From Chondrosia reniformis (taxonomy: Eukaryota; Porifera; Demospongiae; Chondrillida; Chondrillidae): a stretch of DNA of 64,000 bases. Positions 1 through 64,000 of this stretch are shown here, in pieces; position 1 is the stretch's first letter, and each line of letters starts with the position of its first letter. The stretch is from NCBI GenBank assembly GCA_947172415.1, contig OX359190.1, positions 8,184,001-8,248,000 of the forward strand, given 5' to 3'. The notes beneath the pieces are model-generated. The model searched no databases. It had not been told where the DNA came from and saw only the letters and a list, made by a program, of their open reading frames with translations. The translations under genes were made by a program, and so were the position numbers.

Positions 1-1145
1 TGATTGAAACGTGTCTGCTTGGAAACTATAAATTAGCACACACGGATATGTAAGTTTTCAGTAGCAGTTTATTACCAGAAACCTTTGAGTTACAGTCTGT
101 AACATGCAGTCTTTTTGTACAAAGTCCAACTTAACAGAATGTAAAGAGTCATTTCAGCGTTTACTGTCTAATAGTCTATTAAATCTGAACCTCCTCAACG
201 TGCACTAGTTAAACATTCTGCCACTATATGGACGAGCCGCGTACTTCGCTTTCTAAAGTGTTCCTTAGAAGCCTACGAATTTCAAGGTTGCATTTCGCTA
301 GCCAGTTTGAGCGAGGTTTTGCATAACCCATGCAACTGTGTCGCAGTGTTCTAAAGAAAGAGACTTTGGGAAAGGGTCTCTGAAAGCTATTCTAAAGGAG
401 TGATACTCTCGAGTAATATCAGCTTAGGATAACCACTCTTTCAGCCTGGCGAGTTGGACGCATTTCAAAGACTGAGTTTACAAGACCTGGCTAGATATTT
501 CGCTGAATTGGACTATTTCTGGTAACGAGTTCCATACACTGGCAGAACATGTAGTTCGCTAAATTAAACTGAACTCATTTTGACCGGTGAAAGGTTAGCG
601 ACTGTGAGTCTATATAGTAACATCCACTTCTACGAGAAACTGAATAAATAAATAAACTCACTTTAGACATAGAGAACGAATAAAGAAAAACTAAACTGGA
701 GTGTCACTGGTATTTCTATATCTTCTACTATCACAACTGTGATTGCAACTATAGCAACGCCTGGTATGCAGTGGCGGTAATCCCTTTGATCTCAGCGTGT
801 AGCACTCAAAAATGGCGGTTCTCACGCTCTTCCGGTATTTAGCTAGTCACACATATATGCCTTTGGATTAGTGTTGCTTTGTGTGGTATTGTAATATATT
901 AGTTGGACCTGCCATGATATACTAAAGGACTATTACACTGAAAGTAGATAGGCATATGATACAAGTACATAGTAGTCTCTCCAGCCAGTGGAGATCCCAT
1001 GTTCAGGTAGGGTAGTGCTGATTCTGTGAGATCTCCATTCCATAGGACCTTAATAAGGAAGTACTAATCCAATGAATAACATTATGAACCCTTAAGTTTA
1101 TTCATTGGTATATTAATGTTATTCATCTGTTTTCCTTCCCTGCAG
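1..1145. other. Non-coding flank or intron upstream of collagen copy A
   Basis: No convincing exon was found. The stretch is duplicated at 12840-13992. It ends in a pyrimidine-rich run and CAG acceptor (to 1145) in front of the first exon recognised. It may hold the promoter and a signal-peptide exon of the collagen gene, but neither could be identified. Confidence 0.5.
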
Positions 1146-3484
1146 GTGTAAGTATGACTGGTAGCTACCAATTAAAGGATGACATCTACTTCTGTATTAT
1201 TTGCAACAGTGTTGGGTCCACTGGTGAATATAACTGTGATGATGTTCTCCCAACAAGGTCAGCAAGGTCAGATGGTCCCCCAGGTCCACCTGGATCAATT
1301 GTGTATGTTTGTTAAAGAAAACTGTCAGAAAGGAAAAAATCATGCAAGTGGATCCTGAGAAAGTGACAGAGCAGTAACCATGGTAACCATGGAGTCAGTG
1401 GTGCTTGTGATGATTCAATATTGTATCTCATACCTTATATTCTCTCACAGTATGCATTATAAGCGAGGATGGTTCTAGGGGTCCCCTGGTCCTCCTGGAG
1501 CAAATGGCTTGCAAGGGCAAAGAGGAGAGAAAGGTCCAGTTGTAAGTAAATTTACCTACAGTTTGGATCACTCTTTAAAAGTGTAAACTTCCTCACATCA
1601 GGATGATCCTGGATCAAAAAGAATAGACAGAGAACTAGGCAGGTCCGGTGACCCTGGTCCAGTTGGCGATACAGGTCCCAGTGGTCCAGCTGGAGCTGCT
1701 GTGAGAATACAACTTAGTGAGAAACTAGGTTAGATGTGATGGAAAAATTGTTGCATTAATTAGGGTCTTCCTGGAGAAACTGGTTTGGAAGGTTACCCGG
1801 GTGCATGTGGTCCTGATGGAACCAATGGTAACCCAAGGCGAAGAGGTGAACTAGGTACCCAGGGACCTTCAGGCAAAGATGGTATTCCAGGTGTCCCCAG
1901 AGGGGCAGGCCCTAAGGGTGAGAGAAGTGATCCAGGAGGGCAAGGTAATCCTGGAGCACCACATCCACCAGGAAGTGTAGGTGTGGGTGGACCTATAGTG
2001 GAAGTCAAGGACCCCAAGTGAGTTACAAAAATCCTTGCTTTACAAACTTAAATATTCATGCATAAGAAGTATATAAGGAATTTTAAGATAATTAAAAACA
2101 TCTGTCAATTTTTAGGGTGAAAATGGTGTGGATGGCAGACCTGGACATAATGGAAATCAAGGTAAATCTGGTCAGAAAGGAGAAGAGGGACCCATTGGGC
2201 CTCAAGGTGCCAGAGTAAGTGGATTTACATGTCAGAACCAAAAGTGCTAATTGTTCAAGATTGTGATCATTTCTGGATTTAATGGTGCAGTTGGTAAACC
2301 AGGAGTTGGTGGTTCACAGGGAGATCGTGGTGAGAATGGACTCCGTGGTGCTCCAGGTGCTGTTGTAAGTGAAACCAGCTAGCATTGCATGCATCTAGGT
2401 TGTTACGTACTATAATTTAGGGAGGAAGGGGAGTTAGAGGTTTTAATGGAGAACCTGGTAATCCAGGTGCTGTTGGAGACCCAGGCAGCAATGGTGAGCA
2501 TGGTAGCCCTGGTAAACAAGCCCTAATGGTCTCTCTGGAATAGCTGCATGGAGCAGCAGTGAGTTAATTGATATTATGCATTCAAAAACCTGATAGTCAT
2601 TCTCCTCGTGAGTGGCCTGATTGAGCATACTGCATGTTGGTGGACTACATTTCATCCTCTGTAGAGTGTGAGTGGTCTTACTGGTGCAACTGGTTCACAA
2701 GGTGTCAAAGGTGTCAAGGGAGATATAGGTTCTACTGGGGCACAAGGTGATCAAGGAGAAAAGGTCAGTTAAACTCTTTGTTAAGATCTTACATAGTAGG
2801 TAGCATCCTGTGGACTAAAAGTATGTTTTTCTATCATTTTAATTACATATTTTAGTAAAATGTCTAATATTGTATGCAATTCACTGGCAGGGTATGAGAG
2901 GTGATGTTGGAAGTCGACGTCGTGGAGGTGATGGTACAAGTGGAAGTGCTGGTACAGAAGGTAATAATGGAGCAAAGGGTGCCATTGGATCAGCTGGTAT
3001 ATATATCGTCTGGTTTACAAGGTGCAGCAGTAAGTACAGCATTTATATGAATAATTGTAGTGTTGATCAGAGTACAAATAATCATTCTCAGACATCATTT
3101 TAAAGAGAATAAACAACTGTTCCGAAACAAGTTCTAGTGATTCACCCATATATTTAGATATATATCAGAACAAGCTGACTATGTATGTGTTATATAACTT
3201 TACAACTGATCAATCAAAAAAATAGATATAGTAAATTGAAGTGTGCCATTTTTGGTTTTGCATAATCTAATCAATGTACGTATACTTTTGTCACTACATG
3301 TGTATGTATGTATATGTTTAGGGTCCCAGAGGACCTGCAGGTGGTCCTGGTATAACTCAGGACAACAGGGTCTACCTGGAACAGGTGGAAATCATGGTCC
3401 AACTGGTGCAGCCGGTCCCCAAGGTGCTGACGGATCTCCTGGTCTTGCTGGTCCACAGGGAATTACTGGTCCTATAATTAATTA
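1146..3484 (+). pseudogene. Short-chain (spongin-like) collagen gene, copy A, probably damaged
   Basis: A chain of small exons encodes Gly-X-Y triplets between GT/AG introns. Clear exons are 1479-1541 (21 codons, starts GSPGPPGANG), 1602-1700, 1764 to about 2000, 2116-2214, 2260-2364, from 2421, 2665-2763, from 2891, and 3322-3484 (stop TAA). Most are 63, 99 or 105 nt with phase-0 junctions, as usual for collagens. Such proteins form the extracellular triple-helical matrix. No signal peptide and no C-terminal NC1 or fibrillar COLFI domain is visible. Reading is broken in several places: the triplet frame is lost near 2515, near 3000 (a TA-rich run) and near 3355, and Gly is replaced in 1602-1700. 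The first two kinds of break are also in copy B, so they predate the duplication or reflect undetected small introns. Either a decaying gene or a collagen with unusual splicing. Confidence 0.75.
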
Positions 3485-3561
3485 ATTGCTAAAATTCCTC
3501 AAGTAAATTTGTTACCATACACATACAAACATACATATTTTGTCCCTAATGACCCATATAA

Positions 3562-3645
3562 TTAGTCTCGCATGTCTAAGGGAACATTCTGTAATGTTTT
3601 TGTTGAAATGTACTTTGTTTAAAGGTTGACGTCACTACATTTTAA
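3562..3645 (+). repeat. 84-bp dispersed repeat, copy 1
   Basis: Begins TTAGTCTCGCATGTCTAAGG and ends GTCACTACATTTTAA. It recurs at 17302-17385 (as part of the segmental duplication) and, more diverged, at about 6787-6872, exactly where copy A loses homology with copy B. Confidence 0.8.
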
Positions 3646-4735
3646 ATGATGCAATAGATCTATATACAGTAGTTGCAATCACGATGAATAAAAACATTTG
3701 GATAATGTGTGTACATAATTGGTGGATTTTCTAACTGTTTATATACACCATTGCCATGGCATTGATCTGATAATGGGTGGCATGCTTTATTTACTTATCT
3801 ATATATACCATGTTCAGTGTGAATTGCAGATTAATAGGATATATGGCGTGAACAAGTTTATACAGAAAGTTAAGTCCATCTTACATCCTTTTCTTTAGTC
3901 ACTGAAGCAAATTCCAAATATGCATACTGATCCTTTGCTTTTTAGCCATTTGGATCTTGGGCTGCCATGGTAACAGGGTATACGTAAATCCCATAAACCA
4001 TATTTGGCTATATGTACGTATAGCCCTGACCTTGACTATATATATTTGACTAAGTGCTGCATGTACATATATACAGTATTTGTAAGCTTAATTTAAGTTA
4101 ACCATAAACTAAATTTAGTAGGTATATTATTTAGGTAGACAGATGTTTACGAAGCTAACACTTTATGCCCACATTCACACTGTCAGATATCAACATATCG
4201 GATGAGTTTTACAAAGAAGATCACCTATGATAAAGATATATACTCAAAATTAGTTGCAAACTACATATTGCTATAAACTAAAACACTAAATTTTGTTTTA
4301 ATTTGATGATTTAAATGGTTTCTCAACTCCAGCTATATGATAGGAAAACCTCAGAATAGTACCACTGTTCGAATACTACATGGAAAAGGTAGAAGACACA
4401 CTACAAACTAAAAATATATAATGTATAATACATACGTAGATACATTAATGGATACAGTACATATCTCCATCTACATATACCTAAAAATGATTACATTTCT
4501 CTCAGTACAATATACATACTGTACGTTTAGGCTCTTTAATGTTAACCTTTAACCTCTAATGAGGGTATTATTGAATGTGAGTATATTACACATGCAGGGA
4601 CAGGAGTGTAGGACAAGTGATGCCAATCAGGTAGGAATACTCTGACATTTACTTTACAGTGGTTTTAGAGAGAAATGCTCGGAAATTCAGGCTACAGTGA
4701 CTAAATAGAACAAATTAAAATATGAGCTGGTTATA

Positions 4736-4949
4736 TACTGTAAAACCATTTATTAGTGCGCACCATTAATGTTAGCAAAAATAGTGATGCAATATCATTG
4801 ACTAACATTTATGGTCGCTAAAATGTTTATTATTACACATGTGCAGTAGTGTGGAGCAAGTATTTATAACAAAATGCTAAATTTAATGGACACTAATAAG
4901 TCAAAAACGCTAGATATAATGGATGTTAATATTAAGGGTTTTACAGTAC
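4736..4949. mobile_element. MITE-like element with inverted ends (copy A)
   Basis: The left end reads ATACTGTAAAACC and the right end GGGTTTTACAGTA, inverted complements about 13 nt long. The interior is AT-rich and non-coding. A size of about 214 bp and the CTGTAAAACC end suggest a non-autonomous DNA transposon. A very similar end (CAGTAAAACCTCT) occurs on the element at 59417. Family not assigned. Confidence 0.55.
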
Positions 4950-5103
4950 GTATGTAGTTGTGTACATTTTACAGAATTAAGGCATTTATTTTATTTAAAG
5001 CTGAAAAGGCAGATATATACCAACAGCATTTTCTGGCTCTAATAAACAAGTGATATACTTCTGTTATGTACAGAATCATCAAAAGGATTACAAGTGTATA
5101 CAA

Positions 5104-6633
<1,530 letters not shown>

Positions 6634-6786
6634 CTGCACACAAGTAAGGTACAATGTTCAGTGCATTTAGCAGCGGTTAGGGAATGACACAGTCATCTTA
6701 TAGTAGTAGAACTATCAGGGCTTCCTTTAGAAGGTATACAATATAGTAATATGTGGCAAGGCAATCAAGTACAATATGGCAATTTA

Positions 6787-6872
6787 AAATTAGTCTTGCA
6801 CATCTAAAGGAACATTCTGTAATGTTTTTGTTGAAATATACTTTGTTTAAAGGTTGACGTCACTACATTTTA
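6787..6872 (+). repeat. 84-bp dispersed repeat at the copy-A breakpoint
   Basis: Closely matches 3562-3645, starting TAGTCTTGCACATCTAAAGG and ending GTCACTACATTTTAA. It abuts the point where copy A stops resembling copy B. Confidence 0.8.
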
Positions 6873-7761
6873 AGGAAATGTTTGTTTATAAACACATGAT
6901 AAATGTTATGTATATCTTGTTCTCCTGTAAGTAACACAACCACAGGACAGTCGTCACACTCAGTGAAGACTTGTACATTCAAATAGTACTTAGTAGAGTG
7001 TGCAACATGAATATTCCAAATGATCATGGAAATGATAAATAAATGTAAACCTCGCAAGTAACAGTAAATACAAAAGCATTGTTTGACAATTTTTGACAAT
7101 ATTTATATATATTTTTAACTAAAATGTTCATTTCTGCTGACATTTAAGGGTCATACAATCTTTTAGTTACAAATGATAGAATATTACTCTAAACACTCAT
7201 TGTGTTATTCCAGTTGCTGCGATTGCGCTCAGTAACTCTTAATAATCAGTACCCTCTACACAGCAATGAGACTTTACAGTACTACATAACTCTAAACACT
7301 TACATTTACATTTACAAGTTTCATTCTCTTTCCTTCATAAGAGTCATAATTACTCCCTCCTTCCTCCCCAATAGGGAGGAAGTGAAAAAGGTTAATGATC
7401 CTTTGATATTTGCCGACTGCGGTTAACAATGGCAAATGCGAAGTGCAGCTATATGCGTATACGTATATAGTGACAAGCTTATTAAGTCAACTTACAACTC
7501 GGAGCATAGACAAAAGTGTGTTTCTTTGACTGTGCTTCTATAGAAGTTCACAAATACCTTTTATTTTTGAGTTATCGATGTATACTTGTCTAATTCTCAG
7601 GCCGCTCCTGTTGATCGAATTTAAATCGCGATCGTGAAGTTCTTGACCACGTCTTCAGATTCCTGATCGATTGACAGCCATTTTGTTCTATAAAATGTTG
7701 TATAAATGAATAGACTATAACATATACATAAATATTGTACTAATTAGTATACTAAAGTTTA
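6873..7761. other. Intergenic region, nothing recognised
   Basis: AT-rich sequence between the truncated ADH fragment and the 3' end of the Roco-like gene. No exon, RNA gene or repeat family was recognised. It would hold the 3' UTR of the gene ending at 7762. Confidence 0.4.
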
Positions 7762-10635
7762 TTACAAATGAAAAAGAAGAGAAAGGTGCTTGTCCTCTTG
7801 CAGTTTTTGCAGAACCTCTTCATGTATTGGATACTTGACAGATGTATCTTGAAGCACTTTACAAAACAGCCTCAATGTCTCCTCTGTACCAGTACTCAGG
7901 AGGTGACGGAGAAAGATTACATTGGATTCTCCTCTGCTCTTTGCTGCTTTGATTTCATCGTACACCTTGTCTGTAATTAGTGGCTTTCCACCCACTCCCT
8001 GGTATAGTTCGTTGACTATGTTGCCAATGGCGAGGTTTTCTAAAAGGTAAACCCAGTGTTTGGCCCGCAAGGTCTGCTTCCAACTGCCTCCTTCACCATC
8101 ACACTCTCCTGAGTTGTCAGATGGTGTTGGCTGTCTAACAACTTCAGGTCCTCCAGTACAGGTAGACTGGTCTTTATAGAGAAGGAACTGGTCTCCATCA
8201 AATTCCACTTTACCAGCCACGCTCAACTATGTATACAGAAGAAGATATAAAAATCACATATTACTTGTGTCCAAAGAATAACAATAATAACATATTAAAT
8301 AGAATCAGTAGTAGCAAGATTAGAATGTAAAATATACAGTCAATAATTGCTACATTCGTGATAAGGTCTATTTTGTTGAATACATAATATGCAAACTTAC
8401 ATTGGTGTTGCCGTCCTGTTCCTTAGCAACCCAAACCAACTCTCTTGGAGATAACGACTTCACCTTGTTCAGTCTGGTACACAGACCCTTTCTCTGGTTG
8501 CCACCTTCAAATCGCAGAAGATGCAAACTGAAGCCCTCACAATTCTGGTGACTGCAAATGACCCCGTCCTCTAAAGTGGCTTTCTCTTCAAGAAACTCTG
8601 CACCAAATACTACCTCACTCACGTAACAAATGCGTTCGTACATCTCATTTCTGATGTACCTGCAGAGCTCAGACAAAGACAGCTCTGTGTTTGGAAAGTC
8701 CTCAGGAACCAACAGTTGAAGTTGAATGAGGTCTTCCTTTTGGGAAAGAGCAATGTGGGCATCTTCTTGTGTGAAAATGAACTGTCTACTATCAGACTGC
8801 TTGTGGCAGTACCTCCACTGCTTTCGTCTCAACTGCAATGGCCTTACTTCCTCCCCGTTTAAAACCTGTCTGCCACTTGCAATATCTACAGCCAGTCTGT
8901 GGAATATACCAGTTGGTACACAGCTGTATCTCTGATATTCACCTGAATGGAATGAGAAAGTGAATCCCAAAGTGGCCACAGATGCTTCAGGTAGGTGGAT
9001 CTGCCTCTCAGGAAGGACTGCTGGAATGAAGTAGTGTGTCTCCTTCTCCCTCACTTTGGCTGCAATACCAACATTTACTAGGACCTCCAGGAGCCATCTT
9101 GTTGGGATGTCAGCATCAATGCCTAGCTGTTGGAACAAGGCCTCAGAAACAGCTTCAGAAATCACACCTTTTTCAATGAATTTGCGTAGCTCTGGACTTG
9201 AGGATTCTCTTGGGCCATATTGGACCGATAGCACTTTGGACATTTCCTTGTACAGAAAGGTCGCATCTGTACAGATCCACTGCTCTTTGTACTCACTCAG
9301 GTCAAAGTACACATAGAACCGAAGGCTGTGAAACAGGTTCAGCAGTGCAAGGAGCTGTCCATCAGCATCTACAGCTTGGATAAATTGGCATCGGATGCAG
9401 AACTCTTTCATTTCTGTGAACTTCCACATCTTCTTTTTCACGCTAGATGTGATTACTTGCAGGCAGAACCAAACTTTGGGGACTTTCAATGTTAATCGAT
9501 TCTTGCCATCTGAAAGTAGAGAGCGAAGAACATTTACAGCTTTACGAGTGTGCTCCTTCAGTTTGCTGTCTCCCTGTAGCTGACTGTCCACTACAAAGTA
9601 GCTATCAGCACCTTTGTAGGCAACCTCTTTTGGGGGGAATACCCTGTTGCTGTCATATGGTTTGTTGTCCATTTCTTCTAGAACCTTCTCGTTGTGGTCC
9701 AGTAGAGCTCTCTTAGCTTCAGGATCTTTGGGAAGAAGGGAAAGGTGAGTGCCAACAAGGAAAATGCGAAGTTGGGGCTCAGTGGCAACATTGAATGCTT
9801 CCAACTGCCGCTTGCTCTTCATTGACATTGTGTAGGCAGCTGTAATGGACTCCTTCATCAATTCCCAGGTTGAACGGCTGTTGGCTCTCTTCTCTTCAGT
9901 GATTCCATCTTTACAGTAAGCATTGATGTACGGATCTGTCAACCTCTCTGAAGCTTTAAAGACGTGCAGAAAGTTGCAGGGAAAGTCCAGTAGGAGTGGA
10001 AGGACATTCTGAAAGGAGGGCTGGCCTCCTGTGTCCAGGAGGTAAATGAATGTACATTCCTTCTCATCAGAAGTGGCTCCAGTGGGAATACTATGCTTCT
10101 GTAAGAATCTCTCCCTGGCCTGGTATAGTAACAGTAAAGGGTCCTGGTGTACTGGGGAAGGACTAGAGTTACTGGGAAGGGCTTGTGTGGCAGCAGTCAG
10201 AGATGGATTGGGAGAGACATCAGACTGCACTCTTGTTGACTTTCCCTGAAACAACTTTTTAACTACGTCCCACCAAGTCAATACTCCTGCGTTACCTGCT
10301 GATGTAGCTTGTCGAGGCGAGTATTCTGTGGTTTGTGGAGTGTTGCTGGGAAAGGTCTTTGTCTTCTCCATATCAATTTGGGAAATAAGCTCACCTAATT
10401 TGTCATCATCCAAAACTTCCCAAGACGACCCAATGGCAATGCCTTGTGCAATGGTGGCCACTTCAGGAGCTTCCAGCACTCCAGTGCTAGTTTTGTCTTC
10501 TCTTGCTGTGTTGTGGAGCAGGTAGTGCTTCAGTGAGGTTTTACCAACACGCGAACCTCCTGTGAGGAAACAGCAGATAATGTTCACTTCAACTGAACCA
10601 TGTTCATCTATGGCCTGTTTATACCATTTAGGATC
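7762..10635 (-). CDS. Roco-like P-loop GTPase with COR-like region and CARD-like C-terminus (5' end not found)
   Basis: Two exons: 8401-10635 (745 codons; acceptor CAG before GAT, donor GTAAGTTTG) and 7762-8226 (155 codons with stop), joined in phase 0. The first has a Walker A/G1 motif GGSRVGKTS at about residues 25-33, a G3 motif DTGGQ at about 199 and GTHLS, possibly G4, at about 293. Leucine-rich and aromatic segments follow (LLNLFHSLRFYVYF, then TDATFLYKEMSKVL), resembling the COR domain of Roco proteins. The last exon carries an all-helical stretch from WVYLLENLA to FCKVLQDT that looks like a CARD or other death-fold domain (inference). Roco proteins are GTP-dependent signalling scaffolds; a death-fold end would suggest adaptor recruitment in immunity or cell death. 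The start exon lies upstream of 10635 and was not found; the kelch exon at 11952-12815 is on the same strand. Confidence 0.75.
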
Positions 10636-11951
10636 CTGCAGGTAGAGCACAGAGAAGGAATTTATTATACTACAGGTTTCATACATTTTCCATGAAAGTA
10701 TGTCATACATTTACATATACCAACTTTTATCATATCATATAGCACAGTTAGATCACAAACAGACAATAAAGCAGCTACCTACGTATGGAAATGTACATAT
10801 GACATACTCTCGTCTGATAATACTTTCTCCAAATCAATGTATAACTGGTTAATAAAGCTAATTAAAAATGGCCACAGGACCACAAGCATTACAACTATTT
10901 CCACACTTTAACGAGTAAACGGATCCCCAAAAACGTATCTATTTGTCCAATTAAGTACGTACATACGTATATTTGCAAACTGATATTACAATTAGCTGAC
11001 TGTGTATATGGCCAGAATGTGTACATTCTCCCAGTTAATTAGATAATTGCTACATAGGAATATGTACTGCTGTTTATTATTGTCATTGCCTAACTTCACA
11101 TTAATTACTTTTCAATAGTTCACCCACAAAGGGACAGTCTGTGTTTATAAACAAACATTCTTTTGACAATTCAGTCAATAGGTCAATACTGTTGATGATG
11201 CTTAGCTTTAGGAAAACTAGCAAGAAGCATCTTTAGAGAACAGTCAATTCAGCCAATTAATACAGTCAATACCCGACATCTCTTCAAAACATTCACTGAC
11301 ACATTCATTTGACTTCTGTTTACCTTTCACTTGCTTTGAACAAGAAGTACTTAAATATTTAATAAAAACGTGGCAACTCGCTTCTTTTATAATAACAGAC
11401 AAAATCAACGGCGCCCCAAAAATTAGGCTACAACTTGTTGAATACTAAAACAAAATGGCCGACTTCGTCTTGGGATGCTTCCGTGCCTAGCAATTAATTC
11501 TCGCTTCTTGCTGTTAGGAAGCAGTTTATTAAACGTGTCTACAACTAACATTTCTGTACTACCAACATCTTATAACTAATCACACGAACCTACACAGGAC
11601 GAGAAATTAACATACGTAAGTAGTACGCGATAATAAACAGTTTAACTACAGCGGATAATACTTGAAACGCTTTCCTCTACTTTCTCACTTTAAATGTAAA
11701 GAACAAGAAGACTTAACAGTCTTCGTTAGTGGAAACAAGATAACACTTAAACTCGTGAGAGCGTTCGTAGAACACACTCGTACGAGAACATTATAGCAAT
11801 ACAAATCTTGTTAACATTGACACGCGCTTCATGTACACTGAGCGCACAAGTTAGGTGACTCTAACGAAGGAAATAAAACCTTCTAATGTTTCTATTTGAA
11901 GGAGAAAGTATACGCAAAGCGCGCAACGAATGTTAACAAAACTTGTAATAC
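10636..11951. other. Intron or intergenic region between Roco-like and kelch exons
   Basis: About 1.3 kb with no convincing exon. It must contain either the missing 5' exon(s) and promoter of the Roco-like gene, or one long intron if the kelch exon belongs to the same gene. Confidence 0.4.
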
Positions 11952-12815
11952 TTAGATAACCTTAACTGCAATATCGTACTGTACAGCTCTTGTCTGAAAG
12001 TCTCCAAATCCTTCTCTACCTCCAAATGTGAGAAATGTAGTTCCGTTGAGGGAAGCCGTACAAGTGTAGGGATAGGACGTTTCTTCACTAATTCGTGTCC
12101 ACTTCTTCTTCTCGAAAATGAAGATTCCTCTTGGACCTACTATGACTGGAAGTGTGCTGTATTGTAACAGTGAACTGCTCATTGGTGCATTCTCGAGCCG
12201 CTCCCAGTGATGTTCATCATTTGTTGTAAGTGAAGCCATAAAATTTTTCTTATTCATTCTCCAAAAATATCCAGTCCAGTGGTAGTAGTCGTAGATGTAA
12301 ATGTATTCACCACACAATGCCATGTGGTGTAGTGATAATGGTCGAGGAAGTTTCAGATTCGACTGTATCCATATTCTTTTGGTAATATCCAGGAATTCAA
12401 TTGTGTCTTCTACTCCTCCTTCTCCTCCAGACACAATTACTAAGTCTTCGAATGCAAGAACACCTGGTAAGAATCGGGCGGTGTGCATTGGAGGATATAG
12501 TACTTTCCATTCTTTGCCTGTCCACGTCACTAGATCGTTTGTAGTGCCTCGAGTGTCTTCACCTCCTATTAAAGTAAACTGGTTTCCTATGATGGCTGCT
12601 CCACTGCGAGAATGAGGAGGTCGAGGTAGTGCTGACCATTTAGTGTTTCTAACATCGTAAACCTGAACCTGTTCCTCTCCAATGCCTCCATAGACGAAAA
12701 CACTTTGATGATGTACTAGTGCTTTTGCAGAGGATGTTCCAAACAACATTTTGGGGATATTTGTGGATTTGCGGAGATGACCTCCTCCAGGTGTGAGGAG
12801 GTCACTGCGAAAGAC
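11952..12815 (-). CDS. Kelch-type beta-propeller exon, 5'-truncated gene
   Basis: One exon of 287 codons plus stop. The acceptor AATTAG lies just upstream of 12815; an internal ATG at 12749 exists, but the open frame runs back to the acceptor, so the true start lies further upstream. Kelch-like repeats with double-glycine strands are visible (VYGGIGEEQ, LIGGEDTRG, VSGGEGGVED, TFGGREGFGD), each followed by a Trp or aromatic about 12-20 residues on. This is a beta-propeller, usually a protein-interaction platform. Only 24 bp of the upstream intron remain before the start of segmental-duplication copy B at 12840, so the 5' exons were separated from this exon or lie far away. It could be an exon of the Roco-like gene downstream; the phases allow it through a GTTATC donor at 11957, but that is speculative. 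Confidence 0.65.
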   Translation of the reverse strand, partial: VFRSDLLTPGGGHLRKSTNIPKMLFGTSSAKALVHHQSVFVYGGIGEEQVQVYDVRNTKWSALPRPPHSRSGAAIIGNQFTLIGGEDTRGTTNDLVTWTGKEWKVLYPPMHTARFLPGVLAFEDLVIVSGGEGGVEDTIEFLDITKRIWIQSNLKLPRPLSLHHMALCGEYIYIYDYYHWTGYFWRMNKKNFMASLTTNDEHHWERLENAPMSSSLLQYSTLPVIVGPRGIFIFEKKKWTRISEETSYPYTCTASLNGTTFLTFGGREGFGDFQTRAVQYDIAVKVI

Positions 12816-13748
12816 CTAATTGAGATAAGAAACATTTACTGATTGAAACGTGTCTGCTTGGAAACTCTATAAATTAGCACACACGGATAGTAAGTTTTCA
12901 GTAGCAGTTTATTACCAGAAACCTTTGAGTTACAGTCTGTAAATCATGCAGTCTGTTTGTACAAAATCCAACTTAACAGAATGTAAAGAGTCATTTCAGC
13001 GTTTACTGTCTAATAGTCTATTAAATCTGAACCTCCTCAACGTGCACTAGTTAAACATTCTGCCACTATATGGACGAGCCGCGTACTTCGCTTTCTAAAG
13101 TGTTCCTTAGAAGCCTACGAATTTCAAGGTTGCATTTCGCTAGCCAGTTTGAGCGAGGTTTTGCATAACCCAACTGTGTCGCAGTATTCTAAAGAAAGAG
13201 ACTTTGGGAAAGGGTCTCTGAAAGCTACCCTAAAGGAGTGATACTCTCGAGTAATATCAGCTTAGGATAACCACTCTTTCAGCCTGGCGAGTTGGACGCA
13301 TTTCAAAGACTGAGTTTACAAGACCTGGCTAGATATTTCGCTGAATTGGACTATTTCTGGTAACGATTTCTATACACTGGCAGAACATGTAGTTCGCTAA
13401 ATTAAACTGAACTCATTTTGACCGGTGAAAGGTTAGCGACTGTGAGTCTATATAGTAACATCCACTTCTACGAGAAACTGAATAAATAAATAAACTCACT
13501 TTAGACATTGAGAACGAATAACGAAAAACTAAACTGAAGTGTCACTGGTATTTCTATATATTCTACTATCACAACTGTGATTGCAACTATAGCAACGCCC
13601 GTTATGCAGTGGCGGTAATCCCTTTGATCTCAGCGTGTAGCACTCAAAAATGGCGGTTCTCACGCTCTTCTAGTATTTAGCTAGTCACACATATATACCT
13701 TTGGATTAGTGTTGCTTTGTGTGGTATTGTAATATATTAGTTGGACCT

Positions 13749-14327
13749 GCCATGATATACTAAAGGACTATTACACAAAGACAGCTGAAAGTAGATAGGC
13801 ATATGATACAAGTACATAGTAGTCTCTCCAGCCAGTGGAGATCCCATGTTCAGGTAGGGTAGTGCTGATTCTGTGAGATCTCCATTCCATAGGACCTTAA
13901 TAAGGAAGTACTAATCCAATGAATAACATTATGAGCCCTTAAGTTTATTCATTGGTATATTAATGTTATTCATCTGTTTTCCTTCCCTGCAGGTGCAAGT
14001 ATGACTGGTAGCTACCAATTAAAGGATGACATCTACTTCTGTATTATTTGCAACAGTGTTGGGTCCACTGGTAAATATAACTGTGATGATGTTCTCCCAA
14101 CAAGGTCAACAAGGTCAGATGGTCCCCCAGGTCCACCTGGAGCAATTGTGTATGTTTGTTTGAATACAAAGAAAACTGTCAGAAAGGAGAAAATCATGCA
14201 AGTGGATCCTGACAGAGCAGTAACCATGGTAACCATGGAGTCAGTGGTGCTTGTTATATCTGATGATTCAATATTGTATCTCATACCTTATATTCTCTCA
14301 CAGTATGCATTATAAGCGAGGATGGTT
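13749..14327 (+). repeat. Local tandem duplication inside copy B, unit 1
   Basis: This unit, from GCCATGATATACTAAAGG to GATGGTTCTAG, recurs at 14653-15222 with about 95% similarity by eye. Copy A has a single unit. It duplicates the 5' GPPGPPG-coding exon region of the collagen gene. Confidence 0.85.
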
Positions 14328-14652
14328 CTAGAGGTACGTGCCAGCCATTTTCCAGCTTCATCTTACTGGACAACCTTTGATTCTTCTAGGCACATCAGCA
14401 TAGCTACTGTTGGCCTAGGAAAATATACTGTTGCAGGATTCAAGGTATGTAAGCAAGCAATACGTTTAGCATTACTCCAGTTTTACCACTTCAGGCACAA
14501 AATAGTGCAAGATATAATTTACATGTATTTATATATACGTATACGTATATTTGTAACTTGCACTGTATATCAAGCAAAGTCCACCACACGACCGTCAGGC
14601 GCTAGGACACCGCATGCGGTATGAACAATCTTGCTCAACAATGTTTTGTCTT
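14328..14652. other. Unique 0.33-kb spacer between the local duplicates
   Basis: Absent from copy A. It contains a short open stretch (SRHISIATVGLGKYTVAGFK) followed by a GTATGT donor-like site. Origin unknown; possibly a captured exon or the original flank of the duplicated unit. Confidence 0.4.
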
Positions 14653-15222
14653 GCCATGGTACACTAAAGGACTATTACACAAAGACAGCTGAAAGTAGGT
14701 AGGCGTATGATACAAGTACATTTTAGTCTCTCCAGCCAGTGGAGATCACATGTTCAGGTAGGGTAGTGCTGATTCTGTGAGATCTCCATTCCATAGGACC
14801 TTAATAAGGAAGTACTAATCCTATGAATAACATTATGAGCCCTTAATGTTATTCATTGGTATATTAATGTTATTCATTTATTCTCCTTCCCTGCAGGTGC
14901 AAGTGTGACTGGTACCAATTAAAGGATGACATCTACTTCTGTATTTGCAACAGTGTTGGGTCCACTGGTGAATATAACTGTGATGACGTTCTCCCAACAA
15001 GGTCAACAAGGTCAGATGGTCCCCCAGGTCCACCTGGATCAATTGTGTATGTTTGTTAAAGAAAACTGTCAGAAAGGAAAAAATCATGCAAGTGGATCCT
15101 TAGAAAGTGACAGAGCAGTAACCATGGTAACCATGGAGTCAGTGGTGCTTGTGATGATTCAATATTGTATCTCATACCTTATATTCTGTCACAGTATGCA
15201 TTATAAGCGAGGATGGTTCTAG
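14653..15222 (+). repeat. Local tandem duplication inside copy B, unit 2
   Basis: Second unit of the 13749-14327 duplication. It is directly continuous with the downstream collagen exons, so it corresponds to the single unit of copy A. Confidence 0.85.
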
Positions 15223-17224
15223 GGGTCCCCTGGTCCTCCTGGAGCAAATGGCTTGCAAGGGCAAAGAGGAGAGAAAGGTCCAGTTGTAAGTAAATTTACC
15301 TACAGTTTGAATCACTCTTTAAAAGTGTAAACTTCCTCACATCAGGATGATCCTGGATCAAAAGGAATAGACAGAGAACTAGGCAGGTCCGGTGACCCTG
15401 GTCCAGTTGGCGATACATGCAGGTCCCAGTGGTCCAGCTGGAGCTGCTGTGAGAATACAACTTAGTGAGAAACTAGGTTAGATGTGATGGAAAAATTGTT
15501 GCATTAATTAGGGTCTTCCTGGAGAAACTGGTTTGGAAGGTTACCCGGGTGCATGTGGTCCTGATGGAACCAATGGTAACCCAAGGCGAAGAGGTGAACT
15601 AGGTACCCAGGGACCTTCAGGCAAAGATGGTATTCCAGGTGTCCCCAGAGGGGCAGGCCCTAAGGGTGAGAGAAGTGATCCAGGAGGGCAAGGTAATCCT
15701 GGAGCACCACATCCACCAGGAAGTGTAGGTGTGGGTGGACCTATAGTGGAAGTCAAGGACCCCAAGTGAGTTACAAAAATCCTTGCTTTACAAACTTAAA
15801 TATTCATGCATAAGAAGTATATAAGGAATTTTAAGATAATTAAAAACATCTGTCAATTTTTAGGGTGAAAATGGTGTGGATGGCAGACCTGGACATAATG
15901 GAAATCAAGGTAAATCTGGTCAGAAAGGAGAACAGGGACCCATTGGGCCTCAAGGTGCCAGAGTAAGTGGATTTACATGTCAGAACCAAAAGTGCTAATT
16001 GTTCAAGATTGTGATCATTTCTGGATTTAATGGTGCAGTTGGTAAACCAGGAGTTGGTGGTTCACAGGGAGATCGTGGTGAGAATGGACTCCGTGGTGCT
16101 CCAGGTGCTGTTGTAAGTGAAACCAGCTAGCATTGCATGCATCTAGGTTGTTACGTACTATAATTTAGGGAGGAAGGGGAGTTAGAGGTTTTAATGGAGA
16201 ACCTGGTAATCCAGGTGCTGTTGGAGACCCAGGCAGCAATGGTGAGCATGGTAGCCCTGGTAAACAAGCCCTAATGGTCTCTCTGGAATAGCTGCATGGA
16301 GCAGCAGTGAGTTAATTGATATTATGCATTCAAAAACCTGATAGTCATTCTCCTCGTGAGTGGCCTGATTGAAGCATACTGCATGTTGGTGGACTACATT
16401 TCATCCTCTGTAGAGTGTGAGTGGTCTTACTGGTGCAACTGGTTCACAAGGTGTCAAAGGTGTCAAGGGAGATATAGGTTCTACTGGGGCACAAGGTGAT
16501 CAAGGAGAAAAGGTCAGTTAAACTCTTTGTTAAGATCTTACATAGTAGGTAGCATCCTGTGGACTAAAAGTATGTTTTTCTATCATTTTAATTACATATT
16601 TTAGTAAAATGTCTAATATTGTATGCAATTCACTGGCAGGGTATGAGAGGTGATGTTGGAAGTCGTGGAGGTGATGGTACAAGTGGAAGTGCTGGTACAG
16701 AAGGTAATAATGGAGCAAAGGGTGCCATTGGATCAGCTGGTATATATATCGTCTGGTTTACAAGGTGCAGCAGTAAGTACAGCATTTATATGAATAATTG
16801 TAGTGTTGATCAGAGTACAAATAATCATTCTCAGACATCATTTTAAAGAGAATAAACAACTGTTCCGAAACAAGTTCTAGTGATTCACCTATATATTTAG
16901 ATATATATCAGAACAAGCTGACTATGTATGTGTTATATAACTTTACAACTGATCAATCAAAAAATTAGATAGTAAATTGAAGTGTGCCATTTTGGTTTTG
17001 CATAATCTAATCAATGTACGTATACTTTTGTCACTACATGTGTATGTATGTATATGTTTAGGGTCCCAGAGGACCTGCAGGTGGTCCTGGTATAACTCAG
17101 GACAACAGGGTCTACCTGGAACAGGTGGAAATCATGGTCCAACTGGTGCAGCCGGTCCCCAAGGTGCTGACGGATCTCCTGGTCTTGCTGGTCCACAGGG
17201 AATTACTGGTCCTATAATTAATTA

Positions 17225-18847
17225 ATTGCTAAAATTCCTCAAGTAAATTTGTTACCATACACATACAAACATACATATTTTGTCCCTAATGACCCATATA
17301 ATTAGTCTCGCATGTCTAAGGGAACATTCTGTAATGTTTTTGTTGAAATGTACTTTGTTTAAAGGTTGACGTCACTACATTTTAAATGATGCAATAGATC
17401 TATATACAGTAGTTGCAATCACGATGAATAAAAACATTTGGATAATGTGTGTACATAATTGGTGGATTTTCTAACTGTTTATATACACCATTGCCATGGC
17501 ATTGATCTGATAATGGGTGGCATGCGTTATTTACTTATCTATACCATGTTCAGTGTGAATTGCAGATTAATAGGATATATGGCGTGAACAAGTTTATACA
17601 GAAAGTTAAGTACATCTTACATCCTTTTCTTTAGTCACTGAAGCAAATTCCAAATATGCATACTGATCCTTTGCTTTTTAGCCATTTGGATCTTGGGCTG
17701 CCATGGTAACGGGGTATACGTAAATCCCATAAACCATATTTGGCTATATGTACGTATAGCCCTGACCTTGACTATATATATTTGACTAAGTGCTGCATGT
17801 ACATATATACAGTATTTGTAAGCTTAATTTAAGTTAACCATAAACTAAATTTAGTAGGTATATTATCTAGGTAGACAGATATTTACGAAGCTAACACTTT
17901 ATGCCCACATTCACACTGTCAGATATCAACATATCGGATGAGTTTTACAAAGAAGATCACCTATGATAAAGATATATACTCAAAATTAGTTGCAAACTAC
18001 ATATTGCTATAAACTAAAACACTAAATTTTGTTTAATTTGATGATTTAAATGGTTTCTCAACTCCAGCTATATGATAGGAAAACCTCAGAATAGTACCAC
18101 TGTTCGAATACTACATGGAAAAGGTAGAAGACACACTACAAACTAAAAATATATAATGTATAATACATACGTAGATACATTAATGGATATAGTACATATC
18201 TCCATCTACGTATACCTAAAAATGATTACATTTCTCTCAGTGCAATACACATACTGTACGTTTAGGCTCTTTAACGTTAACCTTTAACCTCTAATGAGGG
18301 TATTATTGAATGTGAGTATATTACACATGCAGGGACAGGAGTGTAGGACAAGTGATGCCAATCAGGTAGGAATACTCTGACATTTACTTTACAGTGGTTT
18401 TAGAGAGAAATGCTCGGAAATTCAGGCTACAGTGACTAAATAGAACAAATTAAAATATGAGCTGGTTATATACTGTAAAACCATTTATTAGTGTGCACCA
18501 TTAATGTTAGCAAAAATAGTGATGCAATATCATTGACTAACATTTATGGTCGCTAAAATGTTTATTATTACACATGTGCAGTAGTGTGGAGCAAGTATTT
18601 ATAACAAAATGCTAAATTTAATGGACACTAATAAGTCATATACGGTAAAAACGCTAGATATAATGGATGTTAATATTAAGGGTTTTACAGTACGTATGTA
18701 GTTGTGTGCATTTTACAGAATTAAGGCATTTATTTTATTTAAAGCTGAAAAGGCAGATATATACCAACAGCATTTTCTGGCTCTAATAAACAAGTGATAT
18801 ACTTCTGTTATGTACAGAATCATCAAAAGGATTACAAGTGTATACAA
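17225..18847. other. Intergenic region between convergent collagen copy B and ADH
   Basis: Duplicate of 3485-5103, with the 84-bp repeat (17302-17385) and the small inverted-end element (about 18470-18692). The element copy here has a 9-nt insertion near 18636 compared with copy A. No coding exon seen. Confidence 0.6.
18470..18692. mobile_element. MITE-like element with inverted ends (copy B)
   Basis: Duplicate of the element at 4736-4949, with the same CTGTAAAACC / GGTTTTACAG ends. Confidence 0.5.
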
Positions 18848-22301
<3,454 letters not shown>

Positions 22302-22864
22302 TTTTGTGTTCAACCACTTATTTCCCAACGGAAGCATGGGCTGATCTATAGACTGATAGCACGCTGCACATGCATGTATACATGACGCTGGTTGCTGTTT
22401 ACTTTTGATCCGCAGCCATGTAGCCATGTAGTCGAGCGCACAGACAAGTGTACATTTCTATGGTAGCATGCCAGGACTCATTTGTATTGATATTTCATTA
22501 TATTTGAGACACTGTGATCTTGCTGATACTTTTTTTTCTATAACACATCACTTGATTTTCTGTAAATTTCAAAATAATGATGTGTTCACTCTCTTAGAGG
22601 GAAAAACTAGAATTGTTGTGCATTAAACTGGTGATGACCACCAGTGCAACCAAGTTACAATTGCTACAGAGATTCTCCATTTAAGATGTGTAAGGATGGA
22701 GCACAGAACGCAATTTGGATATAATGGTCAGGTTATGAGCTATATACGTAACTATTCTACAGCATTATCCACTGGTAAATTCCAAGAATTGTACGTATGT
22801 GCTATTAAGAGTTAATAAAAGCAAAGCTAATAAAAAACTGATCACATTTAGGAGTCTAAAGAGG
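22302..22864. other. Spacer between ADH and PIAS genes (both minus strand)
   Basis: Expected to hold the ADH promoter and the PIAS 3' UTR. A short stretch near 22625-22680 (GATGACCACCAGTGCAACCA) resembles a degenerate piece of the tRNA-like SINE at 23308. No other signal recognised. Confidence 0.4.
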
Positions 22865-25800
22865 CTAAATGATGATGACAATATCATTAGTGTCAGAGAG
22901 AGGTGATGGTATAGGTGAGGAAATGGTTGCAGTTGAAGCCGTAGATGGAGTTGGAGAGAGTGTTAGATCAATGACCTCTAAATTAGATCCTTCTACATTG
23001 CCATCACACTTTTGAGGAGTGGATAGATATTCTAACTGAGAAATGTCGGTTGGCTTGCTTATGCAGGGGACCCATGACCCATCCTTGGAGAAGGAGATTG
23101 ATGAAGTTTCTGCTGATTCAGCTGATCCTAAGATATTCTGAATAAATCTGTATTTGTACACAAAATACGAGTAAGATTAATCAACAGTATCCACAGAGAG
23201 TACAAGTGCAAAAGGGGGTTACTTATATGCATTGTATTCTGATTTGTACTTCAGACAGGGTCCTACTGTTTAAATCAATCTAATTTCATTTTTTGAAGAT
23301 TTTTTGGAAATGATCAATCAAACCACAAGTATAATCAGTCAAACATCAATAGGAGGGAAAAACACAAAAGAAGCAATTGCTGGGAATCGAACCCAGGACA
23401 GCTGGTTATGACCACCAGTTGCTCTACCACTGAGCTACAACTGCCACAGCAATTCCTCCTCCATGCTCTCCCTCTTAAACTAACTACCAGATAAATAATT
23501 AGTCTACATTTTAATTGGTGGTGAATGATTCTCTTATCAGAATAAACTGACAATCAAACCAGTGTATGTATACTTGAAAGAACTGCAATGTATGCAAATA
23601 CTGATGTAACATATCTACGTATATGTATAAAATGAAACCTACATACTTGTCTACCACCAAAGTTTCAAATGGTACTACATTGTCACAAACAGGACACTTC
23701 CAACTCTCTCTTCTACAAAAAAGGGTACATATGGGTTCATATAAAATAGCTCTTATGATACACTCGTACATCATAACAGGCAGCCCCTAAAAATATCTAT
23801 TAAATGGTTGTGGTTTTATTATCACTTTGTACGTATATTATATACACTAGCACACACCTTGAATTCATCTGAAGGTAGAGCAAACCATCAAAGCACTGAA
23901 GGTGAGTACACTTGGATCCACTGTATACATACATATGATATATGACACACATACACACATATGTACATACGTATAACAAGACATATAAGCTGGCCATATT
24001 TTCAACAATCTCTACTTTGAGCATAGATGTTCTAGTAGAGAAGATCTATGATCAGAGAGTACTGTTTACAGTACCAATTAACTTTATTATCAATTAACGA
24101 TGTAGTGATTAGAATTCCTTATAACAAGAAATTTTTCAGCAATATATAATATTCAGCTATCCCTAATTTAGCTTTATCAACTAATGATTAGAAATCTCAC
24201 TCAGAATTATATATGTACCTACAGGAATAGTTACATGATTAAACAAGCATATGAGTATGTAGTGAAACTTACCGAACAGGTAATGACATTCTCATCTTAC
24301 CAAGCTACAAATAAAGAAACACATTTGTCAACAGTGAACATTAAACAATCATGGATCTAAAAAGAATTACATTGATGATCGGACAATGTATGTATACTTG
24401 TGTTAGACTACGTATACAGTGGCAGAATCACTCACAGGACAGTGTAGGGAAACTGTAAGTGTGTCTGTTGTGACAGCTACAACCTCATTAGCACTTGCAT
24501 AATCCAACTTTTCATGAACTACATAATATATGTACACAAATTCAAGATCATAAAAAATAAAAATAAAAATATATTTATATTCCAAAGAACTAAATGAGTA
24601 TTCAATGCCAGAATTAGCACATTGGCATGTTATAGTGTTATATATGCTATAAAGTGCTTGGGTGGAATGAAAGAAATATCCTTGTCTGCCCCATCAGTTG
24701 AGTATTGGCATTACCATCAGTGCAACAATAACGGTCACTGAAATACTGTATAATCACTTTGTCTCCCACTGCTAGTACTTGTCAAACTGTTGTAGCTACT
24801 ACGTACGTACGTACGTAGCTGTGTTATGATTGGCCATATTTTAGAGCGTAATGAGAGAGAGTCGAAACGACTATCCTATTATGGCAGTATTCTCACCAGA
24901 ATCCTATTACGACCACCAGTAGGATGGACACACCCACCAGCAAGATGGACACACCCACCAGCAAGATGGACACACCCACCAGCAGGATGGACACACCCAC
25001 CAGCAGGATGGACACACCCACCAGCAAGATGGACACACCCACCAGTAGGATGGACACACCCACCAGCAGGATGGACACACCCACCAGCAGGATGGACACA
25101 CCCACCAGCAAGATGGATACACCCACCAGTAGGATGGACACACCCACCAGTAGGATTACGTATATCATGTGGTGGTCTAGCTGGGCATACTACAAACGTA
25201 GGTATGCCAGTGCTTACTGAAAGCTTTAGTTTTGTCTTCCTCCCAGATGCATGCTTTTAATTTTTCTACCAAGACATCCATTGAGGTAATCTTCACTAGA
25301 TCCACAGTCATGACAAAATCAGAGGATCCTCTGCACCACTTTATCTCCAAATTATCATCCGATGAAGTGGACCTTTGTACGTAATGACACAAAGCAACAA
25401 ACAGTCCCATCAAGTTAGTACACTAAATACCTGAGATGTTCAATGTGCAACAAGTACGTAATTCAAATTACAACTCTAGCTGCTCCCTGCACTGGAATTA
25501 CCTGGGACCTGCTTTGTTGGACTCATTTGATAACAAAATCACAAAATGAAAACATTATACATACGTACGTATGGGGGACTACCTACGTTCGTATATATGG
25601 TAGATCTACGTACCTACATCAGCATACTGCAACCAAAAAAAATATACGTAGTATCCTATTAGGCATTGATAAATTATGACCACACATGTGCTACAGTATC
25701 ATCAGTACGTGTGTATACATATGCGTACATATGCTGTACAGAGACGTACGTACCCTAATTTAGAGGTGATATCAATTGGAGTTGCTACAAATTGGTACTC

Positions 25801-28800
25801 TGGGTACTTGCACAACTCAGCACTGTAGCCCTACAGAGAGTTTACAAAAAAATTTAATGAACTGATAATTAAACCACAACTATTATATACGTATATGAGA
25901 TTAGGAATGTACCAAAGTAGTCTCAAACCCAGACCCTATCCTCTGTGTGCGTCACTACAATTTCTATAGATAGTGGTTGTGCAATTATAGTGAGGCAAGT
26001 AGAGATAAGAATAGCTCCACAGTACATATACGTATGTACATATAAACCCTTTAGTCTGTTGCTTCATACATACGTATGTGCATAAATTTTATTCATCATT
26101 CATGCCAAGATACATACATACATACACATATCTTGGTAGTTTCATTCACCATGAGTTAAAATACATAAACTAATGTACTTTGCTGCAAGCTCGGGGGAGG
26201 GGTATATGCCCCCCTAAAAACCCTGCTAGTACCTATACGTATACGTACAGAGATATACATATGGCTCACCGGTATTGCGATGGGGAAACCATTTATTAGA
26301 ACCCTTAGTTCATAAGGATAACTCTCCTTTTGTTGCTCAACCTTATTAAGCTTGCAGATTCTGCAAAATGTGACAAATTATTGTAATATACCTGGAAAGG
26401 GAGTTAATAGCTACGTAAATAACTATCTTTCTTCTACATAATGTAGAAATGCATAAAAATCAGTGCTTACTTATTGCACAGGTTTTACGCAAATATCAAC
26501 ATTGGTTAGATTAATGATATTCAGTATTTAATAAGGTATGTATGTATGTACATGAGCATTTTTTTGTTTAAAAATCAAAAATAGCCTGGTTAAAGTGTTG
26601 CCTTATTTAGTGTAATGGTTATAATTTAAAAATGGAAGTTATATAATTGCATAATACCTGTGCAAAGGTGATATCACTGGAGCATATTACGGATGACTGG
26701 GAGGCAATCACTGGTTAATAGGACTTTGGTCCCCCAACCAAGATTAGACCTTGGTCCCTTGGCAGTTTGGCTTGTCTTTTGAAAGGATCATCTTTCAACT
26801 TTTAGAGCACCTAAAGACGCAGTTTTGCTGTCTCTTCTTAGACGCTCTAAAAGTCGAAAGATGATCTTTTCGAAAGGTAAGTTCAACCAGTTGGAAGAAA
26901 TCATTATTCTATTATAAATGTACGTACGTACATATGAATGCCTTAAAAAGTGGCTGGGACCCACCGCAACAATATCTTGTGCTCTCCATCCTTCAGGAGG
27001 TGTCTTTGTGCCTCGGTCAGTGAAACTGTATACTTTGCATACATTTGAAATATATTGCCTAAATTAATACCAACTGCAAAAGAAAACAGTAGATTGCTGT
27101 TCTATGAAAATTTTTACATAAATTAATAATACACGTACATATGTACGAAGGAATAAGGAGAGCTTGTTGCGATCATTATGAGAATAATGTCTTATTGAGC
27201 GTCAGCAACATGAATTTACTAATTCTGGACGTTCAACCTGGAGGTCTTCATCAGCAACATATATGAGGAATAAATATACGTATATTGCTGAAACATCCAG
27301 AATCATGTTGCTGATGCTCAATAAGACTTTATTCTCGTACATCCATATGTATGTATGTACATTATAGAGATATGGACATTAATCATTATGACTGAGCATG
27401 CAGGTACAGAATCATCATACCAAGTAGCTCTGGTGAAATTATATGTTCCTCCAAACTATGAAATACTGACTGCACAAATGTGACAGTAGTTTTGCAATGG
27501 GGGACTTTCTCTTCCATAGTGGGTAAGGGGATGGCTGGTATATCAACACTGCCTAATCCGAGACCAGGTATCATTTCATTCCAAAGGAAACTCTCCCTAC
27601 TTCTTCTATTACAAAGTTCAAGATATAAACACATACAAATTAAATATACACTGTTTGCATATAGATAAATTAAACAAACATTTTAAACAAGCTATTCAAA
27701 TAAGGATTTCTTCTAACTGCGTCGAACTTATCTTTGGGAAGGGTCATCTTTCGACTTTGGGAGCATCTAGAGATGCAGTTTTTCTGATTCTTCTTTCTGT
27801 CACACGTTTTGACCCTGGGGGTCTTCTTCAGTGACTGATGTTGAAATAAAGACACCTTGAAGACCAACATCAGTCACTGAAGAAGACCCCCAGGGTCGAA
27901 ACATTTGGCAGAAAGAAGAATCAGAAAAACTGCGTCTCTAGACGCTCCCAAAGTCGAAAGATGACCCTTTCCAAAGATAAGCTATTCGAGTTAAAAAAAA
28001 CTTGTTGAACTGTTGTCATCAAATTCGAATTACTTGTCTCTACTTAGCTTTGTCTAGCAAATACATCAACAAAGTTTAACAACTCTTCCTGCTAATAGAG
28101 ATAGCTATACAAAAAGGGCTGGTAATAATAGGTGGAAGTCAGTGATGTATTAGGTAGAAAACTTGGTTGTAGTCTTATTATAATAGCTATTTTAAGCACC
28201 AGTAAACTAGATGATAGGCTGACAATAATGTCCAACCAAAAATAAATTTGCTTGGACAAATGTCCAATTAGAATTAGGATGTGCCAAATGTCCAATTAGA
28301 AAGAGGATTTGTTTGGACAAATGTCCAAGCAAATCCTAATTCTTATTTTAAGCACTGCAATGACTGTATAAATGATTATATAAACTGAAGCTTAAATCAT
28401 TTTCCACAATTACATACCCCAGATATGTAATTACTCAATGAAATGCATATGCAACATGCTAATTCAATGGAGTATAAGATGTCCAGTGAAACAGACATAT
28501 ATGGTAATGATTCTCAGTGGGTTATACCTGGTATAGCGATGAAAATTAGCATCCATCATCCTATGCATCAACTTGTCTCGCAGTTTATTGAGATCTTGGC
28601 TTCGATCAATAACTTCTTTCACTCTACTCAGGAGTACCGCTTTTGTGCCAGTTATATACATATTGTGTTTCCTTAGAAATTCCCGAAGGCTGTCTTTTCT
28701 TAACTTAGTGGCAATACTCTGGTAAAATACGTAAATGGTAAAAAACAGATATTTGCTCGCTGACAAGAATACCACAAACAAACTATAAATACTTACCATA

Positions 28801-28865
28801 CATTCTTTACGGCTTGCTTTTTCCTTTTCATTTTTGGTAGCTCTTTTTCCCTTAGAAGAAGACAT
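22865..28865 (-). CDS. PIAS: PIAS-type SUMO E3 ligase (SAP, PINIT, SP-RING, SIM)
   Basis: Twelve exons: 28797-28865, 28528-28718, 27421-27605, 26965-27073, 26270-26360, 25754-25830, 25218-25372, 24436-24518, 24273-24304, 23858-23920, 23647-23712 and 22865-23147. Total 1404 nt, 467 aa, all phases agreeing. An N-terminal SAP-like DNA-binding segment (LREFLRKHNMYITGTKAVLL) is followed by the PINIT domain (FHSLEEHII, YTVSLTEAQ, ATPIDIT), the SP-RING zinc-binding core (CTHLQCFDGLLYLQMN, then WKCPVCDNVVPFETLVVD), the conserved SKDGSWVP and a SUMO-interacting motif EVIDLTLSP. PIAS proteins are nuclear E3 ligases that move SUMO from UBC9 to transcription factors. At 467 aa it is shorter than vertebrate PIAS (about 600), mainly because the Ser-rich tail is missing. 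Exon 9 is a 32-nt microexon (LGKMRMSLPV). Start ATG at 28865 gives a lysine-rich N-terminus. Confidence 0.95.
23308..23462 (-). mobile_element. tRNA-derived SINE, copy 1
   Basis: Read on the minus strand it has a tRNA-like head with pol III A box (TAGCTCAGTGG) and B box (GGTTCGATTCC), then a tail CAATTGCTTCTTTTGTG ... TACTTGTGGTTT. A second copy on the plus strand at about 56200-56345 shares head and tail. The head can be folded as a cloverleaf, but the anticodon loop is irregular and the tail is shared, which argues for a SINE rather than a functional tRNA. It lies in the last intron of the PIAS gene, in the same orientation. Confidence 0.75.
24915..25156 (+). repeat. 21-bp minisatellite in PIAS intron
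   Basis: About eleven tandem copies of GATGGACACACCCACCAGC plus AA, AG or TA variants, period 21. Variants alternate between CAAGAT, CAGGAT and TAGGAT. All six frames stay open or nearly so because the period is a multiple of three; this is not evidence of coding. It lies between exons 7 and 8 of the PIAS gene. Confidence 0.95.
26776..26878. mobile_element. Foldback element 1 (PIAS intron 4)
   Basis: Arms 26776-26808 and 26843-26878 are near-perfect inverted complements, including ATCATCTTTCRACTTTTAGAGC, with a 34-bp spacer. The core ATCTTTCGACTTT is shared with the elements at 27727 and in the transposase intron at 54722. Confidence 0.75.
27180..27337. mobile_element. Foldback element 2 (PIAS intron 3)
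   Basis: Inverted arms begin GAGAATAATGTCTTATTGAG at 27180 and end GCTCAATAAGACTTTATTCTC at 27336. The homology continues inward through CAGCAACATGA and ATTCTGGA. Different sequence from the other two foldbacks in this gene. Confidence 0.7.
27727..27981. mobile_element. Foldback element 3 (PIAS intron 2), 255-bp palindrome
   Basis: A long inverted repeat whose outer ends read CTTATCTTTGGGAAGGGTC and the complement GACCCTTTCCAAAGATAAG. The arms are about 110 bp and include TCTGATTCTTCTTTCTG and CAGTCACTGAAGAAGACC complements, with about 30 bp at the centre. It could form a very stable hairpin in the PIAS pre-mRNA. Confidence 0.85.
28205..28340 (+). repeat. Short degenerate direct/inverted repeats
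   Basis: The motif GGACAAATGTCCAA (itself palindromic, GGACAAATGTCC) occurs at least three times with spacers such as TTAGAATTAGGA. It lies in PIAS intron 2. Confidence 0.6.
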
Positions 28866-29606
28866 TTTAGAGGTGAGCTATAATTGGAGTAACATATGTA
28901 ATAACAGAAATTTGTTTCCCGCCAAAAGTTTAAACACACTGATTTTGTTAAGTCTGATGCAATCAGGCCATTTCATTTCATTACGCAACCATAATTTGAC
29001 AATATGTAATAAGAATCTGCCAAAAGCATAAATTTAGAAATTTTATAACTAAAATCTTCTAGTCACTTCAACCCATATTATTTATTCATACAGATGATCA
29101 TGCCTGTTTGTAATGTGCTGTTAGTTTATAAAATTGCTTGCAGTATGTCAGTGGAGAGTTGTATGAATTGGATGGGGACATGTTTAAAAGCTGCATGAAC
29201 TGGAAGATCACCTAATTTATGCATTAGGAAGGTTGTTCAGTGTAGGATAATTGAGGATGAACCAGTGGAGGATCGTAGTGACAGTGCCAAGCCTAAACAA
29301 TTTGGTGGAATGCATCATCAATGTTGTTGGTTGTTTATTTTATGACTATATATTAACATACGTATATATTTAACTTGCTGCTTTGTACATATATATGTAT
29401 GTATAGGGCAGAAACTTGAACAATGTTCTAAAAATAGATATAAGCATAACTATTGCATCACAATATTGTTCAAGTATGAGTGTCACTGACACTATGGTAG
29501 TTTGCAAGCCACCTCAATTTAGTCCAAATGGACAGTTAACAGCTCCCATTCTAGTAAGTATGTATACGTATACCTACGTAACCAGATCTGTGTACATATG
29601 TATATA
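28866..29606. other. Region between PIAS promoter and satellite array
   Basis: Probable 5' flank of the PIAS gene for the first few hundred bases. No further gene recognised. AT-rich with TACGTATA-type runs; satellite begins at about 29607. Confidence 0.4.
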
Positions 29607-30570
29607 TACATTAAAATCTACCGTTCAAAGTTAATGTATGGTGAGAGACAGGGCAAATATGAACAAACTTCTAAAACTGTTTGGAAATGTTTCATACATG
29701 TCTGTGAATACTGACATCAAGTATTAGCTTCACATCTTACTGTTTGATGGAGTTATGATCCTTAATGTACATTAAAATCTACCGTACAAAATTAATGTAT
29801 GGTGAGATATAAGGCAAATATGAATAAAAATTCAAACTTCTAAAACCATATAAAGTTAATGTATGGTGAGAGAAAAGGCAAGTATATATGAACAAAATTT
29901 GAAACTTCTAAAACTCTTTGTAAATGTTTCATACATGTCTGTGAATGCTGACATCAAGTATTAGCTTCACATCTTTCTGTTTGATGGAGTTACAACCCTT
30001 AATGTACATTAAAATCTACCGTACAAAGTTAGTGTATGGTGAGAGATAGAGCAAATATGAACAAAATTTGAAACTTCTAAAACTCTTTGGAAATGTTTCA
30101 TACATGTCTGTGAATACTGACATCAAGTATTAGCTTCACATCTTACTGTTTGATGGAGTTATGATCCTTAATGTACATTAAAATCTACCGTACAAAATTA
30201 ATGTATGATGAGAGATAAGGCAAATATGAATAAAAATTCAAACTTCTAAAACCATATAAAGTTAATGTATGGTGAGAGAAAAGGCAAATATATATGAACA
30301 AAATTTGAAACTTCTAAAACTCTTTGTAAATGTTTCATACATGTCTGTGAATGCTGACATCAAGTATTAGCTTCACATCTTTCTGTTTGATGGAGTTACG
30401 ACCCTTAATATACATTAAAATCTACCACACAAAGTTAATGTATGGTGAGATATAGGGCAAATATAAACAAATATTGAAACTTCTAAAACTGTTTGTAAAT
30501 GTTTCATACATGTCTGTGAATCCTGACATCAAGTATTAGCTTCATATGTTGGTGTTTGAAAGAGTTACAG

Positions 30571-31138
30571 CAATAAATGTGTATTAAATCTATATATACG
30601 ATAATTGTACAATACTATAAATGGCCGACCGTGAGAATGTACCAAATGCGTTACTATAATATATGTATATCCGAATAACTAGAGCGCTTACAAAGATTTC
30701 TTATGCACATGGATATGCACTGTATAGTACTTGATTGTTGTTGAAGTAGTATATATCCACATATATTATATGGATGTCGTTAAAGTGAAATTTTGCCAAT
30801 CGACGGCCAACGAAAGTCCAAAGAAAAAAAGTTGGACCATACCGAACGCTACCATCCACGACGCTCAGAGGCCGGGATCGGTGGTAACGCTCTGCCGAGT
30901 TGAGCTTTGGGTGTCACTTGCGTGAGAAGAACCAGTTCTTCTCGATATGGCCGACTCATATGAATCCTAAGATATCAGATGCCAATCCCACATTACGTGG
31001 AACCCCCCCGAAATCCGGATTATTGGTGAGCACGTCTCTATGGCACCAACCGATTAGGAGACAGCTTCAGAGTCTAAGCGCTACCAACCTCTATGGGAAC
31101 CGCAACCACCATAGAGATGTGTCCAGGTAGGCCTACTT
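30571..31138 (+). repeat. Non-satellite island, copy 1
   Basis: 568 bp of less AT-rich unique sequence, identical by eye and without indels to 35341-35908 and 39526-40093. Two overlapping short open frames occur (from an ATG at 30770 to a stop at 30925, and 30900-31130), neither resembling a known protein. It contains a perfect 9-bp inverted repeat GAGAAGAAC-CA-GTTCTTCTC (30924-30943) and another stem (CTCTATGG ... CCATAGAG, about 31090-31117). It ends at GGCCTAC just before a TTTATAAGG sequence. Downstream similarity to the other copies then drops sharply. Confidence 0.8.
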
Positions 31139-31149
31139 TATAAGGTTTT

Positions 31150-31640
31150 GCGCTTCTATTTAAACAACAAAATTTCAAAAGGAAACGATTGTGGTTGGTG
31201 CTATTCCACACTTAAAAATAGGGTATTTGCGAGAAAAATATAGTCAAATTATATCAAGTTAATTCGGGATCAGTGCATCGTTCCAAGCCATTTTAAAGGT
31301 ATATCCAGTATTTGTGGTTCATCTAGAAACTGGGAAAAATGGATAGAATCCTGTAAGTGTCTTGATTGGCGGAGGAGAACTACTTTTCTGGTCCCACGTA
31401 GAAACGATTTTAGCGAGAGGTGTTCCGATATGAACGTAACCAGCCACACTCAATCTCAATTACTGTAATAGTATAATGGCTACCTGCCTCTATATAAAGA
31501 CCTTCTGATAGCTGCGTTCTGGACTGTCCCTGCGTGTTTCTAGTTGTCCCATTCATGTCAAATCATTTTTGCTTGGTATGCTGATAATTTCCATAATAGT
31601 ATCGCACGATATAAATGCTACACCATTAAAAGTCGTATAG
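31150..31640 (+). repeat. Diverged second repeat family downstream of island 1
   Basis: Contains a module (ATCAGTGCATCGTTCCAAGC ... GTAAGTGTCTTGATTGG) that is clearly but imperfectly related to 36001-36170 and 36172-36340, and to their copies near 40186-40525. This defines a second ~171-bp repeat, unrelated to the main satellite. Confidence 0.65.
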
Positions 31641-31975
31641 TAGAAATTTAATGTACATTATGGTGCTGTAACTCTTCCAAATGAAAAGATATGAATCTGA
31701 AACTCTATCTCAGTATTCACAGAGATGTAAGAAAAGTTTTCATTGAGTTTTGCAAATTTTGATATCTACTCATACGTATATGCCCTATCTCTCACCATGC
31801 ATCAACTTCGTATAGCAGTAATTTAAAATACATTAAGTGCTGTAACTCTTCCAATTGAAGAGATATGAATCTGAAACTCTATCTCAGTATTCACAAAGAT
31901 GTAAGAAAGGTTTTCATTGAGTTTTGCAAATTTTGATATATATATATCTATTTAAATTTGCCCTATCTCTCACCA
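31640..31975 (-). repeat. Inverted, diverged satellite monomers
   Basis: Two monomers run opposite to the array: CCCTATCTCTCACCAT (complement of ATGGTGAGAGATAGGG) ends each, and GCTGTAACTCTTCCAA corresponds to the complement of the GGAGTTAC region. A head-to-head junction occurs at about 31975-31995, where inverted CTCACCAT meets direct ATGGTGAG. Confidence 0.8.
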
Positions 31976-34900
31976 TATGTATGTAATGTATGGTGAGAGA
32001 TAGGGCAAATATGAACAAAAATTGAAACTTTTAAAACTATTTGTAAATGTTTCATACATGCATATGTCTGTGAATGCTGACATCAAGTATTAGCTTCACA
32101 TCTTATTTACTGTTTGATGGAGTTAGGACCCTTAATGTACATTAAAATCTACCACACAAAGTTAATGTATGGTGAGAGATAGGGCAAATATGAACAAAAT
32201 TTGAAACTTCTAAAACTGTTTGTAAATGTTTCATGCATGTCTGTGAATGCTGACATCAAGTATTAGCTTCACATCTTACTGTTTGATGGAGTTACGACCC
32301 TTAATGTACATTAAAATCTCCCACACAAAGTTAATGTATGGCGAGAGATAGGGCAAATATGAACAAAATTTGAAACTTCTAAAACTATTTGTAAATGTTT
32401 CATACATGTCTGTGAATGCTGACATCAAGTATTAGCTTCATATCTTACTGTTTGATGGAGTTACGACCTTTAATGTACATTAAAATCTACCACACAAAGT
32501 TAATGTATGGTGAGAGATAGGGCAAATATGAACAAAATTTGAAACTTCTAAAACTGTTTGTAAATGTTTCATACATGTCTGTGAATGCTGACATCAAGTA
32601 TTAGCTTCACATCTTACTGTTTGATGGAGTTACGACCCTTAATGTACATTAAAATCTACCACACAAAGTTAATGTATGGTGAGAGATAGGGCAAATATGA
32701 AAAAAATTTGAAACTTCTAAAACTCTTTGTAAATGTTTCATACATGTCTGTGAATGCTGACATCAAGTATTAGCTTCACATCTTTCTGTTTGATGGAGTT
32801 ACGACCCTTAATATACATTAAAATCTACCACACAAAGTTAATGTATGGTGAGATATAGGGCAAATATAAACAAATATTGAAACTTCTAAAACTATTTGTA
32901 AATGTTTTATACATGTCTGTGAATACTGACATCAAGTATTAGCTTTATATCTTACTGTTTGATGGAGTTACGACCCTTAATGTACATTAAAATCTACCAC
33001 ACAAAGTTAATGTATGGTGAGAGATAGGGCAAATATGAAAAAAATTTGAAACTTCTAAAACTCTTTGTAAATGTTTCATACATGTCTGTGAATGCTGACA
33101 TCAAGTATTAGCTTCACATCTTTCTGTTTGATGGAGTTATGACCCTTAATGTACATTAAAATCTACCACACAAAGTTAATGTATGGTGAGAGATAGGGCA
33201 AATATGAAAAAAATTTGAAACTTCTAAAACTCTTTGTAAATGTTTCATACATGTCTGTGAATGCTGACATCAAGTATTAGCTTCACATCTTACTGTTTGA
33301 TGGAGTTACGACCCTTAATGTACATTAAAATCTACCACACAAAGTTAATGTATGGTGAGAGATAGGGCAAATATGAACAAAATTTGAAACTTCTAAAACT
33401 CTTCGTAAATGTTTTATACATGTCTGTGAATGCTGACATCAAGTATTAGCTTCACATCTTACTGTTTGATGGAGTTACGACCCTTAATGTACATTAAAAT
33501 CTACCACACAAGTTAATGTATGGTGAGAGATAGGGCAAATATGAACAAAAATTTGAAACTTCTAAAACTCTTCGTAAATGTTTTATACATGTCTGTGAAT
33601 ACTGACATCAAGTATTAGCTTTATATCTTACTGTTTGATGGAGTTACGACCCTTAATGTACATTAAAATCTACCACACAAGTTAATGTATGGTGAGAGAT
33701 AGGGCAAATATGAAAAAAATTTGAAACTTCTAAAACTCTTTGTAAATGTTTCATACATGTCTGTGAATGCTGACATCAAGTATTAGCTTCACATCTTTCT
33801 GTTTGATGGAGTTACGACCCTTAATGTACATTAAAATCTACCATATAAAGTTAATGTATGGTGAGAGATAGGGCAAATATGAACAAAATTTGAAACTTCT
33901 AAAACTCTTCGTAAATGTTTTATACATGTCTGTGAATGCTGACATCAAGTATTAGCTTCACATATTACTGTTTGATGGAGTTACGACCCTTAATGTATAT
34001 ACATTAAAATCTACCACACAAGTTAATGTATGGTGAGAGATAGGGCAAATATGAAAAAAATTTGAAACTTCTAAAACTCTTTGTAAATGTTTCATGCATG
34101 TCTGTGAATGCTGACATCAAGTATTAGCTTCACATCTTTCTGTTTGATGGAGTTACGACCCTTAATATACATTAAAATCTACCACACAAAGTTAATGTAT
34201 GGTGAGATATAGGGCAAATATAAACAAATATTGAAACTTCTAAAACTATTTGTAAATGTTTTATACATGTCTGTGAATACTGACATCAAGTATTAGCTTT
34301 ATATCTTACTGTTTGATGGAGTTACGACCCTTAATGTACATTAAAATCTACCACACAAAGTTAATGTATGGTGAGAGATAGGGCAAATATGAAAAAAATT
34401 TGAAACTTCTAAAACTCTTTGTAAATGTTTCATACATGTCTGTGAATGCTGACATCAAGTATTAGCTTCACATCTTTCTGTTTGATGGAGTTACGACCCT
34501 TAATGTACATTAAAATCTACCACACAAAGTTAATGTATGGTGAGAGATAGGGCAAATATGAAAAAAATTTGAAACTTCTAAAACTGTTTGTAAATGTTTC
34601 ATACATGTCTGTGAATGCTGACATCAAGTATTAGCTTCACATCTTACTGTTTGATGGAGTTACGACCCTTAATGTACATTAAAATCTACCACACAAAGTT
34701 AATGTATGGTGAGAGATAGGGCAAATATGAACAAAATTTGAAACTTCTAAAACTCTTCGTAAATGTTTTATACATGTCTGTGAATGCTGACATCAAGTAT
34801 TAGCTTCACATCTTACTGTTTGATGGAGTTACGACCCTTAATGTACATTAAAATCTACCACACAAGTTAATGTATGGTGAGAGATAGGGCAAATATGAAA

Positions 34901-35340
34901 AAAATTTGAAACTTCTAAAACTCTTTGTAAATGTTTCATGCATGTCTGTGAATGCTGACATCAAGTATTAGCTTCACATCTTTCTGTTTGATGGAGTTAC
35001 GACCCTTAATATACATTAAAATCTACCACACAAAGTTAATGTATGGTGAGATATAGGGCAAATATAAACAAATATTGAAACTTCTAAAACTATTTGTAAA
35101 TGTTTCATACATGTCTGTGAATGCTGACATCAAGTATTAGCTTCACATCTTTCTGTTTGATGGAGTTACGACCCTTAATATACATTAAAATCTACCACAC
35201 AAAGTTAATGTATGGTGAGATATAGGGCAAATATAAACAAATATTGAAACTTCTAAAACTGTTTGTAAATGTTTCATACATGTCTGTGAATCCTGACATC
35301 AAGTATTAGCTTCATATGTTGGTGTTTGAAAGAGTTACAG

Positions 35341-36520
35341 CAATAAATGTGTATTAAATCTATATATACGATAATTGTACAATACTATAAATGGCCGACC
35401 GTGAGAATGTACCAAATGCGTTACTATAATATATGTATATCCGAATAACTAGAGCGCTTACAAAGATTTCTTATGCACATGGATATGCACTGTATAGTAC
35501 TTGATTGTTGTTGAAGTAGTATATATCCACATATATTATATGGATGTCGTTAAAGTGAAATTTTGCCAATCGACGGCCAACGAAAGTCCAAAGAAAAAAA
35601 GTTGGACCATACCGAACGCTACCATCCACGACGCTCAGAGGCCGGGATCGGTGGTAACGCTCTGCCGAGTTGAGCTTTGGGTGTCACTTGCGTGAGAAGA
35701 ACCAGTTCTTCTCGATATGGCCGACTCATATGAATCCTAAGATATCAGATGCCAATCCCACATTACGTGGAACCCCCCCGAAATCCGGATTATTGGTGAG
35801 CACGTCTCTATGGCACCAACCGATTAGGAGACAGCTTCAGAGTCTAAGCGCTACCAACCTCTATGGGAACCGCAACCACCATAGAGATGTGTCCAGGTAG
35901 GCCTACTATATAAGGTTTTTCGCTTGTATTTATATGAAGTTTTGTCCAAAGGAAACGGTTGTGGTTGGGGCTTTTTTTATATATTTCTCGTTATTTCCAG
36001 ATCAGTGAATTGTTCCAAGCAAGTTTAAAGACATAGTCAGTATTAGTGGTTCATCTGAAAACTGGAGAAGGCGGAAAAAATCCAGTAAGTGTCTTGATGG
36101 GCCGAGGAAAACGACTTTTCTGATCCCAATTATTTTTGAGAAATCGTCAAATTATTCCACTTTAATTCCAGACCAGTGAATCGTTACAAGCAATTTTACA
36201 CACATACGCAATATTTCTAATACATCTCAAAACTGTGGCAAATAGATAAAAGCCAGTATGTATCTTGATGGAGGGAGGAAAGAGACTTTTCTTGATGCCG
36301 AAAATTATATTTGCGAGGACTGATATTTATCGCCTCTACGATATTAATGTCTATGATCGATATTACAACTAGGCCGCGGCCGGCTGTATGAATTACTCAA
36401 TTCCTAACTAAACATTTGAGAGAGTGATGTACCGATTAAAATAGATTCCAATTTCTAGGCTAAATAATGTTTTGAAAGCAACTGTAGCTTCAATAATATA
36501 TTGTAGGATATACTCATATG
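35341..36520 (+). repeat. Non-satellite island, copy 2 (extended)
   Basis: The 568-bp island plus about 0.6 kb more: a TATATAAGG sequence at about 35910, two tandem ~171-bp modules (from 36001 and 36172) and a GC-rich palindromic GGCCGCGGCC motif near 36373. Identical by eye to copy 3 over the full length (offset 4185). Confidence 0.85.
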
Positions 36521-39500
36521 TATGGTAAGACATATATATATGAACAAAAATTGAAACTTCTAAAACTATTTGTAAATGTTTCATACATGTCTGTGAATGC
36601 TGATATTAAGTATTAGCTTCACATCTTGCTGTTTGATGGAGTTACGATCCTTCATGTACATTAAAATCTGCCCTACTAAGTTAATGTATGGTGAGAGATA
36701 GGGCAAATGTGAACAAAAATTTGAAACTTCTAAAACTCTTTGTAAATGTTTCATACATGTCTGTGAATGCTGACATCAAGTATTAGCTTCACATCTTTCT
36801 GTTTGATGGAGTTACGACCCTTAATATACATTAAAATCTACCACACAAAGTTAATGTATGGTGAGATATAGGGCAAATATGAACAAAATTTGAAACTTCT
36901 AAAACTCTTTGTAAATGTTTTATACATGTCTGTGAATGCTGACATCAAGTATTAGCTTTATATCTTGCTGTTTGATGGAGTTACGACCCTTAATGTACAT
37001 TAAAATCTACCACACAAGTTAATGTATGGTGAGAGATAGGGCAAATATGAAAAAAATTTGAAACTTCTAAAACTCTTTGTAAATGTTTCATACATGTCTG
37101 TGAATGCTGACATCAAGTAATAGCTTCACATCTTTCTGTTTGATGGAGTTACGACCCTTAATATACATTAAAATCTACCACACAAAGTTAATGTATGGTG
37201 AGAGATAGGGCAAATATGAAAAAAATTTGAAACTTCTAAAACTGTTGGTAAATGTTTCATACATGTCTGTGAATGCTGACATCAAGTATTAGCTTCACAT
37301 CTTACTGTTTGATGGAGTTACGACCCTTAATGTACATTAAAATCTACCACACAAAGTTAATGTATGGTGAGAGATAGGGCAAATATGAAAAAAATTTGAA
37401 ACTTCTAAAACTCTTTGTAAATGTTTCATACATGTCTGTGAATGCTGACATCAAGTATTAGCTTCACATCTTACTGTTTGATGGAGTTACGACCCTTAAT
37501 GTACATTAAAATCTACCACACAAAGTTAATGTATGGTGAGAGATAGGGCAAATATGAAAAAAATTTGAAACTTCTAAAACTGTTTGTAAATGTTTCATAC
37601 ATGTCTGTGAATGCTGACATCAAGTATTAGCCTCACATCTTATTTACTGTTTGATGGAGTTACGACCCTTAATGTACATTACAATCTACCATACAAAGTT
37701 AATGTATGGTGAGAGATATATAGGGCAAATATGAACAAAAATTGAAACTTCTAAAACTCTTTGTAAATGTTTTATACATGTCTGTGAATACTGACATCAA
37801 GTATTAGCTTTACATTTTACTGTTTGATGGAGTTACGACCCTTAATGTACATTAAAATCTACTACACAAAGTTAATGTATGGTGAGAGATAGGGCAAATA
37901 TGAAGAAAAATTGAAACTTCTAAAACTATTTGTAAATGTTTTATACATGTCTGTGAATACTGACATCAAGTATTAGCTTTATATCTTACTGTTTGATGGA
38001 GTTACGACCCTTAATGTACATTAAAATCTACCACACAAGTTAATGTATGGTGAGAGATAGGGCAAATATGAAAAAAATTTGAAACTTCTAAAACTCTTTG
38101 TAAATGTTTCATACATGTCTGTGAATGCTGACATCAAGTATTAGCTTCACATCTTACTGTTTGATGGAGTTACGACCCTTAATGTACATTAAAATCTACC
38201 ATATAAAGTTAATGTATGGTGAGAGATAGGGCAAATATGAACAAAATTTGAAACTTCTAAAACTCTTCGTAAATGTTTTATACATGTCTGTGAATGCTGA
38301 CATCAAGTATTAGCTTCACATATTACTGTTTGATGGAGTTACGACCCTTAATGTACATTAAAATCTACCACACAAGTTAATGTATGGTGAGAGATAGGGC
38401 AAATATGAAAAAAATTTGAAACTTCTAAAACTCTTTGTAAATGTTTCATGCATGTCTGTGAATGCTGACATCAAGTATTAGCTTCACATCTTTCTGTTTG
38501 ATGGAGTTACGACCCTTAATATACATTAAAATCTACCACACAAAATTAATGTATGGTGAGATATAGGGCAAATATAAACAAATATTGAAACTTCTAAAAC
38601 TCTTTGTAAATGTTTTATACATGTCTGTGAATACTGACATCAAGTATTAGCTTTATATCTTACTGTTTGATGGAGTTACGACCCTTAATGTACATTAAAA
38701 TCTACCACACAAAGTTAATGTATGGTGAGAGATAGGGCAAATATGAAAAAAATTTGAAACTTCTAAAACTCTTTGTAAATGTTTCATATATGTCTGTGAA
38801 TGCTGACATCAAGTATTAGCTTCACATCTTTCTGTTTGATGGAGTTACGACCCTTAATGTACATTAAAATCTACCACACAAAGTTAATGTATGGTGAGAG
38901 ATAGGGCAAATATGAAAAAAATTTGAAACTTCTAAAACTGTTTGTAAATGTTTCATACATGTCTGTGAATGCTGACATCAAGTATTAGCTTCACATCTTA
39001 CTGTTTGATGGAGTTACGACCCTTAATGTACATTAAAATCTACCACACAAAGTTAATGTATGGTGAGAGATAGGGCAAATATGAACAAAATTTGAAACTT
39101 CTAAAACTCTTCGTAAATGTTTTATACATGTCTGTGAATGCTGACATCAAGTATTAGCTTCACATCTTACTGTTTGATGGAGTTACGACCCTTAATGTAC
39201 ATTAAAATCTACCACACAAGTTAATGTATGGTGAGAGATAGGGCAAATATGAAAAAAATTTGAAACTTCTAAAACTCTTTGTAAATGTTTCATACATGTC
39301 TGTGAATGCTGACATCAAGTATTAGCTTCACATCTTTCTGTTTGATGGAGTTACGACCCTTAATATACATTAAAATCTACCACACAAAGTTAATGTATGG
39401 TGAGATATAGGGCAAATATAAACAAATATTGAAACTTCTAAAACTGTTTGTAAATGTTTCATACATGTCTGTGAATCCTGACATCAAGTATTAGCTTCAT

Positions 39501-39525
39501 ATGTTGGTGTTTGAAAGAGTTACAG

Positions 39526-40705
39526 CAATAAATGTGTATTAAATCTATATATACGATAATTGTACAATACTATAAATGGCCGACCGTGAGAATGTACCAA
39601 ATGCGTTACTATAATATATGTATATCCGAATAACTAGAGCGCTTACAAAGATTTCTTATGCACATGGATATGCACTGTATAGTACTTGATTGTTGTTGAA
39701 GTAGTATATATCCACATATATTATATGGATGTCGTTAAAGTGAAATTTTGCCAATCGACGGCCAACGAAAGTCCAAAGAAAAAAAGTTGGACCATACCGA
39801 ACGCTACCATCCACGACGCTCAGAGGCCGGGATCGGTGGTAACGCTCTGCCGAGTTGAGCTTTGGGTGTCACTTGCGTGAGAAGAACCAGTTCTTCTCGA
39901 TATGGCCGACTCATATGAATCCTAAGATATCAGATGCCAATCCCACATTACGTGGAACCCCCCCGAAATCCGGATTATTGGTGAGCACGTCTCTATGGCA
40001 CCAACCGATTAGGAGACAGCTTCAGAGTCTAAGCGCTACCAACCTCTATGGGAACCGCAACCACCATAGAGATGTGTCCAGGTAGGCCTACTATATAAGG
40101 TTTTTCGCTTGTATTTATATGAAGTTTTGTCCAAAGGAAACGGTTGTGGTTGGGGCTTTTTTTATATATTTCTCGTTATTTCCAGATCAGTGAATTGTTC
40201 CAAGCAAGTTTAAAGACATAGTCAGTATTAGTGGTTCATCTGAAAACTGGAGAAGGCGGAAAAAATCCAGTAAGTGTCTTGATGGGCCGAGGAAAACGAC
40301 TTTTCTGATCCCAATTATTTTTGAGAAATCGTCAAATTATTCCACTTTAATTCCAGACCAGTGAATCGTTACAAGCAATTTTACACACATACGCAATATT
40401 TCTAATACATCTCAAAACTGTGGCAAATAGATAAAAGCCAGTATGTATCTTGATGGAGGGAGGAAAGAGACTTTTCTTGATGCCGAAAATTATATTTGCG
40501 AGGACTGATATTTATCGCCTCTACGATATTAATGTCTATGATCGATATTACAACTAGGCCGCGGCCGGCTGTATGAATTACTCAATTCCTAACTAAACAT
40601 TTGAGAGAGTGATGTACCGATTAAAATAGATTCCAATTTCTAGGCTAAATAATGTTTTGAAAGCAACTGTAGCTTCAATAATATATTGTAGGATATACTC
40701 ATATG
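39526..40705 (+). repeat. Non-satellite island, copy 3 (extended)
   Basis: Copy of 35341-36520 at a constant 4185-bp offset, including the same two short open frames, the GAGAAGAAC inverted repeat and the TATATAAGG site. Direct satellite resumes at about 40720. Confidence 0.85.
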
Positions 40706-41164
40706 TATGGTAAGACATATATATATGAACAAAAATTGAAACTTCTAAAACTATTTGTAAATGTTTCATACATGTCTGTGAATGCTGATATTAAGTATTA
40801 GCTTCACATCTTGCTGTTTGATGGAGTTACGATCCTTAATGTACATTAAAATCTGCCCTACTAAGCTAATGTATGGTGAGAGATAAGGCAAATATGAACA
40901 AAAATTTGAAACTTCTAAAACTGTTTGTAAATGTTTCATACATGTCTGTGAATGCTGACATCAAGTATTAGCTTCACATCTTGCTATTTGATGGAGTTAC
41001 AACCCTTCATGTACATTAAAATCTGCCCTACTAAGTTAATGTATGGTGAGAGATAGGGCAAATATGAACAAAAATTAAAACTTCTAAAACTATTTGTAAA
41101 TGTTTCATACATGTTTGTGAATGCTGACATCAAGTATTGGCTTCACATCTTGCTATTTGATGGA

Positions 41165-42800
41165 GTTACGGTAGTTAGATAATTTTACAATTATTAAATG
41201 TGAAAATGGACCCTTAAAAGGTTAGACTAGGCAGTTTTTACTCTAAGCGCTAAATTACATCTTACTGTTTGATGGAGTTACGACCCTTAATGTACATTAA
41301 AATCTACCACACAAGTTAATGTATGGTGAGAGATAGGGCAAATATGAACAAAATTTGAAACTTCTAAAACTCTTTGTAAATGTTTCATACATGTCTGTGA
41401 ATGCTGACATCAAGTATTAGCTTCACATCTTTCTGTTTGATGGAGTTACGACCCTTAATATACATTAAAATCTACCATATAAAGTTAATGTATGGTGAGA
41501 TATATAGGGCAAATATGAATAAAAATTCAAACTTCTAAAACCCTTTTCAAATGTTTATATGTCTGTGAATGCTGACATCAAGTATTGGCTTCACATCTTA
41601 CTGTTTGATGGAGTTACGACCCTTAATGTACATTAAAAAATCTACCACACAAAGTTAATGTATGGTGAGAGATAGGGCAAATATGAACAAAAATTGAAAC
41701 TTCTAAAACTCTTTGGAAATGTTTCATACATGTCTGTGAATGCTGACATCAAGTATTGGCTTCACATCTTGCTATTTGATGGAGTTACGGTAGTTAGATA
41801 ATTTTACAATTATTAAATGTGAAAATGGACCCTTAAAAGGTTAGACTAGGCAGTTTTTACTCTAAGCGCTAAGTTACATCTTACTGTTTGATGGAGTTAC
41901 GACCCTTAATGTACATTAAAATCTACCACACAAGTTAATGTATGGTGAGAGATAGGGCAAATATGAACAAAATTTGAAACTTCTAAAACTCTTTGTAAAT
42001 GTTTCATACATGCATGTTTGTGAATGCTGACATCAAGTATTGGCTTCACATCTTACTGTTTGATGGAGTTACGACCCTTAATGTACATTAAAAAATCTAC
42101 CACACAAAGTTAATGTATGGTGAGAGATAGGGCAAATATGAACAAAAATTGAAACTTCTAAAACTCTTTGGAAATGTTTCATACATGTCTGTGAATGCTG
42201 ACATCAAGTATTGGCTTCACATCTTGCTATTTGATGGAGTTACGGTAGTTAGATAATTTTACAATTATTAAATGTGAAAATGGACCCTTAAAAGGTTAGA
42301 CTAAGCAGTTTTTACTCTAAGCGCTAAGTTACATCTTACTGTTTGATGGAGTTACGACCCTTAATGTACATTAAAATCTACCACACAAGTTAATGTATGG
42401 TGAGAGATAGGGCAAATATGAACAAAATTTGAAACTTCTAAAACTCTTTGTAAATGTTTCATACATGTTTGTGAATGCTGACATCAAGTATTGGCTTCAC
42501 ATCTTACTGTTTGATGGAGTTACGACCCTTAATGTACATTAAAAAATCTACCACACAAAGTTAATGTATGGTGAGAGATAGGGCAAATATGAACAAAAAT
42601 TGAAACTTCTAAAACTCTTTGGAAATGTTTCATACATGTCTGTGAATGCTGACATCAAGTATTGGCTTCACATCTTGCTATTTGATGGAGTTACGGTAGT
42701 TAGATAATTTTACAATTATTAAATGTGAAAATGGACCCTTAAAAGGTTAGACTAGGCAGTTTTTACTCTAAGCGCTAAGTTACATCTTACTGTTTGATGG
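41165..42800 (+). repeat. ~453-bp higher-order repeat within the satellite
   Basis: A 90-100 bp non-satellite segment (GTAGTTAGATAATTTTACAA ... CTCTAAGCGCTAA) is inserted after the same monomer position at about 41170, 41791, 42245 and 42698. The last three spacings are about 453 bp and the first about 621 bp (one extra monomer). Each unit holds about two satellite monomers plus the insert. Confidence 0.85.
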
Positions 42801-43429
42801 AGTTACGACCCTTAATGTACATTAAAATCTACCACACAAGTTAATGTATGGTGAGAGATAGGGCAAATATGAACAAAATTTGAAACTTCTAAAACTCTTT
42901 GTAAATGTTTCATACATGTCTGTGAATGCTGACATCAAGTATTAGCTTCACATCTTTCTGTTTGATGGAGTTACGACCCTTAATATACATTAAAATCTAC
43001 CATATAAAGTTAATGTATGGTGAGATATATAGGGCAAATATGAATAAAAATTCAAACTTCTAAAACCCTTTTCAAATGTTTATATGTCTGTGAATACTGA
43101 CATCAAGTATTAGCTTCACATCTTACTGTTTGATGGAGTTACGACCCTTAATGTATATACACAGTGAATCACATTCTGAATCAAATAAATGTGTAGCGGC
43201 TTCACTAGCTGGTTCAGTGTTTTTCTATTGTGTTTACTGGTACAAAGAGACTGCTATTATACAAAAACAATGCCATATATTTAAATGTACAGTTTTATAT
43301 TCACATTTCATCATGGCCTTTGCACAGCGTTTGTTCAATTAGCCCCTCCTTTATACAGTATATTATACATCTTACTGTGTGTTCTGTACATACTGGCCAT
43401 TGACCTTTGCCTATATTTTAGTGGAGGAA

Positions 43430-44088
43430 ATTGGTACAATCAGGTACAAATCAAACACTTTATTACTATCCTGATGTCAAGTCTAGCCTCCATCACACTG
43501 ACTGTCATAGTGGTGGTTATAGTACTCATCATAGTGTGTTTGTTGTGTCACTATAAGAAAAAATCCAAGAAACTAAAGTGCAGGCATATTAGGGAAAGGA
43601 AGCAATTTGAGTTGCGGAAGGAGGTTCTTAACCAGCAAGTAGAAAATGTATTATCACAAATGCAAGTGCTGCAATCTCAATTGCATGGTTGGTAAAGAAG
43701 CATAACATTTGATGAGACTGTAATTAAACAATACACATTGTGGGAATGTATATATCATAATCAGGACACACCTATATACATATTATGTTAAATATACAGA
43801 ATGTAGCTGTACTTTGTTACTGTCCACGTAATTGTTGTGTTTCTCTAGAAACTCTCCAAGATGAAAAAAAAAACAAAAGCAGCCAGTAACTATGAAAATC
43901 CATATGATGTTTTGGATTTTGAAGACCAATTGCCAAAGATGTGCATTGAAAAGTGTAACTCGTATGTTTCTGACTCATTTCAATCACAGTATGACTTTGA
44001 GAGATATGTAGAAATGACTGGCAGGAAAGCATCTGATTCAAATTGGGACTTTGGTGATCCAAAAGTCTTAGCCTTAAGTGGCTTATAA
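43430..44088 (+). CDS. Last exons of a single-pass membrane protein (partial)
   Basis: Open exon beginning after a TTTTAG acceptor at about 43420 (SGGNWYNQVQIKHF). A hydrophobic helix of about 24 residues follows (ITLTVIVVVIVLIIVCLLC), then a strongly basic stop-transfer segment HYKKKSKKLK and a probable coiled coil (RKEVLNQQVENVLSQ). A second exon ending at 44088 (after a CTCTAG acceptor at about 43848) encodes KAASNYENPYDVLDFEDQ and ends LALSGL. The tail has a tyrosine motif YDVL (YxxL type). This looks like the membrane anchor and cytoplasmic tail of a receptor-like protein; the extracellular part was not found and would lie upstream, possibly across the satellite. The exact junction is uncertain: the phase-0 donor may be GTATTA at about 43648. 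Confidence 0.5.
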
Positions 44089-45280
44089 AACACCTCACAA
44101 CCTGACTACTTTGTGGTTTGCTAAACATTCCAAAGATAATTATAAATTGTATACACATATACATGATAATATATACCTCTTTAATTTCAAAATCGTTAAG
44201 TTAAGAATGTAACACTTTTGTTATGATAGTTAATGTCTTAAAGTTAAACTACATAATATATTATTATATTTTCATTCCTTTTAAACTTAAATTGCAGGTT
44301 ATTCACTTATATACATACATGATGAATTGCATGCATATATAAATACATATATAGCATTTTTTACTGTGGAGATCTTTATATATATATCCATACAGATACG
44401 TATGGCATTACACAATCAAACCTATTTGTGTAGATTGGAGACTGATAGAATAATGTTACTTGATCCATATAAACATTACTTGGTCCATATTATATATAAC
44501 TTTAATAAGAATGCTTTATTTTATAGTCACAAAATTGTGGATCATTGAAACAAGGAATTCGAAACTAATTTTGTTCATTGACTTTAAATAAGAGAAAGTT
44601 TACATTCAAATAATGAAGTTTGTCAGCAGTAGTTAAAATATAGTCACTGTTGGAAACGTTCAATCACAATCCAATGAGATCATCTACATAGTTTACTGAG
44701 TCCATTTCTAGCCACTATTCATCAAAATGGATTCAATCTGCACATGTAATATATACAAGAACAAATCAAATCTGATCAAACATATACATACATATATATA
44801 TACATAAGCAAGCTGGAACAACTAGGTTTTAAAATTGCTGTGTCTAAACATAATATTATGAGGGACAGTGGAAGCTCAAATGACCAGTCAGAGAGTGATA
44901 TGGCCATGTATATACAGCAGGACACAATTAAAAAATAAAGCTATAGCTAGCTTGAAAAACTTGTGTCAAATTATAGGCCAAGGCCTTAATTCCTGTTTTC
45001 TGGATGAATTCTAATTCCATTAAATTCGTAAGGTTATGCAACTTACTTTAAAAAGAGCCTGCATGCATCTCTCCACTCAGTATATATAGTGAGTGCAATA
45101 TGCTATTCAGCTGGTATATTGAGTTTAGATATGTTCCAAACAGTGCAGCCTTTAAAGTATATAGGGACTCCTTGATGAACTGCAAGCAGTATGAGAGAGA
45201 AAATATAAAATAAGAATATTTAGAGTTTTATATACATAATGGTAAATCTGGATCTGAACTCACTTGAGGATAATTCATCT
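44089..45280. other. AT-rich region, nothing recognised
   Basis: No exon, RNA gene or clear repeat. It holds the 3' UTR of the membrane-protein gene and many TATATA/TACATA runs. Confidence 0.4.
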
Positions 45281-45319
45281 TCAGTTTGGTTTTGTACTCC
45301 TCTTTGTATCAACTTCCAA

Positions 45320-45640
45320 CCATGAAAAAGTTGAATCCGGGGCACACCACGCGGAGGTGGGAGTACATCGTGCCCCCCACTCCGCCCAGTAGTGCTCCAC
45401 GTTCTCAGCTAGGAGGGGAGGAAGATGCGCGGGAACGGCTCGGCGTACCTAGCCGCCCTGTGACCAGTTACTAGATCAAGGTACAAATGCTACGTGTACA
45501 ATGACCCGACCCTGGCGGACCTCAAACCTTCTTCATTGAGAATCATGACACGCCGGCGTAGCACCGGAGAACAGCGCGTCACTTTACCTCAAATCAGACC
45601 TGCCTTCGTGTGAGATAGGGACCACTATATAAAGGAATGA
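45320..45640. other. GC-rich block 1, unidentified
   Basis: About 300 bp clearly richer in G+C than its surroundings (for example CACGCGGAGGTGGGAGTACA, GCGCGGGAACGGCTCGGCG), ending at CTATATAAAGG (about 45626), a TATA-box-like sequence. No long open frame and no recognised RNA. The arrangement, GC-rich block then CTATATAAGG, resembles the end of the satellite islands. Confidence 0.45.
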
Positions 45641-46199
45641 AAAGGATATCATATTAAACAATGGTAGAAGCATGTGCATTGCAAGTATATATAACAATGT
45701 GTTATACAAACACTTGACAACAGAAGAACAACATGCAGCTATAGGTAGCATGCACATAAGTTATATTTAGGTTTAAAATGCTACAATTTGGCTAGGGACA
45801 AGTTATACCAGACCAAGAACAGCTAGCTCAAGATGACAAGCATATATACAATAATTAGGCCTTGAACAGCTGATATCAATAACTTGCTCAAACTAATGTA
45901 GAAATTAACATATACCATGAGACAGTTGGATCAAAACTCTATTGACAGTCACAAATAGAGTATGCAGGGACAATCAAACTCTAAAGTGTGGATTAAAAGC
46001 TGATAGGTAGTTCAAAATGGCAAGTCTAATCAGGCCATGGATGTAATGCTATTTATATAAAGAGCCCTAAACTTATAGACCATGCAGAGACACCTAAGTC
46101 ATTTAAAATTGGACAGTAATTTAAAGAAGACTAGCCAACTCAAAATGGAAAGTGAAAATAATAGGACATGCAGGACAGCCAGCTGCAGCTCAAATTACA

Positions 46200-46440
46200 A
46201 ATACAAATTAGACCAGAGACAACCAGTACAAAGTAACCATTCAGCTAGGAACTGCCAAGCTCAGAGTCCAGGGACATCCAGAATACAAATTAGACCAGAG
46301 ACAAAGTAACCATTCAGCTAGGAACTGCCAAGCTCAGAGTCCAGGGACATCCAGAATACAAATTAGACAAGAGACAAAGTAACCATTCAGCTAGGAACTG
46401 CCAAGCTCAGAGTCCAGGGACATCCAGCACAAAATAACGA
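46200..46440 (+). repeat. ~73-bp tandem repeat, three copies
   Basis: AAGTAACCATTCAGCTAGGA recurs at 46231, 46303 and 46377 with AGAGTCCAGGGACATCCAG between. More diverged relatives of these phrases (CCAGCTCA...AGTGGCAAG) are scattered from 45990 to 47680. Confidence 0.8.
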
Positions 46441-46719
46441 GTTTTAAAGTCGATGAAAGTCTGAGAGAGTCCAGAACTGCAAATGTAAACAGTGCCTGTA
46501 GAATGTATAGGAAAATACTGTAATACAACTGAATAATGTACATGTAAACATGTTAAACCTTGAAAAGATGAAGATTCTTTCTGTTGATTGCAATATAAAT
46601 GTAAAGTTTGCAGAACCTGTAAAATGTGTAAAAAATAATAAAATACAACTGAATATTGTACATGCATATAAACATGTCAAACCTTCAAAAGACAAAAGAT
46701 CTGGTTGCTTGCAATTTGT

Positions 46720-47070
46720 TTCTGAAGTTATTGTTTCTGAAGTTCTGAAGTTCTGAAGTTTCTGAAGTTCTGAAGTTTCTAAAGTTCTGAAGTTATCTGT
46801 TTCTGAAGTTCTGAAGTTATTTTCTGTTCTGAAGTATTCCTGTTCTGAAGTTACTGGTTCTGAATTTACTATATATATATATATCTTTACAGTTAAGATT
46901 TAATTTTTGGTTAAGTTTTGCAATTTTTACTCTTTTGCTACTGGGATTAAGTTGAAGTTACTGTTTCTGAAGTTACTGTTACTCTGTTCCAAAGTATTCC
47001 TGGTTCTGAAGTTCCTGTTCTAAAGTTACTGTTATGTATATACTCTGTTCCAAAGTATTCCTGGTTCTGA
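46720..47070 (+). repeat. TTCTGAAGTT simple repeats
   Basis: Irregular tandem TTCTGAAG(TT) units, interrupted by ACTGTT and by a duplicated phrase (CAAAGTATTCCTGGTTCTGA at about 46990 and 47050). Confidence 0.85.
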
Positions 47071-47822
47071 AGTTACAATTAAGATTTAATTTTTAAGTTA
47101 AGTTTTGCAATTTTTACTCTTGCTACTGGGAATAAGTTACATGGAATGTAAATTAATAAGATGAAATTAGTCCACATTTTCTTCCGAAATCAAACATGCC
47201 ATGCAATCTTGAGAATATGCCTATCCTTAAATGCAAATAATGCAAACATGCCAATCTTGCTGAGCGTAATGCCAAATACAAATCTTGCATGCTGAGTATA
47301 TGCCAAAGGCCAATCTTGCTGAGCGTAATGCAAAATGCCAATTCAAAATGCCAATCTTGCTGAGCATAATGCAAAATGAGAATCTTGAGTGTCTCGAGTT
47401 TACTATAATAATTGACAACCTCGAGCCTCAAAGGGGTAATTCAATAATACAGCGCAAGACAGCCAGCTTGAAGTGGCAAGTCAAAATACAAAACAAAAGG
47501 CCATCTCAAGTGGCATGCAAATCAAATTAAGTACTTCAAAATGACAAATCAAAAAACAGACCAGAGACTGCCAGCTCAGTGGCAGTCTAAAATGGAACAG
47601 GGGCAGCAGCCAGTTGAAAGTTGAAAATCCACAGAAGATTGACATCCAGCTCAAATAAGTCATAAAGTGAGAGTCCAAAACGTTGCCATTCAAAATGTAA
47701 AACTTGCAGAACCTGTAGAATGTATAGAAATATATTAATACAACTGAATAATTTTCATATAAACATGACAAACCTTCAAATTTAAAGATCGGTTGTTTGA
47801 TGTATCTTTTTGTTTATTCTGA

Positions 47823-48240
47823 AGTTGAAATTCTGTTCTAGTTGAAATTCAGTTCTAGTTGAAATTCTGTTCTAGTTGAAATTCTGTTCTAGTTGAAATT
47901 CTGTTCTAGTTGAAATTCTGTTCTAGTTGAAATTCTGTTCTAGTTGAAATTCTGTTCTAGTTGAAATTCTGTTCTAGTTGAAATTCTGTTCTAGTTGAAA
48001 TTCTGTTCTAGTTGAAATTCTGAAGTTGAAATTCTGTTCTAGTTGAAATTCTGTTCTAGTTGAAATTCTGTTCTAGTTGAAATTCTGTTCTAGTTGAAAT
48101 TCTGTTCTAGTTGAAATTCTGAAGTTGAAATTCTGTTCTAGTTGAAATTCTGTTCTGAGTTAAAATTCTGTTCTGAGTTAAAATTCTGTTCTGAAGTTGA
48201 AATTCTGTTTCTGAAGTTGAAATTCTGTTCTGAAGTTAAT
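47823..48240 (+). repeat. 17-bp tandem repeat
   Basis: More than 20 copies of GTTGAAATTCTGTTCTA in tandem. Near 48015 and 48120 one unit is shortened to TTCTGAA, giving a hint of a higher-order unit of about 100 bp. Confidence 0.95.
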
Positions 48241-48419
48241 CAATTGAATTGATTTTTTGGTTCTGAATTTGTATTTTTAACAGCTAGTGGGTTTCTTTCA
48301 GTTAAGTTTTTCAATTTTTACTCTGCTACATCAATTTGATTTGTTCAAAGAATGTTATTTAAATTCAGAATATAAAATATTCCATTCAAAGTCAGTAATA
48401 TTTTCTTACAACACAAAAA

Positions 48420-48640
48420 GCCAATTAATCTTGCTGAATGCTACAAGAAGTCTAATATATATACTAAAATGCTAAATGCAACAAAAAATGCCAATCTTGC
48501 TGAATGTTACAAAAGGTCTAATATACTAAAATGCTATATGCAACAAAAAATGCCAATCTTGCTGAATGCTACAAAAAGTCTAGATCTAATATACTAAAAT
48601 GCTAAATGCAACAAAAATACCGTCTTGCTAAATGCCCAAA
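48420..48640 (+). repeat. ~65-bp tandem repeat, three copies
   Basis: Units of about 65 bp carry CAAAAAATGCCAATCTTGCTG and CTAATATACTAAAATGC. Related single phrases (GCCAATCTTGCTGAGCGTAA) occur at 47250-47390, on the other side of the 17-bp array. Confidence 0.8.
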
Positions 48641-48799
48641 AATGCCTTTGCAAAAATTCTATACATACCCTTAAAATATATATATTTTTTAACAGCTAAC
48701 ACATAATTACCCGAATTCCAACAAATTGCTGAGAACTAATGCGAGTAAAATGCCTGAACAACCAAATTCAAGTGTATGCAATGCAATTACCTTAAAACG

Positions 48800-49135
48800 G
48801 GCTGCCTAAAACAGGGACTCCGGTCAGAGCTTCTCTTCGCCGAGTCGGTGGGTACTGGTCCCACGCACTACTTCCAGACCATCAGCCTCGATCTTTGGGA
48901 GAACAAACGCACAAAGGCGAGTTTGTAGGGAGGAACAACCCCGGATCCTAGGCCATATTGGAGAAGACCATCCCCCTCAGAGAAACCTCAGGTCCTTCAG
49001 CAGCACATGGTCCCATGACCGTACTCCAAGCCATGGTTGTCGCACCAAATTCCCGGAGGCTGGCGAACCGTATACTCCGGCGCTGGAACGGAGTGGGGCC
49101 CGAAGGCCAAAGAATGAAATTTGCTATGGTCTATT
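48800..49135. other. GC-rich block 2, unidentified
   Basis: About 330 bp of raised G+C (for example CGCCGAGTCGGTGGGTACTG, GGAGTGGGGCCCGAAGGCC), ending in AT-rich TTTATAATAA. With the block at 45320 it brackets the tandem-repeat tract. A short open frame (48958-49140) has no recognised homology. Confidence 0.45.
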
Positions 49136-49139
49136 TATA

Positions 49140-49961
49140 ATAAACGACTTATTTGCGAACGATCTTCTGGTGACAAGTTCGAGAACAATGAGTACGTGTA
49201 GTACATCCATTCAGCTATTCAGCAAAGAATAGTCAATAACAGCTCAGCAAAACCTTCCTCCATAGAACGAACATCAGCAGGCGAAAGTCACAACAGCTCA
49301 GCCACGAACTTCTCTATAGGCTCATTCTTCCGTATCTATTGTACCCAGTACAACAACATGTAATCAATTGCAATCGAACACTCTATACACACACATCTAG
49401 AGCAAGTTATATAGAACATTAATATTCTATAAGTCCATATACATTGCAGAAATTCAAACATTAAGACAGTTTGATATATACACCGTTTACTCTATAGGTA
49501 CGTACTCTCAAGATGGAGCAGTTTACAGATCGCTTATATAAGCTCGTAAGCAAGTTACAAAATGTATTTTGTTCGCATCTTTGTAGCTTTCGTATAATGC
49601 ATATACATGTATGTACAAATATAATTTGACATTGTAACTCTTTCAATTTACCAATTTAATTGCTACATTTTATATTAAGCATTGCAAAATTCGAAATCTA
49701 ATGTGTACAATAACACCCGCAATATCTACGTATTACGGGAAGATCTAGAATGATGCATTGGAGATACGTCTACTGGCAACGTGATGATAAGATGGCAGCC
49801 GTCAAGTGAAGGTACGGCTTTATTAAATTTTTACTTTTGCGATTACAGTTGTTTAGAAACCGCAGTCCCAGCTTTCATTATACTGTCAATGGCGTTAATA
49901 AAGCACTTCTTAAATCGTTTGAAAGATTTTGACTGAGAAATTGATAGTGTACGAATTGATG
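49140..49961. other. Region between GC-rich block 2 and the direct repeat
   Basis: No gene recognised. AT-rich. Confidence 0.35.
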
Positions 49962-51033
49962 TGAGTCGTATTTTATTAAAACTATGCCGTATGTAGCTAC
50001 ATTGTATGTGTATATAAGACAAGTCCAGACCAGCTAGTTATAACACTTGATCAAATATGTACACTTTCAGGCTTATTTGACAACTAATATTGGTGTTGTC
50101 ATGGTAATTTGTACTTGTATACTTAAATGGTTTGATAATTTCCTTCAAGTCAGACTGGAATTATTTGAATTGTTTTTAGAGTTATCTATCTCATGCAGTC
50201 CAGACTAATGAAAGTACATGTCCGTTCTTATTATCTAGCTACTATAAGTTTTGTTTTAAATTTCTGATCATAAAGGAATTATATTTATGGTGCTAACCAA
50301 AGGAATCCCAAAACGTTTCATACAATTTGCCAGTAGTTATAGCCACTGTCAAACTGTATGAAACACTTAAACATGACCGCCCAATTCAATGTATTTCAAT
50401 TAGCACTTGATTAATCAGCAAAAAAGCAACTTTGGTTACATTTGATTATTTGCAGTTATTTAATATGTATGCTTTTAAAGAATGCTTTGATCATCGATCT
50501 TGAACCTTTGCAAAATGGTTAACCAGCTGCAGTAATAGGTCCATTTCTGATTAGGGTTAGGGTTAGGACATTAATTTTTATTTCCTAGAGAATAGGCTTG
50601 ACCCTATAGGTTTGAACAAACTCCTGCCAAACCTACATGTACCATCCCTACTTCAACTATCATTCATGGTGTAGAAGTGATGTATATCACTTGAACTTTA
50701 CTTCTAGATTCAGTTTTAAAATGTTTTGTTTTACTTGTTTTACTTGTTATGTCAAATATGGAAAGTGAGATATTCACACTAAAGTATGACTTGTTATGGA
50801 AAAAAGTGATGAATATTGTCATAATAAGTAGAGTTGAGAAAGTCTTTAATTTTAAGAGTGTACTGATTAGAGAACTTTGTTAGAATGTTCTGGTTATTGT
50901 GTGTTATGGGACATAACAAAGCAGACTAAAGGGTCAAGCTCAACACAAGTCATGCCATATTTAGCAGTTCATTTTCAGAATAACAGCCAAGTGGCACCAG
51001 TAGAATTGGAATAACAGCCATGCTGTGAAAACA
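49962..51033 (+). repeat. Long direct repeat, left copy
   Basis: Matches 60458-61508 in the same orientation. It shares GAGTCGTA, then TACATTGTATGTGTATATAA, CTTCAAGTCAGACTGGAA, and at the far end GTCATGCCATATTTAGCAGT and TAGAATTGGAATA. Many indels and substitutions, so it is much older than the segmental duplication at the left of the window. Confidence 0.85.
50550..50567 (+). repeat. Short interstitial telomere-like repeat
   Basis: TTAGGGTTAGGGTTAGG, nearly three units of the metazoan telomere repeat, inside the left direct repeat. The right copy lacks it. Confidence 0.6.
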
Positions 51034-51251
51034 ACAATTAGGAAAATTAATTCTTGGCTAATTAGGCTTATGACTTCATGAGAATGTAAACTGTAAGAAG
51101 TATATATTACATCTATACTACCTATTTACCAACTGTGTGCATGCTGCATGGTTTTATTAAAAGGATTGCTTGCATGTATATACGTATTATTACCCAACAT
51201 TATGGTACATACAGATGGTTAAGGGGAATTACAGTGGAACCTCTATTCTAT

Positions 51252-51262
51252 CACTGCAAAAT
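51252..51262 (+). repeat. CACTA left terminal inverted repeat
   Basis: CACTGCAAAAT; pairs with the right end at 60184-60194 (CACTGGAAAAG when complemented), 9 of 11 matching. Preceded by TAT. Confidence 0.8.
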
Positions 51263-51299
51263 ATATCAAATATATGGGCCACTTAAACATGACCTAAAT

Positions 51300-51580
51300 A
51301 TAACTTAAATTCAAATTTACTAAATTTAGGGTCCCATCTTAAATATCATATTTACTCTACATTTAGGGTGCCTTTTAAATTTAGTAATGATTCACTTTAA
51401 GTATTTCTTTAAAGACAACTTAAATCAATCCTAAAATTTGAAAACCTGAAGTTAACTTAAATGTGTTGTAAAGTCAATAAACCTATCAACAATATAAACT
51501 GGACTTAATGATATCTTAAATTCCTTAAAGTTCCATGATTAAAGGTGTCTTAAAGTTAAACTAATTATGACTTAAAATGC
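51300..51580 (+). repeat. CACTA left subterminal motif cluster
   Basis: Many scattered CTTAAA/TTTAAG words and two TAAATTTAGGGT-type words. Comparable words fill the right subterminal region. Confidence 0.6.
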
Positions 51581-51844
51581 ATGTATTAAAAATCTCATGC
51601 ATATACATGCATGAATGCATGTGTATATGAATTTAGCATGCACACGTATATGAAACAATATCTGATCATGATCCAATAAAGACAAATAACATTCTTAAAA
51701 TGTATACACACAGATATACATATATAGAGTTTTAAATCAACTACATGCATGCACTGCTAATTAATGTTACACAGTACTTAGTCTAGTATTGTACTTTGTT
51801 TAGGAAAAGTTATACATGCAGAGAGGCTGCACATCCATGGAGTC

Positions 51845-53971
51845 CTAGGCTTTGCAAGCCCAGTCAATTCGTGTCTTTGGCACACTTCTGTTAGATGGAC
51901 CTCCCCTCTCTCTTTTTTGAGTCATACCACGTGCCCTTTCACTGAGGGTGTCTTCATGGTGGCGGTCTAATTCTTCTTTAGTAATTTTTAATCTTGTTCT
52001 TTGCCAAGGTAATGTTTGAATGACGATTCTAGATCTTTTGATCCTTTTGGCTTTAGGTTGTTGCACCTCATCATCATCACTCTCTTCATCATCACTTCCA
52101 CTACTGGACTCAAGTTCAGAATGTTCTGAACTGTGGTACCCCTTTTCTGCAATACATTTCCTCGCCTTCTCCTTGGCATCTTCAGTCCATTCAATGGTTT
52201 CCAATGCCTTCAGTCTGTTATTCATTTTCTACATATATACACGTACATGGATATAAGCTGCATTGATTAAGTATATACTTGCATTATTGATTTACCTGAA
52301 GGATTCTGCCATTTCTCCTAGAGATACGCTTATGCACCTCTATTTCAGCATCCGATTTCTTGAAAACTTCCAATCTTGTTTGGAAGTATCTTTGGGCAGC
52401 AGCTGCACATATTATATACAAGAAAATTGGTATAATATGCCTAATATATATAGTACATTAACATATACCTTTTATGATCCCTTCTCCCCATTTTTGATTT
52501 GCACTTGGGTATAATTGTACAATTTCCCGTATTAATCTTGCATTTACTTCTTCATTTTCTTTAGAATCAAACCTGTATGAAAATTCATGATAATGATATG
52601 CTTCATGCATGACCACTACATGTGTTAAGTCTATGCACCTTTGATCAAAGTTCCATTCAGAAAAATCATTTTGCTGGGACTTCGAATTCTTCAACAAAGC
52701 TGTGTATACTTGTCTAACAGCACTCTATTATAAGAGGACATTAATTAATGTACATGATGGCCATGAACATACATAATCACTATAGAGTCTACCTGAAGTA
52801 TTGATCAAAATTAAAGTACTATACTTTCATAATATATATGCTTAATACATGTACAAATAACAATTAAGCTTATACTACAGTGCAGCACACATAATTCGAA
52901 TTTGCTTAATTTGCAATACCTTTTAATTTGAACAATTTTATATCTCTCCTCTATATGCAATTTATACATTATTTCGTGCGGCTTAAATTGAATCACTGAC
53001 ATGCACAAGTTACCATACAGGATGTATCAAATTTTCAGTGTATAGGGAGTTAGCATGCATGATTTCCTAGAGTCATCTAGAGGTTTACATTCAAAGTTGC
53101 AAACTACAATTTTGCATTGCCAAGTTGAGGTTGCGTAAATTTATATTCTAGTGTACAAGATGTACAGTGTATATAAGAAAAATGGCATCCTAAAACGTTA
53201 ACGATTTTCTAACCTAAAATCGACTATGGAAACTACTAAAGACTGTATTATATTAATAAATCGCCTTAATACGAGTATTTAAACTCAAAAATGTCGACGT
53301 GTGAGCAGGAAAATAGCAATATCCACTAAAAGCGCTTAAAAGAATATCCTGCCTTGAAGCCGCCATTTAACAATATATTTCACAACAAGTTCGACGACGT
53401 TTTATATAATGAATGTTTGCAATCAATACTCTAGCGGCAACTAACTTGTGCTTACCGAGCATTCAATTGGTACTTTCGCCTTTCCTCGAGTGCGTCCGGT
53501 TAGGCTTGTAGCTGGTTCCGTATTACCCGGTTGCTTTAATTCTCTGATTGCTTTCTTTAGTTCTCGTTGTCCTTCCGCTTGAGACGCCGCCATTCGTTCC
53601 ATAAAATGCGAACAGTTTTCCAGGAAACCTTCTAGCATTTGCTTTAGGTTTACAATGGAACCTACAAGTGCTGCTGTTTCTACTGTACCAGTTTCAGTAA
53701 GAAACGATTCCCCTTCTAGGATTAGTATTTCTTTTTGCAGCTCTGCTAGTTCCTCGGCGTCTTCACTGTCGGACACATCGCTACTTATGTCACAATTAGA
53801 ATATCGGAATTCTTCATCAGAATCACTGTCATAAGAATCGTCTGACAGGTCATTAATTGTTGTGAAGGTAACTTCTTCACAAGGTAAATTTGTTTGGTCT
53901 TCCTCATGGCCCAGTGGGGATGACGCTTCTTCATTTTCGCAAGGCTCAATAGTTTCGCTTGGACTTGCCAT
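51845..53971 (-). CDS. CACTA accessory protein (TNPA-like position), 420 aa
   Basis: Four exons with agreeing phases: 53456-53971, 52469-52724, 52296-52402 and 51845-52228. ATG at 53971. The N-terminal third is very acidic and Ser-rich (DLSDDSYDSDSDEEF, SDSEDAEELAELQ), followed by a helix-rich part (LVGSIVNLKQMLEGFLENC). Exons 2-3 encode a globular region (VRQVYTALL ... QLYPSANQKWGEGIIKG, then RYFQTRLEVFKK) and the last exon a second acidic run plus a basic patch KAKRIKRSRIV, a possible nuclear localisation signal. No named domain recognised. Its place inside the transposon, back to back with the transposase, suggests the second protein of a CACTA element (plant TNPA binds subterminal motifs); that role is inferred by position only. 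Confidence 0.75.
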
Positions 53972-54159
53972 TGAAAAATTGTAGGTCGACCTTTTGAAAT
54001 TATCCCGCTTGAACTAACCCGCGCAAATCAATTATTCATTTATGTATTTATTCATTTATGCATATATGCATATATGCACGTGCAAGACTTTAACATGTGC
54101 TCCTAGCTGTAGGTGCTCCTTCGTGTTTGTCACAGTGTTAATCGTATATATAGTCTATT
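53972..54159. promoter_or_regulatory. Likely bidirectional promoter of the transposon
   Basis: 188 bp between two divergent start codons (53971 on -, 54160 on +). It contains repeated ATGCATATATGCATATATGCA words and TATATA near 54145. Inferred from gene layout. Confidence 0.55.
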
Positions 54160-57100
54160 ATGGCTGATGAACAAAGCAGAAAGATGTGTTTTTGTAACGA
54201 ATGTCATGGACAACTAGTGGCCAGAGCTACGATGTACAGGCATATGCGTAAAATTAAACAAAAGCAAGAACAAGGAGCTCGAGGTAGAGATGGTGAAATA
54301 TTTCAACGCAATCCTTTTGAAGCAGAAATTTCCAGTTCTGATGAGGACGAAGCTCAGTGGCTTAAGGTCAGACACTCGTACTTTAATATAACTAGACCTC
54401 TTACCCCAAGTTTTTTCTGTATGCAAATATTCTCAAAGTTTACATCCCGAAATCTGGGCGTATGTACCATAGAGGCGAGTACTATCTCAGTAAGGGATGA
54501 CCGAAAAAGTCCTATTCGATGTATTACGAGTTGACGGGTTAATATATAGCAATGAACTTCCTTTTCGTACGATTTCAATCGAGAGAAAGGTGTTTTCAGT
54601 AGCGCAAAGTAGCTCTAAGTTGCTAAAACAGTTTCAGGCGTTTACAACTAAGGGGAAATCATCTTTACTGAACGATTTAATTGTGTAATAGAATAAGGAT
54701 TCCCTCCTAACTCCGCTTATCTTTAGGATGGTACATCCTTCGACTTTTTGAGTACTTAGAAACGCTCAAAAAGTCGAAGGATGTATCATCCTTAAATCTG
54801 TTCGTACGTACTATAGAGGCGAGTACTCTCTCAGTACGAAAAAGCCCTATTCGATGTATTACGAGTTGACGGGTTAATATATAGCAATGAACTTCGTTTT
54901 CGTACGATTTCAATCGAGAGAAAGGTGTTTTCAGTAGCGCAAAGTAGCTCTAAGTTGCTAAAACAGTTTCAGGCGTTTACAACTAAGGGGAAATCATCTT
55001 TACTGAACGATTTAATTGTGTAATAGAATAAGGATTCCCTCCTAACTCCGCTTATCTTTAGGATGGTACATCCTTCGACTTTTTGAGTACTTAGAAACGC
55101 TCAAGAAGTCGAAGGATGTATCATCCTTAAATCTGTTCGTACGTACTATAGAGGCGAGTACTCTCTCAGTACGAAAAAGCCCTATTCGATGTATTACGAG
55201 TTGACATGTTAATATATATAGCAATACACTTCCTTTTCGCACGATTTCAATCGAGAGAAAGGTGTTTTCAGTAGCGCAAAGTAGCTCTAAGTTGCTAAAA
55301 CATTTTCAGGCGTTTACAACTAAGGGGAAATCATCTTTACTGAACGATTTAATTGTGTAATAGAATAAGGATTCCCTCCTAACTCCGCTTATCTTTGGGA
55401 TGGTACATCCTTCGACTTTTTGAATATTTAGAAACTCTCAAATGTCGAAGGATGTATCATCTCAAAGATAATTTAATTGTGTCCCTGGAGCCATACATGC
55501 ACACAGATGTAAAGAAAAAGGATAACTTCAATTTGATTGTATAAGTTAACTTTTATTGCATGATTAATACAAACAAATCGGGTGTAACATTCACACTAAA
55601 CGTTTAACAGTTCCGGTTTTAGGAACTAGGGAATAGGCACATTCTGTTTCAAAATGATCTGTGCAAAGATGGTTACTTAGAGCACGTTAGAAAATACGAA
55701 CTCTTCGCCACCATTTTTAATTAGGACTTAGCTTGTTCCACATGTTTTCGTATAATTACATATTAGTTTATTGTTTATCCCCAATGTCTTCATGCATGTT
55801 GTTCATTTTGTATGTAATTTTCTATATACTTCAGAAGAGGCCTCTGACAGCAGAGTCAAACTTAAGTGATCAACCTTATCCACCTACTGGAATTGATCAA
55901 TTAGTCCATTCAGATGGTGCAAATGTAGAGATCGAACCAGCCTATGATTCAGATTACAATTGCAAGCCACCAGTAAAGTGTGCAAGAACCATTCCAGCAG
56001 ATGAAGAGGTATATATGCATGTATATAAAACTGGTAAAATGCAGTGCATGAGACGTTCTCACTGGAAGTTTAATTATAGTCACTGTAATCCCCTATATAC
56101 TCACACCTCACAATTGGTGTGATCATTTCACTTCATTTTAACTGAGAGTTATAATGTATATATTTTTAATCGTATGCCATGGCCATGAGTAACATGAATG
56201 GAGCATGGTTCAATGGCAGAGCACTGGTGCATGGTCTTAACCAGCTGTACTGCATGCATGGGTTTTATTCCCAGCAATTACTTCTTTCGTGTTTTCCTCT
56301 TCATGATGTTCAAGAATATTTACTTGTGGTTTTATTATCAAGTTAATCAATTTAGTCATTTATAATGTCATGTAGGAAATGTCTCAAGCTGTATTGGAGG
56401 CAGAGGAACACTGTATAGATGTATCAAACTCTGATGAATTGGTTGTAGAATCTGCAGACAGTGATAGCTTCATTATGCAAGGACTACCTGAAGCTGACTT
56501 TGATGACATGAATAGCACAGATGATTCAAGTGCTGACCACAGCGATTCAGATGAAGAATGTTTTCTGGACGTGATAAATACAGAAGAAAGAAACCTTCAA
56601 GGTCCCATAACATCACTGATTAGATGGTTACTCATTCTTCTTTTTCGATGGTATGTAAAGTGGCGCATTAGTGATCGAGCTATGGATTGGTTGCTGAAAA
56701 TTCTGAGTACCTTTTTCAAATTACTTGGTAAGCAGCAGATGTTCATGAATGAAGCAGCTGTAGAATTTTCTAAAAACCTATCTGGACTGCTTAGGTCAAT
56801 GAAATTCAGTAAGGAAACTTTCAGCAAGTCTGTTGTGTGCCCAAATCCAGAGTGTGCAAGGTTGTATAGCCAATCGGATATCATTGCATATGATGGAAAT
56901 GGTCAACCAGCAGCTGTTTCTTGTACTAACTGTGGTTCTCAATTGTCTAAAGAGGTTACTTTAAAAAATGGCACAAAACGATTTTCTCCCATAAAGGTAT
57001 ACTGTTATAATAGCATTAAGGAATCTTTAAATCTCCTACTCCTACGACCTCATTTTTTTCAGGTATGCCAAGATTGGAAAACAAGGGAAGTTCCAAGTAA

Positions 57101-59123
57101 CACCTTGTGCGATATTTATGATGGCCAAGTCTGGAAAACCATGTTTTCTTCCCAGTCACATGCACTTGATGAAGGGAGACTAGACCTAGGAATTATGATA
57201 AACTGTGATTGGTTTCAACCATATAAACGCCGCTCTAATATTTCTATTGGAGTTTTATATGCAGTGATAGCCAATCTTCCATGGACAATGCGCTTTCTTC
57301 CTGAAAATGTCTTAATTTTGGGGATTTTACCTGCCTTGTCAAAGGAACCGTCTTCTCTTAATACATTTCTTCAACCACTAATTACCGAATTGCTGCTACT
57401 TCAAAATGGAATGGAGATGACTACAAGTGAGACCAAAAAAGTTATAGTATCAGCCAAGATCATCTGCACAGCTAGTGATATACCAGCCACACGAAAACTT
57501 GGTGGATTTCTAAGTCATGCAGCAACTGTGGGATGCTCCAAGTGCATGAAATCTTTTCCTACTATACTAGTCAACAATGCTAGGAAAAGAAACTACTCTG
57601 GATTTCAAAGAGATACATGGCCAAAAAGGACAAATGACACTCATAGATCAAATGTTCAGAAAATTACCTCAGCTAGTACAAAAGCTAAAAGGCAACTTTT
57701 AGAAAAACAATATGGCTGCAGGTACACAGCTTTACTGGACTTGCCATACTTTGATCCAATTGTAAACCATATTGTTGACCCAATGCACAATCTATTTTTG
57801 GGAACAGCGAAAAAGATGTTCAAACTATGGATTGAACTTGATTTTCTGCGCTTTGCTGCTCTTCGTAAGGTTGATGATAGAATTTCCTCTTTGTCTATAC
57901 CTTTTCAAGTAGGACGCATTCCAACTAGTATATCATCAAATTTTGGGAATTTTACAGCCGCTGAGTGGAAAAACTGGACACTCATATACTCATTATACTG
58001 TTTACCTGGCTTGATACCTATTGAGCACTTAGCTTGTTGGCAAACATTTGTTTTAGCTTGTGAATTACTTTGTCAGCCATTCATTTCTCAGCAGAATTTA
58101 CTAAAAACAGATCACTTATTGATGAAATTTTGCAAAACGATAGAAAGAGTGTATGGTATTGGTACAATTACACCAAATATGCACATGCATGGCCACCTTG
58201 CGGAGTGCATAAACCAATATGGTCCAATTGCCTCCTTTTGGCTTTTCTCTTTTGAACGCTACAATGGTCTTCTAGGGTCCTTTACCAATAATAAGCGAAA
58301 TATAGAAATGCAATTGATGCGTAAATTTCTAGCTATCTCCCATTGTAGTAATATTAATATTTCTCCCATGGCCAATGATGAAGAGTCAGATTTTGTTGCA
58401 ATATTTGAAAGTATGCAATCAGGTAGGAAAGATACTAAAACTGGTTCAAAATCTTCCCAAATGATTTCACAGTCCACATACTATGCCTCTGAAAAACCAA
58501 TAACAGAAGTGGTATGGTGTGAAGTTATTACACAAGATGTGCAACTTGCAAGAGCCCCAAATTCAGGCACTTTAGTATCACTTGATAAGGACGATTTGTC
58601 CTATCTAAAATCTGTATACGTTCTCCTATTCTCCAGATCTAACTATGCCATTTCTGATCAGTTGCCCTCTCTGTGTAAGAAGTATCCTTATATTTATATA
58701 GGATCACAGCGATATGGATCTAAGTGTTTTGGAAAGAATTGTAATTCTCGCTACATACAAGCATCTTGGACAAAAGACGATGGCACTATAAACACAGAGT
58801 CATATATTTTATATCCTGGTGAGGTCCAGCATTATTTGAACCATTCTTTCATGGTCAAATGTAACAATCAAGAAAAATATATCAGTATCACACTTGCAGT
58901 TGTTAAATGGTATAAAGCAACATCTAGAAACAACAAATCTTTCCTCCCTCCTCTTATTGAATTTTCCTTGGGAAATTACATTACCGGTGGTCCAGCAAAC
59001 TTTCTACCTGTTCAACGAATTGCTAACTTAGTTTCCGTTGGTGTTAACTATACTCTTGAACCCTTAAATTCATTGGAGAAGATAGCCATTCCTTTATCGA
59101 AGAAAAATTTTGTTACTTTTTGA
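54160..59123 (+). CDS. EnSpm/CACTA Tnp2-type transposase
   Basis: Three exons: 54160-54366, 55835-56008 and 56376-59123, all phase 0, about 1042 aa. Exon 1 has a short Cys/His finger (CFCNECHGQLV ... MYRHMRK). Acidic linkers precede a second Cys cluster (CPNPECARL ... CTNCGSQL). The catalytic core carries CDWFQPYK (near 57205), NHIVDPMHNLFLGTAK (57766-57813) and FSFERYNGLLGSF (58246 on), the D...D...E arrangement of Tnp2 transposases, which cut and paste the element by binding its ends. The large exon is uninterrupted and no frameshift or internal stop was seen, so the gene may be active or recently active. Intron 1 holds a tandem repeat with hairpins; intron 2 holds a SINE. Confidence 0.9.
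54480..55470 (+). repeat. ~335-bp tandem repeat with palindromes in transposase intron 1
   Basis: Three tandem copies, with AGGATGGTACATCC near 54725, 55060 and 55396. Each contains a ~70-bp palindrome (54722-54792, 55058-55128, 55394-55465) with arms CATCCTTCGACTTTTTGAG and its complement. The core TTCGACTTT is shared with foldback elements in the PIAS gene, so a foldback element was probably caught up in the tandem expansion. Confidence 0.9.
56200..56345 (+). mobile_element. tRNA-derived SINE, copy 2
   Basis: Head with degraded A box (TGGTTCAATGGCAGAGC) and B box (GGGTTTTATTCCC). The tail CAGCAATTACTTCTTTCGTG ... TACTTGTGGTTTTATT matches the SINE at 23308-23462. Sits in transposase intron 2, so it inserted into the CACTA element or was carried with it. 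Confidence 0.7.
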
Positions 59124-59416
59124 ATTTGTTTGATCATGATATATGACTCATTCACATATGCATGTATATATTTCCCCAACTTGTGTCATGTTAAGTAGAC
59201 TATATATATATACCTTTTTGTGCATGAATATTCTTACTTATATATTTATAAAATGTACAAATTTTTTAATTAGTAAATTTGACTGTTACATATATAAGTG
59301 TTAAGTGTTATGTGTATTAATAACTATAAGTTATATAAATAATACTTATAGCATATATATACGGACATCTTTGCATCTGGAGTCTACTTTTGTTTAAGTA
59401 TATAATATAATATAAT

Positions 59417-59608
59417 ATACAGTAAAACCTCTGAGGAAAGGACACATTAGGGAGTAAAAATTATAGTCCCTTTTAGAGAGGTTGTCCCTTCTTAGAGGTT
59501 ATGGATATAAACGTAAGCTTTGTCCTATTTTGAAGCAAGTAGTGTGTCCACTGTATAGGGAGGTTAGCTGTTCTTTGGATGGTCCTTTATTAGAGGTTTT
59601 ACTGTATA
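59417..59608. mobile_element. MITE-like element inside the CACTA right arm
   Basis: Ends ATACAGTAAAACCTCT and AGAGGTTTTACTGTAT are inverted complements of 16 nt. The inner sequence continues the symmetry (GGAAAGGAC / GTCCTTTATT). About 190 bp, non-coding, TA-flanked, typical of Tc1/mariner-type MITEs. Confidence 0.75.
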
Positions 59609-59619
59609 TATATATACTT

Positions 59620-60060
59620 AAATTTTGTATTAAAAGTAATAATATATTTTGAACTTTAAAGAATTCTTAAATTTCGTAAACTTGACCTTTAAGTTACATT
59701 TATGTGATACTTAAATTTTGTAAAAGTAATAATATATTTATGAACTTTAGAGAATTCTTAAATTTCGTAAACTTGACCTTTAAGTTACATTTATGTGATA
59801 CTTAAATTTTATAAAAGTAATAATATATTTATGAACTTAGAGAATTCTTAAATTTCGTAAACTTGACCTTTAAGTTACATTTATGTGATACTTAAATTTT
59901 GTAAAAGTAATGATATATTTATGAACTTTAGAGAATTCTTAAATTTCGTAAACTTGACCTTTAAGTTACATTTATGTGATACTTAAATTTTGTAAAAGTA
60001 ATGATATATTTATGAACTTTAGAGAATTCTTAAATTTCGTAAACTTGACCTTTAAGTTTA
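59620..60060 (+). repeat. ~91-bp subterminal tandem repeat of the CACTA element
   Basis: CGTAAACTTGACC recurs at about 90-91 bp intervals (59681, 59772, 59862, 59953 and 60044 for CTTGACC). Each unit holds several CTTAAATTT words, expected as transposase or accessory-protein binding sites. Confidence 0.85.
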
Positions 60061-60457
60061 CTTTAAGTAACTTATATGTCTTAAATATATCTTACATGTT
60101 TACGAAATTTAGTTGGACTTAAAATTAGTAAACATTACCTTTAAGATAACTTTAAAATATTGTAAAGTCAGTAAAGATTTATTCTTTTCCAGTGTATTAT
60201 CCATTACCTAAAAGGAAAAGGAAGGTACGTATATGGGACAACTAATATACAGTGTGTATGCATTCCTTATAATCATGCACTTTTAAAGAACAAACTATAG
60301 AATTGTTGTCTGAACAATCATTTTTTCCTACATTTTCCCAACCAAGTGTCAACTAGAGGAAGCACTTGCAGTTTATTAATTATGCACACCTTCAGGCTTG
60401 ACATGCGGTTAATATTTTGTATTATAATAGTTTTAAATTTGAATTTTATCCTTAATG

Positions 60458-61508
60458 GAGTCGTATATATTTTACTAAAACTATGCTGTATGTAGTTACA
60501 TTGTATGTGTATATAAGACAAGTTCAAACCAGCTAGTTATATAACACTTGAATTTTCCTTCAAGTCAGACTGGAATCATTTGATAGAGTTATCTATCTCA
60601 GTCCAGGTCAATGAAAGTACATATTTTCAGCCATTTCCATTCTTAGGATCTAGCTACTATAAAGGAATTTATGGTATATAGTCAAAGGAAACCTGAAAGT
60701 GTTTCATACAGTTTGCCCGTAGTATAGCCACTACAAACTGTATGAAAACATAGCATGACTGCCCTATTCAATGTATTTTCATTACATAAATCAGCAACAA
60801 AGCAATTTTGCAGTCATTTATCAATGATTTTCTAGATATCAAAGTGTGTTTCAATGTCCTCAACCTTTGCATTGCAATGGTTAATAATTTCTGAAATTGT
60901 TTTCTTCTTTATTTCAAATGAATAGTACTAGCATGTGAACTTATGCAAGTTCTAAATTGTGAATAAATTTTACTAACTAGGGAATAGGCTACCCAAAGTT
61001 TGAATAAATTTCTGCCAAACCTATACCATCCCTGCTTCATGCAGCTATCAAAGCCTATCATTCTTGGTGAGCCCAAACACAGAAGTGATGTGTATGATTA
61101 ATGTTTTAGTATGCCACTTCTGTATTGTTAGACGTACCACAGGATCAATGTCTTGTTTTGTTAAGTGTTTTGTACCAGTCTATCTTGCAGCACTGCCATA
61201 CCTATACTTCTAGATTCAGTTTTTATTTGTTTACTTGTTTTTTTGTTTATGATTGCCTACCCTGTTAAAAAAGTGAGATATTCACACTATGTATGATAAA
61301 AGTGATGAATACTGCCACAATAAGTTAATCTAGTTGAGAATATCTCACTATTTTTAACAGAATACTGTTAGATAGAGATAGAATGTTCCGTTTTAGGACA
61401 AGTTCAGCACAAGTCATGCCATATTTAGCAGTTCATTTTCAGAATAACAGCCAAGCGGCACCATTAGAATTGGAATAGCAGTCATGCAAGCATTTGCTGT
61501 GAAAAAAA
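60458..61508 (+). repeat. Long direct repeat, right copy
   Basis: Partner of 49962-51033. The CACTA transposon lies between the two copies. Without the transposon the copies would be about 480 bp apart, so this looks like an older tandem duplication into which the element landed. Confidence 0.85.
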
Positions 61509-61725
61509 TAGGTTTTTCCAGTGCCATTCTTGTTGTTGTACTACATTTTCCAGCTGAATGGAACTGGGGTTGGTGCTGCAGGGAAGCAATTGATGCTAAA
61601 GGAGTTGATGGTGTAAAGGAGTTGACTGTTTGTTGTAAAGTAAAAATTCCTGACACTGTCTTCAATTGTGTATGTACCATCCAAAGCATTTGTTCATCAC
61701 TTGTCTCCTTTGTTTTCTCCATTAA

Positions 61726-62194
61726 AGAAGGAATTAAGAAGAGAGGAAAATAAAGGAAGAAGAGGAGAGGAAAGAGAAGGAAGAAGAGAGGAAAATGAAG
61801 GAAGAAGAGGAGAGGAAAGAGAAGGAAGAAGAGAGGAAAATGAAGGAAGAAGAGGAGACTCTCTGAGGAAAATGGGAAGAAGAGGAGAGGAAAAAGAAGG
61901 AAGAAGAGTAAAAAAAAGATGAATGAAGAAGAGGAGAGTAAAGGGAAGAAACAAAAGAAGAGAAAAATGAAAGAAAAGGAGGAGAGGAAGGAAGAAGAAG
62001 AGAAGAACAGGCACAGTCCTACATTGCTGAAAAGAAGTGAGCTTATACACTCTCATATTATGTTAATAGTTATGGACAACATCTACATTTCAGAATCCAA
62101 AAAGAGAAAGATCAGATTGCCTGATGATGCTGTAATATCATCGAAAAGGCCGACAAGAAGCAACGCTACAGTACCAGGGTTTAGAGTAACTTAA
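61726..62194 (+). CDS. Possible gene tail with Lys/Glu/Arg-rich coiled coil (uncertain)
   Basis: A purine-only tract (about 61730-62010) encodes K/E/R repeats in more than one frame, after a CATTAAAG acceptor at about 61727. A plausible last junction joins an exon ending at 62037 (HSPTLLKR, donor GTGAGC) to 62092-62194, which encodes SKKRKIRLPDDAVISSKRP and ends GFRVT with a stop; the phases agree. The last exon has a nuclear-localisation-like basic run. The repeat tract shifts frame at least twice, so either it is not coding or it is a decayed or misassembled exon. No homologue recognised. Confidence 0.35.
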
Positions 62195-63489
62195 TGCCCT
62201 ACAGGGAATATTTTGGATGATGATGTATATAGAACAGTGATCATGAACTACAAACTACATTCATGCTGTTCATTGTTAGAACTAAATATATATGATGTAC
62301 ATGATGGTCACACTATAAATGGTGGTATGAATTATTTGTATTTATGGGCACATTGTGTATGCTAATTTTGTTCATAGAGTCAAAGTGAAAGGGTAAGACA
62401 AAGGAGAACTTGAGGAAGGAAACACTGTGCATGAATATACTATTAAATATTAACGTTAACATTTTTGAAAATTTGCTTCATAATAATTACTAAACAAGTT
62501 TCTATAGATTTATTAAAAATTGCTACAGTCACTTTCAGCTACTACATACAACTGCTATACTACTGCTATAGATACTACCTATATAGTGCTGTACAGCCAT
62601 ATTTATGTAATTGTGATGTTGTACAATTTATTATAGTTTTGTGGGAAATGATTGCGCAATACACTTCCTTGAGTGTATTCCTCTTATAATGGCTAGTTCC
62701 AATATATTTGCAAGCAACACCTCATAAATCACCAACGAAGCGATTTTTCGGTTATTTGCAGCCATTAATGCACGCTTTTCTAAATGCCAAAACATATACA
62801 TTACGTTATTTTAATAAACATCACCATGCCTAGAAATGTTGCTAAGACAAGCAGTAAAAAATCAAAATTGTCCACGAACAGCTTCTTTCCTTTGTTCCTG
62901 GATCCTCTCAGTCTCATGTTCCAAATTATCAATGTTCTACTTTCAGACTATGTAAATTACATATATATGCATTTTATGTCCTTGAGGTGGATTTTTACGC
63001 ACTTTTTGCGCGTGGGCGTGGTTTCGTTGAAAGGGCGCAAACGGTAACACGTTATACACCGTTGCGGACCAAGTGAAAACGATTTTTCTCTTCAAGTGTG
63101 GACCGTTACATTGCACGAATCGGGTAGGTAGGGCGAAGTGGTAAAATGATCGTCAGTTGCATTTTTTAATATTGGAGAAGCTGTGCCCGAACTGTTATAT
63201 CTAAAGCGATGAGTCAGTAATTTTGGACTTGACTGTATATAAACTATTTAACCTCTTTATGATGTCATTGTATTATTAATGATAATGATATTCATGTAGT
63301 TTCACTTTCACTTTCACTACTGAAACAGATTATTATCTGCAAAATACCATCAAAATTGGTCCAGCTGGTCTATATGAACTACAAGTGTCTATATGATATA
63401 AACGAGTTGTGCATCTATTTTCTTTTACATATATAGGCTAGAGAAACAGATATATTTAACCAAATACTTATCTTCTATTTTTCTTTAGT
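62195..63489. other. Intergenic region upstream of GGACT
   Basis: No gene recognised. A short, slightly GC-richer stretch lies at 63000-63180. Simple repeat TTTCACTTTCACTTTCAC at about 63300. It probably contains the GGACT promoter. Confidence 0.4.
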
Positions 63490-64000
63490 ATGAGTAGGCT
63501 TTGGAGAGTGTTTGTGTACGGAACTCTTAAAAGGGGAGAACCCAACCATCATTTCTTGAAGAAGGAGAATGGTGTGGCTCGCTTTATGGGACTAGCAGAA
63601 TTGACTCAAAGATATCCGCTGGTGGTTGCCTCAAGACATAACATTCCTTTTCTCCTTGAAGTTCCCGGGCAAGGCAAGGTATGTATGTATAAAAGCAAGA
63701 GCATATATATTTAGTAACTAAAAAGCTTGTGGTTCCTTATCAACGGATTAGTACGTATGGGTACATTATAGAAAGAATTTGAATAATTATAAAGGACTGC
63801 TCCATATGCCATTTTTGCATGGTACATCATACTCAGAATTTGCTCTTACTATTCTGTATCATTCTGGTCTCGTGGGACCTGATTGGTTAGGATAAACCAC
63901 AAATTGTGTGTTGTTATCAAATCCATTTTGCTTGTAGTGTGTTAGTGGTGAAGTGTATGAAGTTGATGATGCAATGCTACATGTGCTGGACGAGCTAGAG
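63490..64000 (+). CDS. GGACT: Gamma-glutamylaminecyclotransferase, 5' part (cut by window end)
   Basis: Exon 63490-63678 (63 codons, donor GTATGTATG) starts MSRLWRVFVYGTLKRGEPNH. It carries the substrate-binding motif VYGTLKRG of the AIG2/GGCT fold and YPLVVASRHNIPFLLEVPG, which matches animal GGACT closely. Exon 63938-64000 (after a TTGTAG acceptor, phase 0) continues CVSGEVYEVDDAMLHVLDEL and runs off the window. The enzyme releases 5-oxoproline and free lysine from gamma-glutamyl-epsilon-lysine, clearing products of transglutaminase-crosslinked protein breakdown in the cytosol. The catalytic Glu expected further on is probably in DELE at the very end. Confidence 0.9.

Follow-up and report, generated by a model that had tools for sequence, protein, structure and literature searches.

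Arrays of 5S rDNA with several spacer variants, such as those of Esox (PMC5437419), combine a short conserved transcribed region with a more variable spacer, evolve in concert and are organized in both block-like and dispersed arrays, and for newt and salamander satellite 2 and the animal retrozymes discrete RNAs are described as products of satellite repeats of ~330 bp (PMC7229834). Cg_HINE of oyster, a Helentron-type element with satellite arrays, has characteristic left and right flanks (PMC7492417), and SINE-derived satellites link interspersed, RNA-gene-derived sequence to tandem repeats (PMC10702118).

The window analysed, a 64,000-nucleotide stretch of chromosome 2 of the kidney sponge Chondrosia reniformis, contains three islands that begin at 30571, 35341 and 39526 and lie within a 169-bp satellite (Table 1). 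The explanation that fits them best, rated at about even odds, is a multicopy gene for a non-coding RNA (ncRNA) that is encoded on the minus strand and organized in the manner of 5S rDNA, the satellite serving as spacer. The islands would then be units of a large tandem-and-dispersed family that behaves as a concertedly evolving RNA-gene array, each unit consisting of an invariant 306-bp gene body, fairly conserved surroundings and a spacer of 169-bp repeats. The word "satellite" is absent from the main text of the C. reniformis genome paper, and no satellite of this species is named among the publication titles listed.

Islands, satellite arrays and the genome-wide family

The 169-bp repeats form long head-to-tail arrays of a single monomer, as satellite DNA does, and are enriched toward the chromosome ends of C. 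reniformis. The islands, originally predicted to be identical and free of indels over 568 bp, are so over 567 bp; at the 568th base (31138) copy 1 has T, whereas the other two have A. Copies 2 and 3 do remain identical past the point at which copy 1 diverges, for a total of 1560 bp, and the predicted inverted repeats are present (GAGAAGAACCAGTTCTTCTC at 30924–30943, and arms at 31031–31043 and 31109–31121 that are 92% complementary). On its left side the island has no edge, since identity continues into the satellite, extending to 815 bp between copies 1 and 2 and to 838 bp between copies 1 and 3. Among the sampled copies, the natural conserved unit is shorter than the island and corresponds to the 306-bp block.

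Table 1. Coordinates of features in the window.
Feature	Position	Strand	Remark
Island 1, invariant 306-bp block (proposed body of the ncRNA gene)	30832–31137	−	0/306 consensus differences among subfamilies a, b and c
Invariant block, island 2	35602–35907	−	Identical to island 1
Invariant block, island 3	39787–40092	−	Identical to island 1
T7 run (A7 on plus strand), proposed Pol III-type terminator, island 1	30824–30830	−	
Same T7 run, islands 2 and 3	35594–35600, 39779–39785	−	
TATA-like word TTTAAATAG	31156–31164	−	−27 to −19 if start is 31137
Conserved upstream word AACCACAA	31189–31196	−	Shared with one U2 gene (at −57); putative promoter role
TATA-like site of the original prediction, TTTATAAGG	31137–31145	+	Minus strand, CCTTATAAA
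Left part of island 1, subfamily-variable	30571–30831	+	Class-consensus comparison
Tail class a, island 1	31138–31650	+	Class word also counted genome-wide
Tail class b, island 2	35908–36537	+	
Tail class b, island 3	40093–40722	+	Same letters as island 2 tail
169-bp satellite array	29604–30567	+	
Inverted satellite, after tail a (island 1)	31647–31977	−	
169-bp satellite array	31984–35338	+	19.8 copies
169-bp satellite array	36538–39523	+	17.6 copies
169-bp satellite with ~450-bp higher-order units	40723–43152	+	

The abrupt edge of copy 1 is a recombination junction, the shared left side being joined to tail a there but to tail b in the other two copies. Of 37 copies, 19 have T at position 31138, 16 have A and 2 have a gap; since T occurs not only in 12/12 class a copies but also in 12 of the 38 readable class b copies, this base is not by itself diagnostic of tail class, and the differences between tail classes begin at ~31150.

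A genome-wide search for further copies with a 29-base word of the island hairpin (up to 3 mismatches) returned 442 + 439 matches (881 in total), well above chance given that the reversed control word matched nowhere. The final conservation counts cover 71 copies out of these 881 sites, most of them from loci picked by the core word or by a BLAST match to the island, which biases the sample toward conserved cores; L049–L068 were picked by tail words instead, and the core word was missing from none of 72 tail-anchored copies, with 7 such copies missed at locus edges. One locus (L013), whose island is broken by a 4.3-kb insertion, was excluded from the counts. Island words had no match in public viral contigs and none in public prokaryotic contigs.

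Conservation and exchange in the 306-bp block

The block is letter-identical in 37 of the 71 sampled copies (9 of class a, 13 of class b and 15 of class c). Around it the class consensuses lie 8–18% apart at 30716–30831 and 26–32% apart at 30600–30715 on the left, and 25–30% apart immediately to the right, with 26–62% further out. Within subfamilies a, b and c, respectively, 7, 20 and 3 of the 306 block columns are variable, versus 20/260, 85/222 and 51/224 columns downstream (Fisher P = 0.003, 1e-19 and 1e-17), the block being less variable than its surroundings in every subfamily.

Sequence is also exchanged between the subfamilies: a TA insertion occurs in 13 copies of class b and 3 of class a, variant 31104T is present in all three classes, and a single left type is found with either tail a or tail b. 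The original suggestion that the island is subject to gene conversion or to selection agrees with both sets of observations, and both processes seem to act; crossover or conversion within the identical block would generate chimeras of tail a and tail b while leaving the block unharmed. In favour of an RNA, the block is longer in two diverged copies, L014 and L028, which lie on different chromosomes; its insertion reads UUUGC(UUCG)GCAGA on the minus strand, with a C(UUCG)G hairpin.

Such identity over 306 bp of non-coding DNA, in half of the sampled copies and between flanks up to ~60% diverged, requires either function at nearly every base or very efficient homogenization. A block without any product, marking the stretch of a higher-order satellite unit in which recombination and conversion between copies are most efficient, so that likeness sustains conversion while drifted flanks escape it, is an unlikely alternative. 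It would account for variants and flank types that cross classes, for the private variants common to neighbours with unlike tails at locus L021, and for the rare base 30816G that the window islands have in common in addition to their 815–838 identical bp; conversion alone does not predict, however, that the short words ATGGCCGACC, TAAATAGAAG and AAACGnTTGTGGTTGG outside the block are conserved among diverged bases, nor does it fit easily with a T-run at one border and residual substitutions that spare the fold of one strand.

Somewhat less probable still is a role for the block as cis-acting core of a satellite-bearing, non-autonomous mobile element comparable to the Helentron-type elements of oyster, in which it would be kept for mobilization. 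Hundreds of island or tail words are dispersed on both strands of all 14 chromosomes, copies that are solitary within 10 kb occur, and one locus (L027) is bounded on the outside by inverted repeats of 61 bp; against this, conservation peaks in the middle of the copy rather than at its ends, and the inspected outer edges stop at varying phases of the satellite, with no common terminal sequence except among local duplicates. More specifically, a Helentron or HINE was rejected for lack of constant terminal flanks, as 10 left and 12 right ends differ by eye except for local duplicates (5 with a common left flank, 3 of which also have a common right flank). A transposon with terminal inverted repeats, or an inserted cassette, was likewise discarded: by eye, the block borders have neither terminal inverted repeats nor a target duplication, the block ending in TTGGACC... 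and ...GGCCTACT next to AAAAAAAG and ATATAAGG. Protein coding was rejected on account of stops throughout all six frames, with no long open reading frame in the island. To call the islands parts of an unknown element, as originally proposed, is nonetheless a fair description.

Strand, promoter and RNA-family signals

In the ncRNA gene reading, the gene body would most likely give rise to a structured minus-strand RNA of ~306–314 nt, starting near 31137 downstream of TATA-like words, ending at the T-run 30830–30824 and probably synthesized by RNA polymerase III (Pol III). A T-run, as expected at the 3′ end of Pol III genes and as found in 5S genes, is present at the minus-strand border of the block as a proposed terminator. 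This is the sole A or T run of at least 6 within 30450–31700, and for any one edge and strand the chance that such a run lies no more than 10 bases away is ~0.4% (<2% over the four choices of edge and strand). A minus-strand T4 or longer, mostly T6–T7, occupies the left border of the block in 69/71 copies (2 no call), and in 16 of 19 class c copies the run has moved by one base while keeping a length of 7. On the opposite side, the TATA-like word at 31156–31164 reads TATAAATAG in the class b consensus and differs by one base in islands 2 and 3, and TAAATAGAAG is retained in each of the three class consensuses.

The pattern of substitutions also points to the minus strand. Among 27 observed substitutions, 20 are compatible with the minus-strand fold (14.4 expected, P = 0.008) and 17 with the plus-strand fold (14.0 expected, P = 0.13), in a test that ignores mutation context; leaving out variants private to the diverged copy L014 weakens the minus-strand result (16/22, P = 0.033; plus strand 15/22, P = 0.135). 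Folding energy clearly favours neither strand (z = −2.61 for 306 nt of the plus strand and −1.97 for 296 nt of the minus strand).

Internal A and B boxes, which define type 2 Pol III promoters, were not recovered: neither strand of the block contains a B box within 2 mismatches, and an A box fits the strict form only at 2 mismatches and the loose form at 1, neither convincingly. Newt satellite 2 has an snRNA-type promoter, and a general snRNA promoter element shared with the sponge units initially looked promising from comparison of their upstream words with one U2 gene (P = 0.002–0.009, where the three related classes amount in effect to one observation), but failed the genome-wide test. Comparison with U6 gave P = 0.7–0.99 and no long word in common; the exact 17-mer of the shared upstream word occurs genome-wide at 2 U2 genes only, and no match to it within 2 mismatches accompanies the two U2 genes located at C3:8103923 and at C4:268751. 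Genome-wide, the upstream word has fewer matches than its control (649 versus 754), and none of the 100 matches listed adjoins a U1 or U5 gene.

Rfam searches at gathering and permissive thresholds detected no family in the block (including 5S, SRP, RNase MRP, U1, U2, U5 and U6), and the genes for SRP, RNase MRP, U1, U2, U5 and U6 RNAs were located elsewhere in the genome, which rejects these known ncRNAs as its identity. At E values up to 5, two matches (E = 1 and 4.6) appeared, far under the cut-offs and outside the block at 31544–31728. Neither a hammerhead or other ribozyme nor a tRNA, 5S or 7SL match was found by Rfam in the island.

The original prediction interpreted the island as a possible plus-strand promoter of satellite transcripts starting at ~31165, with its TATA-like box pointing into the array, a reading that now appears improbable. 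TATATAAG or TTTATAAG does occupy 31138–31145 in class b and TTTATAAG in class a, the latter being the TATA-like word ahead of the C. reniformis U6 gene, and downstream AAGGTTTT and CTTCTATTTA are retained in all class consensuses. Nevertheless, TATATAAG is restricted to class b and class c reads ATTATAAG in 18/19 copies, whereas on the minus strand, toward the island, the same bases read TATAAA, TATATA or TATAAT in the three class consensuses; moreover, the invariant part is the island rather than what follows the TATA, a promoter would not usually need 306 invariant upstream bases, and the region that would be transcribed is 25–62% diverged.

Weight of the ncRNA gene reading and comparison with known systems

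Several observations count against the ncRNA gene: its left flank, which would lie downstream, has diverged less than the side proposed to hold the promoter, and to this are added the absence of an Rfam match, the failed snRNA-promoter test, the lack of a good A or B box and the strand-neutral folding energy. That the family encodes an undescribed, abundant and structured ncRNA of ~306–314 nt from hundreds of near-identical genes, with the chromosome-end-enriched satellite as their spacer, and so constitutes a second "5S-like" multigene family, is offered as a tentative proposal. If function is the answer, an early-branching phylum would add a new and abundant RNA to those of animals; if homogenization is, the family would show, as a natural experiment, how the likeness of a core is preserved by gene conversion within drifting satellite DNA.

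Cg_HINE (PMC7492417) resembles the sponge family in having satellite-like tandem repeats dispersed genome-wide alongside a non-repeat module, but the inspected outer ends vary in the sponge, where the conserved module is internal and non-coding. SINE-derived satellites (PMC10702118) parallel the proposed link between RNA-gene sequence and tandem repeat; unlike them, the sponge island matches no tRNA, 5S or 7SL RNA, and the SRP RNA gene lies elsewhere. With satellite 2 of newts and salamanders (PMC7229834) the proposed likeness is a satellite giving discrete RNAs; unlike satellite 2 and retrozymes, the island lacks a ribozyme, and its conserved block lies inside the satellite instead of being the satellite monomer. 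In summary, despite a block of 306 bp with neither an Rfam 5S match nor a convincing A or B box, and a spacer that is itself a 169-bp satellite, the sponge units resemble the 5S rDNA of Esox (PMC5437419) in their short conserved region, more variable spacer, concerted evolution and block-like or dispersed arrays.

A multicopy family with an invariant 306-bp block

The genome searched comprises 117,379,552 bases in 15 contigs, with the window at C2:8184001-8248000; PMC12181767 gives the kidney sponge Chondrosia reniformis 14 chromosomes and a mitochondrion, chromosome 2 measuring 10.29 Mb. The island has further copies: a 29-base island word (up to three mismatches) finds 442+439 matches against 0 for the control, and the best 40 listed matches are 93-100% identical for the island and 90-100% for the tail, the sequence to its right. 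Tail words, counted for classes a and c of the surroundings, occur with up to three mismatches at 368 (class a; control 1) and 130 (class c; control 0) places. The 99 perfect class-a sites, a complete list, group into 43 clusters, of which 23 lie no further than 10% from a chromosome end (8.6 expected); the 100 perfect class-c sites listed, which reach chromosome 11, group into 35 clusters, 21 of them equally terminal (7.0 expected). Neighbouring sites no more than 12 kb apart have a median spacing of 3.8 kb (108 gaps), and sampled units are ordered satellite, island, tail, satellite, with an inverted satellite stretch directly after class a tails.

These copies constitute one multicopy family: they share an ultra-conserved block of 306 bp, and what surrounds it falls into three subfamilies that have recombined with one another. 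Across 71 copies (12 a, 40 b and 19 c, excluding L013), the three class consensuses agree at 306/306 positions of the block (30832-31137), and diverge by 8-18% at 30716-30831 and 26-32% at 30600-30715 on its left, and by 25-30% at 31138-31200 and 32-62% at 31201-31450 on its right. The block is letter-identical in 37 of the 71 copies (9 a, 13 b and 15 c), with 26 distinct versions overall, and has a G+C content of 52%, versus 30% in the satellite left of island 1. Inside each of the three classes the flanks are more variable than the block; in 117 copy pairs whose flanks differ by 2-5%, divergence is 0.55% in 30770-31127, a core somewhat longer than the block.

At L013:155-5050, an island is split by about 4.3 kb, with 12 island bases on both sides as a possible target duplication.

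Subfamily recombination and the edge of copy 1

The window islands at 30571, 35341 and 39526, embedded in satellite with a 169-bp unit, are identical over 567 bp rather than the 568 bp originally proposed, base 568 being a mismatch. On the left the island has no edge, as identity begins within the satellite instead of at the island start; identical runs accordingly reach 815 bp (copies 1 and 2), 838 bp (1 and 3) and 1560 bp (2 and 3), the last confirming that copies 2 and 3 stay identical past the edge.

The tail belongs to class a in copy 1 and to class b in copies 2 and 3, two classes that differ yet remain recognisably related; the tail distance is 0.344 in copy 1, compared with 0.041 in the other two. 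Because all three islands nevertheless share one left-flank type, which lies at a distance of 0.290 from the majority, and the rare base 30816G (3/37 copies), the abrupt edge of copy 1 marks recombination between subfamilies, in or beside the invariant block. The earlier alternative of gene conversion or selection on the island finds support, both processes apparently being at work. The same mixture of a class-a-like left side and tail b is found at L019, L027 and one of two copies at L020; moreover, a TA insertion at 30968 is shared by class b (13 copies) and class a (3 copies), 31104T occurs in all three classes, and two neighbours with different tails at L021 have 31104T in common, along with private bases close to the left border.

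A putative minus-strand RNA

We interpret the block as a putative minus-strand RNA gene, probably transcribed by polymerase III, for which the 169-bp satellite would act as spacer. This strand is favoured by four features. A minus-strand run of T4-T7, the only run of six or more within 30450-31700, marks the left block border in 69 of 71 copies (two gave no call); in 16/19 class c copies it is shifted by one base, still at length 7. Each of the three class consensuses carries TWTAAATAG and a second TATA-like word upstream on this strand. Of 27 kinds of block substitution, 20 are compatible with the minus-strand fold (null 14.4, P 0.008) and 17 with the plus-strand fold (null 14.0, P 0.13); without five variants private to L014, the figures are 16/22 (P 0.033) versus 15/22 (P 0.135). 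Finally, the block is longer in L014 and L028, two diverged copies located on separate chromosomes; its insertion there includes UUUGC(UUCG)GCAGA on the minus strand.

The block contains no long ORF and no Rfam match. Other observations weigh against such an RNA: folding energy does not discriminate the strands (z of -2.61 for plus, -1.97 for minus), and conservation is higher in the left flank than on the putative promoter side. The predicted TATA-like site pointing into the array does exist on the plus strand, as TATATAAG or TTTATAAG, the latter also preceding this genome's U6 gene.

The upstream word AACCACAA has a match at one U2 gene, at almost equal distance, and no long word is common to the regions upstream of U6 and of the island. 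A shared snRNA promoter element was not supported, the exact 17-base upstream word being limited to two U2 genes genome-wide: its matches total 649 against 754 for the control, it is absent, at up to two mismatches, before the U2 genes C3:8103923 and C4:268751, and none of the 100 matches listed adjoins a U1 or U5 gene.

Satellite edges and known systems

By eye, some outer satellite edges (window near 29604 and 43152; L010, L015 and L018) coincide in breakpoint-like fashion with the palindrome TTAATGTACATTAA of the satellite monomer, the first higher-order unit carries about 87 extra bp (41170-41256), and one L027 inverted repeat apparently lies in an intron beside an exon. The three hammerheads are in the flank of locally duplicated island loci, that of L010 within a palindromic repeat.

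Features of the window and of sampled island loci (L numbers, own coordinates)
Feature	Location	Details
Type I hammerhead ribozyme	L010:3014-3058, L015:2644-2688, L018:2644-2688	Rfam RF00163, 34.6 bits, cut-off 34
Inverted repeats, 61 bp, 89%	L027:3754-3814 and 8770-8830	near both satellite edges of solitary island-satellite copy
Satellite higher-order units, ~450 bp	window 41170-43152	
Large direct duplication, 96-98%	window 1-6791 and 12840-20532	left of satellite
Kelch-repeat ORF	window 11952-12749	between copies of large direct duplication
ORF, 914 aa	window 56379-59123	Transposase_21 (tnp2) match, E 2.9e-13
About three tandem copies of 335-bp unit, 91-95% identical	window 54443-55461	

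Helentrons disperse satellites and have constant ends (PMC7492417), unlike the island copies whose ends were inspected; newt satellite 2 is a satellite with RNA products (PMC7229834) but has a ribozyme, which the island lacks. Although the block's putative RNA is neither 5S nor any Rfam family, the closest known arrangement is that of 5S rDNA with variable spacers (PMC5437419).
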